Source: Inconstantimicrobium porci (GTDB lineage Bacteria > Bacillota > Clostridia > Clostridiales > Clostridiaceae). Taken from it: a DNA stretch of 64,000 bases. The stretch is taken from NCBI RefSeq assembly GCF_009696465.1, contig NZ_VULX01000008.1, positions 1 to 64,000 of the forward strand, given 5' to 3'. The first letter of the stretch is position 1, and every line of letters begins with the position of its first letter. Below, piece by piece: positions 1-64,000 of this stretch. A program made the position numbers and the translations under genes. The notes beneath the pieces were generated by a model. That model was not told where the DNA came from. It did no database searches and saw only the letters and a program-made list of their open reading frames with translations.

Positions 1-161
1 CGATATAGTTATATAACGTCTTAGTACATACTATCTCTGAACGCTTGAATTTACCTGTTGATAGAGCACTTCCGACACATGCGTCTGGAGACCATGAGTT
101 AGTCTTAATTTGATTTACAGTATACTTTACGTGATTCTGTGTTATGATTTGGGTAATTCAT
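1..161 (-). pseudogene. IS30-family transposase remnant, left edge
   Basis: On the minus strand an AAGGAGG site (about 171-177) precedes an ATG at 161 that opens MNYPNHNTESRK, a start typical of clostridial IS30 transposases. The frame then stops after 18 codons. A second frame continues with a stretch including SWSPDACVG, STGKFKR and CTKTLYNYI, which is internal IS30 transposase sequence, and runs off the window edge. The piece therefore has an internal deletion and frameshift and is dead. An 11-bp inverted repeat (159-169 and 213-223) brackets the upstream leader, with a TATAAT-like box between gene and repeat. Family assignment is from remembered motifs. Confidence 0.75.
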
Positions 162-254
162 AGTGATTATCCTCCTTGTTATTTTGGTTTCACAACTTAA
201 TTATAACACGGGTAATCACTATGGATTTTTTATTGGTTCAATTTCATTATACAA

Positions 255-650
255 TTAGTCGTTTTTATAGTAATACATAACTACAATTTCACGCTGCTTT
301 GCAGAAAGATAGGCTATTTCGCGTCTCAAGATTCCTGCTGTTTCATTTTCAATAATCTTATTTTCGATGAAATAAGATGTCTCACATAAGTCCATGTTAT
401 TTATAGATTTGTCACATATATGTTTTTGCTTTTCAGATATATATCTTGTCCAGACATTATGTGCAATCTTAAATATGTAGCTGTTAAGATCGATGAAATT
501 ATCTTTTTTAAGCAGAACATCATAAACCTGAAGCACTATACGCTGTGCTAGTTCTTCTGCATCATCTATGTTCCGTGTCTTGTTCATAGCAAAGCCATAC
601 AGCGGTTTTATATATTGTTCAATTACATTGTCTGCAGTTATTTTATTCAT
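255..650 (-). pseudogene. ECF-type RNA polymerase sigma factor, 3'-truncated
   Basis: The 131-aa product carries sigma-70 region 2: the stretch around residues 12-60 includes IKPLYGFAMNKT, DDAEELAQRI and YIFKIAHNVW. It then has the first helix of region 4 (LSAKQREIVVMYYYKND near the end) and stops. Full-length clostridial relatives continue for several dozen residues with the region 4 helix-turn-helix that reads the -35 element, and this is missing here. The break coincides with the start of IS30-derived sequence at about 240, so insertion probably cut the gene. It is divergent from the giant glucan synthase gene, separated by about 175 bp, and may once have regulated it. A protein without region 4.2 is unlikely to work as a normal sigma factor. 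Confidence 0.8.
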
Positions 651-826
651 AAAATGCTCCTTTTAAATAAGTATTGATATTTCAGAGTGTTAATTTAATA
701 TTTACACTAATATACTGTGCTCAAAAATAAAAATGTTGGTAGATTTTATAAATAAATTATAAATAATTTTTACCAATAGGGGAAAACTATTTATAAAAAT
801 TAAGCATATGGAGAGAGGTGCTCTTA

Positions 827-3800
827 TTGAAAAACAGCAATTTTATTAATGAAGCAAAGGAAAGCTATAAAAGCATCCAGGATAGTTATAGATATTTAGC
901 AAATTATAGTTCAGAACATAAAGATATAATTACAGCCGGTGATTGGCTGCTTGATAATATATATCTTATTCAGAAAGCATTTAATATTTCTGTAGAAGGA
1001 TTATCAAAGAAGTATTTAAAAAGTATATTGGGTAAAGATGACCATAAAAATGTTATTGAGTATAGCAGGGAATATATAAATGAATTTTCTACAAGGCAAA
1101 ACAGAGAGAGAAACGAAGAAGAATCAATAGTTAAGTTCCTAAAGGACAAAGATGAGAAAAAGTATATATCAATTGGCGAGCTATGGGCATTTCCTATGGT
1201 GATATCATTTCAGATAATAATTAACCTTAAGAGTATTGTAGAGAAAATATGCACTATAACAAAGGATAGTTATGAGGGGCGTGAAAAAGTACAAAGCATA
1301 ATTAATCACAAGGAAAAAGATGAAATTTCAGATGAATTATTGGAGGATTGGCAGGAAAAGAGCAGTTCTTATGTAAATGCTGCTTTGGATTATATAAAAA
1401 ATAATATCATCAGTACTTCAGATGTTTATGAGAAATTAAAATCACAAACAAATATAGAACTAGATAGTGTCATAATTGAAGAAAAAAACGAGGAAGCAGA
1501 TTTAACAAGGAATATATCAGATTATATTTCTCTTTTAAGGTTTTTAAATAATATAGACTGGAAGAAGGTTTTTGATAAAAGTTCAAGAGTTGAAAATATA
1601 CTGATGCAGGATCCCTGCGGAGTTTACAGCAAAATGGACTATAGGTCTAAAGATTATTATAGAAAAGCTATTGAAAGATTATCAAGGAAATACAATATAG
1701 AAGAATATAAAATTGTAGAGAATGCACTTAAATTAAGCAGTGTAAGCAGTAGTACAGGTGATAATAATTATAAAACTCATATAGGATATTACATTGTGGA
1801 TAAAGGTCTTACAAGACTGAAAACAGATTTCGATATAAAAGACAAAGGAATGAATGAAAAGACAAAAGAAGTATTATTTATATGTTCTAATATTCTTCTT
1901 ACAGTCATTATTTCTCTGATTATTGCTTTTACTGCAGGATTTGAAAGTATAGTTCAGATACTTTTGCTGCTTATTCCATGTTCAGAGCTAAGCAATGGAA
2001 TAATAAACTGGAGTATTTCCAAACTTAAAGAACCAGAATTTGTGCCTAAAATGAATCTTGAAGAAGGTGTTGCTGATGAATGCAGAACTGTGGTGGTAGT
2101 TCCAGTTATAGTTGATTGTGCTAAGAAACTGAAAAAGTATGTCGACAATATTGAAACTTATTATATAAGTAACAAAGATAAAAATGTATTTTTTGCAGTG
2201 TTGTGTGATTTTGCAGATAGTAAAAATGAGCATGAAAAAAGTGATGATGAAATATGCAGTTATGGAATAAGTCTTGTGAAAAATTTAAATGAGAAATATG
2301 GCTTCAAGAATGATAAGTTCTTTTTTTTATGCAGAAAAAGAATATTCAATGTAGCAGATAATTTATATATGGGCTGGGAAAGAAAAAGAGGAAAGCTTGT
2401 TGAATTTATGGAACTTCTTCGTGGAAAAAATGATACATCTTATAATGTCTTTAGTGGAGATATTGAAAAGATAAAAAGTTCAAAATATATAATTACGCTT
2501 GACGCTGATACAGTGCTTCCTATGGGAACAGCAGCAAAGGTTATCGGTGCAATGAGCCATCCTTTAAATAAAGCTTATATTGATAAAGAGAATAAAGTAA
2601 TAAGAGGATATGGCATCATGCAGCCAAGGGTAAGCATAAGTGTAGAGTCAATGAATAAAACTTACTTTTCAAAGATATTTAGTATGGATGGTGGACTTGA
2701 TATTTATACCACAGCAGCATCTGATACTTACGAAGATCTTTTCAGCGAAGGTTCTTTTACAGGCAAAGGTATAATAGATATAGATACTTTTATGACTGTT
2801 ATTAAGGATGAAATTCCTGAAAATCTTGTGCTCAGTCATGATCTTCTGGAAGGATTATATGCTAGGTGCGCACTTTTAAGTGATGTTGAATTAATTGATT
2901 CATATCCATCGCATTATGATTCTAATACAGCAAGACTGGAAAGATGGGTAAGGGGTGACTGGCAGATAATTTCATGGATGATAAATAGCAGGATTTCTAT
3001 CTTAGGTAAATGGAAGATATTTGATAATTTAAGAAGAAGTCTGATTGCACCTACAATTATAATTGGAATATTTGCTAATTTATTATTCTGGAAGAATACA
3101 ACTTTATGGACAACAGCTTTTATACTGCAGGCTTTTCTTATAGTGCTTTTTACAGTAACTGATTTTGTGGTTACTCCTATGAAAAACAAGAAGATACAGA
3201 TAAGAAGTTTTGAACAGGTACTGCTTATTTTATCTTTTCTGCCTAATCAATGCGTACTGATGATAAAAGCTATAAGCAAGACTTTATATAGAATGATTAT
3301 TAGTAAAAAGCATCTCCTTGAATGGACTACAGCAGAAAATGCAGAGAAAAAGAGTGGGAATACACTTCTTCATTACGTAAAGAAGCAGTGGGTATCATCA
3401 GTTATTGGATTTTTATTTATTTATTTTAATTTTAATATAAACTTTACTTTTGGATTATCTAATATTCCTATCGGCATTTTATGGGTTCTTAATCCGTATA
3501 TTTGTTACAGTATTTCGAAGGAAAGAAGAAAAATATCATTTGATTTCAGTAGTGAAGATAATGCAATATTACATGAAATAGCAAGAAGGACATGGTGCTA
3601 TTATGATAACTTCGTTAATGATGAAAATAATTACCTTGCTCCTGATAATTATCAGGAGGAGCCTAATAATGGCATAGCATATAGGACCTCACCTACTAAT
3701 ATTGGACTTTCACTGCTTAGCGCTGTTTCAGCATATGATATAGGATATATAAATGTAATAGAATTAATAAATCATGTATCACATATTATAAATTCAACAA

Positions 3801-6800
3801 GAAAACTTGAAAAATATAAAGGCTTACTTTTTAACTGGTACGATACAAGAAGTATGGTTCCTCTTTATCCAAGGTATGTATCTTCAGTAGACTGTGGTAA
3901 TTTTATTGGATATATTATGGTGCTTAAAAAGTCTCTTGAAGATGCTGTCAAAAATCCTGTTTTTAGGATAAAGGAAGCATCATCGCTTACAGATATTATA
4001 AAACTTGCAGGATCTGAAATTGATGATGACAGCTATTATGAAGAGGAGATAAATAATCTAAATAATAATGAAATTACAGTAGAATATTTCAGAGAAATTC
4101 TGAAAGGTATTATTAAGAAGGCACAACTTATTGTTGAAAAAGACAGTGAAAAGGAGATGTTTTATCATAAACAGCTTATAAAAGAATCTTGTTTAAAGCT
4201 TGAATTAATAAGTAGCTATGATGATAGCATAATGAATAAGCCATTACTTAATAGTGAGGACACATATGTAGAAGTAATAAAAAAGTATAATAAATGCTTA
4301 AAGGATATAGAGAAAATTTTAAACGAAACAGATCTCGGAATTCTATATGATAAAGAGAGAAAGTTATTTTATATTGGTATAAATGTGGAAAATGGAGAAA
4401 AGAGTGAAGGATATTATGATTTTCTTGCTTCTGAATCCAGGATAACTTCTTTTCTAGCAATTATACGAGGAGATGTTGATTATACACACTGGTTCAAATT
4501 ATCAAGAGCTAAAGGAAAGATATTTGGCAGCAAGGTGTTAAGCTCATGGAGTGGTACAATGTTTGAATACTTTATGCCTTCATTAATCATGAAAAGCTAT
4601 GAAGATACGCTGCTTGACAACACATATAAAAGCGTGGTTAATGCACAGATTAAATATGCTGAGAAACATAATGTGCCATGGGGAATTTCTGAATCAGCAT
4701 ATTATCTTTTTGATTCTGCCTACAATTATCAGTATAAAGCTTTTGGTGTTCCAGGGCTTGGGCTTAAGAGAGGATTAGAAGATGAACTGGTAGTATCTCC
4801 ATATTCTACAGTAATATCTATGGAATATGATATAAGAAGGGGAATAGATAATCTAAAAAGGCTTATGAGAAGAGGTCTTCTTGGCAAATATGGTTTCTTT
4901 GATGCTATTGATTTTACTAAGGGAAGAATGGTTAGGAATAAGCAAAGCATAATTATTAAAAATTATATGGTACATCATAATGGAATGGTTATGATGGCGC
5001 TTGATAATATAATAAATAATGATGTTTTTAAGAAAAGATTTCATTCTATATCTGAAGTTAAAGCATATGAAATTCTTCTAAAAGAAAAAGATATTCATAA
5101 TTATGTTTATGATAGGGAAAGTGTTCCTATGGATTTAGGACTTCATTATGTTGAGGAAAAGCTTATTAAGAGAGAGGTCTTACGCAAAAATGAAGTTAAT
5201 CTGTTATCTAATGGATCGTATACTGTTATGACAACTGGTTTTGGCAGCGGAGTATCAAAGAAAGATTCTATGACAGTTAACAGGTGGAGAGAAGATCCAT
5301 CAATTCAAAAGGGCGGCATCTTCATATATATTAAAAATCTTAATTCAAATGAATTTTGGAGCTGTAGCTATGAACCATGCAAAATAAAGGGAGATTCACA
5401 GGAGGTTTCTTTCAGTGAGGATATGTCATGTTATAAGAGAACGGTCGGTAATATAGAAACAAGTGAGAAGATTATTGTAAGTTCTGAAGATGACGGCGAA
5501 ATAAGAAGAATCACAGTGAAGAATAACAGCAGCAGTATACGTACTATTGAAGTTACAAGCTATATGGAAGTAACTTTAGCACCTTATAAGACTGATTATC
5601 TTCATCCTGCTTTTTCTAATCTGTTTATTGCTACTGAATATGATGAGGAAAGCAGTACAATACTTGCAATGAGAAGACCTAGAGCGAAAGGTCAAAATAA
5701 ACCTTATGTTGCACAAAGTGTATTTATTGAAGGAAAACAGACTGGAAGTATAAGCTATGAAACAGATAGAGAGAAATTTGTTGGTAGAGATAGAAATTTA
5801 AAATATCCAAGAGCTATGGATAATGATTCATCTCTTCAAAATTCAATCGGAACTGTACTTGATCCTATTTTATCAATGCGTGTAAGACTAGAAATAAAAC
5901 CACATGAAGAATCATCTGTAAGTTATATTATTATGACTGCTAATTCAAGGAAAGATGCGGTTTTATTAAGCAATAAATATAAAAATGCAGATGTAATAAG
6001 AAATGCTTTCATGGAAAGCAGAAAGTCTGCCAAAGACTTTTTGAAGGAGGAAGGAATAAAGTCTGAGACAGCTAATATTTACTGTTCATTAGCTGATAAT
6101 ATTATTTATGGAAATAGACTAGAAAAAAATAAAGTAAATATATCATCATACAAAGGCAATATAAGAAATTTATGGAGTTTTGGTATTTCAGGAGATCTTC
6201 CTATAATGCTGCTTGTGATTAGCAGTATTAAAGATACTGATGTACTTAGAAGTGTAATAACTATGCACAGATATTGGAATAAAAAAGGTTTGAATTGTGA
6301 CTTTGTAATCTATGATGATGAAGAATCAAGCTATGATATGTATCTTAAGAATTCTATAGTTGATACAGTAAATTCAACACCATCAAGAGATATGTGGAAT
6401 AAACCTTCAGGAATATATGTTGTTACAAAATCAGCAGGATCAGATTCATTGACATTTCTTAAAGCTATGGCAAAGTTCATAATCTGTGATAAATCTGTGT
6501 TTAATATAAATCAGACTGTGGATAAAAATGAAAATGATGAATTATGTGTTTTTGATCTGAAGAATAACAACTTATATACTGACAGCATTTTTAATAAAGA
6601 TGAACTTGATATATTTAATGGATATGGTGGTTTTAGAAAGAATACAGGCAGCTATGTAATAATTCTTAATAATAAAAATGTAACTCCTGCACCATGGATA
6701 AATGTGCTCAGCAATGAGAACTTTGGCTGTATAGTTACAGAAAGCGGTGGAGGATATACATGGGCATACAATTCAAGAGAGTTTAAACTTACACCATGGA

Positions 6801-9004
6801 CAAATGACTGGATAATTGATGGCAGTTATGAAGCTTTATATTTAAGAGATGATGACAGAGGTGAGATATTCTCAATAATGAGCAAACCCATAAGAGATGA
6901 TGGGGAATATGTTATTGAACATTGCTTTGGATATACTGAATACAGTCATCGATATAACAACATTAATGGCAAGGTAAGGGTGTTTGTACCGCATGATGAA
7001 AAGATGAAAGTGCTTATAGTAAATCTTCAGAATCTTGGAGAAAGCACTGCTCATATTTCATTATCATATTATGCACAGATTGTAATGGGGACTGCTTATG
7101 AGGAAAATAATAATTTCATTTACACTGATATAAATAAAGAGAATGGATATATATTTGCATCTAATATAGCAACTCCTTTTTGGAATGATGAGAAAATGTA
7201 TCTTTCAATATTAAATGGTGATAATAAAAGTTTTACTGGTGACAGAATGGAGTTTATAGGTGATGAAGGAGACATATCATATCCTAAAGCAATGAAATTT
7301 AAAAACTTGAATGGAAAAAGTGGTTTTAATGATCCATGTTTAAGTGAGATGTGTTCAGTAGAAATAGAGAGTGGTGAAGAAAAACAGCTGTTTATTATCC
7401 TAGGAATAGAGAATAGCATAGAAGAGATAAATTCAAAACTCTTAAGGTATAAGAATAGTGATATTAATAAGATACTGGATAAAACAACTGACTGGTGGGA
7501 TAAATTCCTTCATAAGATACAGATAAAGACTCCAGAAAAGTCTATGGATTACATGATTAATGGATGGCTGATGTATCAGACAGCAGCATGCAGGTATTAT
7601 GGAAGATCTGCTTTTTATCAGAGTGGAGGTGCTTTTGGTTTTAGGGATCAGCTGCAGGATTCATTGGCTCTTTCAATATTAGATGAGCGCATAACAAGAA
7701 AGCAGATACTTTTATCATGTTCAAGGCAGTATGAAGAGGGAGATGTCCAGCATTGGTATCATCCTGTAATCAACAGTGGTATAAGAACAAGATTTAGTGA
7801 TGATTTATTATGGCTTCCTTATGTATTGTCAAAATATATATTTAGAAGCGGTGATTATGATATTCTTGATGAAAAAGTCTGCTACATAAAGGATACACTA
7901 CTTTCAGAAGGAGAAGATGAAAGATATACTGAAAACTATAATCCTTCTTATGAAGATACAGTTTATAATCATGCACTTAAGGCAATCAAGAAGTCATTAA
8001 AATTTGGTGATCATAACATTCCTTTAATGGGCTGTGGCGACTGGAATGATGGCATGAATACAGTTGGCAATAAAGGAAAAGGAGAAAGTGTATGGCTTGG
8101 ATGGTTCTTAATAGATATTTTACGAGATTTTAAGGTACTTGCGCAATATAAAAGAGATGATGAAACAGTAAAGCTTATGGAAAACAGCAGGAATTTTATT
8201 ATCGAAAATATTGAAAAAAATGCCTGGGATGGTGGATGGTATAGAAGAGCATATTTTGATGACGGAATTCCTCTAGGTTCAAGGGATAATGATGAATGTA
8301 CAATTGATTCACTAAGTCAGAGCTGGTCTGTAATTTCAGAAGGCGGTAGAAAAGCAAGAACAGAAGAAGCCATGAATTCACTGGCAAATAACTTAGTAAG
8401 GGAAGATATAGGAATAATAAGGCTTCTTGCACCGTCATTCAAGAATTCTTCTTTGGAACCAGGATATATCAAAGGGTATCTTGAAGGTGTCAGAGAAAAT
8501 GGAGGACAGTATACTCATGCAGCAGTATGGGTAATCCTTGCACAGACTAAAATGGGGAATGGAGATACTGCAGAAAAGTATTATAGAATGATAAATCCTA
8601 TTAGTCATTCTTCAACAAGAATTCTTGCAAATAAATATAAAGTAGAGCCTTATGTAATATGTGCAGATGTTTATAATAATGACCAGCATGAAGGAAGAGG
8701 AGGATGGTCATGGTACACTGGAGCCAGCGGCTGGTTCTATAAAGTAGGAATTGAAAATATTTTAGGATATAAAAAGATTAATGGTGAAGGATTTTCTATA
8801 AAACCATGCATACCATCATCATGGGATGAATATTATATTAAAGTGAATGAGAAATCTTGTATTTATAACATTCACGTTGTCCGCGGAAAAGAAGCAAAAA
8901 TCATTCTTGATGATGAAGAAATTCAAGGTGATATAATTAACTTCAAAAAAGGCGAACATAATTTAACTTTTATGATTAAAAAACAAAATACTGGGCACAA
9001 TTAA
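827..9004 (+). CDS. Giant GT84/GH94 cyclic beta-glucan synthase-like membrane protein
   Basis: About 2,725 aa. The order resembles NdvB/ChvB cyclic beta-1,2-glucan synthases. It has an N-terminal helical region, membrane helices near residues 350-395, a GT2-like glycosyltransferase core with ITLDADTVLP near residue 560 and the RWVRGDWQ motif near 705, and more membrane helices near 740-790 and 855-885. A glucoamylase-like (alpha/alpha) segment follows near 1,190-1,400, then a C-terminal GH94 phosphorylase-like module with CGDWNDGMN near residue 2,405 and EGRGGWSWYTG near 2,625. By family knowledge it would polymerise and cyclise or trim a beta-glucan at the membrane; the linkage made here is unknown. 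Start: the GTG at 818 sits 2-3 nt from the GGAGAG, whereas TTG at 827 has GAGAGGTG at a normal distance, so TTG is preferred. No frameshift seen. Confidence 0.85.
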   Translation: MKNSNFINEAKESYKSIQDSYRYLANYSSEHKDIITAGDWLLDNIYLIQKAFNISVEGLSKKYLKSILGKDDHKNVIEYSREYINEFSTRQNRERNEEESIVKFLKDKDEKKYISIGELWAFPMVISFQIIINLKSIVEKICTITKDSYEGREKVQSIINHKEKDEISDELLEDWQEKSSSYVNAALDYIKNNIISTSDVYEKLKSQTNIELDSVIIEEKNEEADLTRNISDYISLLRFLNNIDWKKVFDKSSRVENILMQDPCGVYSKMDYRSKDYYRKAIERLSRKYNIEEYKIVENALKLSSVSSSTGDNNYKTHIGYYIVDKGLTRLKTDFDIKDKGMNEKTKEVLFICSNILLTVIISLIIAFTAGFESIVQILLLLIPCSELSNGIINWSISKLKEPEFVPKMNLEEGVADECRTVVVVPVIVDCAKKLKKYVDNIETYYISNKDKNVFFAVLCDFADSKNEHEKSDDEICSYGISLVKNLNEKYGFKNDKFFFLCRKRIFNVADNLYMGWERKRGKLVEFMELLRGKNDTSYNVFSGDIEKIKSSKYIITLDADTVLPMGTAAKVIGAMSHPLNKAYIDKENKVIRGYGIMQPRVSISVESMNKTYFSKIFSMDGGLDIYTTAASDTYEDLFSEGSFTGKGIIDIDTFMTVIKDEIPENLVLSHDLLEGLYARCALLSDVELIDSYPSHYDSNTARLERWVRGDWQIISWMINSRISILGKWKIFDNLRRSLIAPTIIIGIFANLLFWKNTTLWTTAFILQAFLIVLFTVTDFVVTPMKNKKIQIRSFEQVLLILSFLPNQCVLMIKAISKTLYRMIISKKHLLEWTTAENAEKKSGNTLLHYVKKQWVSSVIGFLFIYFNFNINFTFGLSNIPIGILWVLNPYICYSISKERRKISFDFSSEDNAILHEIARRTWCYYDNFVNDENNYLAPDNYQEEPNNGIAYRTSPTNIGLSLLSAVSAYDIGYINVIELINHVSHIINSTRKLEKYKGLLFNWYDTRSMVPLYPRYVSSVDCGNFIGYIMVLKKSLEDAVKNPVFRIKEASSLTDIIKLAGSEIDDDSYYEEEINNLNNNEITVEYFREILKGIIKKAQLIVEKDSEKEMFYHKQLIKESCLKLELISSYDDSIMNKPLLNSEDTYVEVIKKYNKCLKDIEKILNETDLGILYDKERKLFYIGINVENGEKSEGYYDFLASESRITSFLAIIRGDVDYTHWFKLSRAKGKIFGSKVLSSWSGTMFEYFMPSLIMKSYEDTLLDNTYKSVVNAQIKYAEKHNVPWGISESAYYLFDSAYNYQYKAFGVPGLGLKRGLEDELVVSPYSTVISMEYDIRRGIDNLKRLMRRGLLGKYGFFDAIDFTKGRMVRNKQSIIIKNYMVHHNGMVMMALDNIINNDVFKKRFHSISEVKAYEILLKEKDIHNYVYDRESVPMDLGLHYVEEKLIKREVLRKNEVNLLSNGSYTVMTTGFGSGVSKKDSMTVNRWREDPSIQKGGIFIYIKNLNSNEFWSCSYEPCKIKGDSQEVSFSEDMSCYKRTVGNIETSEKIIVSSEDDGEIRRITVKNNSSSIRTIEVTSYMEVTLAPYKTDYLHPAFSNLFIATEYDEESSTILAMRRPRAKGQNKPYVAQSVFIEGKQTGSISYETDREKFVGRDRNLKYPRAMDNDSSLQNSIGTVLDPILSMRVRLEIKPHEESSVSYIIMTANSRKDAVLLSNKYKNADVIRNAFMESRKSAKDFLKEEGIKSETANIYCSLADNIIYGNRLEKNKVNISSYKGNIRNLWSFGISGDLPIMLLVISSIKDTDVLRSVITMHRYWNKKGLNCDFVIYDDEESSYDMYLKNSIVDTVNSTPSRDMWNKPSGIYVVTKSAGSDSLTFLKAMAKFIICDKSVFNINQTVDKNENDELCVFDLKNNNLYTDSIFNKDELDIFNGYGGFRKNTGSYVIILNNKNVTPAPWINVLSNENFGCIVTESGGGYTWAYNSREFKLTPWTNDWIIDGSYEALYLRDDDRGEIFSIMSKPIRDDGEYVIEHCFGYTEYSHRYNNINGKVRVFVPHDEKMKVLIVNLQNLGESTAHISLSYYAQIVMGTAYEENNNFIYTDINKENGYIFASNIATPFWNDEKMYLSILNGDNKSFTGDRMEFIGDEGDISYPKAMKFKNLNGKSGFNDPCLSEMCSVEIESGEEKQLFIILGIENSIEEINSKLLRYKNSDINKILDKTTDWWDKFLHKIQIKTPEKSMDYMINGWLMYQTAACRYYGRSAFYQSGGAFGFRDQLQDSLALSILDERITRKQILLSCSRQYEEGDVQHWYHPVINSGIRTRFSDDLLWLPYVLSKYIFRSGDYDILDEKVCYIKDTLLSEGEDERYTENYNPSYEDTVYNHALKAIKKSLKFGDHNIPLMGCGDWNDGMNTVGNKGKGESVWLGWFLIDILRDFKVLAQYKRDDETVKLMENSRNFIIENIEKNAWDGGWYRRAYFDDGIPLGSRDNDECTIDSLSQSWSVISEGGRKARTEEAMNSLANNLVREDIGIIRLLAPSFKNSSLEPGYIKGYLEGVRENGGQYTHAAVWVILAQTKMGNGDTAEKYYRMINPISHSSTRILANKYKVEPYVICADVYNNDQHEGRGGWSWYTGASGWFYKVGIENILGYKKINGEGFSIKPCIPSSWDEYYIKVNEKSCIYNIHVVRGKEAKIILDDEEIQGDIINFKKGEHNLTFMIKKQNTGHN

Positions 9005-9060
9005 AAATGTAGCCAAAACAAATTTAAAACCACAATTCACAATAAAACCTTTCAAACCTA

Positions 9061-9104
9061 AAAAGAGAAAAGCAGGATGAGAAATCATCTTGCTTTTCTC
9101 TTTT
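9061..9104. terminator. Bidirectional Rho-independent terminator
   Basis: A 20-bp near-perfect stem (9061-9080 with 9085-9104) around a GAAA loop, A-rich on one side and T-rich on the other. It separates two convergent genes, the glucan synthase and the lipase, and can serve both. Confidence 0.9.
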
Positions 9105-9111
9105 ACTAATA

Positions 9112-9786
9112 TTATAGTTGTGAAAGCATTAATGCCCAGCTTTTGAACTTGTCTTGAAGATATTTTTGTATACGCTCATCCTCCTGACTGCCATCATGAG
9201 GTGTAGATATTGTTGTTATGCTTTCAATCCAATGTTGACCACCTTTAAACAAAGAATTTGTATTAATGCCTGTAGCTTGAATTTCATCTTTACTGCCTTC
9301 TTCAAGCAGTTGAGCTAGTAATCTGATAGTCTCTCCACCCATGCTATGACCAATCAAATGAACCTTTTGTATTTCTCCGTTTTTAGATTTCCCTAAATAT
9401 TTCAAAACTCCTTTGTATGTTTTTCCATATCTGTTATGACCAGCTTTAGATGAGTGAGCTTGTCCATAGTCAACGGTTCCTCCAATAAGGTAAGAGTATA
9501 ACTCACATGCTCTATCCCAGTTGCTTGATAGAGGGCCAATTGATGGAGTATAAACTTCGTAACCCTGGGTTTCCAGTATTTTTTTAATACTGTTTTTTCC
9601 GCCCCAGTAATTAAGGCCAAAGAATTCATCGTTTCCCCAACCAAACAAACCATGAACTAGTACTATGGGATATTTGTTCGTACGTATCAGCGTTTTTGCA
9701 GATGTGTTTTTTAGATTAAGTGGTGCTATAAATATAGAGAATAAAATAACTAGAAGTAAACAAAATGATTTTTTGAGTTTTTTCAC
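9112..9786 (-). CDS. Secreted family I.5-like lipase, C-terminally truncated
   Basis: 224 aa from a GTG at 9786 with AGGAGG upstream. Residues 1-30 form a signal peptide (KKLKK, hydrophobic core, NTSA-K). Oxyanion motif VHGLFGWG is at 44-51 and the nucleophile elbow GHSMGG at 146-151 (Ser148). The AHSSKAGHNRYGK segment at 110-122 resembles the zinc-binding histidine region of staphylococcal/Geobacillus lipases. After STPHDG at about residue 195 the protein runs only 29 more residues, while the family is usually near 400 aa with the catalytic Asp and His further on. Neither residue is present, so the product is probably inactive, a decaying gene. It converges on the glucan synthase terminator. 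Confidence 0.7.
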   Translation of the reverse strand: MKKLKKSFCLLLVILFSIFIAPLNLKNTSAKTLIRTNKYPIVLVHGLFGWGNDEFFGLNYWGGKNSIKKILETQGYEVYTPSIGPLSSNWDRACELYSYLIGGTVDYGQAHSSKAGHNRYGKTYKGVLKYLGKSKNGEIQKVHLIGHSMGGETIRLLAQLLEEGSKDEIQATGINTNSLFKGGQHWIESITTISTPHDGSQEDERIQKYLQDKFKSWALMLSQL

Positions 9787-9933
9787 AACAATTCCTCCTA
9801 AATTTATGGATATTATATATTTATTTGGTAGAGCAATAAAGTATACTTGTATACAAACTTGTGGTTAAGTGGATTGAGAATATGAGCTACAAAGACAATT
9901 TTGAAGAAATATAAAAAGAAAAGATGAAATTAG

Positions 9934-9968
9934 AAAAAGACAGTCTAATAATTACAGACTGTCTTTTT
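9934..9968. terminator. Rho-independent terminator
   Basis: Perfect 13-bp stem AAAAAGACAGTCT / AGACTGTCTTTTT with a 9-nt loop. It lies just downstream of the minus-strand 58-aa ORF and is followed by Ts on both strands. Confidence 0.85.
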
Positions 9969-10010
9969 GAGTTTCGAGAGAAAGTTGATTAATTTTAGTA
10001 TAGGTAAAGG

Positions 10011-10187
10011 CTATAGAGCACCGTCATCATCTGGACTTATGTAGTCAAATTCCTGGTAAGAAATATTATTGACTACAATATCATCAGTCACAGGATCGGC
10101 GGTATAATTATTATGGCTAATTTTAAGTTCTTTTTTAGAAGGTTTCAAAATGTCTCTTACATGCGGTAAATATTCATTTTCTTTCAT
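10011..10187 (-). CDS. Small acidic protein, 58 aa, unknown
   Basis: ATG at 10187 is preceded by a GAGGTG ribosome site about 7 nt upstream, the frame is open for 58 codons and ends 40 bp before a strong terminator. The product begins MKENEYLPHVRDILKPSKK and ends in an acidic SPDDDGAL tail. There is no signal peptide, membrane segment or cysteine motif. I do not recognise the family. The clean ribosome site plus terminator argue that it is really expressed as a single-gene unit. It is divergent from the broken GtrB-like gene. Confidence 0.55.
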   Translation of the reverse strand: MKENEYLPHVRDILKPSKKELKISHNNYTADPVTDDIVVNNISYQEFDYISPDDDGAL

Positions 10188-10338
10188 TTAGATTCACCTC
10201 GTAAAAACATAATAAAAACAAATAAGAAGCATTATTAGTTTAACCTTTGTATAAATAATAATACCTTAAGTTATTAGAAGAGTTTCATATATTAACTAAT
10301 TATATTGGCAGGTATTAGGAATAATATAATGGCCCTTA

Positions 10339-10367
10339 TTTACTTAAAAGTACATATGTACTATAAT
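10339..10367 (+). promoter_or_regulatory. Promoter with overlapping palindromic operator candidate
   Basis: TATAAT at 10362-10367 with a weak TTTACT -35 at 10339-10344 (17-bp spacer). The perfect 14-bp palindrome AGTACATATGTACT (10349-10362) fills the spacer and touches the -10 box, the classic position for a repressor site. It lies about 30 bp upstream of the GtrB-like pseudogene. Confidence 0.45.
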
Positions 10368-10396
10368 TTAAAAGTGAATTTAAAATGTAATGGAGG

Positions 10397-11118
10397 ATGA
10401 TTAAATCGAAGAAACTTGTATCGGTAGTTGTTCCGATGTATTTTGAGGAAGAGGTTGCATATGAATGTTATCATAGATTAACAGATGTAATGAGCAAAGG
10501 AGACACAGATTATGAACTTATATTTGTTAATGATGGTTCAACAGATAAAACGCTACCTATTTTGAAAGGAATAGCTTTAAATGATAAAAAAGTCAAAGTA
10601 ATCAGCTTCTCAAGAAATTTTGGACATCAGAATGCTGTAACTGCAGGAGTGTTTGGAGCTAGTGGAGATGCAATAGTAATTATAGATGCTGATCTTCAGG
10701 ATCCGCCAGAATTAATTCCTGATATGATTGCAAAATGGCAGGAGGGCTATGATGTCGTTTATGCAAAAAGAAAGCAGAGAAAAGGTGAAAGCATATTCAA
10801 GCTTGTAACAGCTAAATATTTTTATAAATTTCTTCATGCGATGTCAGATGTAGAAATACCTAAAGATACTGGAGATTTTAGGCTTATAGATAGAAAAGTG
10901 GCAGAAGTATTTAAGAACATGCCTGAAAGAAACAGATTTATGGAAGCACAGTTCAAGGATGGACATCACTTATTTGTGCAGTTGCATTGTTTAGCGGAGT
11001 ACAGCTATTGTCTTTGGGAATTATTGGGCAGTATATTGCAAGAATATATGATGAGAGTAAACAAAGACCACTATATATTGTTGACGAAGAGATAAATTAT
11101 GAAGATAAAGACAATTAA
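10397..11118 (+). pseudogene. GtrB/DPM1-like GT2 glycosyltransferase, internal deletion plus frameshift
   Basis: The N-terminal part is a good polyprenyl-phosphate glycosyltransferase domain: SVVVPMYFEEE, FVNDGSTD, SFSRNFGHQNAV, DADLQDPPE. After NRFM (codon ATG at 10940) the reading frame leaves the family and ends at 11095. In another frame, starting at 10942, the sequence reads GSTVQGWTSLICAVALFSGV and on through GIIGQYIARIYDESKQRPLYIVDEE to a stop at 11118, which is the expected C-terminal membrane helix and tail. So about 70 codons between the catalytic domain and the last helix were lost, with a frame change. The start is also doubtful, since the ATG at 10397 directly abuts its GGAGG. 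The intact gene would have loaded a sugar onto undecaprenyl phosphate. Confidence 0.85.
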
Positions 11119-11147
11119 AAAAGCGGCATTGAAAAATGCCGCTTTTT
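11117..11147. terminator. Bidirectional Rho-independent terminator
   Basis: AAAAAGCGGCATT, a GAAA loop, then AATGCCGCTTTTT. GC-rich perfect stem between two convergent units, the GtrB-like pseudogene and prfC. Confidence 0.9.
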
Positions 11148-11148
11148 A

Positions 11149-12741
11149 CTATTCTGTTTTACCTACGTCTGATAATACTAAGCCCTTGTTATGCTCAAGC
11201 GCCCAGCTTATTCCCCAGTCGTTCTGGAATATTAATAGATTTCTTTCTTTTAAGTCATTAACCTTCTTTGTATCTGATGTTAAGTTTAATGAATCAACAT
11301 CAATTTCTGTGCTTTCAATCCATCTTACATATCTGTAAGCTAATTGTTCCATTTTTATATCAACATTGTATTCGTTCTTTAATCTGTATTCAAGAACTTC
11401 AAATTGAAGTATACCTACAACGCCGACAATGATTTCTTCCATACCTACACGAAGTTCTTTAAATACTTGAATGGCACCTTCCTGAGCTATTTCTGTAACA
11501 CCTTTGACGAACTGTTTTCTCTTCATAGTATCAACAGGTCTTACTCTTGCAAAATGTTCAGGAGCAAAGCTTGGAATTCCTTCAAATTTGAATTTTTTAT
11601 TGCTCTTGCATAAAGTATCTCCGATTCTGAATATACCTGGATCAAATACACCGATTATATCACCTGCATATGCTTCTTCAACAATTTCTCTATCCTGAGC
11701 AAGGAACTGTTGAGGCTGAGCAAGCTTAATCTTCTTTTTTCCCTGTATATGATTTACTTCCATACCTTTTGTAAATTTACCAGAACAAATTCTCATGAAT
11801 GCAATTCTATCTCTGTGAGCCTTATTCATGTTAGCCTGTATCTTAAATACAAAAGCTGAGAAGTCTTCGTTGAATACATCTACTTCTCCTTGGTCAGACA
11901 TTCTTGGTAGTGGAGCCGAAGTCATATTTAAGAAATCTTTTAGGAATGGTTCAACACCAAAGTTTGTAAGAGCTGATCCAAAGAATACAGGTGAAAGTTC
12001 ACCCTTTCTTACCTTTTCCATATCAAATTCGTCACCAGCATAGTCAAGAAGCTCAATGTCTTCCATAAGCTTATCATGAAGATCAGAACCTAATAAGTCT
12101 GCAAATACAGGATCTGAAATATCTCCAGATACTGAATTAACTTCGTTCTGACCATGATTACCACCACTGAATGCAAGAACTTTATTTGTATTTCTTTCAT
12201 ATACGCCTTTAAAGTCTTTACCAGCGCCTATTGGCCAGTTCATTGGGTAACACTTTATTCCTAGTTCGCTTTCAATATCCTCCATTAGCTGGAATGGATC
12301 CTGAGCTTCTCTATCCATTTTATTGATAAATGTGAATATTGGAATACCTCTCAAAGCACATACGTGGAATAGCTTTCTAGTCTGTGCCTCAACTCCTTTT
12401 GCAGCATCAATAACCATTACAGCACTATCTGCAGCCATAAGAGTTCTATAAGTATCTTCGGAGAAGTCCTGGTGACCAGGAGTATCAAGTATGTTTATGC
12501 AGCATCCGTCATAGTTGAACTGCATAACAGAAGAAGTAACAGATATACCTCTTTGCTTTTCTATTTCCATCCAGTCAGAAACAGCATGCTTAGATGCCTT
12601 TCTAGCTTTTACAGATCCGGCAAGTCTGATTGCTCCTCCGTATAAAAGAAGTTTTTCAGTAAGTGTTGTCTTACCAGCATCAGGGTGGGAAATTATTGCG
12701 AAAGTTCTACGTTTATTAATTTCATTTATTAAATCGCTCAC
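11149..12741 (-). CDS. prfC: Peptide chain release factor 3
   Basis: 530 aa, the normal length of RF3, a translational GTPase that recycles RF1/RF2 from the ribosome after peptide release. The G domain is complete: G1 SHPDAGKTTLTEKLL near residues 18-32, G2 region EKQRGISVTSS near 62-72, G3 DTPGHQDFSEDT near 85-96, G4 NKMDREA near 140. The beta-barrel domains and the RF3 C-terminal domain (SFAPEHFARVRP, LQFEVLEYRLKNEY) follow. GTG start at 12741 with GGAGGT 8 nt upstream. Alone in its transcription unit, divergent from manC. Confidence 0.95.
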   Translation of the reverse strand: MSDLINEINKRRTFAIISHPDAGKTTLTEKLLLYGGAIRLAGSVKARKASKHAVSDWMEIEKQRGISVTSSVMQFNYDGCCINILDTPGHQDFSEDTYRTLMAADSAVMVIDAAKGVEAQTRKLFHVCALRGIPIFTFINKMDREAQDPFQLMEDIESELGIKCYPMNWPIGAGKDFKGVYERNTNKVLAFSGGNHGQNEVNSVSGDISDPVFADLLGSDLHDKLMEDIELLDYAGDEFDMEKVRKGELSPVFFGSALTNFGVEPFLKDFLNMTSAPLPRMSDQGEVDVFNEDFSAFVFKIQANMNKAHRDRIAFMRICSGKFTKGMEVNHIQGKKKIKLAQPQQFLAQDREIVEEAYAGDIIGVFDPGIFRIGDTLCKSNKKFKFEGIPSFAPEHFARVRPVDTMKRKQFVKGVTEIAQEGAIQVFKELRVGMEEIIVGVVGILQFEVLEYRLKNEYNVDIKMEQLAYRYVRWIESTEIDVDSLNLTSDTKKVNDLKERNLLIFQNDWGISWALEHNKGLVLSDVGKTE

Positions 12742-12961
12742 TGCGTGATTACCTCCTAAAGTTTTTAGTTATTTTGTAGTGAAAATTATGCATTAACTGC
12801 GTACTTGGAGTATACACAATTATTATATGTTAAATTGGATTTGTAAACATAATATAGTTTACCTCCTGATTCGTCAAAATTAATTACAATACAAACAAAA
12901 TAATTATATCAATTTAAATGTCAATATACAAGGAAATATACATGATGGTGTGTTATAGAGT

Positions 12962-12990
12962 TTGTTATTTATTATTGGAAATGCTATAAT
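12962..12990 (+). promoter_or_regulatory. Sigma-A-type promoter of manC
   Basis: TTGTTA at 12962-12967, a 17-bp spacer, and TATAAT at 12985-12990, about 35 bp before the manC start codon. Predicted by pattern only. Confidence 0.55.
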
Positions 12991-13025
12991 TACCAGTAGC
13001 AAAGTTTCGTATGGGAGGTATAAGT

Positions 13026-14072
13026 ATGCTTTGTGCATTAATTATGGCAGGGGGCCAAGGAACTCGTTTTTGGCCTTTATCAACTGAAGAAAAACCAAAA
13101 CAATTTTTAAATCTCATAGGTAGTGAATCAATGATTCAAATGACAGTTAATAGAATAAAACCTATAATACCTGTTGAGAGAGTTTTTATTTGTACATGCA
13201 GAAAATATGTGAGTCTTGTTAAAGAACAGCTGCCTGATATTCCATATGAGAATATTATTGTAGAGCCAGAAAGCAGGAATACAGCACCATGTATAACCTT
13301 ATCAACACTTGTAATAGCTAGAAGATATAAAGATGCTGACATACTTGTTCTTCCATCAGATCATCTTATAAAGGAAGAGGACAAATTCAGAAACATAATA
13401 TTAGAGGCTGATAAGTTCGTGGAAACAAATGAAAATGCCATAATAACACTTGGAATGAAGCCCAATAGGGCTGAAACTGGATATGGTTATATAAAATATA
13501 AAAAAGGTATTGCTTCAGAAAACAAAAACGATATATTTAAGGTTGAAAAGTTCGTTGAGAAGCCTGATAAAGAAAAAGCAGAAAAATATCTTGCAGATGG
13601 TTCATATCTTTGGAATGGCGGTATATTTTTATGGAAGAGTTCTGGCATAATTAATGAGATAAAAAAATACTGTTTTGATATGTATGAAGCACTACATGGT
13701 ATCCTTGATGTAGCAGATGAAAATATGCAGAGTCTTATTGATGAGAATTATAAGAATACAAAGGCTATTTCAATAGATTATGCAGTACTTGAAAAATCAG
13801 ACAACATATATGTTATTCCAAGTGAAATCGGATGGGATGATATTGGAACATGGAAGGCTGTTGAAAGATACAAAGAAAAGGATATTAACAATAATATCAT
13901 AGATGGAAATGCAAAAGTTATAGAATCATATTCCAACATTGCATTAAACAGTGGCAAGAGAATAGTGATGATAGGAATAGATGATGTTATGACTCTTGAA
14001 ACTGAAGACAGCATCTATATTGTTAATAAAGATTATCTGGAAAATTTACGAGATTACAGAAATAAAATATAA
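13026..14072 (+). CDS. manC: Mannose-1-phosphate guanylyltransferase
   Basis: 348 aa from ATG 13026, which has GGGAGGT six nt upstream; the ATG at 13011 lies inside that ribosome site and is rejected. The N-terminal nucleotidyltransferase motif MAGGQGTRFWPLS and the KPKQFL motif bind GTP and the sugar phosphate. The VEKPDKEKA...LWNGGIFLWK segment near residues 175-200 and IPSEIGWDDIGTW near 265 are typical of GDP-mannose pyrophosphorylases. It is the short form without the fused phosphomannose isomerase domain. It would make GDP-mannose for the surface glycan glycosyltransferases downstream. Single gene flanked by its own promoter and terminator. Confidence 0.9.
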   Translation: MLCALIMAGGQGTRFWPLSTEEKPKQFLNLIGSESMIQMTVNRIKPIIPVERVFICTCRKYVSLVKEQLPDIPYENIIVEPESRNTAPCITLSTLVIARRYKDADILVLPSDHLIKEEDKFRNIILEADKFVETNENAIITLGMKPNRAETGYGYIKYKKGIASENKNDIFKVEKFVEKPDKEKAEKYLADGSYLWNGGIFLWKSSGIINEIKKYCFDMYEALHGILDVADENMQSLIDENYKNTKAISIDYAVLEKSDNIYVIPSEIGWDDIGTWKAVERYKEKDINNNIIDGNAKVIESYSNIALNSGKRIVMIGIDDVMTLETEDSIYIVNKDYLENLRDYRNKI

Positions 14073-14105
14073 AAAAGCAGAAGGGCTAGTCCTCCTGCTT
14101 TTCTA
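14072..14105. terminator. Rho-independent terminator between manC and the convergent ATPase gene
   Basis: AAAAGCAG-AAGG-GCTAGT-CCTC-CTGCTTTT hairpin starting at the manC stop codon and ending just before the stop codon of the convergent gene. Confidence 0.8.
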
Positions 14106-14106
14106 T

Positions 14107-14676
14107 TTACTCAGCCTTTTTTTCTGGTATGTTGATTATTTCTAGTATTTTTTCGGAACGTTCTTTAGTTGAACCGCTTACGATGGTATAAGAAACATTT
14201 TCACTGTCTAAAAATTGTTTAATGGCATCATCTATAGATTTTGCTAAAGTTTCATCCTGCCATCTTACTCCATCCTGCTTGTACCCAAATTCTCTTGGAA
14301 CAAAGAATAAGTAATCATATTTATTTAAGTCTTTTAGAGCTAGTCCATAAAGATCTTTTAATATTTCAATTTCTTTTGTAGTTCTTTTTTTATCTCCAAG
14401 CATGAATCTTCCATAAACATAAGGAATAAATGTTGCATAATCTGTGATGGCATAGTCAAATTCTTCAAGGGAATCTTCAAGCATCTTTTGTCCAAGGTAA
14501 ATACCATATTGTTCAGATATAGCTTCAATCATTCCCTTTTCCTTCAAGTAATCAGTACTGTATTCTGTAGCAGCACCTACATTAAGTCCTTTAACTTTTA
14601 AATCTACGTATAACTGTTGGATTAGTGTGGTTTTACCACATCTAGGCCCTCCTAAAATTGCTATTCTTATAGGCAT
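14107..14676 (-). CDS. P-loop AAA-type ATPase/kinase-like protein
   Basis: 189 aa from ATG 14676, which has GGAGGG 8 nt upstream; a longer upstream frame lacks a ribosome site. Walker A GGPRCGKTT lies at residues 9-17, a possible Walker B-like AITDYATF near 80, and a phage-like/NadR-like nucleoside kinase layout follows. The family is often annotated AAA family ATPase without known substrate. No membrane segment. It converges on manC and stands alone. Function in the cell unknown. Confidence 0.7.
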   Translation of the reverse strand: MPIRIAILGGPRCGKTTLIQQLYVDLKVKGLNVGAATEYSTDYLKEKGMIEAISEQYGIYLGQKMLEDSLEEFDYAITDYATFIPYVYGRFMLGDKKRTTKEIEILKDLYGLALKDLNKYDYLFFVPREFGYKQDGVRWQDETLAKSIDDAIKQFLDSENVSYTIVSGSTKERSEKILEIINIPEKKAE

Positions 14677-14938
14677 ATTTAAACCCTCCAATAAATTAAA
14701 TGAAAACATAATTATTATAGCATACAGATAAAATTTGTAAATGTGAAATGTTGCGTATTTATGCAAAATGGATGATATTATATGTTATAATTTAATAGAA
14801 TGTGTAGATATGTAGTGAAAGTAAATGATGAAGGTCAAAAAATATTCGCTAAAATTACACGTATTAGGCTTTATGTTATTATACTACATAATTGATGTAG
14901 GAAAAACTAAAAAATAAGAGATTTAAGGAGATAAGTAT

Positions 14939-15739
14939 ATGTATAAATTAATAGCATTAGATATGGATGGCACATTATTAAATGATGAAAAAAAGATTAC
15001 AGAAAAAACTAAAAAGACTATATCAGAAGCAAGAAAGAATGGAAAGTATGTAGTACTTTGTTCTGGAAGACCAATAGAAGGAATAGATAGATATCTTGAT
15101 GAGCTTAATATGAATACAGAAGATGATTATGTTATAAGCTTCAACGGATCACTTGTTCAGCATGCAGCCAACAAAAAAGTAATTGGCAAGAAGACACTAA
15201 AAGGTGAAGATTTAAAGTACTTATTTAATATAAGCAGAGAACTTGGAGTAAATATTCACGGATTTTCAAAGGAGGGATGTATAACACCTAAAATTAGTAA
15301 ATATACTGAACTTGAGGGTAAGATTAATGGAATAACAGTTAAAGAATTTGATTATACTAAGATAGAAGATAAAGAGGATATATCAAAAGTTATGATGATA
15401 GATGAGCCTGAAATTCTTCAGAAGGCTATAGATAATCTACCAAAAGATTTATATGAAAAATACACAGTAGTAAGAAGTGCACCATACTTTTTAGAGTTTT
15501 TAAATAAAGATGCAAACAAAGGCACAGGCGTAGGAATGTTGGCAGAGCATCTTGGTATAAAAAAAGAAGAAGTTATATGTGTAGGGGATGCAGGTAACGA
15601 CTTACATATGATAGAGTATGCAGGACTTGGAGTTGCAATGGAAAATGCAACAGAAGACGTTAAAGAAAAAGCGGATTTTATTACATTGAGCAATAATAAT
15701 GACGGAGTGGCAAACGTTATTAACAAATTTATGCTCTAA
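14939..15739 (+). CDS. Cof-type HAD-IIB sugar-phosphate phosphatase
   Basis: 266 aa with all HAD motifs: motif I DMDGTLLND at residues 8-16 (nucleophile Asp8, acid Asp10), motif II CSGRP near 41, conserved lysine in LNKDANKGTG near 197, motif IV VGDAGNDLHMIEYAG near 217. The central cap is of the alpha/beta IIB type (YidA/Cof). These enzymes hydrolyse small phosphorylated sugars or cofactors; the specific substrate cannot be read. AAGGAG ribosome site about 10 nt before ATG. Length normal. Confidence 0.9.
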   Translation: MYKLIALDMDGTLLNDEKKITEKTKKTISEARKNGKYVVLCSGRPIEGIDRYLDELNMNTEDDYVISFNGSLVQHAANKKVIGKKTLKGEDLKYLFNISRELGVNIHGFSKEGCITPKISKYTELEGKINGITVKEFDYTKIEDKEDISKVMMIDEPEILQKAIDNLPKDLYEKYTVVRSAPYFLEFLNKDANKGTGVGMLAEHLGIKKEEVICVGDAGNDLHMIEYAGLGVAMENATEDVKEKADFITLSNNNDGVANVINKFML

Positions 15740-16026
15740 GAATTAAGAATGAAGGAGGAAATTAGCGTAGCTTTGCTAGCTAATTTCTCCATTTTTAATG
15801 GAGACGCTGCCTCCAAACCTCCTGTGGGATTGCTGAACGCAATGCCACCTGGATCAAAATTGCTGAGCGCAATTTTTCAAGGAGGTGTTTTAAAGAGGGC
15901 TTTGCTCTATTTTTAAGCAGGCATTCCAAATCTTTGATTTGGTATGTTCACTTATGCCTTGGATTGAACTCTGCTTCAGCAGAGTTCAATCCATCATTCT
16001 TAATTCTCCATTCTTAATTCTTAATT
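15738..16026. repeat. Hairpin-rich MITE-like repeat element
   Basis: About 290 bp without a gene, with ends that are inverted copies of an AATTAAGAATGAAGG / CCATTCTTAATTCTTAATT sequence. Inside is a chain of hairpins: a palindrome around AGCTTTGCTAGCT near 15764-15790, ATTGCTGAACGCAAT, AAATTGCTGAGCGCAATTT, CCAAATCTTTGATTTGG, and a long one, ATTGAACTCTGCTTCAGCAGAGTTCAAT (15963-15990). Blocks are separated by short GC-richer spacers. This organisation, with no coding potential, matches small non-autonomous repeat elements found between genes in clostridia. It starts at the stop codon of the phosphatase gene. Confidence 0.65.
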
Positions 16027-16042
16027 AAAAAAGGGGTGTTTT

Positions 16043-16630
16043 ATGAAAAAAAGAAAAACTCTAATTATTACTTTATTTCTTATAGTAGTAATTTTTTTAT
16101 CAGTGTATGCTGTATTGCCTGCAAAGAACGTTCAGTATTACACTTACTCTCAAAATAAAAGTGTTGCCGAGTCTTTGCTGAATATCGGTGGTGCAAAGCT
16201 ACATAATAAATTTCTTGAACTTACATTAAATGAAGGTAATGTAAATGAAATTCTTTCTTCAATTGATAACCTTCAGCAATATAGGGTAGTGCTTAATGAC
16301 AGTGATGCTGATTTTCATATTCCAATGACAGTTATGAAAGTCATAAAGACAGACATAGATGTGAAATTTGATGTGAAGGTAGAAAACAATAAGCTTAAGT
16401 TCACAGTTAAAGAAAGCAGATTTGGTAAGATGAATATTGATAACAAACGAGTATTGGAGTATGTAAAAGATGGAACATATAATGATATAAATGTAGAAAA
16501 AAGCGGAAATGATATTTATGTTTCATGTAAATACTTAATATTTGAGGATGCAAAAATAAAAAATAATGAACTTTTTGTAAAAACCTCCATAGATATTAAA
16601 GGAATTCTTAATTCGCTAAAGAACTTATAA
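16043..16630 (+). CDS. Membrane-anchored YpmS-like protein
   Basis: 195 aa with one N-terminal membrane segment (KKRKTLIITLFLIVVIFLSV, residues 2-21) and no cleavage motif, so probably anchored with an extracytoplasmic beta-rich domain. The layout, signal anchor followed by alternating strands and a KFDVKVENNKLKFTV-type core, resembles the YpmS/DUF2140 family, which has no firm function. Ribosome site AAGGGGTG before ATG. Positioned between a repeat element and the S-layer/glycan genes. Confidence 0.5.
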   Translation: MKKRKTLIITLFLIVVIFLSVYAVLPAKNVQYYTYSQNKSVAESLLNIGGAKLHNKFLELTLNEGNVNEILSSIDNLQQYRVVLNDSDADFHIPMTVMKVIKTDIDVKFDVKVENNKLKFTVKESRFGKMNIDNKRVLEYVKDGTYNDINVEKSGNDIYVSCKYLIFEDAKIKNNELFVKTSIDIKGILNSLKNL

Positions 16631-16705
16631 TTAGTACAATCTTGTCTTTAGATTAGTAAGGAAACATTAGGATAAAAGAAGATACAAAAAGGTAAGGAGA
16701 ATTCA

Positions 16706-18142
16706 ATGTCAGTTTCAATAAAAAAGAACGTTATAGCAAAATTTATATTAAATTTGTTCAATATAATAATACCACTGCTTGTAGCACCTTATATATATAG
16801 AGTTCTTGGAGCAGATTTGAATGGAAGGATAAATTTTGCTGATAGTTTAAGCCAGTATTTTATCATTTTTGCGAACTTTGGAATATATCAGTACGGAATA
16901 AGAGAAATTAACAAAGTTCGTAATAATAAAGAAATGATGAGAAAAACTTTTTCTTCATTATATTTAATAACTTTTATTACTAATATAATTGCTGCTGTAT
17001 CATATGTTACTTATGTTATCTTTAGGTATTCTAATAGTGTAGTTTACATAGCATGTATGATAACTACAGTTAATTTTTTTGCAACAGCATTTTATGTTGA
17101 ATGGGTAAATGAAGCTACAGAAAATTATCAGTTTATAACTATAAAAACCATTTTAACAAGATTTCTGTATACTGTAATCTTATTTGCCATAATAAAGAGT
17201 TCTAAAGACTTTGTTAGTTATCTTATTCTGATAATGGTCATAAATGTTATTAATAATTTAATCAGTTTTATTTATATTGCAAAAAAAATTGGCTTTGATT
17301 TTTCAGATCTTATATTAAAAAAGCATATCAAGCCCATGTTTCTAACGATAATAATATCAAATTCTCAACTGCTTTTCGTACAATTAGATAAAGTAATGCT
17401 TGGTGAATCAGCAGGTATGTTACAGGTGAGTTACTATTCCATAGCACAAAAAATAATCACAATGATAAGTACCTTATTGTTGAGTGTTATATATGTTACT
17501 ATACCAAGGTTATCTGTGTATCTTGCACAGAAACAGCATGAAAAATATTACGATTTGTTAAAGCAGTCAGTAGAAGTATTCATGATGTTGTTATTTCCAA
17601 GTGCAATAGGAATTATGGTGTTATCAAAATACATTGTAACTATATATGGAGGTGCTGAATATAGTGGGACAGGAAATGTACTAGCTGTATTTGCTGTATA
17701 CATGATTACATATGGAATAGAAACTATTCTCACAAATCAGATAATGTATTTAAAGAGAAAAGAAAAAAAGCAGATGCTTTTTACTTCGATGTTTGGAGTA
17801 CTTAATTTCATACTTAATATTGTTTTAGTTAAGCTTCATATATTTAATGCATTAAATGCTATTATTACTACAGTTATAGCTGATGCGATACTGATATTGA
17901 CTCAATATATATATATAAAATATATATTAAAAGTTCAATACAGTATATTCGCATGGAATAATATGAAATATTTGTTGATTTCACTAATATTTATTCCAGT
18001 CTCATTTGTCTTTAAGTTTGTGAATAATCAATATATCTATATAGTCTTAAATATAGTAACAGACTGCATAATATATTTTATGTTTATTCCTAAGAAACAA
18101 AAAGAAAGAATTTTAAAAAGAAAAATTAGAAAGGTAGAATAA
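16706..18142 (+). CDS. Wzx-type polysaccharide flippase
   Basis: 478 aa, about 12-14 hydrophobic helices, opening with a KNVIAKFILNLFNIIIPLLV helix and the YIYRVLGADLNGRINFADSL motif typical of the RfbX/Wzx branch of the MOP superfamily. It would flip undecaprenyl-linked oligosaccharide to the outer face of the membrane. AAGGAG ribosome site. Two nt separate its stop from the next gene, a GT4 enzyme, so they are one operon. A second flippase is at 44008, suggesting two different glycan units or a duplicated step. Confidence 0.9.
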   Translation: MSVSIKKNVIAKFILNLFNIIIPLLVAPYIYRVLGADLNGRINFADSLSQYFIIFANFGIYQYGIREINKVRNNKEMMRKTFSSLYLITFITNIIAAVSYVTYVIFRYSNSVVYIACMITTVNFFATAFYVEWVNEATENYQFITIKTILTRFLYTVILFAIIKSSKDFVSYLILIMVINVINNLISFIYIAKKIGFDFSDLILKKHIKPMFLTIIISNSQLLFVQLDKVMLGESAGMLQVSYYSIAQKIITMISTLLLSVIYVTIPRLSVYLAQKQHEKYYDLLKQSVEVFMMLLFPSAIGIMVLSKYIVTIYGGAEYSGTGNVLAVFAVYMITYGIETILTNQIMYLKRKEKKQMLFTSMFGVLNFILNIVLVKLHIFNALNAIITTVIADAILILTQYIYIKYILKVQYSIFAWNNMKYLLISLIFIPVSFVFKFVNNQYIYIVLNIVTDCIIYFMFIPKKQKERILKRKIRKVE

Positions 18143-18144
18143 AA

Positions 18145-19218
18145 GTGATTTTTATAGGATATATAGATAAAAACAACGATACAGGACCAGGTAATGTTCT
18201 CAAAATGATAATGAATCAGTTTGAGAAGAATAATGATAAGTATAAGTTTATAAATATATGTACAAAAACAAAAAAAGACAAACTATTTTTATATACAAGA
18301 CTTATAAGATTATTGTTTATAAAAAATGAGATTATTAATATTCATTCTTTTGGATATAAGATTCCTGCACTGGTTTCAAAAATTGCAAGAATAAATAAAA
18401 AAAGTAGATTTTTTCTTACTTTGCATGGCATTTTAAGCGAGGAAGCAGCATTTGAAGGCAGGAACGGAGGCTTTGAACATTATTTTAAGAATAAAGAAAA
18501 ATATGATTCTTTAGAAGAGGACATAATTAAGAATTTTCCTAATATAATATGTGTATCTGAAAAAGAAAAAAATATACTAAATAATAAGTACAATAGATTT
18601 GAAAATATTGAAGTGATCTATAATGGTGTAAACAATTATGACAATATGAAAAGGAATCATGAATTTATAAATAATCAAATAAAATGTATAGCTGGGGGCG
18701 GTATTTATAATAGAAAAGGAATATTTGAAATGCTGTCAGCTGTAAATTATTACAATTCTCAAAATGAAGAAAAAATCTATCTTAATATATATGGTGATTA
18801 TGAGTCAGATGAAATTCTAGAAGAATATAATGAATTTATTAGTAAATATAATTTAAATGAGTATGTTAAATATAAATTTAAAGTTAAAAGTGAGGAATTT
18901 ATTGATAAGCTTTCTCAGGCAAATTTTTGTTTGGCTTTCAGTAAATTTGATACATTCAATCTCACTGTATTAGAGTCTATGAGTCTTGGAGTACCTGCTG
19001 TAGTAAGCAGGCAATGTGGTGCAGCTGAGATACTTGAAGAAGATAAAGATGTTATATTTTTAGACTTTGATGAGAAGTATGAAGAAAGTTTTATGAAGAA
19101 AATCAAATTTATATATAATGATAAAAAATATTATAATCTATGTTGTTATGCCAGAAATAAGGCAAAAATGTATGACTGGTCTAATGTGTATGAACGTTAT
19201 AAAAAAATATTTACATAA
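18145..19218 (+). CDS. GT4-family glycosyltransferase
   Basis: 357 aa from GTG 18145; the ribosome site AAGGTAGA lies in the end of the flippase gene. GT-B fold: N-terminal GPGNVLKMI glycine-rich loop near residue 13, IHSFGYKIPAL near 65, and the C-terminal nucleotide-sugar site with FSKFDTFNLTVLESMSLGVPAV, the E-x7-E motif of family 4. Cytosolic, using a nucleotide sugar to extend a lipid-linked glycan. Followed at once by a terminator. Donor and acceptor cannot be read. Confidence 0.85.
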   Translation: MIFIGYIDKNNDTGPGNVLKMIMNQFEKNNDKYKFINICTKTKKDKLFLYTRLIRLLFIKNEIINIHSFGYKIPALVSKIARINKKSRFFLTLHGILSEEAAFEGRNGGFEHYFKNKEKYDSLEEDIIKNFPNIICVSEKEKNILNNKYNRFENIEVIYNGVNNYDNMKRNHEFINNQIKCIAGGGIYNRKGIFEMLSAVNYYNSQNEEKIYLNIYGDYESDEILEEYNEFISKYNLNEYVKYKFKVKSEEFIDKLSQANFCLAFSKFDTFNLTVLESMSLGVPAVVSRQCGAAEILEEDKDVIFLDFDEKYEESFMKKIKFIYNDKKYYNLCCYARNKAKMYDWSNVYERYKKIFT

Positions 19219-19223
19219 TAAAT

Positions 19224-19250
19224 AAAACTCAAGAGTTACTCTTGAGTTTT
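19224..19250 (+). terminator. Rho-independent terminator after the flippase-GT4 operon
   Basis: Perfect 12-bp stem AAAACTCAAGAG / CTCTTGAGTTTT with a TTA loop. Confidence 0.9.
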
Positions 19251-19427
19251 ACTGAATGGGAAAATTGTGAATGCCTTTATATAAATTGTAAAAACAACCA
19301 TAAGATTATATTATCAAAAAAAATAGAATTAATCAAACCAAATTAAAGATAATTTTTGATAAAATATTCATAAAATACATAGGCTAGACGAGTATTTTCT
19401 TAAGATTGGCTAGGGAAGGTGGAAAAT

Positions 19428-20426
19428 ATGAAAAGAAATAAAAAGAAATGTAATATATTAATATTATGTTTATTGTTATGCAGTATGCTAGGTGGGTGTA
19501 CAAAGAAAATAGACACAAGAGTTTGGGTAAACGTTATCTCTGATATGGAGCCAGCATATGCCAGAGAACTTCTTGATCAGTATTATTCAACTAATAAAGA
19601 TGTTGTAATAAATATAATAAATAAACCAGCGCTTGAGGCAAAAAATATAATAGAAAATAAGAAAGGTGATTATGATATTTGGTTAGGTAATTTATATGAA
19701 GATACAGTTGAACTTGCAGATAAAGGATACTTTGCTGAATATAAGCCTAAGGGTTATGAAAATTTATTATCAAATTATCAAGATATGAATGAGGTACCTA
19801 AATATATTGTGATTGCTGCAGAGACATCAAAAGTAGTTGCTAATGATTCTTTGAAAAAAGAAATAAAAAATAATGGGTTGGTTGAAACTGTTATTAATAA
19901 TATTGATGACTTTGCAATAATGAATCCGGAAAAAACGGTTCAAGGTTTATTATTTTTAGAAGATATTTATGATAAATATGGAGAAAAAGATTCCGAATAT
20001 ATATATAGAAAACTAAAACAATCAAAAAAATCATATACTCTTAAAAACTATGAAAGTGGGAGAAAAGTAGATAGAAATTTATTAAAAGGAGCTGTGGTAG
20101 CAGATTATACAGCTTACTATAGTGAAGTGGATGACTATGAAACTCATAGATATGATGTGATTGATAATCCTAATTATAATTTTGTAAGCGCAGCTATAAT
20201 AAATAATAATGGAGCAAGAAAAAGACAATTTGAAGCTGCTAAAAAGTTTATGGATTTTTTAACAAGTAAAGAAGCATTACAGTATGTAAATAAATACAAA
20301 ATGGTAATTATTAATAAGTTCCCATTGCAGATTAATGATGAAACACTAGGTAGTGGAAGAGTATTTACAGTCGAACATAAAAGGAAAAAGTACGAACAAA
20401 TATTAAAAATTTATAAAAAAGCATAA
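19428..20426 (+). CDS. Solute-binding lipoprotein, orphan
   Basis: 332 aa from ATG 19428 (AAGGTGG ribosome site; the GTG at 19419 lies within it). N-terminal KRNKKK, a hydrophobic core and the lipobox SMLGGC (Cys near residue 24) predict a lipoprotein. The rest looks like a periplasmic-binding-fold protein of the ferric iron/polyamine type: VWVNVISDMEPAYARELLDQ at the front and FEAAKKFMDFLTSKEALQYV near 270-290. No permease or ATPase gene is near, so import partners, if any, are elsewhere. Its place directly upstream of the S-layer gene may hint at a surface-assembly or sensing role, but that is speculation. Confidence 0.75.
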   Translation: MKRNKKKCNILILCLLLCSMLGGCTKKIDTRVWVNVISDMEPAYARELLDQYYSTNKDVVINIINKPALEAKNIIENKKGDYDIWLGNLYEDTVELADKGYFAEYKPKGYENLLSNYQDMNEVPKYIVIAAETSKVVANDSLKKEIKNNGLVETVINNIDDFAIMNPEKTVQGLLFLEDIYDKYGEKDSEYIYRKLKQSKKSYTLKNYESGRKVDRNLLKGAVVADYTAYYSEVDDYETHRYDVIDNPNYNFVSAAIINNNGARKRQFEAAKKFMDFLTSKEALQYVNKYKMVIINKFPLQINDETLGSGRVFTVEHKRKKYEQILKIYKKA

Positions 20427-20563
20427 ATTTTAAGTGTTACCGGTCGAATAAAAGAAGGATTAGAAATGATAAAAAGATATAAAATATATTTTTTGACAAA
20501 TGATTTTAATAAAAATACAAAATAATATAATGAAATGTGGTAATTAATAATAAATTATGAATA

Positions 20564-20592
20564 TTGACTTTACATTGTAAATTAAATATAAT
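20564..20592 (+). promoter_or_regulatory. Upstream promoter (P1) of the S-layer gene
   Basis: TTGACT at 20564-20569, 17-bp spacer, TATAAT at 20587-20592, about 185 bp before the start codon. With P2 below it makes a tandem pair, common for S-layer genes. The rest of the 350-bp gap (20427-20776) is AT-rich with no gene that I can support. Confidence 0.6.
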
Positions 20593-20654
20593 AGTATTAG
20601 TAAAACAAAATCATTGGTAAAATAATTAAATTATATTTATATTGACAAAAAAAG

Positions 20655-20683
20655 TTGAAATGAGAAAATAAATTATGTATAAT
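20655..20683 (+). promoter_or_regulatory. Downstream promoter (P2) of the S-layer gene
   Basis: TTGAAA at 20655-20660, 17-bp spacer, TATAAT at 20678-20683. A perfect TTGACA at 20642-20647 is 30 bp from the same -10 box and so is not used with it. The transcript would have a leader of about 85-90 nt before GTG 20777. Confidence 0.55.
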
Positions 20684-20776
20684 AATGATATTGTATATAA
20701 TAGTATTTTTTTTAATTGTTACTAAAGTGGTAAAGCACTTTAATATAAATTATTGTAAATTTAGGAGGGAATTATT

Positions 20777-23470
20777 GTGAAAAAATCAACAAAAACACTT
20801 AGCGCAGCTGTTGCGGTAGCATCATTAGGTAACTTAGTTGTTCCTGCTGTTACAACATTTGCCGCTGAACAAAATACTACTGATGTAGAAGCATTAGTAA
20901 AAAAAGCTGAACAAACTAAACAAGGCAAAGGAATGTACAAAGCTTGGTTTGAAGCTCAAGAAGCAGTAATAAAAGCTGGACAAGGTGCTAAATACGCATC
21001 AAGATTATCAGCAGTTTATGATGCTATTCCTTATAAAGCTTTACTAAAAGAAATAGTTGATGGCATCATTTCAGTAGAGAAAGGCGAAGAGAGAACTGCT
21101 AGAAAGTACTATGAACTTGAACCAAAAGTAAACAAGATTCAAGAAGAATACAAAGATCAATGGGATAGAGATTTCGTAGGAAATGAACTTTATCGTTGGG
21201 CAGAGGTAATTCTACATAACGAAGATTATGCTCCAGTAGAAGAAGCTATCAAAGTAACATTACCAGCTTTACAAAAAGCAGAAGACTATGAAAAGATGGC
21301 ACAAGTTCTTGCTGATGTTCAGAAGAACATAGACAAGCTAACTGGTGACAACAAAGATTATGCAAATGAACAAGTTCAACCATATAAGGACTTAGTTGAA
21401 GAAAAATTATTTGCTAAAGTTGAATCAGTAAGTGCTATTAACGCTTCTGAATTAGTAGTTAATTTCAACAAAACTGTTGATGCAGCAACTGCTGAAGATT
21501 ATAGCAACTATGAATTAAAGGTTAATAATACTACTGTACAGTTAAATGATGCTGACTTCGAAATAGCAGCTAATGGAAAGCAAGTAACAATTCGTTTACA
21601 TGACTTAAAAACATTCCAGAAGGGTGACAGATACGTTGTTCAGACTAATGACGCTATAAAGACTACTTCAGGAAAGAAACTTGAAAAATTCGTATCAGAC
21701 GAAAAAACATTCAACGAAAGTGCAGCTCCAAAGCTAATATCAATAGGATACGCTAGTGCTACAGATTTAATAGTTGAATTTGATAGACCTATAGCTAAAA
21801 ACTTTACTATGTTAAAAGACAACGGAGTTGCTTTATCTATTTCTAAAATTGAACCTTTAGAAGGCGATTCTGATATTGGAGTTGCTGGTGATTATACTTA
21901 TAAAGTAACAACAACTGATGGAAAATTTGCAGATAAGGGTACTCACAATGTAACAATTTATGATGTTAAAGATACAGCTAAAGCTTTCGCAAGCAAAGCA
22001 AGCACATTAACAGGTTCATATACTATTAAAGATGCAAACGCAACAGCACCTAAGGTTGTTGATGTACAAGCAGTAAATGCAAATAGATTCTTCCTTCAGA
22101 CTAATGTAAAAGTAGATGATTTAACAAAATCTAAGTTAACATTATTAAAGGGAAATCATAAGTTTGCTAGCGCTAATGCAGATACAGTAAATGCTACTTC
22201 AAAGGCATTCTATACTGCTGGAACAAAAGATAATAAGCCTGGTATCTGGGTAGTAGTATCTGATGCAGTAGCAAGTGATGAAAACCCATTATACAGAAGT
22301 GATGAAACAACAGCAACTTTAACAGCTACATTAGAAAACTATGCAGCTGATGGACTTATCGGAGAAAAGACTACTAAGACTGTAACTTTAAACAAGAATA
22401 ATGCAAAGCCTGCCGTTAAAGAAACTGCTACAAATAAACTTAATAACACATTGACAGTTAAATTTGATAATGCTTTAACTGGATCAATAAATGTAAATGA
22501 TGTTGTTGTTAGGGATAAGGATGGAGTTATCAAGAACGCAACAGGTGCTGAGATAAGTGGTGATACTGCAACTATTACATTAGCTAATGTAAATGATGCA
22601 CCTTACACTGTTGAATTCAAGGCAGACAAATTCCAAAACGCAGTAGATGATACTAATGTTGCTACTTACTTAGTAAACACAGTAAAGAATAGCAAGATAA
22701 TAACTGCAATCAGAACTGCTCAGGGTAGCAACTTCAAATACAAAGAACTTGCATTAAATAAAGTAGATGCTAGTAATTTAGATGATGCCGCTGGTAATGT
22801 ATCAGTTACTAATAATGCAATAGATATATTCTTCGGTGCAAATACTGAAATGAGTAGTAGTGCACTTAATCCAGCTAACTACACACTTGATGGAAAGGCT
22901 CTTCCAGCTGGTTCAACAGTTGATTTCGTTGGAGATAAAAAACATGTAAGAATAACATTACCTGCTGAAACTTTAGTTGCATCAACAACTTATAGACTTA
23001 CTTTATCAAACAATATACAGACTGCAGCTGGTGAAAATTTAGTTGAAAGCTTACAGACTAAAGAAGGAACTCATATAGATCTTGATTTAACTGATAATGT
23101 TGCACCAACACTTAAATCTGCTAAGTATAGTCTTGCAGATCCTACAGCACCAATACTTTCAACAACTACTGCTAATAAGATTGAAGTAACATTCAGCGAA
23201 ACTTTAGCAACTATCGCAGAAGATACAGATGTTAACGAAGATGACTTCAAGATACTTGTAAATGGTTCAGAAATCGCAGTAACTGGAATAAAACAAGATC
23301 TTACAAAGAAGGAAAAGGTTACTCTTACATTAGGACAACCAATTAATGTTAGCCAGTCAGCTAGTATATCAATAGTTGCAGAAGCAAATGGAAAAGTAAT
23401 AAATACTACAGATGTTGCTGGTAACAAAGCAAGCACTAAGGTAACTATTAACGTTCCAACTTTAAAGTAA
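20777..23470 (+). CDS. S-layer protein, expressed copy
   Basis: 897 aa from GTG 20777 with AGGAGGG. Signal peptide with cleavage near TTFAA-EQ (residue 30). Residues about 35-215 are helical and charged with no SLH or CWB2 repeats, a likely cell-wall anchoring or assembly domain of another type. From residue 218 (VSAINASELVVNF) to the end there are repeated SbsA/Big_5-like Ig domains, with strands such as NKIEVTFSETLA, and no cysteines in what I read. Codon use is shifted to AAC, TTC, GCT and ATC compared with neighbouring genes, as for a very highly expressed protein. Tandem promoters and a strong terminator frame it. It faces a promoterless S-layer cassette (25359-28448), and the N-domain/Ig boundary carries a 12-bp repeat shared with that cassette. 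Confidence 0.85.
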   Translation: MKKSTKTLSAAVAVASLGNLVVPAVTTFAAEQNTTDVEALVKKAEQTKQGKGMYKAWFEAQEAVIKAGQGAKYASRLSAVYDAIPYKALLKEIVDGIISVEKGEERTARKYYELEPKVNKIQEEYKDQWDRDFVGNELYRWAEVILHNEDYAPVEEAIKVTLPALQKAEDYEKMAQVLADVQKNIDKLTGDNKDYANEQVQPYKDLVEEKLFAKVESVSAINASELVVNFNKTVDAATAEDYSNYELKVNNTTVQLNDADFEIAANGKQVTIRLHDLKTFQKGDRYVVQTNDAIKTTSGKKLEKFVSDEKTFNESAAPKLISIGYASATDLIVEFDRPIAKNFTMLKDNGVALSISKIEPLEGDSDIGVAGDYTYKVTTTDGKFADKGTHNVTIYDVKDTAKAFASKASTLTGSYTIKDANATAPKVVDVQAVNANRFFLQTNVKVDDLTKSKLTLLKGNHKFASANADTVNATSKAFYTAGTKDNKPGIWVVVSDAVASDENPLYRSDETTATLTATLENYAADGLIGEKTTKTVTLNKNNAKPAVKETATNKLNNTLTVKFDNALTGSINVNDVVVRDKDGVIKNATGAEISGDTATITLANVNDAPYTVEFKADKFQNAVDDTNVATYLVNTVKNSKIITAIRTAQGSNFKYKELALNKVDASNLDDAAGNVSVTNNAIDIFFGANTEMSSSALNPANYTLDGKALPAGSTVDFVGDKKHVRITLPAETLVASTTYRLTLSNNIQTAAGENLVESLQTKEGTHIDLDLTDNVAPTLKSAKYSLADPTAPILSTTTANKIEVTFSETLATIAEDTDVNEDDFKILVNGSEIAVTGIKQDLTKKEKVTLTLGQPINVSQSASISIVAEANGKVINTTDVAGNKASTKVTINVPTLK
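21429..21440 (+). repeat. 12-bp inverted repeat, slp copy
   Basis: TAAGTGCTATTA, identical to the complement of 28409-28420. It falls at the junction between the N-terminal domain and first Ig domain (codons 218-221) and is read in the same frame as the copy in the silent cassette. One mismatch later, CG also matches, giving 14 of 15. Confidence 0.7.
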
Positions 23471-23538
23471 TCTAAGACTTTAAAATAAATGTAGTTTCCT
23501 CGATTAAGGGAATTTACAAATAATGATTGATATTAGTG

Positions 23539-23574
23539 AAGAGAATCGATAGAAATATCGATTCTCTTTTTTTG
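23539..23574 (+). terminator. Strong Rho-independent terminator of the S-layer gene
   Basis: AAGAGAATCGATA, a short GAAA loop, and TATCGATTCTCTTTTTTT. Perfect stem with a long T run about 70 bp after the stop codon. Confidence 0.9.
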
Positions 23575-23585
23575 GTGTACCCATG

Positions 23586-23764
23586 CTGGGCACACCAAAA
23601 AAAGGCTACTGGAGAATTTCCAATAGAACTATCTTAAGCAAATCCTTAAACAACAAATGTATAAATGAATCCTTAGATTCTAATGAACCGCCGTATACCC
23701 AATTATACGTACGGTGGTGTGAGATGAGCTAAATAAAATAATTATTTAGCTCCTACTCGATTAT
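23586..23764 (+). mobile_element. Group II intron 3' remnant (RT tail plus domains V-VI)
   Basis: An open frame from about 23592 reads TPKKGYWRISNRTILSKSLN, the usual C-terminal end of an intron-encoded reverse transcriptase/maturase. It is followed by GAACCGCCGTAT...ATACGTACGGTGGTGTGAG (from 23683), the domain V-like hairpin characteristic of bacterial group II introns, and then a GAGCTAAATAA/TTATTTAGCTC stem (domain VI) ending in CTACTCGATTAT. The 5' part and most of the protein are absent, so it is an immobile fossil. Confidence 0.75.
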
Positions 23765-24215
23765 GCATAAATACTTTAGTGTAGCAAAAGATATTTTAGC
23801 ATACATTATAACTTTTAACAGACAAATATTTAAGAAAAAAGACAAGTCAATTTTTACACTTATCTTATATAGACAGAGTATGGCCTATGAACAACGCAAT
23901 TATAGAATAATACCAAGATTATCAGGTTGCACTCAAAAAAGCCTCTGAGAGCTTTTGGGCGCATTTCAAAGAATACCTTCTTTTAGATATAGATGTATGT
24001 TCAGATTAATTTGAGAGAATCAAGAATAGAATATTTGGTAAAGGTCTTTTAAAAACAAAAAGGGTGGTGTTGCATATAAATGTAAACATAATTATGTAAC
24101 TTTTTGATCATATAAAAATGTAGCATTAGCATTGAAGAGAAAATTAAATATATAAAATTATATCTTGATGGAAAAGATAGCATAAATCCATAATATAGAT
24201 AATTCAGCAGAATCA
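23765..24215 (+). pseudogene. Degraded transposase debris
   Basis: Around 23878-23970 the frames contain pieces such as PMNNAIIE and ASESFWAHFKE, which recall the C-terminal DDE part of IS3/IS150-type transposases (the region with the final catalytic Glu). There are many stops and frame changes, and no complete ORF. The remainder to 24215 is AT-rich and I recognise nothing further in it. Confidence 0.45.
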
Positions 24216-24217
24216 TT

Positions 24218-25330
24218 TTGGCAGTGGACACGAAATTATTATTAAATGAGATCGGAAGCTTTCAATATGAAAGGCTACAACAAATATCCTAGAGAACTTA
24301 AGTTACAAGCTGTAAGAGATTATTTATCTGTATTAAGTTCTCAAGATTATATTTACCGAAAGTATAAAATACGCTCAAAATCTAAATCACAAAAATGGAT
24401 TCTAATGTATAATAGTGATAATGAATTAAAATCTTTTGTACCGTCAGAAGCACTATTATGACTAAACGTAGATTTACTAAATATAATGAACGCATAGATA
24501 TCGTAAAGTATTGTATTTAGAATGATAAGAACTATGCTAAAACAGCAGAAAGATTTCAGATTTCTTATCAACAAATTTATAGGTGGATAAAAAATATGAA
24601 AATAACTGTGTTGAGGCACTATTAGTTAATCGTGGAAAGCGCAAGCTTGAAAATAATATGTCTTAAATTGAAAAGCTAAAGGCTAAAAATAAGCTGCTTG
24701 AAGCTGAGAATCGTAGGCAGCAAATGGAGATAGACTTTAAAAAAAATTAGAGGAGATAGAAAGGAGGAGATTTTAATCCAAGTAAAATATGAATCTATAT
24801 ATTTTACTATAAAGGAACTAAGTATGTTGAAAGCTTACCCTATTAAAGTTTTATGAGAATTTGCAGGTGTTTCACAAGCTGCTTATTATAAATGGGTAAA
24901 CCGTAAAGAAACTTTAGCTGAAAACATTTTAAATAGAGAGTTTAACTCTAATAAGCTTGGTTAAAAATTAATTACTGACGTAACTGAAATAAAATATGGT
25001 ACATTACAAAAAGTATATTTAAGTGTAATTTTAGATTTTTCTGACAAAAGTATTGTTTCTTTTGTGATAGGATATTATAACAATAATAATTTAGTATTTG
25101 AAATTTTTTATATAGCCCATCAGAAGCATCCAGATGCAAAGCAATAGTGGATTACATATATTATTACAATAATCAAAGATATCTAAAGAGGCTTAACTGT
25201 ATGAGTCCTCTAAGGTATAGGAGATATTAATTAAAATCTGTATTGTAAAAATATAGCTAACCGCAAACGCGATTAGCTATACAAATTATTTTTGCTTTTT
25301 ACTGTCTACTTGACAGGGAGCAGTTCACAG
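24218..25330 (+). pseudogene. Decayed IS3-family (IS150-like) insertion sequence
   Basis: Remnants of both ORFs in order. OrfA helix-turn-helix pieces: YNKYPRELKLQAVRDYL near 24270 and RFTKYNERIDIVKY...AKTAERFQISYQQIYRWIK near 24470-24590. OrfB pieces: VSQAAYYKWVNRK near 24870, LITDVTEIKYG...KVYLSVILDFSDKSIVSF near 24970-25065 (first catalytic Asp), and YYYNNQRYLKRLN...SPLRYRRY near 25155-25230. At least seven in-frame stops or shifts. Candidate ends are GGCAGTGGACACG at about 24220 and a TGTCTACTTGACAGGGAGCAGTTC end near 25303-25327. It lies between the two S-layer genes and cannot move on its own. Confidence 0.75.
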
Positions 25331-25358
25331 CTTGTATAATAGCCGCTTTTTAGTTTAA

Positions 25359-28300
25359 TTATTCAGCTATTACTGAGTCGTTTCCTGCATATATGTTATT
25401 AGCAGCATCTTTAATTAATGTTTGTCCAGCCTTTAATATTACTGAAGGATTAGTTGTAACTGATTCGCTTAATGTTACAGTTACTTTATTGTCTGATCCT
25501 GTAGCTGTTATTGATTCTATAGTATATCCTGGGATAGATAATACTTTAGCAATTGTATCAGAATCGCTGCTGCTTATTGTTTCGATATTTTCGCTGAATG
25601 TTAATTCTATTACCTTATCATTTGAGCCTGACTTTACAGCACTCTTAAGAACTGGAGCAGCTTTATCAGTTCTTGATGTAATAGTTAAAACTGTCGCTAA
25701 ATCTCCACCAAGTTTGTTTCCTGATAAATCAGCTATTGACTGCTTAGCAGCTATGCTTATTTCAGGTTGGAATGAAGTATCTTCATTTCCTTCAATTATT
25801 AGTGTTACAGTGTTAGCAGCATCGTTAGCTCCAACTGTTGCTTTCTTAACTGTTATATTAGAACCGTTTGTAACAACGAAATCTTCTTTGCTAACTGAGT
25901 TAGCATCTAACTTTTCGTTAAATGTAAGCACGATTGTTTCTGCAGATTTTAGTACAGCAGTAACGTTATCCTTATCTGGAGCAGTTAAATCTTTTCCTGT
26001 AAATAATGCAACTGCACTATTCATATCTAAAGTATTTGGAGTAACTTCTAAGTCTTTTATTATTGAAGCATCGCTAATGTATACTCTGTACTGTTTTCCA
26101 GCTATAGTAGATTTAGCAAGAGTTAATTTAATCTTATTGCTGTCATCTCCAGTTAAGCTTTCAGCGTTAGTAACTGATACAGATTCTCCAGTTACAGCAT
26201 CAGTAACAACAAATTTAGATTCCTGTCCTAAAGCTAAAGCCTGAATTTCTTCGCTGAATGTTAAGATAACTTCGTTATCTCTTTCACCCATAGCAGCTCC
26301 AGTCATAGCTGGTTTTATAGTATCAACAACACCCTTGAATGAAACTGCAGCATTAGATGCCTTGTTTCCAGCTAAGTCTGTAATATAGTTGCTAGTAGTT
26401 TCTTTAAGAGCAACTGTGTAAGTTTCTCCATTTTCGAAGATAGCTACTGCATTAGAAGATTCTTTGTTAGTTAATGTTATCTTTGAACCTGATACTGTTA
26501 TTTCAACATCATCGTTAAGTTCAACAACTTTATCACCCTTTTTGATTTCAAAGTTGTTCTTATCTAATGTTCCAACTTCTTTAAGTTCTTCTGATAATTC
26601 TATTTCTATAGAAGCACCATTCTTGCAAGTTACAGCGTTTATAACTGGAGCAGTCTTATCTTCTACTGCTGCAAAGTTCTTAGATACTGTATCAACTGTG
26701 TTTGTTGAAATTGAATTATCTTTAGCACCTGCAACTGTAATAGTGTATTCGCTTCCTTCTTTAAGTTCTGTAGCAGTAGTAACTCTTACTACCTTTTTGT
26801 TTGTAAGTATTTGTGAAGTACTTACACTTACTGCGTTTGCAGTTCCTTTTTCAACAATTGTAATAGTTCCAGCAGCTGACATTTCTTTGCTGAATTCAAG
26901 ATCTATTACATTTTTAGTCTTAGGAGTAACGTTGTTTAATACAGCTTTAACTTTATCAACACCTGTGAAGTCTTTTTCAGCCTTAGATGAATCTAAGTTT
27001 AATAAGTTAGCAACTTTAACAGTGTATTGCTTGTCTTTTTGAGCAGCAGTTGTTAATGTTACAGTTCTGTCTGATGAGTTGTAAACAGCCTTTGTTACTT
27101 GTAAAGCAGTTTTGGCATCATCTTTTTCTACTATTGAGTAGTTCTTTACATTTTCAGCTTCTTCTTTTATTAAATCCTGGTTGAATGTTAAAACTACAGT
27201 TTTTCCATCTTCTTTATCTCCAACTGGTTTTTCAGCAGATGATAATTCAACAGGAGTTATAACAGCATTAGTAGTAAACTTAACTATAGTGTTTGCAGCT
27301 ATTGTGTTAGCTATTATAGCAGTATCTTTTAATCCGTTTAATCTTATAGAGTAAAGAGTTTCTCCCTTTAATGCTGAGCTTAAGTTTAATTTAACAGACT
27401 TCTTATCTTCTGATACAGTAACTGAAGATATAGCATGAGTTAAGCCAGTTTCAGTTTCGAATAAAGCATAGTTTGATTCTGTATCTAAATTAGCCATTTC
27501 TTCGCTGAAGTTTATAGTTATAGTCTTGTTTTCTGCATCGTAAATAGGAGTTTCTACAACTGTTGGAGCAACAACATCTCTTACACCTGTAACTTTTATA
27601 GCCTGATTATCAGCTATAACATTACCTGATAAGTCTGCTCCGCCTGTAAGTGCAACATCATATACTTTTCCATCTTCTAAGTATTCTGAAGTATTGCTTA
27701 AAGTGATTACTACTTTATTTCCGTCCACTACTGCTTTATTAGTCTTAGCAGTATCTAAAGTACCATCTTCTTTAACAGCTTTTACTGTAGCAGTTACTGA
27801 TGTGCTAGTTAATTCCTTGCTCATTGTAACTTCGATTTTATTAGCATCGATAGCAACAGCGCTTACTATAACTGGTTTAACTGTATCTTCTATTGCTGTA
27901 AATATAACTGATGAACCAGCTGCACTCATAGTATTCTTATTAATAGATACGTCCTGCATTCCTTTTACCGTTAAAGTATACTTTGTATCTTTTGTAAGAG
28001 CATTAGCTAAAGTTAATCTTACTGTATCCTTGCCAGTAACTTTTATGCTTGCACCTGTCATGTTTACTGTATTTGCTGTGCCAGCTTCAACTAATGAGTA
28101 GTTTGAAATTAGCTGAGCTAAAGCTTCGTTTACGTTTTCTGAGAATTTAATTTCTATAATTCTATCTGATAGTGGCTTAACTGATTTAACTTCTGGTGCT
28201 TTGAAGTCGAATGCAGTATCTAAACCGTTTATTCTAAGGTTTCCTTCTTTATTCTTAAGAGAATCTATTGTAAGCTTGTACACTTTGTCAGAAACTTTTT

Positions 28301-28448
28301 CTACTTTAGAAACATTGATTGCTTTTCCATCAAGAGTTACTGATAAATTAGTAGCTGTTACTTCTGTTGCTGGAGTGTTTTTAAGTGTTACTGTAACAGT
28401 TGTTTCGGTAATAGCACTTAAAATGCCATAAAATTCGACAAATGGCAA
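25359..28448 (-). CDS. Silent S-layer Ig-domain cassette, no start or signal peptide
   Basis: An intact 1,029-codon frame of SbsA/Big_5-like Ig domains, about ten repeats with strands of the type VIELTFSENIE and periodic D(K/T)xAPV linkers. The only in-frame start is a TTG with no ribosome site, and an in-frame TAA lies 16 codons upstream. There is no signal peptide and no helical N-terminal domain. Homology to the expressed S-layer protein begins at ILSAITETTVTV (residues 9-20), matching VSAINASELVV at residue 218 of that protein. Codon use is biased to AAC, ATC and TTC as in the expressed gene, so the cassette has not decayed. It is read as a promoterless reservoir that needs joining to the expressed 5' end. 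Joining at the shared 12-bp repeat would be in frame and give about 1,237 aa. Confidence 0.75.
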   Translation of the reverse strand: MPFVEFYGILSAITETTVTVTLKNTPATEVTATNLSVTLDGKAINVSKVEKVSDKVYKLTIDSLKNKEGNLRINGLDTAFDFKAPEVKSVKPLSDRIIEIKFSENVNEALAQLISNYSLVEAGTANTVNMTGASIKVTGKDTVRLTLANALTKDTKYTLTVKGMQDVSINKNTMSAAGSSVIFTAIEDTVKPVIVSAVAIDANKIEVTMSKELTSTSVTATVKAVKEDGTLDTAKTNKAVVDGNKVVITLSNTSEYLEDGKVYDVALTGGADLSGNVIADNQAIKVTGVRDVVAPTVVETPIYDAENKTITINFSEEMANLDTESNYALFETETGLTHAISSVTVSEDKKSVKLNLSSALKGETLYSIRLNGLKDTAIIANTIAANTIVKFTTNAVITPVELSSAEKPVGDKEDGKTVVLTFNQDLIKEEAENVKNYSIVEKDDAKTALQVTKAVYNSSDRTVTLTTAAQKDKQYTVKVANLLNLDSSKAEKDFTGVDKVKAVLNNVTPKTKNVIDLEFSKEMSAAGTITIVEKGTANAVSVSTSQILTNKKVVRVTTATELKEGSEYTITVAGAKDNSISTNTVDTVSKNFAAVEDKTAPVINAVTCKNGASIEIELSEELKEVGTLDKNNFEIKKGDKVVELNDDVEITVSGSKITLTNKESSNAVAIFENGETYTVALKETTSNYITDLAGNKASNAAVSFKGVVDTIKPAMTGAAMGERDNEVILTFSEEIQALALGQESKFVVTDAVTGESVSVTNAESLTGDDSNKIKLTLAKSTIAGKQYRVYISDASIIKDLEVTPNTLDMNSAVALFTGKDLTAPDKDNVTAVLKSAETIVLTFNEKLDANSVSKEDFVVTNGSNITVKKATVGANDAANTVTLIIEGNEDTSFQPEISIAAKQSIADLSGNKLGGDLATVLTITSRTDKAAPVLKSAVKSGSNDKVIELTFSENIETISSSDSDTIAKVLSIPGYTIESITATGSDNKVTVTLSESVTTNPSVILKAGQTLIKDAANNIYAGNDSVIAE
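28409..28420 (-). repeat. 12-bp inverted repeat, cassette copy
   Basis: Reads TAAGTGCTATTA on the minus strand, identical to 21429-21440 on the plus strand. It lies at codons 10-13 of the cassette frame, at the start of its first Ig domain. Confidence 0.7.
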
Positions 28449-28702
28449 AAATGGACAAGCTAATAATATAAAGGTGTACAGGTGTTAGTGAAAAACATGA
28501 AGTTAATATCAACATTATAAATTAAAATTTTTATATAACATTATATAAATAATAATTAATTTATATTTAAATAAAAAATTAATATTTTAAAAAACAATTA
28601 AGTAACAATAATGACAAGCCTTTAAACAAGCCAATTACAAAAAATATGAAAAAATATATCATTGTTGTTATATTGCAATAGAATGTATATATTTTTTTTA
28701 AG
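28449..28702. other. AT-rich gap between silent cassette and recombinase gene
   Basis: Very AT-rich, no ORF with a ribosome site on either strand, and no promoter oriented toward the cassette that I can support. The absence of a minus-strand promoter plus ribosome site here is the main reason to call the cassette silent. Confidence 0.5.
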
Positions 28703-28731
28703 TTGACATTAAAAGAAAATACTAGTATTTT
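28703..28731 (+). promoter_or_regulatory. Promoter of the recombinase operon
   Basis: Perfect TTGACA at 28703-28708, 17-bp spacer, TATTTT at 28726-28731. The leader to ATG 28836 would be about 100 nt and includes an AAAGGGG that is rather far (15 nt) from the start. Confidence 0.55.
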
Positions 28732-28835
28732 ATACTTGTTATAGTTAAATATTAAAGTTTAATTAAAAATGTATATTAAAAACTTAAAATGGGTAAAATG
28801 TGTAAAGAGTATGAAAGGGGATAAAAAGTACAATA

Positions 28836-29693
28836 ATGTTACTACATGAAGTTATAAAAGAATTTGAATATTATCTTAAGATTAGTAATAAAAGTAACGA
28901 AACTATAACAGGATATTCAAAAGACATAAACGCTTTTGAAAAATTTGTGGAAGAAAAATACAATGGTCCTGTATATATAGAAGAAATAAAAATTCTTGAT
29001 ATTGAAGATTATCTTCATAGTTTGAAACTTAGAAAATTACAAAATTCAAGTATAAGCAGAAATCTATATACAATAAGATCATTTTGGAATTTTGCATATA
29101 AGAATAGATTTGCAAAAGAAAACATAGCTTCTTTTGTAGAAACAATTAAAGTCAAAAGGAAAGAAAGAGAATATCTTACTGAAGCAGAAGTGAAGGAACT
29201 TGTACATAATATTGATCATAAACTTATAAGTCTCGTAGTAGAAACACTTTTTTATAGTGGCATGAGAATAAGTGAATGCATAAATTTAAAAGTTAATGAT
29301 GTGGATTTTGATGATAAGGTTATAAGGGTTATTAATGGAAAAGGTGGCAAGGATAGAAATATTCCTATTAATAAAGATATTATAAATAAATTAAAGTATT
29401 ACAAAGATCATGAAAGACCTAATAAAAGTGATTATTTTTTCTGTACTGAAAAATCAGGAAGGCTAAGCGCACCATATATAAATAGGATTATTAATGATAC
29501 AGTTATTAATCTTGGCTGGAGTAAGCATGTAAGTGCACATATATTAAGACATAGTTTTGCGTCATGCCTTATAAAAAAGGGAGTAAATCTTGTACATGTT
29601 CAAAAACTTTTAGGACATTCAAACTTAAAAGTTACTTCAATATATACACATACAAATCTTGATGAATTAGCTCAATCCATAGATAAACTATAA
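28836..29693 (+). CDS. XerC/D-like tyrosine recombinase
   Basis: 285 aa. N-terminal SAM-like core-binding domain (residues about 1-95) and a catalytic domain with every expected residue: Arg144 (SGMRISE), Lys169 (NGKGGKDR), His235 and Arg238 (HILRHS), His261 (LLGHS) and nucleophile Tyr270 (SIYTH). It should cut and rejoin DNA at short specific sites. It is not next to phage or plasmid genes. It sits about 390 bp beyond the 5' end of the silent S-layer cassette and is co-transcribed (19-bp gap) with an HTH-repeat protein. By comparison with invertible surface-gene systems, a DNA-inversion role is plausible; a general Xer role cannot be excluded. Confidence 0.9.
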   Translation: MLLHEVIKEFEYYLKISNKSNETITGYSKDINAFEKFVEEKYNGPVYIEEIKILDIEDYLHSLKLRKLQNSSISRNLYTIRSFWNFAYKNRFAKENIASFVETIKVKRKEREYLTEAEVKELVHNIDHKLISLVVETLFYSGMRISECINLKVNDVDFDDKVIRVINGKGGKDRNIPINKDIINKLKYYKDHERPNKSDYFFCTEKSGRLSAPYINRIINDTVINLGWSKHVSAHILRHSFASCLIKKGVNLVHVQKLLGHSNLKVTSIYTHTNLDELAQSIDKL

Positions 29694-29712
29694 ATATAGG
29701 GGATGAAAGTAA

Positions 29713-30525
29713 ATGCTTGATGAACAAAAATATAATGATTTAAAAGAACAGCATAATAATGATAATAAATATGATGATAAATTTGTATTATCAAAACTTA
29801 TGGAAGGTAATACAAGAGATGATATTGCCAAAATGCTTGGACATAAGAACTATCGCAGCATAGATATGTATATGAGAAGGAAAGGATATATATGGAATAG
29901 TGAAAAACAGTTATATGTCATTAAAGTATCTAGTGATTTTCAAGAAGACATACATGATATAAATAATGATAAGATACAGCGCATACTTACATATTTCAAT
30001 ATGGGAATGGATCCTATGGAGATTGCTAAGCGTATAGGTTTTAAAGACCATAAAGCAATGGCTGTTTATATGAAAGGAAAAGACTATGTATGGTCGTCTG
30101 AAAAGAATAATTATGTTTTAGATAGAGGGGTAAAGGATAGTCATACTTTGCGTTCGAATAATGAAGCAAGTGAAAGTTCTATATATAATAATGAAGAAAA
30201 AAATGAAAACACTAATTTTTCATCAATACCTGAAGAGATAGCTGAACTTCTTCCTATGCTTAAAATGATAAATAAAAATAAAGATAAGCTAGTGCAGATG
30301 CTTTCTATTGGTACTAATGGAACAATACCACGATATGTTATAGGCGGAATAGGAATTACGAAGTCTTTATGTATGTCACATCTTCTTTCTGAACTAGTAA
30401 AAGAATTCAGCAGAGAAAAAAATATAAGTCAGAGAGAGATATTTGAAGTAGCTATTGTTGAATTCCTTATGAAATATGGTTATGCAAATGAAGTTAATAT
30501 GCTTTTGAAAAAACATAATGATTAA
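29713..30525 (+). CDS. Putative DNA-binding protein with two HTH-like repeats
   Basis: 270 aa, unknown family. Two related units of about 50 residues occur at about 24-75 and 88-137. Each has a predicted helix-turn-helix (GNTRDDIAKMLGHKNYRSID and GMDPMEIAKRIGFKDHKAMA) followed by YMRRKGYIW-NSEKQLYV / YMKGKDYVW-SSEKNNYV. A charged Asn/Glu linker (about 140-175) leads to a helical C-terminal domain, perhaps for oligomerisation. GGGGATG ribosome site. It directly follows the recombinase gene, so it may be a directionality or regulatory partner. No catalytic motif seen. Confidence 0.6.
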   Translation: MLDEQKYNDLKEQHNNDNKYDDKFVLSKLMEGNTRDDIAKMLGHKNYRSIDMYMRRKGYIWNSEKQLYVIKVSSDFQEDIHDINNDKIQRILTYFNMGMDPMEIAKRIGFKDHKAMAVYMKGKDYVWSSEKNNYVLDRGVKDSHTLRSNNEASESSIYNNEEKNENTNFSSIPEEIAELLPMLKMINKNKDKLVQMLSIGTNGTIPRYVIGGIGITKSLCMSHLLSELVKEFSREKNISQREIFEVAIVEFLMKYGYANEVNMLLKKHND

Positions 30526-30595
30526 TAATTCTATGAAAAGAAGGAAAGCACTGTTATAATATAGACATATATAAAATTTGTTAGGAGGGATAAAA

Positions 30596-31375
30596 ATGAA
30601 TATTAATGATTTTAATATACATTATATAGATAATAGGAAACATAATGATTTATACGAGAAAGTAATCAAAGAATCTCTTCAAGATGTAACAATAAATGAG
30701 GGAGAAGTAAAGATTTATACAGTATTCATGGAAGAGGATGATGAAAAGGTTAAAGCTTCACTGATACTTTTAAATGCGGCTCCTTCAAAGATTAATTTTG
30801 AAAATATAGATATCATATTTAAAAATGAGCAGTCTGGAGATGCTGTTAATGAAAGCTGCGATTTCACGTTTGTTGGAATTTTACCATCAAACACAATTAC
30901 ACCATTTGAATTGGAATTTAATAAAGATGATTTTAGCAATATAAAATGTGATGTTAGTGAATTAAAAGCAGTATTTAATACAAAAATGACTGCACATGGC
31001 TCTGTAATAATATCAAATCTTGATGTAGCTGAAGATGTGAGATTTGAAGATAAAGTGCAGGCAAAGATGTATTTAAAGGGGTTAAAACCTCTGAAAAAAG
31101 ATTCTATAACAATTAACGCTTTTGATAAATATTTTTCGGGAAATACTATTATAGTGCCTATAATTGTTATGAATTCATATGATAAGAATGCAACAATTAA
31201 AGGTTTTTCAGTTGTATTAAAGGATGCTCTTGATAATGTTAGTGGTGTAAAAAAAGTAGACAGCCCTATTAGTGTAGCGGCTAAGTCAGCTTCTCTTGTT
31301 AATGTGATATTTGAATCAACTGATTTAAAAGATGCAATTAACACATACAAGTTCTGCACTGTTGCAATTTCTTAA
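30596..31375 (+). CDS. SLAP-domain S-layer assembly protein (accessory Sec)
   Basis: 259 aa from ATG 30596 (AGGAGGG six nt upstream; the TTG at 30578 is rejected). Two tandem domains of about 120 residues, LQDVTINEGEVKIYTVFMEE... and LKPLKKDSITINAFDKYFSG..., resemble the duplicated SLAP domain of accessory-Sec S-layer assembly proteins. No signal peptide, so cytosolic or membrane-associated. By family knowledge these proteins work with SecA2 to export S-layer proteins, and secA2 is 2.5 kb downstream while the S-layer gene is upstream. Family call from memory of the pattern, supported by context. Confidence 0.7.
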   Translation: MNINDFNIHYIDNRKHNDLYEKVIKESLQDVTINEGEVKIYTVFMEEDDEKVKASLILLNAAPSKINFENIDIIFKNEQSGDAVNESCDFTFVGILPSNTITPFELEFNKDDFSNIKCDVSELKAVFNTKMTAHGSVIISNLDVAEDVRFEDKVQAKMYLKGLKPLKKDSITINAFDKYFSGNTIIVPIIVMNSYDKNATIKGFSVVLKDALDNVSGVKKVDSPISVAAKSASLVNVIFESTDLKDAINTYKFCTVAIS

Positions 31376-31396
31376 TTTATTAGCATAGAATTTAGT

Positions 31397-31446
31397 GAGA
31401 CTGTATCACAACTAATTAGAAATTGTTGTATACAGTCTCTTTTTTG
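31397..31446 (+). terminator. Rho-independent terminator after the SLAP gene
   Basis: GAGACTGTAT-CACAAC paired with GTTG-TATACAGTCTC and followed by six or more Ts. Confidence 0.85.
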
Positions 31447-31595
31447 TGTAAAAAATTAATTATAGACTCATATAAAAAATGAATTGTTAATGTTGCAGTC
31501 AAATTTATCTGGTTTTATCGAGTACTTTTACTAAATATGCTAAATTTTATGTTAGAGTATAATTTTTGTAGGCAGGAAAATTTACAAAAAATAAA

Positions 31596-31615
31596 GGAGA
31601 TGTAAAAACATCTCC
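31596..31615. other. Short perfect hairpin before the ISLre2 fragment
   Basis: GGAGATGT-AAAA-ACATCTCC without a T run. It sits in the 300-bp stretch 31376-31676, which otherwise holds only the SLAP terminator and AT-rich sequence, probably the left part of the ISLre2 element. Confidence 0.4.
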
Positions 31616-31676
31616 ACAATACATAAATTATCCATTATAATTTAATTGTCGATATTAAATGAATGGAGCTGAGTTT

Positions 31677-32306
31677 ATGTATGATTTAAGTTTAAATGAA
31701 AAAGGAATAAGTTTCAAGGAGCTAGAGAAGAAAATTTATAAATATGCATGCGATACCGCTTGCGAATTAATGAAGTCAGTGTTGGAAACTTTAGATCAAA
31801 AGCTGATGGTTGAGAGAGATACTAAGCTGTATCGAAATAAGGGTATTAGAAAGACATGTGTTAAGACAATAATGGGTGATGTAGAGTATTCCAGAAGAAT
31901 ATACGAGATTAAACAGGATGATGGCAGAAAAGTTACTAAGTATTTGTTAGATGAATATTTAAATATGGACATTATAGGCAATATTTTAGTTAACCTTACA
32001 GAATCTATTTTAAACAATATTACAGAAGTTTCTTATAGAAAGACTTCTGATAACATAAAGAATAAAAGACTTTCAGAAACTGTTGATAAAATATATAAAA
32101 ATATAATTCCAGAGTCAGTATTAAGAGATGTTATTATTAATACACCGCTATCAGCTAAAAAAGTAGATGCTGGTAATAATAAACCTGATATTTATCCACT
32201 GAAGACTGCATCAATACCGTACAGCTCTGCTGCCGTAACACTAGGTCGAAAAGTAATACGAAATTTATGTGGATTAAAAGATTTTGGAGATTTATCATAT
32301 ACATAA
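31677..32306 (+). pseudogene. ISLre2-family transposase, internally deleted
   Basis: The first 130 or so residues (from MYDLSLNEKGISFKELEKKI, through ERDTKLYRNKGIRKTCVKTI and TKYLLDEYLNMD) match the N-terminus of ISLre2 (UPF0236) transposases, which are normally above 400 aa. The frame then passes into a short stretch ending GRKVIRNLCGLKDFGDLSYT, with the catalytic middle missing. The ATG at 31677 is preferred over 31659. It separates the SLAP gene from wzy and secA2. Confidence 0.7.
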
Positions 32307-32402
32307 AATAGATTTATAGGGAAGGGAAAAAATACAATTTATATGTAAAATAATGAATAATTAATAAAAAGTTTAAAAAGTTATATTTTTGCCAACATTT
32401 AC

Positions 32403-32437
32403 TTGACACAAACTTTTTATTATAGCTATGTTATAAT
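32403..32437 (+). promoter_or_regulatory. Promoter of the wzy-secA2 operon
   Basis: Perfect TTGACA at 32403-32408 with TATGTT at 32427-32432 (18-bp spacer) and an overlapping TATAAT at 32432-32437 (23 bp, too far for the same -35 box). About 55-60 bp before the first start codon. Confidence 0.5.
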
Positions 32438-32490
32438 ACGTAAAATTTTGCTATAATAAAGTGTATTAGCATAAACGGAAGGAGTATAAC

Positions 32491-33870
32491 ATGAAGTTAA
32501 TATTTAAGAAAGACTTGATTATATACATGCCATTTCTTTTGGCAGTATCAATGTTTTCAAAATATTCTTTAGTATATATACCATTTATATTAGTTCTCAT
32601 AAAAGATATTTATTTAATAAATAAGAAAAAAAATAATGTAGAGAAGTTTTTGTTTAAAAATCTTGTCTATTCTGTAATGCTTCCTGATAATTTTATAGTT
32701 ATATTTTTTACAGGATTGCTATTCCTTTATTTTGTAGTGTCATATTTAAGAAATAAAAAGAGATTAATTATAAACAAGAGCTTTATGATTATATTTATAT
32801 TGCTGATTTCAATGTTTATGATAAATATAGTTATCCATAGGGTTCCTATTAACAATATATTCTTGTATTTGATGTATAACTTTGTATTTGCTGTTGTACC
32901 TATTGTTTTTATGGCTTTTAATGTAGAAGAATATGAAACAATAGATAAAGCACTTAATACTGCTATAATAATGCAGGGAATATCTATACTGGCAGTGGTT
33001 ATATTTAATATTCATATTGTGATGGACAATCTTTTTGGAGATTGGAGTATAGGTACCATGGGTGTCAGTCAGGGAGTTCAGCTTTTTAGCTTGATGATTT
33101 TCACAGCAGTTAAGCTATTGTCAAAATATTTAAAGACAAAGCAATATGAATATCTAATATTTTTCATAATAGCTACTGTATTATCACTTTCAACTGTATC
33201 ACTTACAAATACAGCTATATTTTTTGTTTCAATTATAGCGTTCTTTGTAGTATACAAGCTTAATAGAAAAGTAAAATTGATGATGGTTGGAGTAATAGCA
33301 GTTTTAATGTGTATATTCTGGTTTGGTTCAGATCCTTTTGTAAGAGAACAGTTTACAAAAATCGCTTTTAACAGCGAATTCAGGGTAAGCAGGGTTAAAA
33401 AACTTGAAACATATGAAGATACATATATAAGTCTGCCTAAGAAAGATTTAAAGGCAGGGCTTATAGGTGTGGGAGCAGGTAATTATTCTTCAAGGGCTGC
33501 ACTTACAGCATCAGGATACTATACATCATGGTATAATTCTTCAAGATTTAAAACTAGTATAAATAAATATGCACGCAAATATATAAGACCTCGTATTTTT
33601 AGTAATATTGGAGTATCGCTTCTTGAAACACCAACTTCACAATATATAAGCATCATGGGTGAATATGGATATATAGGTGTGGCTGTTTTTGCAGCAATAG
33701 CAATATTGGTGTTTATAAAGAGCGGGGATTTTAATAAGCTTCTTATATTATATTTTTTAATGACATGCTTTTTTGATAACTATTTTGAATATCCTAAAAT
33801 AATGTTGACGATGTATTTGTGTTGCTTTATCATAAAAAAAGATAATGAGATAATGTGCGAGAATAGCTAG
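32491..33870 (+). CDS. O-antigen polymerase/ligase-like membrane protein (first copy)
   Basis: 459 aa, about ten or eleven hydrophobic helices with a large outward loop between residues about 285 and 385 (ends in LETPTSQYISIMGEYGYIGV), the layout of Wzy polymerases and WaaL ligases. In Gram-positive S-layer glycan clusters a WaaL-like protein moves the finished glycan onto the S-layer protein. Its position 13 bp before secA2, away from the main glycosyltransferase block, makes it my preferred candidate for that step; polymerase is the alternative. Confidence 0.75.
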   Translation: MKLIFKKDLIIYMPFLLAVSMFSKYSLVYIPFILVLIKDIYLINKKKNNVEKFLFKNLVYSVMLPDNFIVIFFTGLLFLYFVVSYLRNKKRLIINKSFMIIFILLISMFMINIVIHRVPINNIFLYLMYNFVFAVVPIVFMAFNVEEYETIDKALNTAIIMQGISILAVVIFNIHIVMDNLFGDWSIGTMGVSQGVQLFSLMIFTAVKLLSKYLKTKQYEYLIFFIIATVLSLSTVSLTNTAIFFVSIIAFFVVYKLNRKVKLMMVGVIAVLMCIFWFGSDPFVREQFTKIAFNSEFRVSRVKKLETYEDTYISLPKKDLKAGLIGVGAGNYSSRAALTASGYYTSWYNSSRFKTSINKYARKYIRPRIFSNIGVSLLETPTSQYISIMGEYGYIGVAVFAAIAILVFIKSGDFNKLLILYFLMTCFFDNYFEYPKIMLTMYLCCFIIKKDNEIMCENS

Positions 33871-33883
33871 AGGAGAGATTTAT

Positions 33884-36184
33884 ATGGCTTTTATAGATAA
33901 AATAATGAGCAAAGTTAATTCATCGGAAGTGAAAAAACTTTCAAAGACTGCAGACAAGGTTATTGCTCTTCAGAGTAAATATGAAGCAATGAGCGATGAA
34001 GAAATAAGAAAGTGCAGCAAAGATTTAAAAGAACGTGTTCAGAATGGAGAAAGTTTGGACAACGTTCTTGTTGAAGCATTTGCAATTGCAAGAGAAGCCG
34101 ATGCTAGAATACTTAAAAAAAGACCTTTTAAAGTTCAGATAATGGGAGGTATAGTTCTGCATCAGGGAAGAATAGCAGAAATGAAAACAGGAGAAGGAAA
34201 AACTCTTGTGGCAACTCTTCCTGCTTATCTTAATGCACTTAGTGGTAATGGTGTTCATGTAATCACAGTTAATGATTACCTGGCTAAAGTTGGTGCAGAA
34301 GAAATGAGCAAAGTTTATGAGTTTTTAGGACTTACTACGGGGGTTATTCTTCCTGATATGTCCAATGAGGATAAAAAGGATGCTTATAACTGTGATATTA
34401 CTTATGGTATAAACTCAGAATTTGGTTTTGACTACTTAAGAGATAACATGGTTAAATCTTATGATGAAAAAGTTCAGAGAGGATTTAATTTTTGTATAGT
34501 TGATGAAGTTGATTCAATTCTTATTGATGAAGCAAGAACTCCGCTAATAGTATCAGCTAAGGGGAAAAAGGCATCAGAACTTTATAAAATTGCAGATTAC
34601 TTTGTAAAAAGCTTAGATGAAGATGTTGATTATGAAGTAGATCACAAAACAAAAACTGTAATTCTTACTGAAGAAGGTGTAAGCAAAGCAGAAAAATATT
34701 ATAATGTAGAAAATTTCAGTGATCTTGAAAATTTTGCAATAAAGCATCATACTTATCAGGCTTTGAGAGCTAATTATATAATGACTAAGGAAGTTGATTA
34801 TATAGTAAGTGATAATGAAGTTTTAATTGTAGATGAGTTTACAGGAAGAGTTATGGATGGAAGAAGATTTTCTGATGGACTTCATGAAGCTATTGAAGCT
34901 AAAGAAGGACTTCAGCAAAAAGAAGAAAGCCGTACAATGGCATCTATAACTTATCAGAATTTCTTTAAAATGTACAAGAAACTTTCAGGTATGACTGGTA
35001 CTGCTAAAACAGAAGAATATGAATTTAATGAAATTTTCAATCTTGATGTAGTTGTAATTCCTACTAATAAACCTATTGCCAGAGTAGATAATAAGGATGT
35101 TCTTTATGCTACTGAATATGATAAGTTTAAGGCTGTAGTAGAAGAAATAAAAAAGACACATGAAAGTGGACAACCAGTACTTGTGGGCACTACTTCTATA
35201 GACAAATCTGAGCTCTTATCTTTTATGCTTAAGAGAGCTGGTATACATCATACAGTGCTTAATGCAAAATATCATGAAAAAGAAGCTAAGATTGTTGCTA
35301 AGGCTGGACAAAAGGGTGCAGTTACAATAGCTACTAATATGGCTGGACGTGGTACTGATATACTTCTTGGTGAAGGTGTAACTGAACTTGGAGGATTAAA
35401 AGTAATAGGTACTGAAAGACATGATTCTCAGAGGATAGACAATCAGCTTAGAGGACGTTCTGGAAGACAGGGAGATGTAGGAGAATCAATTTTCTACTTA
35501 TCATTAGAAGATGATCTTCTTAAGAATCATATGTCTGAGAGTGATAAAAACTATTTCGAAAAGAAGAAGAAGAACTTTGAAGATGGGAAACCAATAATAC
35601 TTCCTAATGTTCAGAAAGCAATTAATCATGCTCAAAAAGCTGTCGAGAGTGATAACTTTGAAACAAGAAAGAACCTTATTAAGTATGATAATGTCACAAG
35701 TAAGCAGATGGAAGTATTGTATGAGCAGAGAGATCTTGTGCTTAAGAGTGACAATTTAAAAGATAAAATTTTATCTATGGCTGACGATGTTATCATAGAT
35801 AACACTGCTAAGGAACAAAAGGATACAATTAGTGCTCTTAATGGTATTTTTGATATGGAGTATGATAAAGATCCTGAAGATAGTATGACAACAATATGTA
35901 AGTGGTACAAAGAGAAGTTTAAGGAAAACGTAGATAAAAAAGAAGAAGAAATGCCAGAGAGATTTAATGAAATAATACGAACTGCTCTTATTACTATCAT
36001 AGATGATGTATGGGTGGATCATCTTCAGTCTATAGAACATTTAAAACAGTATATTGTATTAAAGCAGTATAAGCAGATGGATCCTGCACAGGCTTTCATG
36101 ATAGAAGGTGCAGATATGTTTAAGGAATCAATGCTAAATATTAAAAAAGATATTGTTATGTTTGTAAGCAGTATGAAGTTATAA
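33884..36184 (+). CDS. secA2: Accessory preprotein translocase ATPase SecA2
   Basis: 766 aa, shorter than a housekeeping SecA because it ends at KKDIVMFVSSMKL without the linker and cysteine zinc-binding tail. Walker A MKTGEGKTLVATLPAYL near residue 100, DEVDSILIDEARTPLI near 205, helicase motif ATNMAGRGTDILLG near 483, and GRSGRQGD near 522. It is an ATP-driven motor that pushes selected preproteins through SecYEG. In firmicutes with S-layers, SecA2 plus SLAP proteins serves S-layer export. GAGGAGAG ribosome site; same operon as the upstream membrane protein. Confidence 0.9.
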   Translation: MAFIDKIMSKVNSSEVKKLSKTADKVIALQSKYEAMSDEEIRKCSKDLKERVQNGESLDNVLVEAFAIAREADARILKKRPFKVQIMGGIVLHQGRIAEMKTGEGKTLVATLPAYLNALSGNGVHVITVNDYLAKVGAEEMSKVYEFLGLTTGVILPDMSNEDKKDAYNCDITYGINSEFGFDYLRDNMVKSYDEKVQRGFNFCIVDEVDSILIDEARTPLIVSAKGKKASELYKIADYFVKSLDEDVDYEVDHKTKTVILTEEGVSKAEKYYNVENFSDLENFAIKHHTYQALRANYIMTKEVDYIVSDNEVLIVDEFTGRVMDGRRFSDGLHEAIEAKEGLQQKEESRTMASITYQNFFKMYKKLSGMTGTAKTEEYEFNEIFNLDVVVIPTNKPIARVDNKDVLYATEYDKFKAVVEEIKKTHESGQPVLVGTTSIDKSELLSFMLKRAGIHHTVLNAKYHEKEAKIVAKAGQKGAVTIATNMAGRGTDILLGEGVTELGGLKVIGTERHDSQRIDNQLRGRSGRQGDVGESIFYLSLEDDLLKNHMSESDKNYFEKKKKNFEDGKPIILPNVQKAINHAQKAVESDNFETRKNLIKYDNVTSKQMEVLYEQRDLVLKSDNLKDKILSMADDVIIDNTAKEQKDTISALNGIFDMEYDKDPEDSMTTICKWYKEKFKENVDKKEEEMPERFNEIIRTALITIIDDVWVDHLQSIEHLKQYIVLKQYKQMDPAQAFMIEGADMFKESMLNIKKDIVMFVSSMKL

Positions 36185-36246
36185 AATTATATTATAAGTG
36201 AAAATATTATGTAACTTATATTTCAATTTTAGGAAGGAAAAAATAA

Positions 36247-37398
36247 ATGATTAATATTCTCTATTTAAATGTTGGAGCAGAGCTATATGGTGCTGATGTG
36301 ATACTGCTTGAGATATTGAAAAATATTGACAAGTCAAAATTTAAGCCATATGTTATTCTGCCCAATGATGGGCCGCTTGTAAAAGAACTTGAAAAACAAA
36401 ATATTGAAGTGAAGATTATTAGATATCCTATACTTAGAAGAAAGTACTTTAATATAAAAGGAATTATAGAATATACTTCGCAGTTTTTAAAGTCTTCAAA
36501 GATACTCCTAAAATTTTGTGTAGATAATAATATTGACTTGATACATAGCAATACATCGGCAGTTTTGGAGGGAGCTTATATTTATAAGAAACTTCGAATA
36601 AAGCATATTTGGCATGTTCATGAGATGATAAGCAAGCCTAAAATTTTCTGTAAAGTAATGAATGTTCTGCTTTTTAGAAGATGCGATGAGATTTTGACAG
36701 TGTCTAATGCTGTGAAAACACATCTTCTTAAGGGTACTAAAAATGATCCATCAAAGATTAAAGTTATCCACAATGGTATTGATTTGAAAGTATTTAGTAA
36801 ACAAAATGATACAAATTATTTGAAAAAAGAGTTTAATATAAAAAATGAGTGCATTATTGGATTCGTTGGCAGAATAAACGCCATAAAAGGTCAAGAAGAA
36901 TTTGTAATGGCTGCAGAAAATGTGTTTAAGAATACGAAAAATACAAAAGCTATAATAGTAGGAAGTGCTTTTGAAGGTCAGGAATGGCGAGTAGAGGAAT
37001 TGCTTAAAAAGATTAACAACAGCAGATATAAGGATAGATTTATATTCACTGGTTATAGAAACGACGCGCCTAATATTCAAAATTTAATTGATGTATTTGT
37101 GCTGCCATCAATAGAATATGATTCATTTCCAACAGTAGTTCTTGAAGCAATGGCTTGTTCGAAACCAGTTGTTGCATATAGATGCGGTGGCGTTGTCGAG
37201 ATGATAAACAATGGTAAAAGTGGGTTTGTTGTGGAACAGAATGATTTAAAGTCTTTATCGGAGTGCATAGAAAAGCTTGTTAATGATGAAGAACTTAGAA
37301 AAAAGATGGGTAATAGAGGAAGAAGGATAATGCAGGAGAAGTTTTCTGTGAATGGTTATATCAGCCGCATTGAAAAATTATATCTTAATATAATGTAG
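36247..37398 (+). CDS. GT4-family glycosyltransferase (paralogue A)
   Basis: 383 aa, GT-B fold. N-terminal GAELYGADVILLEILK loop, YPILRRKYFNIKG near 60, HVHEMISKPKIF near 120, VGRINAIKGQEEF near 208, and E-x7-E region EYDSFPTVVLEAMACSKPVV near 295. Same length and many of the same blocks as the gene at 46892, so they are paralogues that probably transfer the same or a related sugar. AAGGAAGG ribosome site, 62 bp after secA2. Confidence 0.85.
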   Translation: MINILYLNVGAELYGADVILLEILKNIDKSKFKPYVILPNDGPLVKELEKQNIEVKIIRYPILRRKYFNIKGIIEYTSQFLKSSKILLKFCVDNNIDLIHSNTSAVLEGAYIYKKLRIKHIWHVHEMISKPKIFCKVMNVLLFRRCDEILTVSNAVKTHLLKGTKNDPSKIKVIHNGIDLKVFSKQNDTNYLKKEFNIKNECIIGFVGRINAIKGQEEFVMAAENVFKNTKNTKAIIVGSAFEGQEWRVEELLKKINNSRYKDRFIFTGYRNDAPNIQNLIDVFVLPSIEYDSFPTVVLEAMACSKPVVAYRCGGVVEMINNGKSGFVVEQNDLKSLSECIEKLVNDEELRKKMGNRGRRIMQEKFSVNGYISRIEKLYLNIM

Positions 37399-37543
37399 AT
37401 TAATACAATGCAGGAAATTTATAAATTAGACAAAATAGAACAAAAATATTATAATAATTGTGACAAAAATACTGTATTTTTTTGTTAGTAAAAGTCAAAA
37501 ATTTAGTACAAGTTGACGAAATACATTTATGGAGGAATTATTG

Positions 37544-38191
37544 GTGGACAATAATAAGAAGAATGAAGAGCAGAGTCATTTAAAAAACAGTATATATGAA
37601 TTTGTAAAAAGAATTGGAGATATTGTACTGTCTTTATTGGGTATTATAGCTACATCGCCTATTATGATTATAGTTTCAATAATAATAAAATTAGAAGATG
37701 GCGGGGAAATAATATTCTCTCAAGAAAGAGTCGGCAAGGATGGAAAACTCTTCAGAATGTATAAGTTTAGGTCTATGAAGCCTAATGCGGAAGAAATTAA
37801 AGAAAAGCTTATGAATAAGAATGAAATGTCAGGACCAATGTTTAAAATTAAGGACGATCCAAGAATAACTAAGATAGGGCGTTTTATTAGAAGAACTTCT
37901 ATTGATGAGCTTCCTCAGTTACTTAATGTTCTAAAAGGTGAAATGAGTATTGTAGGACCAAGACCTAGCTTGCCACATGAGGTAGAAGAGTTTGAACCTT
38001 GGATGCTTAAAAGATTAGAAGTGAGACCTGGACTTACGTGTTTTTGGCAAGTATGTGGTAGAAATTCAATAGACTTTGAAAATTGGATGAAACTAGATGT
38101 AAAATATGTAAATGAACGCAATTTATTATTGGATATTAAGTTGATACTTATGACATTTAAAGTCTTTTTAGGCGATGAAAATGCAAGCTGA
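37544..38191 (+). CDS. Initiating undecaprenyl-phosphate sugar phosphotransferase
   Basis: 215 aa. One N-terminal membrane-insertion hydrophobic segment (LSLLGIIATSPIMIIVSIII), then the monotopic PGT catalytic region: SQERVGKDGKLFRMYKFRSM, the conserved DDPRITKIGRFIRRTSIDELPQ, and GEMSIVGPRPSLPHEV. It would transfer a sugar phosphate to undecaprenyl phosphate, the first step of the lipid-linked glycan, like WsaP/WsfP in S-layer glycosylation. Start: the ATG at 37529 overlaps its own GGAGG, so GTG 37544 (8 nt after GGAGG) is chosen; TTG 37541 is possible. Confidence 0.88.
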   Translation: MDNNKKNEEQSHLKNSIYEFVKRIGDIVLSLLGIIATSPIMIIVSIIIKLEDGGEIIFSQERVGKDGKLFRMYKFRSMKPNAEEIKEKLMNKNEMSGPMFKIKDDPRITKIGRFIRRTSIDELPQLLNVLKGEMSIVGPRPSLPHEVEEFEPWMLKRLEVRPGLTCFWQVCGRNSIDFENWMKLDVKYVNERNLLLDIKLILMTFKVFLGDENAS

Positions 38192-38410
38192 TTTATTATG
38201 ATTATACATTAGTGAATTAGTTATAATTGAATCCACAATAACGACATCCTTTCATGGTCATTCTTGTTTTATATGAGATTCAATTTTAACATGAAATTAG
38301 GTGGGCGTTGTTTTTTTACAAAAAACTTCCGAAACCTTGATATATAAATGATTTAAAAATTAAAAGTGTGAAAAAACTGTACACTAATGACTAACAAAAA
38401 GGAGTTTTTT

Positions 38411-39289
38411 ATGAAAGGGATAATACTAGCAGGGGGAAGCGGAACAAGACTATACCCAGTAACAAAAGTAATGTCAAAACAAATGATTCCAATATATGAC
38501 AAGCCAATGATATATTATCCAATGTCAGTATTAATGTTGGCGGGAATTAGAGATATATTAATAATATCAACACCAAGAGATATTATTAATTTTAAAGAAC
38601 TATTTAAGGATGGTTTTGATTTGGGACTTAATATAGAGTATGCAGTTCAGGAAAAACCTAATGGTCTTGCAGAAGCATTTATAATAGGCGAAAAATTTAT
38701 TGGTGATGATAGTGTGGCTATGGTTTTGGGAGATAACATATTCTATGGACAAAGTTTTACAAGTCATTTAAAAAAGGCTGCATCTATTAAAGATGGAGCG
38801 TATGTATTTGGTTATTATGTTCAGAATCCAAAAGCTTTTGGTGTAGTTGAATTTGATGAAAATAATAACGTTATATCTTTAGAAGAAAAGCCTGAGCATC
38901 CAAAATCTAAGTATGCCGTGCCGGGGCTATACTTCTATGATAATTCTGTTGTTCAGAGAGCAAAGGATATTAAGCCTTCTCAAAGAGGCGAACTTGAAAT
39001 TACAGATCTTAATAAAAGCTATATGAATGAAGGAAAGCTTAAAGTACAGCTTTTAGGTAGAGGAATGGCATGGCTTGATACAGGTACCCATTCTTCTATG
39101 CTTCAGGCATCAAATTTTGTTGAGGCGGTTCAAAATACACAGGGTACGTATATAGCATGTTTAGAAGAAATAGCTTATAGACAGGGATGGATTGATAAAA
39201 ATAAAGTATTACAGTTGGCTAAGCCTTTGATGAAAACAGGCTATGGAAAATATCTTGTAGATATAGTAGAAGAAACAGAGAATAAGTGA
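38411..39289 (+). CDS. rmlA: Glucose-1-phosphate thymidylyltransferase
   Basis: 292 aa from ATG 38411 with AAAAAGGAG upstream; the ATG at 38387 has none. Motifs [13 protein letters not shown] (residues 6-18), [24 protein letters not shown] near 107 and AWLDTGTH near 219 are signature RmlA. Makes dTDP-glucose, the first step to dTDP-L-rhamnose. First of four rml genes in the order A-C-D-B, closely spaced. Confidence 0.95.
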
Positions 39290-39307
39290 TGTTAGGAGTG
39301 TTTATTC

Positions 39308-39880
39308 ATGTCTAATTTTATATTTAATAAGACAGAAATTGAAGGAGTTTATATTATAGAAAATAAAGTATTCGGAGATAATAGGGGATACTTTATGGAA
39401 ACTTATAATAAGGAACAGTTTGCAGAAGCTGGTCTTAACATGACTTTTGTTCAGGATAATGAATCAAAATCTACAAAAGGAGTTCTTAGAGGGCTTCATT
39501 TTCAGAGAAAACATAGTCAGGGTAAACTTGTAAGAGTTACAAATGGTGAAGTTTTTGATGTTGCTGTAGATTTAAGAAAGAGTTCTAAAACTTATGGAAA
39601 ATGGGTTGGAGTTATCTTGAGCTCTGAAAATAAGAAGCAGTTCTATATTCCGGAAGGTTTCGCACATGGATTCCTAGTACTTTCGGATGAAGCTACATTC
39701 AACTATAAGTGTACTGATTTCTATGCTCCAGAATATGATGGCGGAGTTATGTGGGACGATAAGGATATTAATATTGAATGGCCTATGGAAGGTATAGAAA
39801 ATATTATATTATCAGAAAAAGATAAAAAACATCCTTCATTTAATGAACTAGATTTAAGTTCTTACGAAGCATTTAAGTAG
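39308..39880 (+). CDS. rmlC: dTDP-4-dehydrorhamnose 3,5-epimerase
   Basis: 190 aa cupin. DNRGYFMETYN near residue 24, VLRGLHFQ near 58 (catalytic His), VDLRKSSKTYGKW near 88, and IPEGFAHGFLVLSDEATFNYKC near 114 with the conserved tyrosine. Third enzymatic step of dTDP-L-rhamnose synthesis. TAGGAGTG ribosome site; 18 bp after rmlA. Confidence 0.95.
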   Translation: MSNFIFNKTEIEGVYIIENKVFGDNRGYFMETYNKEQFAEAGLNMTFVQDNESKSTKGVLRGLHFQRKHSQGKLVRVTNGEVFDVAVDLRKSSKTYGKWVGVILSSENKKQFYIPEGFAHGFLVLSDEATFNYKCTDFYAPEYDGGVMWDDKDINIEWPMEGIENIILSEKDKKHPSFNELDLSSYEAFK

Positions 39881-39894
39881 AATGGAGGTCTATT

Positions 39895-40788
39895 ATGAAA
39901 ATCTTAATTACAGGATCTAATGGGCAGCTTGGAAATGAACTTCAGGATATTATAAAGACTGGAAGAGCAGAGATTGGGGTTGTTTCAGAAACAATAAAAA
40001 ATGCAGAAGTGCTTGCTGTAGATGTTGATAAACTTGATATTACGAATTTAAAACAAGTTAAAAAAGTATTGACTGATGAAAAACCTGATGTCGTTATTAA
40101 CTGTGCGGCGGCTACAAATGTTGACGGGTGCGAAAATAACGAGGATTTTGCTTTTAGAGTTAATGCATTAGGTCCAAGAAACTTAGCAATGGTATGTAAT
40201 GAGATAGGTGCCAAACTTGTTCAGGTTTCTACTGATTATGTATTTAGTGGTAAAGGAAGTACTCCTTTAAATGAAAGTTATGTACCAGCTCCAGTAAGTT
40301 CATATGGTAGAACTAAGCTCTTAGGAGAAAAATATGTTGAAGAGTTCTGCAAAAAGAACTTTATTGTAAGAACTGCATGGCTTTACGGAAAAGTCGGACA
40401 CAACTTTGTATATACAATGATAAAGCTTGGAAAAGAAAAGGATGCTATAACTGTAGTTAATGACCAAAGAGGTAATCCTACTAATGCAAATGATCTTGCA
40501 TACCATATACTTAGACTTATTGAAACAGAAGAATATGGTGTTTATCACTGCACAGGTAAGGGAGAATGTTCCTGGTATGACTTTGCTAAAAGAATAATCG
40601 AACTTTCAGGTGGAAAGTGTAAAGTTAACTCATGTACTTCAGAAGAATATAAAACAAAAATTAATCCTAATTCAGCAGATAGACCTGAATATTCATCACT
40701 TGATAATATGATGCTTAGAAATACTATTGGTGATGATATGAGGGACTGGGAAGATGCAATAAAAACATTTGTGGAGGATGTAAAGTAA
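39895..40788 (+). CDS. rmlD: dTDP-4-dehydrorhamnose reductase
   Basis: 297 aa extended short-chain dehydrogenase. NAD(P)-binding GSNGQLGNEL at residues 7-16, STDYVFSGKG near 109, and active-site SSYGRTKLLGEK (Tyr/Lys) near 133. Final step giving dTDP-L-rhamnose. TGGAGG ribosome site, 14 bp after rmlC. Confidence 0.95.
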   Translation: MKILITGSNGQLGNELQDIIKTGRAEIGVVSETIKNAEVLAVDVDKLDITNLKQVKKVLTDEKPDVVINCAAATNVDGCENNEDFAFRVNALGPRNLAMVCNEIGAKLVQVSTDYVFSGKGSTPLNESYVPAPVSSYGRTKLLGEKYVEEFCKKNFIVRTAWLYGKVGHNFVYTMIKLGKEKDAITVVNDQRGNPTNANDLAYHILRLIETEEYGVYHCTGKGECSWYDFAKRIIELSGGKCKVNSCTSEEYKTKINPNSADRPEYSSLDNMMLRNTIGDDMRDWEDAIKTFVEDVK

Positions 40789-40789
40789 A

Positions 40790-41839
40790 ATGAAAACATA
40801 TTTAGTAACTGGCGGAGCCGGATTTATAGGATCAAACTTTATTATATATATGCTAAACAAACATAAGGATATCAAGATAATAAACCTTGATAAGCTTACT
40901 TATGCAGGAAATCTTGAAAATCTTAAGTCTGTAGAAAATGATGAAAGATATTCTTTTGTACAGGGAGATATATGTGACAAAGAACTTGTAACAAAGATAT
41001 TCGATGAAAATGAAGTTGATTATGTTGTTCACTTTGCAGCAGAATCTCACGTTGATAGAAGTATAAGAGAACCAGAAATATTTGCTCAGACTAATGTATT
41101 AGGAACTGTTAACTTACTTAATTGTGCAAAGGACGCTTGGGAAACAGAAAATGGTTGGAAAGAAGGAGTTAAGTTCTTACATGTTTCAACTGATGAAGTT
41201 TATGGTTCTTTAGGAGAGACAGGATATTTTATGGAAACAACTCCACTAGACCCTCACAGCCCATACTCATCAAGCAAGGCTGGATCAGACTTAATGGTTA
41301 AGGCATACCACGATACTTATAAGATGCCTATTAACATCACAAGATGTTCAAATAACTATGGACCATTTCAGTTTCCAGAAAAGCTTATACCACTATTAAT
41401 AAATAACTGTCTTCAACATAAGGATTTACCAGTATACGGAGATGGAATGAACATAAGAGACTGGTTATTTGTTGAAGATCATGCAAAAGCTATAGATATG
41501 GTTATAACAAACGGAAAATCAGGAGAAGTCTATAATGTAGGCGGACATAATGAAAGAAACAACATTACTATTGTCAAAACTGTAGTAAACTACATTCATG
41601 AAAATGTAGATAAAGAAGTAACAGAAGACTTAATTAAATATGTTGAAGATAGAAAAGGGCACGATAGAAGATACGGAATAGCACCAGATAAGATCAAAGC
41701 AGAACTTGGCTGGTATCCAGAAACTACATTTGAAGTTGGTATAATGAAGACTATTAAGTGGTATCTTGATAATCAGGAATGGATGAAGAATGTAACTTCA
41801 GGAGATTATCAGAAGTATTATGAAAAGATGTATAAGTAA
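40790..41839 (+). CDS. rmlB: dTDP-glucose 4,6-dehydratase
   Basis: 349 aa. GGAGFIGSNF at residues 8-17 binds NAD, AAESHVDRSI near 82, STDEVYGSLGE near 130 (catalytic Asp-Glu) and YSSSKAGSDLMV near 160 (Tyr/Lys). Second step of dTDP-L-rhamnose synthesis. The start is 2 nt after the rmlD stop, so the genes are translationally coupled, with the ribosome site GGAGG inside rmlD. Confidence 0.95.
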   Translation: MKTYLVTGGAGFIGSNFIIYMLNKHKDIKIINLDKLTYAGNLENLKSVENDERYSFVQGDICDKELVTKIFDENEVDYVVHFAAESHVDRSIREPEIFAQTNVLGTVNLLNCAKDAWETENGWKEGVKFLHVSTDEVYGSLGETGYFMETTPLDPHSPYSSSKAGSDLMVKAYHDTYKMPINITRCSNNYGPFQFPEKLIPLLINNCLQHKDLPVYGDGMNIRDWLFVEDHAKAIDMVITNGKSGEVYNVGGHNERNNITIVKTVVNYIHENVDKEVTEDLIKYVEDRKGHDRRYGIAPDKIKAELGWYPETTFEVGIMKTIKWYLDNQEWMKNVTSGDYQKYYEKMYK

Positions 41840-41857
41840 ATAGTTGAAGGACGTGAA

Positions 41858-43051
41858 ATGTTGAAAAGAGTTTGTTTTGTACCACCTTTATGGTTACCGG
41901 TTCCTAATGTTAAGGGTGGAGCGATAGAAACGCTAATAACTAATCTAATTGATGAGAATGAAATTGAACAGAAGTTTGAATTTACAGTAATATCAATATA
42001 TGATGAAGAAGCGGAGAAAAAAAGTTTAAATTACAAACATACAAAGTTTATATACATAAGAAAAACATTATTGAGCAGAGTCCTTAATAAGTCATGGAGA
42101 TTGTTAAGAAAAATAATTGGAACCAACTTGCCAAGATATTATGAATATTTTGCATTAAGAAAGGTTAAAAACGGAAAATTTGACTTTGTTATAGCAGAAG
42201 GAAATGGCGATGGAAACTTTAAATATCTTCTAAACAAGTATGATAAAAAAAGATTGCTAGCACATGTGCATCATCATAGACTTGCAGATGAATATACTAA
42301 TGAAGTTTTTGGTAATATAGTTGCAATAAGTGAATATGTTAAAAAAGAGTGGGTAAGAACTTCTGCAAACAGGAATGTTTCAGTTCGAGTACTAATGAAT
42401 GGTATAGATGTCGATAAGTTTGAAAAAAATATATCTTCCTCAGAAAAATGTAATTTGAGAAAGCAATATAATTTTAGTAATGATGATTTTGTCCTTATAT
42501 TCTGCGGAAGAATAATTAAAGAAAAAGGTGTATTAGAATTAGTTAGAGCAATAGAAAGCATTGAAGATGAAAATATAAAATTATTAATTGTCGGAAGCTC
42601 AAATTTTGCTGGCGCAAAGCCTACTGAATATGTTGAAAAGGTATATAAGTTAGCTGAAGAAAGTAAAGGGAAAATACAATTTTCAGGATATATAGATAAT
42701 TCGGATTTATATAAATATTATAAGATAGCTGATGCAATGGTGGTACCTTCTATATGGGAGGAAGCTGCAGGACTTGTTTGTATAGAGGCAATGGCATCAA
42801 GAGTTCCACTTATTGTTAGTAGATCAGGTGGTATGATTGAATATGCTACAAGTGATGTAGCAATTATAGTAGATAAAGACAAAAATCTAGTTAATAATAT
42901 TGCTGATGCAGTTGTAAAACTGAAAAATGACAAAGATTTATATTTTAAGTTACAGAATAATGAATCTAATTTGGTAAGAAGATTTAGTAGCACACAATAT
43001 TACAATAATTTTGTTAAATTAATAGATGATGTTAGCAAACAAATAAACTAG
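41858..43051 (+). CDS. GT4-family glycosyltransferase
   Basis: 397 aa GT-B enzyme. N-terminal PNVKGGAIETLITNL loop (residues 17-31), HVHHHRLADEY near 135, the nucleotide-sugar site FCGRIIKEKGVLELV near 210, and E-x7-E region WEEAAGLVCIEAMASRVPLI near 300. Start ATG (41858) with GAAGGACG nearby. Part of the long + strand operon of glycan genes; sugar specificity unknown. Confidence 0.82.
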   Translation: MLKRVCFVPPLWLPVPNVKGGAIETLITNLIDENEIEQKFEFTVISIYDEEAEKKSLNYKHTKFIYIRKTLLSRVLNKSWRLLRKIIGTNLPRYYEYFALRKVKNGKFDFVIAEGNGDGNFKYLLNKYDKKRLLAHVHHHRLADEYTNEVFGNIVAISEYVKKEWVRTSANRNVSVRVLMNGIDVDKFEKNISSSEKCNLRKQYNFSNDDFVLIFCGRIIKEKGVLELVRAIESIEDENIKLLIVGSSNFAGAKPTEYVEKVYKLAEESKGKIQFSGYIDNSDLYKYYKIADAMVVPSIWEEAAGLVCIEAMASRVPLIVSRSGGMIEYATSDVAIIVDKDKNLVNNIADAVVKLKNDKDLYFKLQNNESNLVRRFSSTQYYNNFVKLIDDVSKQIN

Positions 43052-43067
43052 TCGGGAGAACAAAAAA

Positions 43068-43985
43068 ATGAACGATAAAATTACGATAGTAACTGCTTTT
43101 TTTCAATTAAATAGAGAAAATTGGAGTGGTTTTGAACGATCAAGTATGAAGTATATAGAATACTTTAAGTTTTGGGCAAGATTAAAAAATGATATGGTAA
43201 TATATACTGACAAACAGTCTAGTAGCTATATAAAAAAGGCAAGAGATGAATTTGAAAGACCAAATACAAAAATAGTAGTTATAGATGATTGGAAGTCTAT
43301 AGATAGTGAGTTATATAGTAGCATTGAGAAAGCTACTAATAATGATATGTCAAAAGAGTTTAGGCTACAACCTAATAATCCTGAAGTGTGGAATGTTGAT
43401 TATAATTATATAATGCTATTAAAAGAATGGTGTGTGCAGGATGCAGTAAATAAGGGACTTGCAAATGGAACTATAGCATGGATAGATTTTGGATTTAATC
43501 ATGGTGGTGACTACTATATAAATTCTGAAGAATTTGATAAGGAATGGAAATATAATTTTAGTGATAAGATACATTTATTCAAAATAAATGATTTTGACAA
43601 TTTGCCTATATATGAGATATGTAGAAGAATGAATACTTATATACAAGGAGATATGATTGTTGCTCCTGATTATTTATGGAAAGATCTTTGGTTAATGGTA
43701 AGGGAGAATATGATGGCTCTAAATAAATGCGGATTATCAGATGATGATCAGACAATTCTTCTTATGTCTTATATGAATAATAAGGATAAGTTCGAAATTC
43801 ATGATAGTACATGGTTTTCTCCATTGAATGATTTTGGTAATTTGAATTTAACAACTAAAGAAAAAATAAATATTAATAAAAGTAGGATTAATTTATTTAA
43901 GCAAAATATGAGATTTAAATATAAAATTTTTAAATATTCTTATAGATGGTATAAGAAATTATTGATTGATTCAATAAAAGGCTAA
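43068..43985 (+). CDS. HtrL/YibB (WlaTC-like) family protein
   Basis: 305 aa. The opening ITIVTAFFQLNRENWSG, followed by YFKFWARLKNDMVIYTD, and a WIDFGFNHGG motif near residue 142 match the HtrL_YibB family, which occurs in polysaccharide loci and is thought to contain glycosyltransferases. No membrane helix. Typical acidic IAWIDFG could be a metal-binding motif. Close spacing (16 bp) puts it in the glycan operon. Biochemical role unproven. Confidence 0.65.
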   Translation: MNDKITIVTAFFQLNRENWSGFERSSMKYIEYFKFWARLKNDMVIYTDKQSSSYIKKARDEFERPNTKIVVIDDWKSIDSELYSSIEKATNNDMSKEFRLQPNNPEVWNVDYNYIMLLKEWCVQDAVNKGLANGTIAWIDFGFNHGGDYYINSEEFDKEWKYNFSDKIHLFKINDFDNLPIYEICRRMNTYIQGDMIVAPDYLWKDLWLMVRENMMALNKCGLSDDDQTILLMSYMNNKDKFEIHDSTWFSPLNDFGNLNLTTKEKININKSRINLFKQNMRFKYKIFKYSYRWYKKLLIDSIKG

Positions 43986-44007
43986 ATTCTATTTAAGGAA
44001 GATGATA

Positions 44008-45540
44008 ATGATTAAAAGTATTAGTAAAGAAAAACAATTGGTTATAAATACAATTGCAAGCCTGATTGTGTTTGGTATTAACTTAGTAATATCTTTTTTT
44101 GTAACACCATACATAACAGAAAGTATTGGAGCAGAAGCATATGGATTTGTAAGTTTGGCAAATAGCTTTGTTAATTATGCTACAATTATAACTATTGCAC
44201 TAAATTCTGTAGGTGGAAGATTTATTTCTATAGAATATCATAAAGGAAATAAAGAACAGGCATCAAAATATCTTAGTTCTGTATTCTTCTCTAATGTATT
44301 TATGTCTGTGTTAGTTATAATTGCATCAGCGGCAATAATTTTTAATCTTGAGGATATTCTGAATATATCACCACATTTGGTTATTGATGTGAAATTGTTA
44401 TTTATATTTATATTCTTGAATTTTGTGGTTTCTATATTAAGCACTGTTTTTTCAGTTGCCACATTCATAACTAATAAATTGTACATGTCTAATATTGCCA
44501 ATGTGCTTGGGGTTGTAGTAAGAATAGTTTTGCTATTTGCATTGTTTGCAAGATTTTCTCCTATTATTTATTTTGTTGGATTAACAAGTGTTATTGGTAC
44601 AATAGTAGTTGCAGCATGTAATATCTTTTACACAAAGATATTAACTCCAGAACTTAAGGTGAAGAAAAAATATTTTTCGGTAAAGTTGACAAAGGAGTTA
44701 TTTTCAGCTGGTATATGGAGTTCAATTACTAAATTCGGTCAAGTATTATCTGATGGTCTTGATCTTTTAATAAGTAATATTTTCATTAACTCTTTTGTTA
44801 TGGGGCAGTTATCAATTGCAAAAACAGTAGGTAATATTATGTCAATTTTATTATCAACAGTATCATCACTGTTTGCACCAAACCTAACAATGTATTATGC
44901 AAAAGGTGAAATAAAAAAACTTGTAAGTGGTTTAAAAATGAGGATGAAGTTTACTGGTTTTTTTGCTAATATACCTTTTTGCGTATTTATTGTGTGGGGA
45001 TATGAATTTTTTAATTTATGGGTTCCAAGTCAAGATATTAGTTTGATTTATGCTTTAGCTGTATTAACAATTCAGGCAATATTAATTTCTGGTGTTTCAA
45101 CACCTTTAATTAATGTCTTTTTAATAACTAATAAACTTAAGGTAAATTCATTATTTTGGTTAGCTATAAGTGTGTTTGATATAATAATAGTAATTCTATT
45201 ATTAAACTTAACGGATATAGGTATATTTGCAATTGCTGGTGTAAGTACCCTTGTTGGATTTATATGTAATCTAACATTTGTTCCGATATACACAAGTGTA
45301 TGTCTTGGGGTAAAGAAAACAGAATTCTATCCTATTATATGTAGATATATAGCTACTACTATAGTAATTTTAGCTGTGTTGTTTTTAGGAAAATCATTTG
45401 TTACTTTTAAAATTACATGGATGATGTTAATAGTTTACTGTGGAATCTCTACTATAATTGCACTTGCAATAAATACAGGTCTATTTCTTAATAAGCATGA
45501 AAGAAAGAAGTTATTAGAAAAGCTAATGATAAAAAAATAA
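44008..45540 (+). CDS. Second polysaccharide flippase (MOP/Wzx-like)
   Basis: 510 aa from ATG 44008 (AAGGAAG six nt upstream; the ATG at 44002 touches that site). About 14 hydrophobic helices; the opening segment NLVISFFVTPYITESIGAEAYGF is typical of the polysaccharide transporter branch. It differs clearly from the flippase at 16706, so the two probably handle different lipid-linked glycans. Sits amid glycosyltransferases. Confidence 0.85.
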   Translation: MIKSISKEKQLVINTIASLIVFGINLVISFFVTPYITESIGAEAYGFVSLANSFVNYATIITIALNSVGGRFISIEYHKGNKEQASKYLSSVFFSNVFMSVLVIIASAAIIFNLEDILNISPHLVIDVKLLFIFIFLNFVVSILSTVFSVATFITNKLYMSNIANVLGVVVRIVLLFALFARFSPIIYFVGLTSVIGTIVVAACNIFYTKILTPELKVKKKYFSVKLTKELFSAGIWSSITKFGQVLSDGLDLLISNIFINSFVMGQLSIAKTVGNIMSILLSTVSSLFAPNLTMYYAKGEIKKLVSGLKMRMKFTGFFANIPFCVFIVWGYEFFNLWVPSQDISLIYALAVLTIQAILISGVSTPLINVFLITNKLKVNSLFWLAISVFDIIIVILLLNLTDIGIFAIAGVSTLVGFICNLTFVPIYTSVCLGVKKTEFYPIICRYIATTIVILAVLFLGKSFVTFKITWMMLIVYCGISTIIALAINTGLFLNKHERKKLLEKLMIKK

Positions 45541-45675
45541 AAGTATAGAATGTTATGAGTTATTATAGACAGAGTGTACATTTTAAAGATAATTAAATAA
45601 ATATTGATTGAAAGAAAAAGACAAAATTTTAAAGTATAAAGATAATCAGTAGATTAAAGTAAGGAGATATTTATA

Positions 45676-46833
45676 ATGCAGCATGTTTTTATTATAGGTT
45701 CAAAAGGAATTCCAGCACAGTATGGTGGATTTGAAACCTTTGTAGATAAGCTTACAGAGAATAAAAAAAGTCAAGAGATAAAATACCATGTTTCTTGTCT
45801 AGCAGATAATAATAATGAATTCGAGTACAATAATGCTAGGTGTTTTAATGTCAAGGTTCCTAATATAGGAGCAGCAAAGGCAGTTTATTATGATATAGCA
45901 GCACTTAAGAGATGTGTCGAATATATAGTACAGAATTCAATTGAAAATCCAATAGTATATGTTCTTGCGTGTAGGATAGGTCCTTTCATAGGTAAATATA
46001 AAAATAAAATTACTGAATTAGGTGGTACTCTAATGGTAAATCCTGATGGACATGAATGGAAGAGAGATAAATGGAATTTTGCTATTAAAAGGTATTGGAA
46101 GTTATCTGAACAGCTTATGGTGAAAAATGCTGATTTGTTAATTTGTGATTCTAAAAATATAGAGAAGTATATTCAGGAAGATTATAGTAAATATAAACCT
46201 AAAACTACATTCATAGCTTATGGGGCAGAAACAAATAAATCATCATTAAGAGATGATGATAAAAAACTAACTGACTGGTATGAAAGTCATAATATTAGTG
46301 CAAAAAAATATTATCTTGTTGTTGGAAGATTTGTACCTGAAAATAATTATGAAGTTATGATTTCAGAGTTTATGAAATCTAAAACAGATAAAGATTTTGT
46401 TTTAATCACTAATGTTGAAAAAAATAAGTTCTATGAATATTTAAAACAGAAAACTAATTTTGAGAATGATAGCAGAATTAAATTTGTTGGTACAGTTTAT
46501 GATGCAGAACTTCTTAAAAAAATAAGAGAAAATGCATATGGTTATTTCCATGGTCATGAAGTAGGTGGAACTAATCCATCACTTTTAGAGGTATTAGCTA
46601 CTACAGATTTGAATTTATTGCTTGATGTAGGTTTTAACAAAGAAGTTGCAGAAGATGGCGCTGTATATTTTAATAAAAAAGAAGGAAATTTAGCTGGACT
46701 TATTGATTCGGCAGATAATTTTAGCAAAGATGTTATAAGCAATTATTCTGATAAGGCTAAATTAAGAATAGCTAACAATTATAGCTGGGATAAGATTGTT
46801 TCAGATTATGAGAAAGTTTTTTTGAGTAAATAA
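45676..46833 (+). CDS. DUF1972/Cps2T-type rhamnosyltransferase
   Basis: 385 aa. The N-terminus HVFIIGSKGIPAQYGGFETFVDKL is the DUF1972 signature found in beta-1,4-L-rhamnosyltransferases such as Cps2T. A GT4 C-terminal domain follows: VVGRFVPENNYEVMISEF near 212 and HGHEVGGTNPSLLEVLATTDL near 290. With rmlACDB in the same cluster, transfer of L-rhamnose early in the repeat unit is likely. AAGGAG ribosome site; preceded by a 135-bp gap that could carry a promoter. Confidence 0.85.
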   Translation: MQHVFIIGSKGIPAQYGGFETFVDKLTENKKSQEIKYHVSCLADNNNEFEYNNARCFNVKVPNIGAAKAVYYDIAALKRCVEYIVQNSIENPIVYVLACRIGPFIGKYKNKITELGGTLMVNPDGHEWKRDKWNFAIKRYWKLSEQLMVKNADLLICDSKNIEKYIQEDYSKYKPKTTFIAYGAETNKSSLRDDDKKLTDWYESHNISAKKYYLVVGRFVPENNYEVMISEFMKSKTDKDFVLITNVEKNKFYEYLKQKTNFENDSRIKFVGTVYDAELLKKIRENAYGYFHGHEVGGTNPSLLEVLATTDLNLLLDVGFNKEVAEDGAVYFNKKEGNLAGLIDSADNFSKDVISNYSDKAKLRIANNYSWDKIVSDYEKVFLSK

Positions 46834-46891
46834 TATTTCAGAGAAATTAATAAAATAGGATAAAGTATAACAAGGAGAGTAGATTATAAAA

Positions 46892-48043
46892 ATGAAGAAT
46901 ATTTTATATTTACATGCAGGAGCAGAAATGTATGGTGCAGATATAGTTCTATTGGAATTAATCAAAGGATTAAACAAAAAGGAGTATAATCCTTATGTAG
47001 TGTTACCTTGTGAAGGGCTATTAGTGGAAAAAATGAAGGAAAACGATATTCCGGTACAGGTAATACCATATCCTATTTTAAGAAGAAAGTACTTTAATTT
47101 ATTTGGCATAATAAGATATATGAAAGATTATTTTGTTTATTCAAAAAAATTAAAAGAAATATGTGCTAATAAGAAAATAGATATTATTCATACTAACACT
47201 TCAGCTGTTCTTGAAGGGATATATTTAAAAAAGAAATTAGACATAAAACATGTATGGCACATTCATGAAATAATAATGAAACCTAAGTTTATACATAAGA
47301 CATTAAGTTTTTTAATTTCAAAATATGCAGATCAAGTTATAACTGTATCTAATTCTGTTAAGAACCACTTGATTGCTACAAAATACTTTAAGGAAGATGA
47401 GATAAAAGTAGTATATAATGGTGTAGATAATCAAATATTCAATCCAGATAATAAATATGATTACTTAAAACAAGAACTTAATATTCCTAATGATGCTGTG
47501 GTTGTCGGTATGATCGGTAGAGTAAATGCTTGGAAGGGCCAGAATGATTTTCTTGACGCTATAAAATATGTTTTAGTAAAAGACAAAAATGTGTATGCAA
47601 TGCTTGTTGGAGGAGTGTTCGAAGGTCAGGAGTGGAGAATGACAGAACTTAAGGACAGAATAAAACAAATGGATAATAGCGACAGAATAATTCTTCAGGA
47701 TTACAGAACAGATGTTAAAAATATACACTGTCTTTTTGATGTTTTTGTACTTCCAAGTACTAATCCAGATCCGCTTCCAACTGTTGTTCTTGAATCTATG
47801 GCAAGTGGTACTCCAGTTGTTGCATATGCACACGGTGGAGTGTGCGAAATGGTAAAACAGGATTATAACGGGAAGCTTGTTGAAGTTGGAAATGCTAAAG
47901 CGCTAGCAGATGCTATCCATAATCTTGTTTGTGATGAAAAGCTTAGAATAAGTCAATCGATTAATTCGTTAGAAAGACAGAAGAATATGTTTTCATTAGA
48001 TAGCTATATTAGTAATTTTACGGAAGTTTATAAAAAGTTATAA
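46892..48043 (+). CDS. GT4-family glycosyltransferase (paralogue B)
   Basis: 383 aa, the same length as the gene at 36247 and sharing GAEMYGADIVLLELIK, IPYPILRRKYFN, HTNTSAVLEGIYL, HIHEIIMKPKF, FEGQEWR and LPTVVLESMASGTPVVA. Clear duplication within the cluster. AAGGAGAG ribosome site. Either the two enzymes add the same sugar at two positions, or one has diverged in specificity. Confidence 0.85.
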   Translation: MKNILYLHAGAEMYGADIVLLELIKGLNKKEYNPYVVLPCEGLLVEKMKENDIPVQVIPYPILRRKYFNLFGIIRYMKDYFVYSKKLKEICANKKIDIIHTNTSAVLEGIYLKKKLDIKHVWHIHEIIMKPKFIHKTLSFLISKYADQVITVSNSVKNHLIATKYFKEDEIKVVYNGVDNQIFNPDNKYDYLKQELNIPNDAVVVGMIGRVNAWKGQNDFLDAIKYVLVKDKNVYAMLVGGVFEGQEWRMTELKDRIKQMDNSDRIILQDYRTDVKNIHCLFDVFVLPSTNPDPLPTVVLESMASGTPVVAYAHGGVCEMVKQDYNGKLVEVGNAKALADAIHNLVCDEKLRISQSINSLERQKNMFSLDSYISNFTEVYKKL

Positions 48044-48058
48044 TTAGGATGTGATTAT

Positions 48059-49045
48059 GTGGATAAAGAGGAGCTACTTCTTAGTATAATTATACCGGTA
48101 TATAATGTAGAGAAGTATTTACGTCAATGTATTGAGAGTGTTGTTAAACAGAATCTTTATAATTATGAAATTATATTGGTTAATGATGGATCTACAGATA
48201 ATAGTCTTAATATATGTAAGGAATATGCTGATAAGTATACTGAAATTAAAATTATAGATCAGAAAAATAAAGGACTTGGTGCTGCAAGAAATGCAGGTAT
48301 TAAAAAAGCATCTGGTAAATACATAGGATTTCTTGATAGTGATGATTACATAAAACAGGATATGTTTTCAAAAATGTTGAATAAGGCTGAAGAGGATAAT
48401 CTTGATCTTGTAATATGTGCAGTTGAAATGTATTTTGAAGATGATGGTAGAATAAATGTTATTGAAAATCATATAAATCACAATCTTATATATAATAAAA
48501 TGGATATTATAAGATATGTTTTAACAAGAAATGTACAGTGTTTTGCTTGGAATAAAATATATAGAAGAAGTCTTTTTTATAATTTAGGCTATGAGGAAAA
48601 TGTATATTATGAGGATATTTTCACAATGTACAAAGTAGCGCAGATGACTAATAAGTGGACAATAATTAATGATCCATTATATGTATATAGGCAGAGAAAA
48701 AATAATATAACAAGTACTGTTACGTTAAAACATATAAATGATTTAAATTTTGAGATAGAAAAGGTTCATGATGATATAAAACTTTGCACTTATATTGATC
48801 CGAAACTGGATATGTCTTTTATTATTTCATATTTAAATGTTAGTCTTGATTTATTTTTTAAATATTGTAAATATGACAGTAGTAGTATTTATAAAAATTA
48901 TCAGAAAGTATATGGAAATATACCTAAGTATAGAGTGTCAGAAATTATATTTAATAAATATATTCAAAGAAGATTTAAAATAAATTATCTACTTTTTAAG
49001 ATGAGGATACTTCCGATTCTTAAAAAACTAAAAAATAAGAGCTGA
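48059..49045 (+). CDS. GT2-family glycosyltransferase
   Basis: 328 aa from GTG 48059. GT-A core: SIIIPVYNVEKYLRQCIESV near residues 9-28, LVNDGSTDNSL near 41 (nucleotide-binding Asp), GLGAARNAGIKKASGKYIGF near 74 and the metal-binding LDSDDYI near 95. The C-terminal half is variable. Inverting enzyme; donor unknown. Ribosome site weak (AGGATG). Operon position. Confidence 0.85.
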   Translation: MDKEELLLSIIIPVYNVEKYLRQCIESVVKQNLYNYEIILVNDGSTDNSLNICKEYADKYTEIKIIDQKNKGLGAARNAGIKKASGKYIGFLDSDDYIKQDMFSKMLNKAEEDNLDLVICAVEMYFEDDGRINVIENHINHNLIYNKMDIIRYVLTRNVQCFAWNKIYRRSLFYNLGYEENVYYEDIFTMYKVAQMTNKWTIINDPLYVYRQRKNNITSTVTLKHINDLNFEIEKVHDDIKLCTYIDPKLDMSFIISYLNVSLDLFFKYCKYDSSSIYKNYQKVYGNIPKYRVSEIIFNKYIQRRFKINYLLFKMRILPILKKLKNKS

Positions 49046-49061
49046 TGAAAGGAAATTTAGA

Positions 49062-49997
49062 ATGATTAGTATAGTTATACCTACATATAATAGAGAAAAA
49101 ACTATTTCTAGAGCTTTAGATAGTGCATTAAATCAAACGTATAAAGATTTTGAGATAATTGTAGTTGATGATAATTCAAATGATAGAACTTGTGAAATTG
49201 TGAAAAGATACTGCGATAAATTCAATAATATTACTTATATAAAACATGAGGTTAATAAAGGTGGTTCAGGAGCTAGAAATACTGGTGTTAAAAATTCACA
49301 TGGAGATATTATAGCATTTCTTGATAGTGACGATGAATTTGCAGATGACAAGCTTGAGAAATGTATGAATATTTTCAATGAAAGAAAAGATGTGGGTTTT
49401 ATCTATACTGATGTTTATTTTATCAGTGAAATAACAGGACATAAGTATATAAGTGAAAGACAAGAATGGAATAATAGCTATAAAGAGCTTTTAAGAAACA
49501 ATATTATAGGTGGTACATCATCAATTGTAATTAGAAGGGAAGTCTTTGATAAGGCAAAAGGTTTTAATGAAACTTTACCAAGTTGTCAAGATTGGGATTT
49601 TTATATAAGAGCGTTAAAAAATTGTAATGCATATAGAGTAGCAGGACCACTTACAAAATATTATGTTCATGAAGATAGTATATCAGGCAATAAGAATAAG
49701 GCAATTAATGGACATCTTCATATAATGCAAGAAACAAAAGAAATCCTAAAGGATTATAATGATAAAAAGTTATTTAGAAGTATAATGAGTGAACAGTATG
49801 TAACAATTGCTCAGATATATTCTAATTTTAGTGATTATAAAAATGCTAAAAAAAATTATTTTGAGGCATTAAAAATGAATGTATTTAATAAAAAAGCTCT
49901 TAAAAATAGTATGCTTACTTTATTAGGAGAAAAAAAGTTTCTTGCAACAAAGAGAAAATACTCACTTAAAAAGAATTCATTATTACATTCTAATTAG
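49062..49997 (+). CDS. GT2-family glycosyltransferase
   Basis: 311 aa. SIVIPTYNREKTISRALDSA at residues 3-22, VVDDNSNDRT near 35, GGSGARNTGVKNSHGDIIAF near 68, LDSDDEF near 88, and a later SCQDWDFYIRAL, a common acceptor-binding helix motif. AAAGGAAA ribosome site, 16 bp after the previous gene. Confidence 0.85.
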   Translation: MISIVIPTYNREKTISRALDSALNQTYKDFEIIVVDDNSNDRTCEIVKRYCDKFNNITYIKHEVNKGGSGARNTGVKNSHGDIIAFLDSDDEFADDKLEKCMNIFNERKDVGFIYTDVYFISEITGHKYISERQEWNNSYKELLRNNIIGGTSSIVIRREVFDKAKGFNETLPSCQDWDFYIRALKNCNAYRVAGPLTKYYVHEDSISGNKNKAINGHLHIMQETKEILKDYNDKKLFRSIMSEQYVTIAQIYSNFSDYKNAKKNYFEALKMNVFNKKALKNSMLTLLGEKKFLATKRKYSLKKNSLLHSN

Positions 49998-50013
49998 TTT
50001 TTGAGGAGATAAT

Positions 50014-51183
50014 ATGAAAATTTGTTTTATAGTTCAGGATATATTCTCTGTAGGAGGCATACAGAGAGTGGTTTCTGTTTTGGCTAATGAACTTGTAAAA
50101 AAGAATCAAGTGGATATTTTATGTATAAGTCATAATAAGAATGAGGATAGATCTCTTTATAATCTTAATGAAAAAATTAATGTAGTTATTGATGATTCTT
50201 TTTTAAAGAGAAGAATTATTAATAAGTTTCCTTCAAAAGTATTAAGAAAATTAAATAATAGATTTAACTTTTTAAATAATATAAGATCAGTTAATATCCT
50301 TAGGTATGCTTATTATCCAAAAGAAGTATTAAATAGATTTGAAAGTTACATAAATACAAATAATTATGATGTTGTAATTGGTGTAGCAAATGAATACAGT
50401 TTATTGCTTAGTATAATTGCAAAAAGGGTTAACTGTAGGACAATAGGATGGCAACATAGTTCATATGATGCTTATTTTAATACAAAAGGAGCATATTCTT
50501 ATCATCAAGAGGAACTATATAAGAAATATATGAATAATCTTGATCAGCTTATTGTGCTCACAAATTATGATAAATCTATGTATGAAACTAAGCTTAACAT
50601 TTCAACAAAAGTAATATATAATCCTATAACTATTAAATGTGATAAAAAATCAAAATTAGATAACAAAGTAATTTTATTTGCTGGAAGACTTGAAGAGTCA
50701 AAAGGTGTTGATTTGCTTTTAAAGACATTTGCTATAGTACATAGGAGAAGACCAGATTGGAAACTATATATAGCTGGAGATGGTAGTAAGAAAGACGAAA
50801 TTATTGAAAGTATAAGAGAAAAAAATTTGGATGACTATGTAAGTATGCTTGGTAATATTAAGGATATGATGAAACAATACTGTTCATCATCAATCTTTGT
50901 TTCGTCTTCAAGATGGGAAGGTTTTGGCTTGTCATTAATTGAAGCCATGGGATGCGGAGTGCCTGTAGTATCCTTTGCAAATTCCGGCCCTAATGAGATA
51001 ATAGATGACAATTGGAAAAATGGAATTCTAATTGAGAAGTACGATATTGATAACTTTGCAGATGCAATTATTCGTCTTATAGATGATAAGAAATTAAGAG
51101 AATTAATTGGAAGTGAATCAATAAAACGGGCAGAAGAATTTTTAATAAACAACATACTTACAGAATGGTATTCAATATTTTAA
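50014..51183 (+). CDS. GT4-family glycosyltransferase
   Basis: 389 aa. N-terminal FSVGGIQRVVSVLANEL loop (residues 11-27), then FAGRLEESKGVDLLLKTFA near 222, and E-x7-E region RWEGFGLSLIEAMGCGVPVV near 302 followed by GPNEII. GAGGAG ribosome site. Resembles enzymes that extend capsular or wall glycans (galactosyl/glucosyl type), but the sugar cannot be assigned. Confidence 0.85.
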   Translation: MKICFIVQDIFSVGGIQRVVSVLANELVKKNQVDILCISHNKNEDRSLYNLNEKINVVIDDSFLKRRIINKFPSKVLRKLNNRFNFLNNIRSVNILRYAYYPKEVLNRFESYINTNNYDVVIGVANEYSLLLSIIAKRVNCRTIGWQHSSYDAYFNTKGAYSYHQEELYKKYMNNLDQLIVLTNYDKSMYETKLNISTKVIYNPITIKCDKKSKLDNKVILFAGRLEESKGVDLLLKTFAIVHRRRPDWKLYIAGDGSKKDEIIESIREKNLDDYVSMLGNIKDMMKQYCSSSIFVSSSRWEGFGLSLIEAMGCGVPVVSFANSGPNEIIDDNWKNGILIEKYDIDNFADAIIRLIDDKKLRELIGSESIKRAEEFLINNILTEWYSIF

Positions 51184-51202
51184 TTTAAGCAGGAGGTTTG
51201 AA

Positions 51203-52537
51203 ATGAATATAAAGTTATTAATATTCATCATATTTACAATAATTGTAGTTATATTTGGTATGAATAGATTTAAAGATAAAAATAACAACTTTAATATTTT
51301 TCTTATATTTTGTGCTATTTTATTAAATTTATATATAAGAACTGATTTTGAATTTGGTGCTAAATATTGGTACATATCAACAGTATTAATTCTATTGTTT
51401 GTCATATATATTGCTTTATTAATTGATAATATGAAAAAGATTGGTAACGTAAAAGGATTTATCAAACAAATTAAAATTGATAATATATTATTAGTGATTA
51501 TATTAATTAGCTTTATTGTTTCATTTAAAACAAAACAGGTCTATAATATTAATAGTTTTCTGGATATGTTTTTTATGTATTTTAGTATTTTACTAATTGG
51601 ACTTATTTATAAGCATATGAAAAAATTTAGTTATAAGTATGTCCTTGAGTTATGTACTGTGTTAGCTGCATTTAACGGATGCCTTAGTATTTTACAATAT
51701 GTTTTTAATAAAAAGTTTCTTATAGGACAGTTTAATGATACTTTATCATATATGCAGAGTGGTCATATTGTAAAAAGATCTGTGGGCATAGCCGGAACCA
51801 ATAATGCAGCAGGAGTTCTTGGAGTAATCTTTTTTTCTGTAGTTCTATTTTGTTTCTTGAAAAATAGGAGTAGGAAGAACTTGATTGCACTTATTTTAAC
51901 TTCCATATTTTCAATTTTAACTTTAACAAGAACAGGTTATGTAGCTATTGCAGCTGAAATTTTATGCTATGTATTGTTTACAGATTGGAAGGATAAAAAG
52001 ATAAGAAAAATAAAGTTATGGGCTTTTGCAGGGTTCGCTATTACATTTACAATCATTATGTTTCTTTTTGGTGAAAAGATAATCTTTACTTTATTCACAC
52101 AAAGAGGAGCAACTGCTAGTTCAAGATTTGTTCAATATAGATTTATATTTGATAAAATTTTGGGATTCTATCCATCATGGGGTGGTATAGGCGTTGGACA
52201 ATATAGAGATTTTGTAGCAGTTAATTTTCGTACTAGCAGCGGAAAATTATGGCCATATATTAGTATAGATGTTCATTCTCAATATTTAAGTTTAATAGTT
52301 GATTCAGGATGGATAGTAGCATTATTATTCTTATTATTTAATGTATATCTTTTATATAAGGCAGTTAAATCATGCAGTGGTAAGTTACAAAGAGCATTTG
52401 TAATATCATTATTCGTAGGTAATTTTATGGCATCAAATTTCGTACCAAATCAGGAGTATGTAATAAATAACTGGTTATATTATCTAATAATGTATTGCAT
52501 GGTATATAAGAAAAACAACAAAGAACTAATAAATTAA
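51203..52537 (+). CDS. O-antigen polymerase/ligase-like membrane protein (second copy)
   Basis: 444 aa, about ten to twelve hydrophobic helices and a large loop near residues 300-355 with SWGGIGVGQYRDFV and ISIDVHSQYLSLIVDSGWIV, the Wzy_C/WaaL pattern. In a cluster with its own flippase (44008) it would polymerise the repeat unit outside the membrane. AGGAGG ribosome site. Sequence is distinct from the copy at 32491. Confidence 0.8.
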   Translation: MNIKLLIFIIFTIIVVIFGMNRFKDKNNNFNIFLIFCAILLNLYIRTDFEFGAKYWYISTVLILLFVIYIALLIDNMKKIGNVKGFIKQIKIDNILLVIILISFIVSFKTKQVYNINSFLDMFFMYFSILLIGLIYKHMKKFSYKYVLELCTVLAAFNGCLSILQYVFNKKFLIGQFNDTLSYMQSGHIVKRSVGIAGTNNAAGVLGVIFFSVVLFCFLKNRSRKNLIALILTSIFSILTLTRTGYVAIAAEILCYVLFTDWKDKKIRKIKLWAFAGFAITFTIIMFLFGEKIIFTLFTQRGATASSRFVQYRFIFDKILGFYPSWGGIGVGQYRDFVAVNFRTSSGKLWPYISIDVHSQYLSLIVDSGWIVALLFLLFNVYLLYKAVKSCSGKLQRAFVISLFVGNFMASNFVPNQEYVINNWLYYLIMYCMVYKKNNKELIN

Positions 52538-52548
52538 AGGAGTTTTCT

Positions 52549-53580
52549 ATGCGTACTGTAAGTATAATAGTGCCGGTTTATAATGCAGAGAGATATATAG
52601 ATAAATGTATTCAAAGTATTATAAATCAAACATATAAGAATATTGAAATCATTCTTGTGGATGATGGTTCTACAGATAATAGCAACATAATTTGCAAACA
52701 ATATGAAAAAATACATGATAATTTAAAACTTATATCTACTGAAAATAGAGGCGTTTCTTGTGCGAGAAATACTGGTATAGAGTCTTCATCAGGAAAATAT
52801 ATTATGTTTGTAGATTCTGATGATTATATTGATAATGATATGATCGAAAAAATGCTACAAAAAGTAGAAGAAAATAATTATGATTTGTGTATATGTAACT
52901 ATGTTAAGGAATACATAGATAAGCAAATAAATATAGAGTGTTTTGGTAAAGATCAAGTACTTAATAATGAAGAAATTAATCATTTAATTATAGACATTAT
53001 TGAAAGAAGCGATAATCAAAAAGAGCATTTGTTAGCAGGAGTAAGAGGACCTTGGTGTAAGTTATATAGTAAAGAGATTATTGATAAATATGATATAAGA
53101 TTTAATAATGAGCTTATCATAGGAGAAGATTTTATTTTTAACTTGGATTATCTAGCAAAATGTAGTAGTGTAAGTATAATTAATAAGTATTATTATCACT
53201 ATGTAACCAATATGAATTCTGCAACCATGAAATATAAAGACATGTGCTGGAGTGGTATCTACAAAAAGATAATTTTATGCCTTATTACTTTCTTAAAATG
53301 TAATGATTTATTTGAGGTGGGTAAAGAAAGAGTAGATAAATTAATAATAAAATATTTCTTTATGTGTATTTATAATGAGATGTCTGATAATAATACTCAT
53401 AATCTTAAATATAAACTTAGTCAGATAAAATATATGTGTAATGATGAAATTATAAGAAAGGCTATATATAATTTTAAAGGAACTTATGTGACTCCAAAAG
53501 AAAAAATGATTATTACACTGGCTAAATATAAAGCATATTATCTTATTTATCCTCTTGTAAAAATAAAAATACATAATTAA
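52549..53580 (+). CDS. GT2-family glycosyltransferase
   Basis: 343 aa. SIIVPVYNAERYIDKCIQSI near residues 4-23, LVDDGSTDNSN near 35, GVSCARNTGIESSSGKYIMF near 69, VDSDDYI near 90. A later GEDFIFNLDYL matches the ED motif of this subgroup. AAAGGAG ribosome site, 11 bp after the polymerase gene. Confidence 0.85.
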   Translation: MRTVSIIVPVYNAERYIDKCIQSIINQTYKNIEIILVDDGSTDNSNIICKQYEKIHDNLKLISTENRGVSCARNTGIESSSGKYIMFVDSDDYIDNDMIEKMLQKVEENNYDLCICNYVKEYIDKQINIECFGKDQVLNNEEINHLIIDIIERSDNQKEHLLAGVRGPWCKLYSKEIIDKYDIRFNNELIIGEDFIFNLDYLAKCSSVSIINKYYYHYVTNMNSATMKYKDMCWSGIYKKIILCLITFLKCNDLFEVGKERVDKLIIKYFFMCIYNEMSDNNTHNLKYKLSQIKYMCNDEIIRKAIYNFKGTYVTPKEKMIITLAKYKAYYLIYPLVKIKIHN

Positions 53581-53603
53581 TGTAGCATATGAAAGGAGAA
53601 AAT

Positions 53604-54581
53604 ATGATTAAGATCAGTATTGTAGTGCCAATTTATAATGTGGAAAAGTATTTATGCAGATGCATTGATTCTATAATAAATCAAACTATTAAAGATATAG
53701 AAGTTATTCTTGTAGATGATGGTTCAACAGATAGCTGTCCTAAGATTTGTGATCAATATGCTCAAAAAGATATTAGAATTAGAGTTATACATAAAAGCAA
53801 TGGAGGTCTTAGTTCTGCGAGAAATGAAGGAATAAAAGTTGCACAAGGACAGTATATTGGATTTGTTGATAGTGATGATTATGTTAATATTAATATGTAT
53901 GAAAAATTATATAACCAAGCTATTGAAAAAGGTGCAGATATAGTACAGTGTCATTTTAAGAAGGTCTATGAAGATGAAGATTATTCTCGTTTGATTAACG
54001 AATGTGACGTTGATGAATTAAGTAACAATGAGGCTTTATTAAGACTTGTTAAAATGGGTGAATTACATGTACAATCAGTTGTTGCGTGGAATAAGATTTA
54101 TAAAAAGGAATTATTTCAGAATATATCCTATCCTATCGGAAAGCTTCATGAAGATGAGTTTACAACATATAAGTTATTTGCTAATAGTTCAAAAATAGTG
54201 GATATTAGTCAAGAACTTTACTATTATAGACAGGTTGAAGGTAGTATAATGAATAGAAAATTTAATGTAAAAAGATTAGATTATCTTGAGGCATTAGTAA
54301 ATATGGTTAACTTTTTTAAGAATAAAAATGATGATGAACTATTTAGATTACTAATCCAACGTTCGATAGATACTTGTAGAATGTATTATTATGAAGCTTA
54401 TGATAAAATAGGTGATAAAAGTACATGTAATGGAATTAAACAAAAATATAACTTCATGTTTAAATATTACTTGTGTAATAAAAATATTAAAATTGAAAAG
54501 AAATTAAGTAGTTGTATTTTTTATATAAGTCCGAATATTTATAAACTTATTCAGACAAAACGTAAAAAGCAATTGTATTGA
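53604..54581 (+). CDS. GT2-family glycosyltransferase
   Basis: 325 aa from ATG 53604, which has AAAGGAG upstream; the ATG at 53589 lies before that site. SIVVPIYNVEKYLCRCIDSI, LVDDGSTDSCP, GGLSSARNEGIKVAQGQYIG, VDSDDYV, and LHEDEFTTYKLF near 195. Last glycosyltransferase of the cluster; 32 bp separate it from the amidase. Confidence 0.85.
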   Translation: MIKISIVVPIYNVEKYLCRCIDSIINQTIKDIEVILVDDGSTDSCPKICDQYAQKDIRIRVIHKSNGGLSSARNEGIKVAQGQYIGFVDSDDYVNINMYEKLYNQAIEKGADIVQCHFKKVYEDEDYSRLINECDVDELSNNEALLRLVKMGELHVQSVVAWNKIYKKELFQNISYPIGKLHEDEFTTYKLFANSSKIVDISQELYYYRQVEGSIMNRKFNVKRLDYLEALVNMVNFFKNKNDDELFRLLIQRSIDTCRMYYYEAYDKIGDKSTCNGIKQKYNFMFKYYLCNKNIKIEKKLSSCIFYISPNIYKLIQTKRKKQLY

Positions 54582-54613
54582 GTTGTAAAATGCGCAAGGA
54601 GGAATTTAATGGA

Positions 54614-57454
54614 ATGATAAAAATTAAAAGATTTTCTGTAATTACATTAATTATATTTTTTGTTGTAAATATAATTAATGTTCCAATGATTAAAAATGTA
54701 CAAGCATTGGATGATGTAAAACTTGTATCAACATGTAGAGTGACAAAGGAAGAAGCTCAAAATTGGGCAAGATCTAAAGGAGCAACAGCGACATTCGTTA
54801 ACCTTGCCAATTATTATTGGAAGTATAGTGATAGTCATGGAAATATTAATCCATCTATTGCATATGTACAAGCAGCAAAGGAAACTGGATATGGCAAATT
54901 TGGAGGGGTTATCAAAGAAGACTATCATAATCCTTGTGGATTAAAGACTGAAAAAGGTGGGGACGATAAAGATCCCAATGCGCATCAGAAGTTTAATTCA
55001 TGGGATGAAGGTGTACAAGCTCATTTAGATCATATGGCATTGTATGCTGGATTGAAAGGATATCCTAGAAAAGAAACTTATGATCCAAGACATTTTTCAT
55101 ACTTATATGGAAAAGGTGGAGACAGTATAATAACAATGTCAAAAGGATGGGCTACTGATCGTAATTATGGTGAAAATCTTCTTAAACTATATTATAATTT
55201 ATTATCATATAAAACACCAAAGATGTGGGTAGAAGATATTAATGTATCATATAGTGGTTCATCAAAATATCTTAATATTAGAGGTTGGTCAATAAATGCA
55301 ACTGGAATAAAATCAGTACAGGTATATGCAGACAATAAACTGTTAGGAAATGCACAAATAGGATTAAGCAGACCAGATGTAAAAAATGCTTATTCTACAT
55401 ATATAGGATCAGAAAATGCAGGATTTACAGCAAAGTTTGATATTACAAAATCAATTTTATCATCAAAATCTACTATAAAAATAGTATCAATAGGTAATGA
55501 TGGAGTAAGTACAACAAGTGAGAAAACTATAAATATAGAAAAGCCAGCACCAAAGATGTGGGTAGAAGATGCTAGTGTAGAATATAGTGGAGGATTAAGG
55601 TATTTAAATGTAAAGGGCTGGTCAATAAATGCAACTGGAATAAAATCAGTACAGGTATATGCAGACAATAAACTGTTAGGAAATGCACAAATAGGATTAA
55701 GCAGACCAGATGTAAAAAATGCTTATTCTACATATATAGGATCAGAAAATGCAGGATTTACAGCAAAGTTTGATATTACAAAATCAATTTTATCATCAAA
55801 ATCTACTATAAAAATAGTATCAATAGGTAATGATGGAGTAAGTACAACAAGTGAGAAAACTATAAATATAGAAAAGCCAGCACCAAAGATGTGGGTAGAA
55901 GATGCTAGTGTAGAATATAGTGGAGGATTAAGGTATTTAAATGTAAAGGGCTGGTCAATAAATGCAACTGGAATAAAATCAGTACAGGTATATGCAGACA
56001 ATAAACTGTTAGGAAATGCACAAATAGGATTAAGCAGACCAGATGTAAAAAATGCTTATTCTACATATATAGGATCAGAAAATGCAGGGTTTACAGCAAA
56101 GTTTGATATTACAAAATCAATTTTATCATCAAAATCTACTATAAAAATAGTATCAATAGGTAATGATGGAGTAAGTACAACAAGTGAGAAAGCTATAAAT
56201 ATAGAAAAGCCAGCACCAAAGATGTGGGTAGAAGATATTAGTGTAGAATCTAGTGGATCATCAAGATACTTGAATGTGAAGGGCTGGGCAATAAATGCAA
56301 CTGAAGTTCAATGTGTAAAAGTATATGTTGGTAATACACTATTAGGAAATGCACAGATAGGATTAAGTAGACCAGATATAAAGAAGAATTATCCGAATTA
56401 CTATAGATCAGAAAATGCAGGATTTACGGCAAAATTTGATGTTACAAAAATAAAACCAATATCAAATACTCCTATAAAGGTGATTGCCTTTGGAACTGAT
56501 GGTACAACAACAGCAAGTACAAAAGTGCTACCAGAACAAAAAATGTGGGTAGAAGATATTAGTATACAAGAAAGTGGCTTAAACAAATATCTGAATATAC
56601 GAGGTTGGGCAGTAAATATAACTGGAATTAAGTCAGTACAGGTATATGCAGATGATAAATTTATAGGAAATGCACAAATAGGATTAAGCAGACCAGATAT
56701 AAAGAAGAATTATCCGAATTACTATGAATCAGAAAATGCAGGATTTACAGCAAAATTTGATATTACATCATCAGTAGCACCTGGTGTGAGAACAATAAAG
56801 GTTGTTGCGACAGGGAATGATGGAGTAATAACATCAGTAAACAAATATGTATCTATAACTAAAAAAAGTAAACTTATAGTTATAGATTCAGGACATGGTG
56901 GAATCACAAGTAATAAACAAGGGTACCAGGATCCTGGTACAGTTTGTGGAGAATATATAGAGGCTGAACTTAATATGAAGGTTGCGCTTGAGCTACAAAA
57001 GGATCTTGAAAACTTAGGATATAGAACTGCTATGACTAATACTCCATTATCACAATTCGTTGATCTTATGCCAAGATCTGAGTTAGCAAATTCTTTAAAT
57101 GCTGATTTATTTATTAGCTTACATCATAATTCTTTTACCAATTCTAGTGCAAATGGTATAGAAACACACTATTACTCTAAAAGTAAAGCTTCAGATAAAA
57201 ATAAACAGATAAGCAAGGAATTTGCTACAAAAGTAAATAATAATCTTTGTAAAGATTATATAGATGGGTATAAATATCGTAATAGATATAGCAAGGATAG
57301 TAATTTTAGTGTTATAAGAGAAACTAAAATACCTTCAGTGTTAATTGAACTTGGATTTTTAACTAATCCAAATGAAGCAAAACATTGTGCAAGTGTGAAA
57401 GATCAACAAATTAAAGCAAATATTATAGCTAATACAGTTAAGTCTCAAATGTAG
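54614..57454 (+). CDS. Secreted bifunctional murein hydrolase: glucosaminidase, five Ig-like repeats, amidase
   Basis: 946 aa from ATG 54614 (AAGGAGG 11 nt upstream; an ATG at 54609 is followed at once by a stop). Signal peptide over residues 1-32. A glucosaminidase domain (about 45-200: SIAYVQAAKETGYGKFGG, CGLKT, FNSWDEGVQAHLDHMALY) precedes five Ig-like modules of about 107-111 residues, each with GWSIN, GLSRPDV/DI and SENAGF. Last comes an Amidase_3 domain (about 750-946: VIDSGHGG, FISLHHNSF, PSVLIELGFLTN) with zinc His and catalytic Glu. It would cut glycan strands and stem peptides during wall turnover. Modules 2 and 3 are almost identical in DNA. Confidence 0.9.
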   Translation: MIKIKRFSVITLIIFFVVNIINVPMIKNVQALDDVKLVSTCRVTKEEAQNWARSKGATATFVNLANYYWKYSDSHGNINPSIAYVQAAKETGYGKFGGVIKEDYHNPCGLKTEKGGDDKDPNAHQKFNSWDEGVQAHLDHMALYAGLKGYPRKETYDPRHFSYLYGKGGDSIITMSKGWATDRNYGENLLKLYYNLLSYKTPKMWVEDINVSYSGSSKYLNIRGWSINATGIKSVQVYADNKLLGNAQIGLSRPDVKNAYSTYIGSENAGFTAKFDITKSILSSKSTIKIVSIGNDGVSTTSEKTINIEKPAPKMWVEDASVEYSGGLRYLNVKGWSINATGIKSVQVYADNKLLGNAQIGLSRPDVKNAYSTYIGSENAGFTAKFDITKSILSSKSTIKIVSIGNDGVSTTSEKTINIEKPAPKMWVEDASVEYSGGLRYLNVKGWSINATGIKSVQVYADNKLLGNAQIGLSRPDVKNAYSTYIGSENAGFTAKFDITKSILSSKSTIKIVSIGNDGVSTTSEKAINIEKPAPKMWVEDISVESSGSSRYLNVKGWAINATEVQCVKVYVGNTLLGNAQIGLSRPDIKKNYPNYYRSENAGFTAKFDVTKIKPISNTPIKVIAFGTDGTTTASTKVLPEQKMWVEDISIQESGLNKYLNIRGWAVNITGIKSVQVYADDKFIGNAQIGLSRPDIKKNYPNYYESENAGFTAKFDITSSVAPGVRTIKVVATGNDGVITSVNKYVSITKKSKLIVIDSGHGGITSNKQGYQDPGTVCGEYIEAELNMKVALELQKDLENLGYRTAMTNTPLSQFVDLMPRSELANSLNADLFISLHHNSFTNSSANGIETHYYSKSKASDKNKQISKEFATKVNNNLCKDYIDGYKYRNRYSKDSNFSVIRETKIPSVLIELGFLTNPNEAKHCASVKDQQIKANIIANTVKSQM
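55223..56863 (+). repeat. Five tandem coding repeats (mostly 333 bp) in the first amidase
   Basis: MWVED codons recur at 55223, 55556, 55889, 56222 and 56543. The first three periods are exactly 333 bp. Copies 2 and 3 differ by only a few bases over the unit, copies 4 and 5 are more diverged, consistent with recent expansion or homogenisation. Confidence 0.9.
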
Positions 57455-57547
57455 ACATATTATAGTAAGTTTATAGAAGTATAATGATATTTAATAAATA
57501 TTATTATGATTCTTTGAATTTGTTTCAATTTTAAAGGGGGATATAGA

Positions 57548-59620
57548 ATGAAAAGAAATAAAAGTATATCTTTAGTGGTGTTATTGATATTTATTGTTAC
57601 AAATATACTTAATTGCTATAGTGTACAAGCATATACAACTAATCAAAATATGGCTAAGATATGGGTTGAAAATGATATAGTTACAAATGAAGGGGATAAA
57701 CAATATTTAGAGATAAAAGGCTGGTCTATAAATGAATCGGGGGTCAAGGAAGTAAAAGTATATATAGATGATAAATTTGTAGGAAATTTGACATCAGGAC
57801 AAAAGAGAATGGATGTTAAGAAGGCATATCCTTCATATTATGACTCTGAAAATGCAGGATTTGGAGGGAAAATAGATATTACAAGAAATGTGGCTCCTGG
57901 AAAGAGAAAAGTTAAGGTAGAATCAATAGGAAATGATGGAACAAGAACAACAAATACAAAATCAATAGATATAACAAAATCAGCACCAAAAGCATGGATA
58001 GAGAAAATTACAGAAACAAAAGAAGGAAACAAACAGTATTTAGAATTAAAAGGCTGGTCAATAAATGCTTCAGGAGTAAAAGAAATAAAGGTATATGTTG
58101 ATGATAAATATATAGGTACGTTACAAAACGGGCAAAAGAGAATGGATGTTAAGAAGGCATATCCTTCATATTATGACTCTGAAAATGCAGGATTTGGAGG
58201 GAAAATAGATATTACAAGAAATGTGGCTCCTGGAAAGAGAAAAGTTAAGGTAGAATCAATAGGAAATGATGGAACAAGAACAACAAATATAAAATCAATA
58301 GATATAACAAAATCAGCACCAAAAGCATGGATAGAGAAAATTACAGAAACAAAAGAAGGAAACAAACAGTATTTAGAATTAAAAGGCTGGTCAATAAATG
58401 CTTCAGGAGTAAAAGAAATAAAGGTATATGTTGATGATAAATACATAGGTACGTTACAAAACGGGCAAAAGAGAATGGATGTTAAGAAGGCATATCCTTC
58501 ATATTATGACTCTGAAAATGCAGGATTTGGAGGGAAAATAGATATTACAAGAAATGTGGCTCCTGGAAAGAGAAAAGTTAAGGTAGAATCAATAGGAAAT
58601 GATGGAACAAGAACAACAAATACAAAATCAATAGATATCACAAAACCAGCACCGAAGATATGGGTGGAGAAAATTACAGAAATAAAAAAAGGAAATAAAC
58701 AAAAATTAGAAATAAAAGGTTGGTCTATAAATGCATCAGGGGTTAGAGAGGTAAAGGTATATATATCTGATAAATATATTGGTAAATTAACATCAGGACA
58801 AAGAAGAGATGATATAAAACACACATATCCATCATATTATAATTCAGAATATGCAGGATTTAGTGGAATAATAGACATACCTAATAATATAGGTGCAGGA
58901 AACAAAATTTTAAAAATAATATCTGAAGGAAATGATGGAAGTCAAATTGCTACAAATAAAACTATAACTGTAGGTAGTAGATTAATAGTAATTGATCCAG
59001 GCCATCTTGGGCATGATTCAGGTGCTTGCGCATATGGTGTAAGAGAATCAGATTTAAATGCTGGAGTGGCTGTAAAGCTAGAAAAACAGCTTCAGGGAAT
59101 GGGATATAGAACTTATATGACAAGAAGCCCACTTAGACCAAATGAGTATGCTGCTTTAAGCACTGCAAATGAATTGAAACAAAGATATACTGCTGCTAAT
59201 AATTTAAAAGCAGATTTATTTATTAGCTTACATCATGATGTTGCAGGGAGCAATTCGTCTGGAATGTGGACATTCTATTCATCATGGAAGCCAGGAATAA
59301 AGAATAATCCATCAGATTTAAGATCATTAACAACAGGATATGATGGAAATAGGGATATACATCCAACAAGAGAAGCTCAATTGAGTAAAGAATTTGGACA
59401 AAAAGTTTTAAATAATTTAACTAGTAAATGTGGATATCCAGCTGTTAGACCTTATGTAGTTGATAGAAATCTATCTGTTACAGTTCATACTAATATGCCA
59501 TCAGTACTTATTGAATTAGGAATGATGTCAAATAGAAGTGAACTTAGAAGATGTCAAAGTTCTAGTGGACAACAACAAAAAGCTAAAGTTATAGCTGATA
59601 CAGTCAAATCTATGTTTTAG
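57548..59620 (+). CDS. Secreted N-acetylmuramoyl-L-alanine amidase with four Ig-like repeats
   Basis: 690 aa. Signal peptide over residues 1-33 (KRNKSISLVVLLIFIVTN). Four modules of 111 residues with GWSIN, GQKRMDVKKAYPSYYDSENAGF and RKVKVESIGNDG. Then an Amidase_3 domain (about 478-690: VIDPGHLGHDSGACAYGVRE, LFISLHHDVAG, PSVLIELGMMSN) with zinc His/Glu ligands and catalytic Glu. It lacks the glucosaminidase domain of its upstream neighbour. GGGGG ribosome site. Tandem duplicates of a wall-hydrolase gene next to the surface glycan cluster; the Ig modules may bind wall glycan. Confidence 0.9.
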   Translation: MKRNKSISLVVLLIFIVTNILNCYSVQAYTTNQNMAKIWVENDIVTNEGDKQYLEIKGWSINESGVKEVKVYIDDKFVGNLTSGQKRMDVKKAYPSYYDSENAGFGGKIDITRNVAPGKRKVKVESIGNDGTRTTNTKSIDITKSAPKAWIEKITETKEGNKQYLELKGWSINASGVKEIKVYVDDKYIGTLQNGQKRMDVKKAYPSYYDSENAGFGGKIDITRNVAPGKRKVKVESIGNDGTRTTNIKSIDITKSAPKAWIEKITETKEGNKQYLELKGWSINASGVKEIKVYVDDKYIGTLQNGQKRMDVKKAYPSYYDSENAGFGGKIDITRNVAPGKRKVKVESIGNDGTRTTNTKSIDITKPAPKIWVEKITEIKKGNKQKLEIKGWSINASGVREVKVYISDKYIGKLTSGQRRDDIKHTYPSYYNSEYAGFSGIIDIPNNIGAGNKILKIISEGNDGSQIATNKTITVGSRLIVIDPGHLGHDSGACAYGVRESDLNAGVAVKLEKQLQGMGYRTYMTRSPLRPNEYAALSTANELKQRYTAANNLKADLFISLHHDVAGSNSSGMWTFYSSWKPGIKNNPSDLRSLTTGYDGNRDIHPTREAQLSKEFGQKVLNNLTSKCGYPAVRPYVVDRNLSVTVHTNMPSVLIELGMMSNRSELRRCQSSSGQQQKAKVIADTVKSMF
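57662..58975 (+). repeat. Four tandem 333-bp coding repeats in the second amidase
   Basis: The conserved Trp codon recurs at 57662, 57995, 58328 and 58661, exactly 333 bp apart. Copies 2 and 3 are almost identical in DNA over the whole unit. Confidence 0.9.
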
Positions 59621-59683
59621 TTAAATATAAAATATAGATTTAAAAATGTAACAATATGTTATAAATAGTTTATTAAAAGTGAG

Positions 59684-59723
59684 AATTGTGGTAATATATA
59701 TTTATATGTTATCACAATTTTTT
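59684..59723 (+). terminator. Rho-independent terminator after the second amidase
   Basis: AATTGTGGTAATATA pairs, with G-T pairs, with TATGTTATCACAATT, followed by six to seven Ts. Confidence 0.75.
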
Positions 59724-59757
59724 TGTGATTAATCTTATGTGAGTATGGAGGAAAACT

Positions 59758-60636
59758 ATGAAAGTAAGAAAGGCCATTATACCGGCTGCTGGACTTGGAA
59801 CTAGATTTTTACCAGCAACTAAAGCTCAGCCAAAAGAAATGTTACCAATAGTAGATAAACCAACTATTCAATATATAATAGAGGAAGCAATTCAATCTGG
59901 AATAGAAGAAATATTAATAATTACAGGAAGAAATAAAAAGTGTATAGAAGATCATTTTGATAAATCTGTAGAACTTGAAATGGAACTTGAGAAGTCTGGC
60001 AAGGAAGAAATGCTTAAGATGGTAAGAGACATATCTGACCTTGTTGACATTCACTACATAAGACAAAAGGAGCCAAAGGGATTAGGTCATGCAATACATT
60101 GTGCTAAAACTTTTGTTGGAAATGAACCATTTGCAGTACTTCTTGGAGATGATGTTGTTTATTCAGATGGAAAGCCATGTTTAAAGCAGCTTCTTGACTG
60201 CTTTGATGAATACAAGACTTCAGTATTAGGTGTACAGCAGGTTGCACACGAAAATGTATCTAAGTATGGTATAGTTGATGGACTTCATATTGAAGATAGA
60301 GTATACAAGGTAAAAAATCTTGTTGAAAAGCCATCAGTAGAAGAAGCACCAAGTAATATTGCAATTCTTGGAAGATATATAATCACACCAACAATTTTTG
60401 AAATTCTTGAAGATACTGCGCCAGGTAAAGGCGGGGAAATACAGCTTACAGATGCACTTGAAACATTAATTTCTCAGGAAGCGATGTATGCTTATAATTT
60501 TGAAGGAAAGAGATATGATGTTGGAGATAAGCTTGGATTCTTACAGGCTACAGTTGAATATGCGTTAAGAAGACCAGAATTAAGAGATCAGTTTGTTGAT
60601 TATCTAAAAACTGAACCATGGACTACAATTAAGTAA
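59758..60636 (+). CDS. galU: UTP-glucose-1-phosphate uridylyltransferase
   Basis: 292 aa, normal GalU length. PAAGLGTRFLPATKAQPKEMLP at residues 9-30 (in two blocks, GTRFLP and the KEMLP lysine), RQKEPKGLGHAIHCA near 102, LLGDDVV near 129, VEKPSVEEAPSNIAILGRYI near 192 and GKGGEIQLTDAL near 225. Makes UDP-glucose for glycolipid, wall glycan and possibly the giant glucan synthase. GGAGG ribosome site; own transcription unit bounded by terminators. Confidence 0.95.
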   Translation: MKVRKAIIPAAGLGTRFLPATKAQPKEMLPIVDKPTIQYIIEEAIQSGIEEILIITGRNKKCIEDHFDKSVELEMELEKSGKEEMLKMVRDISDLVDIHYIRQKEPKGLGHAIHCAKTFVGNEPFAVLLGDDVVYSDGKPCLKQLLDCFDEYKTSVLGVQQVAHENVSKYGIVDGLHIEDRVYKVKNLVEKPSVEEAPSNIAILGRYIITPTIFEILEDTAPGKGGEIQLTDALETLISQEAMYAYNFEGKRYDVGDKLGFLQATVEYALRRPELRDQFVDYLKTEPWTTIK

Positions 60637-60639
60637 TAA

Positions 60640-60674
60640 AAAACGGCACTATGCATAAAGCATAGTGCTGTTTT
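60640..60674. terminator. Bidirectional Rho-independent terminator after galU
   Basis: AAAACGGCACTATGC, ATAAA loop, GCATAGTGCTGTTTT with a T run. Lies between galU and the convergent 51-aa gene. Confidence 0.92.
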
Positions 60675-60675
60675 T

Positions 60676-60831
60676 TTATCTGTAATTTTTCCTGCTTGTT
60701 AGTATATCTACAAATAAGGTAACGACTGATACTATGAGAATGAGGTTTATTAAATAGCCTCCAACTTTAAATATAAGGACAATAAGACAAAGGATAATAA
60801 GTAATCCAAAGAACCAGTTAAGAAAATTCAT
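60676..60831 (-). CDS. Small membrane protein, lmo0937-like, 51 aa
   Basis: ATG at 60831 preceded by TTGGAGGA. The product has two hydrophobic stretches (WFFGLLIILCLIVLIFK and GYLINLILIVSVVTLFV, separated by VGG) and a basic tail (TSRKNYR). Length and pattern resemble the small lmo0937/DUF5670-type membrane proteins of firmicutes, often induced by envelope stress; function unknown. It shares the terminator of galU. Confidence 0.7.
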   Translation of the reverse strand: MNFLNWFFGLLIILCLIVLIFKVGGYLINLILIVSVVTLFVDILTSRKNYR

Positions 60832-60959
60832 AGGTATTCCTCCAACACTAATCTATAATATAAATGTAATATTAGTATTAGCAGAAAAGATAGTTTGATA
60901 CGTACGATGGTGTTTATGGAATAAAGGACGATATTGAATGAGATAAGAGGTTAACTATA

Positions 60960-61152
60960 TAAAATAAAAAAGGGTGAAAGACATATTCCGAAGCCTCCGC
61001 CCTAACACGCTCCAAGTCGTTTCTTCATATGTCTTTCACCCGTTGATGAGTAAAGGATGAAATTGCATTCTACCATTCTTTTACACAAACGTGTAAATCC
61101 TTTATCTTCAAGACTTTATGGTATAAAAAACAATATTTTTCAATGCAATTTC
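60960..61152 (-). ncRNA. Candidate structured non-coding RNA with pseudoknot and terminator
   Basis: Read on the minus strand, the 190 nt hold nested helices. P1 GAAATTGCATT (61152-61142) pairs with 61069-61059. P2 TACCAT (61123-61118) pairs with 61076-61071. P3 is TTTACAC-GTTT-GTGTAAA (61097-61080). AAAGGA (61103-61098), in the strand between P2 and P3, can pair with TCCTTT just after P1 (61057-61052), a pseudoknot. A 15-bp perfect hairpin (61041-61027 with 60986-60972) has a GC-rich 40-nt loop (GACTTGGAGCGTG, GGGCGGAGGC) and is followed by TTTTTT, like a terminator. No ORF. The style recalls large conserved clostridial RNAs such as raiA, but I cannot confirm the family. Confidence 0.55.
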
Positions 61153-61160
61153 CTAGACAT

Positions 61161-61191
61161 TAAAAAGCCTCTACTATTAAATAGTAGAGAC
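61161..61191 (-). terminator. Rho-independent terminator of the zinc-ribbon gene
   Basis: On the minus strand GTCTCTACTATT pairs with AATAGTAGAGGC, followed by TTTTT. It sits 20 bp after the stop codon. Confidence 0.85.
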
Positions 61192-61210
61192 TGAAATTTA
61201 CAAAGAATAA

Positions 61211-61372
61211 TTATCTTTCTCTGTTGAATTTTTGAGCCTTTCTAGCTTTTCTGCATTCTGGGCATCTAACTGGATCATTTTCAAAGCCTTTTTCTTTAAA
61301 GAATTCTTGTTCTCCAACAGAAAAAACGAATTCCTTTCCGCAGTCTTTACATACGATAGTCTTATCTTCCAT
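61211..61372 (-). CDS. Small zinc-ribbon protein, 53 aa
   Basis: ATG at 61372 with AAGGAGG 8 nt upstream, followed by a clean terminator. Two CxxC pairs, VCKDCGKEF (residues 7-15) and RCPECRKARK (36-45), form a treble-clef or zinc-ribbon of the probable zinc-ribbon family common in clostridia. The middle has FSVGEQEFFKEKGFEN. Role unknown; perhaps ribosome- or nucleic-acid-associated given the basic C-terminus. Confidence 0.8.
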   Translation of the reverse strand: MEDKTIVCKDCGKEFVFSVGEQEFFKEKGFENDPVRCPECRKARKAQKFNRER

Positions 61373-61553
61373 TATAATTGACCTCCTTTAAAATCCTAGG
61401 CTTAATTTACAAAAAGAAAACTTTCTCATTCCGAAAATAGATTTTAAAGGAAGGGAAATGATTCCGTAGTAAATTACCTAAATAAAAATTTCTTCATGTT
61501 CATTATAGCACAGTCGAAAAGAAAATATCAATAGTTTTGCCAATGTAAATGTT

Positions 61554-62630
61554 TTATTTCCTGAATAAATTCATTATGGTACAGGATACTATTGGAACAA
61601 TTAAAAAAAGAATAAGGGCAAAATACTGATATATTTCAAGGTACTGAAAAAGCAATGTTGTATTGTTACTTAAGAAAATTGAAATAAAATAAATCAGAAT
61701 AGTTAACAGTATAATAAGTCCTTTATTCATTGCGATATTCTTAGGCATTATTGTGTTAATTGATGACACTGTTATTGAATATTTAAGTATATAACCTAGT
61801 GTTATTATCATTAGCACTATTTCATCTGCATTTTCTACGATACCTTCGTAATAGACTATCTGCGACTCTATAAATAATGGATAATAAATATTTGCAAATC
61901 TTTTTGTTCCGAATATAGAAATTCCACCAATTATAGAAAGCATAAACATTATTCCAATGATAACTGTTGGAAAAAATAATCTTCTTGCTATATTTTTTTC
62001 CTTTTTAACTTTGCAGAAAAAAGGAAGAATTACTCCAAAGGAGCTTAATGCTCCAAGCTGAAGACAGAATGATTTGAAAAAACCATTTTTGAAGATCGTA
62101 GAAAGTGTAACTGAGTCAATATATGTAATCTTTCTATACTTCTGCAGAAGAATCATTAATACAATATATGCAAAAAGAATCATTGCGGAAAGAACAATCG
62201 TAAATACGTTTAAGTTTCCACTTTTAACTGTTGTGACATAAAATCCAAATGCAATAAACAGAAGTAGTATAAACCATGTAGGAGTTTTGACAAATACACT
62301 TGTACTTATAGCATTAGCACATACTGCACATCCTCCGCATAATGTTAAAACAAGCATTGTAAAAAAGAATGATAAATATATGGTGCCTAAAAGTTTTCCG
62401 AGACTTTTATATATAAAGTCTTTAAATGACATATTACCTGCATTAATAAAGCTCATTCCTATATATAGAAAAGAGCATATAAAAATCACAACACATATTA
62501 TACTTACAGCCCAGCTGCTTCCAGGATTATATTTCACTAATAATGATGGATATATTAGAAATGAAATAGAGCAGAATCCTATTATAAAAAAAGCTAGATG
62601 CTGTATTGTCATAGATGTAGCTTTGTACAT
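61554..62630 (-). CDS. Spore germination permease, GerAB family
   Basis: 358 aa from ATG 62630 (GGGTGGTG upstream; GTGs at 62642/62639 lie in that site). About ten hydrophobic helices, opening with TSMTIQHLAFFIIGFCSISF, the APC-superfamily layout of GerAB/GerKB B-subunits, which bind the germinant in the inner spore membrane. It is divergent from the gerAA-type gene 108 bp away, whereas classical operons run A-B-C or A-C-B in one direction. Confidence 0.85.
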   Translation of the reverse strand: MYKATSMTIQHLAFFIIGFCSISFLIYPSLLVKYNPGSSWAVSIICVVIFICSFLYIGMSFINAGNMSFKDFIYKSLGKLLGTIYLSFFFTMLVLTLCGGCAVCANAISTSVFVKTPTWFILLLFIAFGFYVTTVKSGNLNVFTIVLSAMILFAYIVLMILLQKYRKITYIDSVTLSTIFKNGFFKSFCLQLGALSSFGVILPFFCKVKKEKNIARRLFFPTVIIGIMFMLSIIGGISIFGTKRFANIYYPLFIESQIVYYEGIVENADEIVLMIITLGYILKYSITVSSINTIMPKNIAMNKGLIILLTILIYFISIFLSNNTTLLFQYLEIYQYFALILFLIVPIVSCTIMNLFRK

Positions 62631-62737
62631 TAATTTCACCACCCGTAAAAATTTATATTTATGTCATGAGTATATTATTATCAAAAATAAGAATATTAAA
62701 CCATATAGGAGAAAATATTATGTTAAGGTGATGAAAT

Positions 62738-64000
62738 ATGGAGAATAATTTAAAAACTATAAAAGAAGAACTTAAAGATTGCTTTGATGTTAAATATCGT
62801 GATGTTGCAACTAAAATAGGAAAAGCAACAGTTGTCTTTACTGATGAACTATGTTCTACATCTATTATGAGTGAATATATTATAGAACCTCTATCAAGTA
62901 CAAGAGAAGATATACGTACACCTGAGGATATTATAGAAAAGGCTTTGACAATTAATAATGTAGGATATAGCAAAGATATTAATGATTCAATATATCATGT
63001 GCTTTCTGGGGATGTTGTAATATTTATAGAAAATGTAGAAGAAGTAATATTCTGTGAAGCAAAGGGATTTGTTAAGAGAGGGGTTGGGACTCCAGATACA
63101 GAATCTGTACTTAAGGGGCCTAGGGAAGGATTTACTGAGACATTTGTAGATAATCTTGCACTTTTAAGGAGAAAAGCGAAGAATGCTAATTTTAAAATAG
63201 AAGTGGCTAAGGTAGGAAGCAAGTCCCAGACAAGTGTATGTATGTGTTATATAAAAGATACTGCACCAGAAAGTCTTGTATCAGAAATACGAACAAAGCT
63301 TAATAATATGGATTACAGGTTTATTCTTGATTCTAATTATATTGAAACAAAGATCAGAAATAATAATAGCCTTTTTGATACTGTTGGATATACAGAGAAA
63401 CCTGATGAAGTTATAGCAAAGCTTATGGAAGGCAGAATTGCAATAGTTGTTGATGGAACTCCATCAGTAATAACTGTGCCTTATTTCTTCCTTGAGAATT
63501 TTCAGGCTCCTGATGATTATTATCTTAATAGAAGATTTGCGAATTTTAGCAGAATATTAAGATGGGCTGCTTTTTTTCTTGCCATATTTTTGCCTGGACT
63601 ATATGTGGCTACAGTTACATATCATTTTTCAATAGTACCGTCCTTATTTGTTTTCAGGCTGGCTGTATCAAGAGCAGGAGTGCCATTTCCTACATTTATT
63701 GAGGTTATAGTTGTCATGCTGTTTTTTCAACTCATAAAGGAAGCTGGACTTAGGCTTCCGAAGCCAATAGGGACAGCTATGAGTATAGTGTCAGCGCTTA
63801 TTCTTGGTGATACTGCAGTTAAAGCAGGTATTGCATCAACAATTACGATATTTATTATAGCTATAAGTACATTATGTTATTTTATAATACCTAAGATATA
63901 TGGAGCTATTTCAATATGGTCAATGTTTATAGTAATTTGTGCAACTGTACTTGGATTCCCGGGATTCTTTCTTGCACAGGCAGCATTTATTGCGCATATA
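62738..64000 (+). CDS. Spore germination protein, GerAA family (partial, runs off right edge)
   Basis: ATG 62738 with AAGGTG 7 nt upstream; the frame stays open for about 421 codons to the window end. An N-terminal soluble domain (FTDELCSTSIMSEYIIEPL, VLSGDVVIFIENVEEVIF, KGFVKRGVGTPDTESVLKGP, with the conserved GPREGFTE) is followed by membrane helices from about residue 275 (FLPGLYVATVTYH, RAGVPFPTFIEVIVV, KPIGTAMSIVSALILGDTAV). These are GerA-family signatures. It forms the A-subunit of a germinant receptor or channel. Typical length is near 470-540 aa, so most of the gene is here. Confidence 0.92.
   Translation, partial: MENNLKTIKEELKDCFDVKYRDVATKIGKATVVFTDELCSTSIMSEYIIEPLSSTREDIRTPEDIIEKALTINNVGYSKDINDSIYHVLSGDVVIFIENVEEVIFCEAKGFVKRGVGTPDTESVLKGPREGFTETFVDNLALLRRKAKNANFKIEVAKVGSKSQTSVCMCYIKDTAPESLVSEIRTKLNNMDYRFILDSNYIETKIRNNNSLFDTVGYTEKPDEVIAKLMEGRIAIVVDGTPSVITVPYFFLENFQAPDDYYLNRRFANFSRILRWAAFFLAIFLPGLYVATVTYHFSIVPSLFVFRLAVSRAGVPFPTFIEVIVVMLFFQLIKEAGLRLPKPIGTAMSIVSALILGDTAVKAGIASTITIFIIAISTLCYFIIPKIYGAISIWSMFIVICATVLGFPGFFLAQAAFIAHI

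What the first reader, a model, noticed from the sequence alone, without database searches (positions are those of the whole stretch)
20777..29693. Probable invertible S-layer switch: expressed slp facing an intact promoterless S-layer cassette, next to a tyrosine recombinase
One S-layer gene has promoters, ribosome site, signal peptide and anchor domain. In opposite orientation lies a 1,029-codon open frame of the same Ig-domain type that lacks all of these, starting at the homologous domain boundary. A complete tyrosine recombinase gene lies just outside the cassette. This is the topology of the slpA/slpB switch of Lactobacillus acidophilus and the sap cassettes of Campylobacter fetus (established knowledge), but here with a dedicated-looking recombinase operon. 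Inverting about 7 kb would fuse residues 1-218 of the expressed protein to the cassette (about 1,237 aa). The mechanism is inference.
Basis: partly seen in the sequence, partly recalled or inferred. Interest (0 to 1): 0.85.

Follow-up and report, generated by a model that had tools for sequence, protein, structure and literature searches.

The report
Invertible S-layer switch with dedicated recombinase
This clostridial bacterium very probably swaps the exposed part of its surface-coat protein by flipping a 7-kb DNA segment, using its own recombinase and a short target sequence that recurs in at least ten other species, where relatives of the same recombinase also serve phages that insert into surface-coat genes.

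Summary
An S-layer-type gene (20777-23470 +) faces an intact 1,019-codon Ig-domain cassette (25359-28420 -) that lacks start signals. Both carry the same 12-bp core TAAGTGCTATTA in the same frame (21429-21440 +; 28409-28420 -). Flipping the 6,992 bp between them in silico fuses the slp N-part to the cassette, giving an intact 1,237-aa protein. Beside the cassette lie a catalytically complete Xer-type recombinase and an undescribed protein with tandem winged-helix-like domains. Homologues of the partner occur in 17 other genomes of 207 in the family, nearly always behind a related recombinase and beside start-less cassettes that begin at the same core, with a matching core inside a signal-peptide gene. 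In one recombinase clade (window plus 10 genomes) the two cores are inverted in 11 of 11. Silent cassettes are under purifying selection. Two close relatives share flanks but have unrelated cassettes bounded by the core. Related recombinases sit at direct cores around a prophage inside an S-layer gene, beside Rhs C-tips, and beside a 5'-truncated flagellin gene. No flipped strain or read was available, so inversion itself is inferred. New variant of a known kind.

The parts
20777..23470 (+). slp: expressed S-layer-type gene, 897 aa; signal peptide and constant N-part (residues 1-218), then variable Ig-like C-part
   Evidence: ORF; promoter-like and ribosome sites upstream; C-part SWM_repeat match just under the curated cut-off; N-part without family match
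21429..21440 (+). core site in the expressed gene, TAAGTGCTATTA, at the N-part/C-part boundary
   Evidence: identical to the cassette core, same frame; conserved at 13 expressed sites
21429..28420 (.). predicted invertible segment, 6,992 bp
   Evidence: in-silico inversion keeps the frame and gives a 1,237-aa fusion
23538..23569 (+). terminator-like stem-loop after slp
25359..28420 (-). silent promoterless cassette, 1,019 codons from the core, six Big_5 Ig-like stretches
   Evidence: only close relatives in 207 genomes are silent cassettes of G140 and G145, aligned from the core
28409..28420 (-). core site at the start of the cassette, inverted relative to the one in slp
28836..29693 (+). Xer-like tyrosine recombinase, 285 aa, just outside the segment
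   Evidence: Phage_integrase E=2e-40; R144, K169, H235, R238, H261, Y270 invariant in 18 homologues; clade of inverted-site recombinases
29713..30525 (+). partner gene, 270 aa, tandem winged-helix-like DNA-binding domains, probable recombination accessory factor
   Evidence: co-occurs directly downstream of the recombinase in nearly all genomes that have it; AlphaFold2 model; phrog_2727 of unknown function
30596..31375 (+). SLAP-domain protein resembling accessory-Sec S-layer assembly protein (context)
   Evidence: TIGR04398 E=2e-20 above cut-off; TIGR04399 below its cut-off
33884..36184 (+). SecA2-like translocase (context)
   Evidence: SecA family matches; SecA2 models match strongly but below their equivalog cut-offs

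Best explanation
A reversible S-layer variation switch. The recombinase at 28836-29693, probably helped by the winged-helix partner at 29713-30525, recombines two inverted copies of the core TAAGTGCTATTA. One copy lies inside slp at the boundary between its constant, secreted N-part and its variable Ig-like C-part; the other lies at the start of a silent cassette. Recombination flips the 6,992 bp between them, so promoter, signal peptide and N-part become fused in frame to the other C-part, and the displaced one becomes the silent cassette. Cells of one population would then display one of two S-layer proteins. Shown: anatomy, shared in-frame core, intact fusion product in silico, recurrence in inverted orientation, selection on silent cassettes. 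Inferred: that this recombinase acts on these sites and inverts them in cells, the 6-bp crossover GTGCTA, the partner's role, and that the protein forms an S-layer.
For: Same core, same frame, in slp and cassette; intact 1,237-aa fusion on inversion. Recombinase + partner pair in other genomes, beside start-less cassettes that begin at the same core, with a second core in a signal-peptide gene, nearly always on the same contig. 11 of 11 inverted in the window's recombinase clade, support 0.99; among 64 listed genomes without the pair one inverted 14-mer pair within 40 kb, not an slp/cassette pair. Core conserved at synonymous positions: 0 of 33 other Ser-Ala-Ile tripeptides use these codons. 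Variant overlap GTGCGA shared by both sites of G074. Silent cassettes intact and under purifying selection, dN/dS 0.26-0.57. G141/G145: near-identical flanks, unrelated cassettes bounded by the core. Silent G098 C-part resembles expressed C-parts of G127 and G105.
Against: No flipped molecule seen. The shared core is only 12 bp and overlaps a common Ig-domain motif (VSAIN). In this window alone a 12-bp match is only mildly improbable. Recombinase relatives in other clades sit at direct cores around integrated elements, so integration rather than inversion is their activity there.
Confidence: 0.83

Rival explanations
1. Integrative element: the recombinase mainly integrates and excises elements at the core inside S-layer genes, each bringing a replacement C-part; the inverted cassette here is a stranded remnant of such an element and no longer flips.
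For: Related recombinases flank direct cores in G104 (40.8-kb prophage), G096, G098 and G074.
Against: The window's own clade is inverted in 11 of 11 with the recombinase outside the segment; no phage genes are evident between the sites here; cassettes stay intact and selected.
Confidence: 0.1
2. Homologous recombination or gene conversion between related Ig-domain genes, with the nearby recombinase incidental.
For: S-layer C-parts are modular and share motifs; C. fetus sap uses homology (own knowledge).
Against: Shared DNA at the boundary is only 12 bp in the window; the recombinase + partner pair tracks the cassette across genera; the core is conserved at synonymous positions.
Confidence: 0.04
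3. The cassette is a decaying or separately expressed gene and the core is only a conserved protein motif.
For: VSAIN is a recurrent Ig-domain start; weak promoter-like matches lie upstream of the cassette (10 found, 5.2 expected, both strands).
Against: Intact frame of 1,019 codons; purifying selection on related cassettes; cassettes in many genera start exactly at the core; synonymous positions fixed; no ribosome site or signal peptide.
Confidence: 0.03

Closest known systems
R64 shufflon (Rci recombinase, PilV C-terminal segments); own knowledge
   Same: tyrosine recombinase encoded in the locus inverts segments so that a constant N-part is joined in frame to alternative C-parts
   Different: shufflon has several segments between 19-bp sfx sites and acts on a pilus tip adhesin; here one segment, a 12-bp core TAAGTGCTATTA, an S-layer-type protein, and an extra winged-helix partner gene
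Mycoplasma vsa (HvsR, own knowledge) and vpma (Xer1, PMC5634654)
   Same: Xer-type recombinase encoded with the locus, one expression site, silent surface-protein genes activated by site-specific inversion
   Different: lipoprotein families with many copies in mycoplasmas; no winged-helix partner known to me; different site
Lactobacillus acidophilus slpA/slpB segment (Boot 1996, cited in PMC6015585)
   Different: there the recombinase is not encoded beside the segment (own knowledge) and the exchange is near the 5' end; here a dedicated recombinase pair and exchange after about 220 codons
Campylobacter fetus sap (own knowledge)
   Same: one promoter serves many silent S-layer cassettes through inversion
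   Different: relies on long shared homology and RecA; here only 12 bp are shared
Clostridioides difficile cwpV/RecV (PMC2784873)
   Same: Xer-family tyrosine recombinase controls a clostridial cell-wall protein by inversion
   Different: ON/OFF through a 195-bp leader between 21-bp repeats with a distant recombinase; here one of two proteins is always expressed and the recombinase is adjacent

Membership tests
Tyrosine recombinases (Xer-like) | catalytic R-K-H-R-H-Y set in a Phage_integrase domain | tested here: met
   (E=2e-40); all six residues invariant in 18 homologues
Housekeeping XerC / XerD | score above the NCBIfam equivalog cut-off | tested here: not met
   213.7 vs 335 bits (XerC), 208.6 vs 330 (XerD)
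Invertible DNA switch with dedicated recombinase | two inverted copies of one recombination site flanking the segment | tested here: met
   12-bp identical cores in inverted orientation, 11/11 genomes of the clade
Invertible DNA switch with dedicated recombinase | both orientations present in a population or among strains | not testable with these tools
   one genome per species, no reads
R64-type shufflon | in-frame exchange of 3' coding segments of one gene | tested here: met
   in-silico inversion
R64-type shufflon | multiple segments separated by 19-bp sfx sites | tested here: not met
   one segment here; core TAAGTGCTATTA differs from sfx (sfx from own knowledge)
L. acidophilus-type slp switch | expressed S-layer gene facing a silent promoterless one across an invertible segment | tested here: met
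   ribosome-site check
L. acidophilus-type slp switch | homologous S-layer genes or recombination site shared with that system | not tested
   no direct comparison made
C. fetus sap type | long homologous blocks at expressed and silent genes | tested here: not met
   longest shared exact match at the boundary 12 bp; repeat search
S-layer protein | secreted, wall-anchored, abundant, with S-layer export/assembly neighbours | tested here: inconclusive
   signal peptide by eye, Ig-like domains, SLAP and SecA2-like neighbours; no known anchor domain; abundance not testable

The most novel reading that the evidence does not exclude
The recombinase + tandem winged-helix pair defines an undescribed family of in-frame C-terminal exchange machines. 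Prophages of clostridia use it to integrate inside S-layer genes at a 6-bp overlap and replace the outward-facing half of the host coat protein on lysogeny; other branches target flagellin and Rhs toxin tips; one clade was domesticated, with its sites inverted, as a reversible S-layer switch.
Probability: 0.6. Interest if true: 0.92.

Novelty: new variant of a known kind. Interest (0 to 1): 0.84.

Why it matters
S-layers are the outermost surface and often the phage receptor of clostridia. A dedicated recombinase system that swaps the exposed half in frame, found in at least 11 clostridial species and apparently shared with phages that integrate at the same spot, would explain how S-layer C-parts diversify so fast. 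It also supplies a defined core sequence that can be checked in any long-read data set, so S-layer variation in clostridia becomes directly testable. The winged-helix partner, until now a phage protein family of unknown function, gets a testable role.

Tried and rejected
Long inverted repeats flanking the segment: only a 15-bp, 93% pair at the boundary, later resolved as the core. A second copy of the slp N-part in the own genome or family: none; the 53-bp match at 9769-9821 is the ribosome site and signal-peptide start of a lipase-like gene. Further copies of the cassette in the own genome: none. The two other core-like 14-mers in the own genome (C22, C67) do not start a long cassette or lie in an slp. 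A genome-contig scan with the recombinase gave one distant hit. Partner protein: no PDB fold match, none in annotated phages. Viral record G210 as a clean attL/attR provirus: its first site looks like another cassette flank, not an slp N-part, so I do not claim it. That the phage itself brings the new C-part in G104 is inferred from site flanks only; the comparison of viral records did not settle it. Literature: searches returned nothing, 29 only C. difficile papers, 60, 71, 76 and 79 no description of this system; most subscription papers are not held.

Full report
Check of the observation. The two genes share the core TAAGTGCTATTA, at 21429-21440 (+) and 28409-28420 (-), in the same reading frame. 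Flipping the 6,992 bp between them gives a 1,237-aa open frame that follows slp up to the core and the cassette after it. Taken alone, a shared 12-mer between two Ig-domain genes is only mildly surprising: 4 of 60 codon-shuffled controls reach it. The case therefore rests on comparison.

The recombinase pair. Directly downstream of the recombinase is a 270-aa gene with no Pfam or NCBIfam match. A search of 207 genomes of the same family finds it in 18, the window included, and in nearly all it directly follows a homologue of the window's recombinase (43-63% identity). All catalytic residues are invariant among 18 recombinases. The partner is modelled with two tandem winged-helix-like domains (residues 22-70 and 83-136, pLDDT near 90) and a poorly modelled helical C-part; no solved structure matches; PHROGs lists it as phrog_2727, unknown function. 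I infer a recombination accessory or directionality factor.

The core recurs. Next to these pairs lie start-less, signal-less Ig-domain frames, and they begin with the same DNA, T[A/T]AGTGCTATTA or a near variant, in the same reading frame (Ser/Cys-Ala-Ile), although their downstream sequences are diverse. A second copy lies inside a gene with a signal peptide and a 120-353 aa N-part, nearly always on the same contig. Aligning 13 expressed and 19 silent sites shows GTGC-ATTA invariant with one variable position; left flanks differ by class (GTTnnnTCAGTA for expressed sites, TTTGGnAATATA for silent sites of the window's clade). This resembles a Xer-type site with a 6-bp overlap GTGCTA between TAA and TTA (inference). 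In G074 both partner sites carry GTGCGA, as a homology-dependent crossover would require. Elsewhere in the same loci none of 33 other Ser-Ala-Ile tripeptides uses these codons (codon usage would give about 5%; the sites were told apart by the core itself, so this is support, not a blind test).

Orientation. In the recombinase clade that contains the window (support 0.99) the expressed and silent cores are inverted in all 11 genomes, 7 to 47 kb apart (G098 expressed gene). As a control, among 64 listed genomes without the pair, one has an inverted pair of the 14-mer within 40 kb, and it is not an slp/cassette pair. In other recombinase clades the cores are mostly direct: G096 (two modules), G098 (two), G074 and G104; G127 is inverted. 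In G104 the 40.8 kb between direct cores holds a prophage (tape measure, tail, holin, endolysin by PHROGs; terminase- and portal-like genes by eye) sitting inside a 995-aa S-layer-type gene whose frame remains open.

Evidence that silent cassettes are used. They are intact over roughly 650-1,300 codons, apart from two that run off the fetched stretch. Silent-silent comparisons give dN/dS 0.26-0.57, as low as or lower than expressed pairs (0.56-0.64). G141 and G145, whose N-parts are 93.5% identical, have mostly 86-96% identical DNA around the locus, but their cassettes are unrelated from about 35 bp past the core to about the cassette's end. A silent C-part of G098 matches the expressed C-part of G127 (59% over 960 aa) and of G105 (51%), so C-parts pass between silent and expressed positions over evolution. 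The window cassette's only close relatives in 207 genomes are silent cassettes of G140 and G145, aligned from the core onward.

Mechanism. I conclude that the recombinase, probably with its partner, inverts the segment between the two cores, exchanging the variable C-part of an S-layer-type protein while promoter, ribosome site, signal peptide and N-part stay in place. The neighbouring SLAP-domain and SecA2-like genes fit an S-layer export locus. Not shown: inversion in cells, action of this enzyme on these sites, S-layer identity of the protein, and wall anchoring by the N-part.

Wider family. In Haliovirga abyssi (Fusobacteriota) a related pair with a replication gene is repeated in tandem beside an rhs gene. 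After each complete pair comes a promoterless Rhs C-tip beginning at the conserved YVDPSG boundary also present in the intact rhs gene. In an IMG/VR phage contig a related pair is followed by a flagellin gene lacking its usual first residues. This suggests a general in-frame 3'-exchange system; it is my most novel reading and is less well tested than the S-layer case.

Comparison with known systems. It works like the R64 shufflon (own knowledge) and the mycoplasma vsa/vpma systems (Xer1: PMC5634654; vsa: own knowledge), and has the topology of L. acidophilus slp (Boot 1996, cited in PMC6015585). It is not the C. fetus type (no long homology) and differs from C. difficile cwpV/RecV, an ON/OFF leader switch with a distant recombinase (PMC2784873). 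I found no report of a dedicated-recombinase S-layer switch in clostridia in the held library, which omits most subscription papers. Verdict: new variant of a known kind.

Noticed in passing
G104:C44:4023-44835 (loci L055, L109, L110): A 40.8-kb prophage sits between direct cores inside a 995-aa S-layer-type gene whose frame stays open; its integrase is a relative of the window's recombinase. It may replace the host coat protein's C-part on lysogeny.
   Followed up: partly
L125 (Haliovirga abyssi plasmid NZ_AP027060.1), 4877-24346: Tandem replication gene + recombinase + partner units beside an rhs gene; each complete pair is followed by a promoterless Rhs C-tip starting at the YVDPSG boundary.
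   Followed up: partly
L117 (IMGVR_UViG_2582581267_000004), 9091-12015: Phage recombinase and partner directly followed by a flagellin gene lacking its usual first residues, as if the phage integrates near the start of flagellin.
   Followed up: partly
G096:C8:138861-185806 and G098:C61:74085-112707: One inverted module and two direct modules share a single expressed gene: several alternative C-parts per locus, with primase/helicase and extra integrase genes in the G096 direct modules.
   Followed up: partly
G079:C29 (L060, L102, L103): Several tandem signal-peptide genes carry the core, next to a recombinase whose reading frame is interrupted and a cassette with a variant core AGTGCCATTG.
   Followed up: no
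L058 (G115): Partner gene with only the last 48 codons of its recombinase left, followed by Rhs C-terminal fragments.
   Followed up: no
window 30596-36184: SLAP-domain protein and SecA2-like translocase next to the switch: an accessory-Sec S-layer locus.
   Followed up: partly
window 31659-32306: Truncated ISLre2/UPF0236-type transposase remnant between the SLAP gene and the following genes; 24.2-25.3 kb inside the invertible segment also looks like degenerate transposase sequence by eye.
   Followed up: no
window 818-9004: 2,728-aa protein with GH94 and glycoamylase domains (cyclic beta-glucan synthase type).
   Followed up: no
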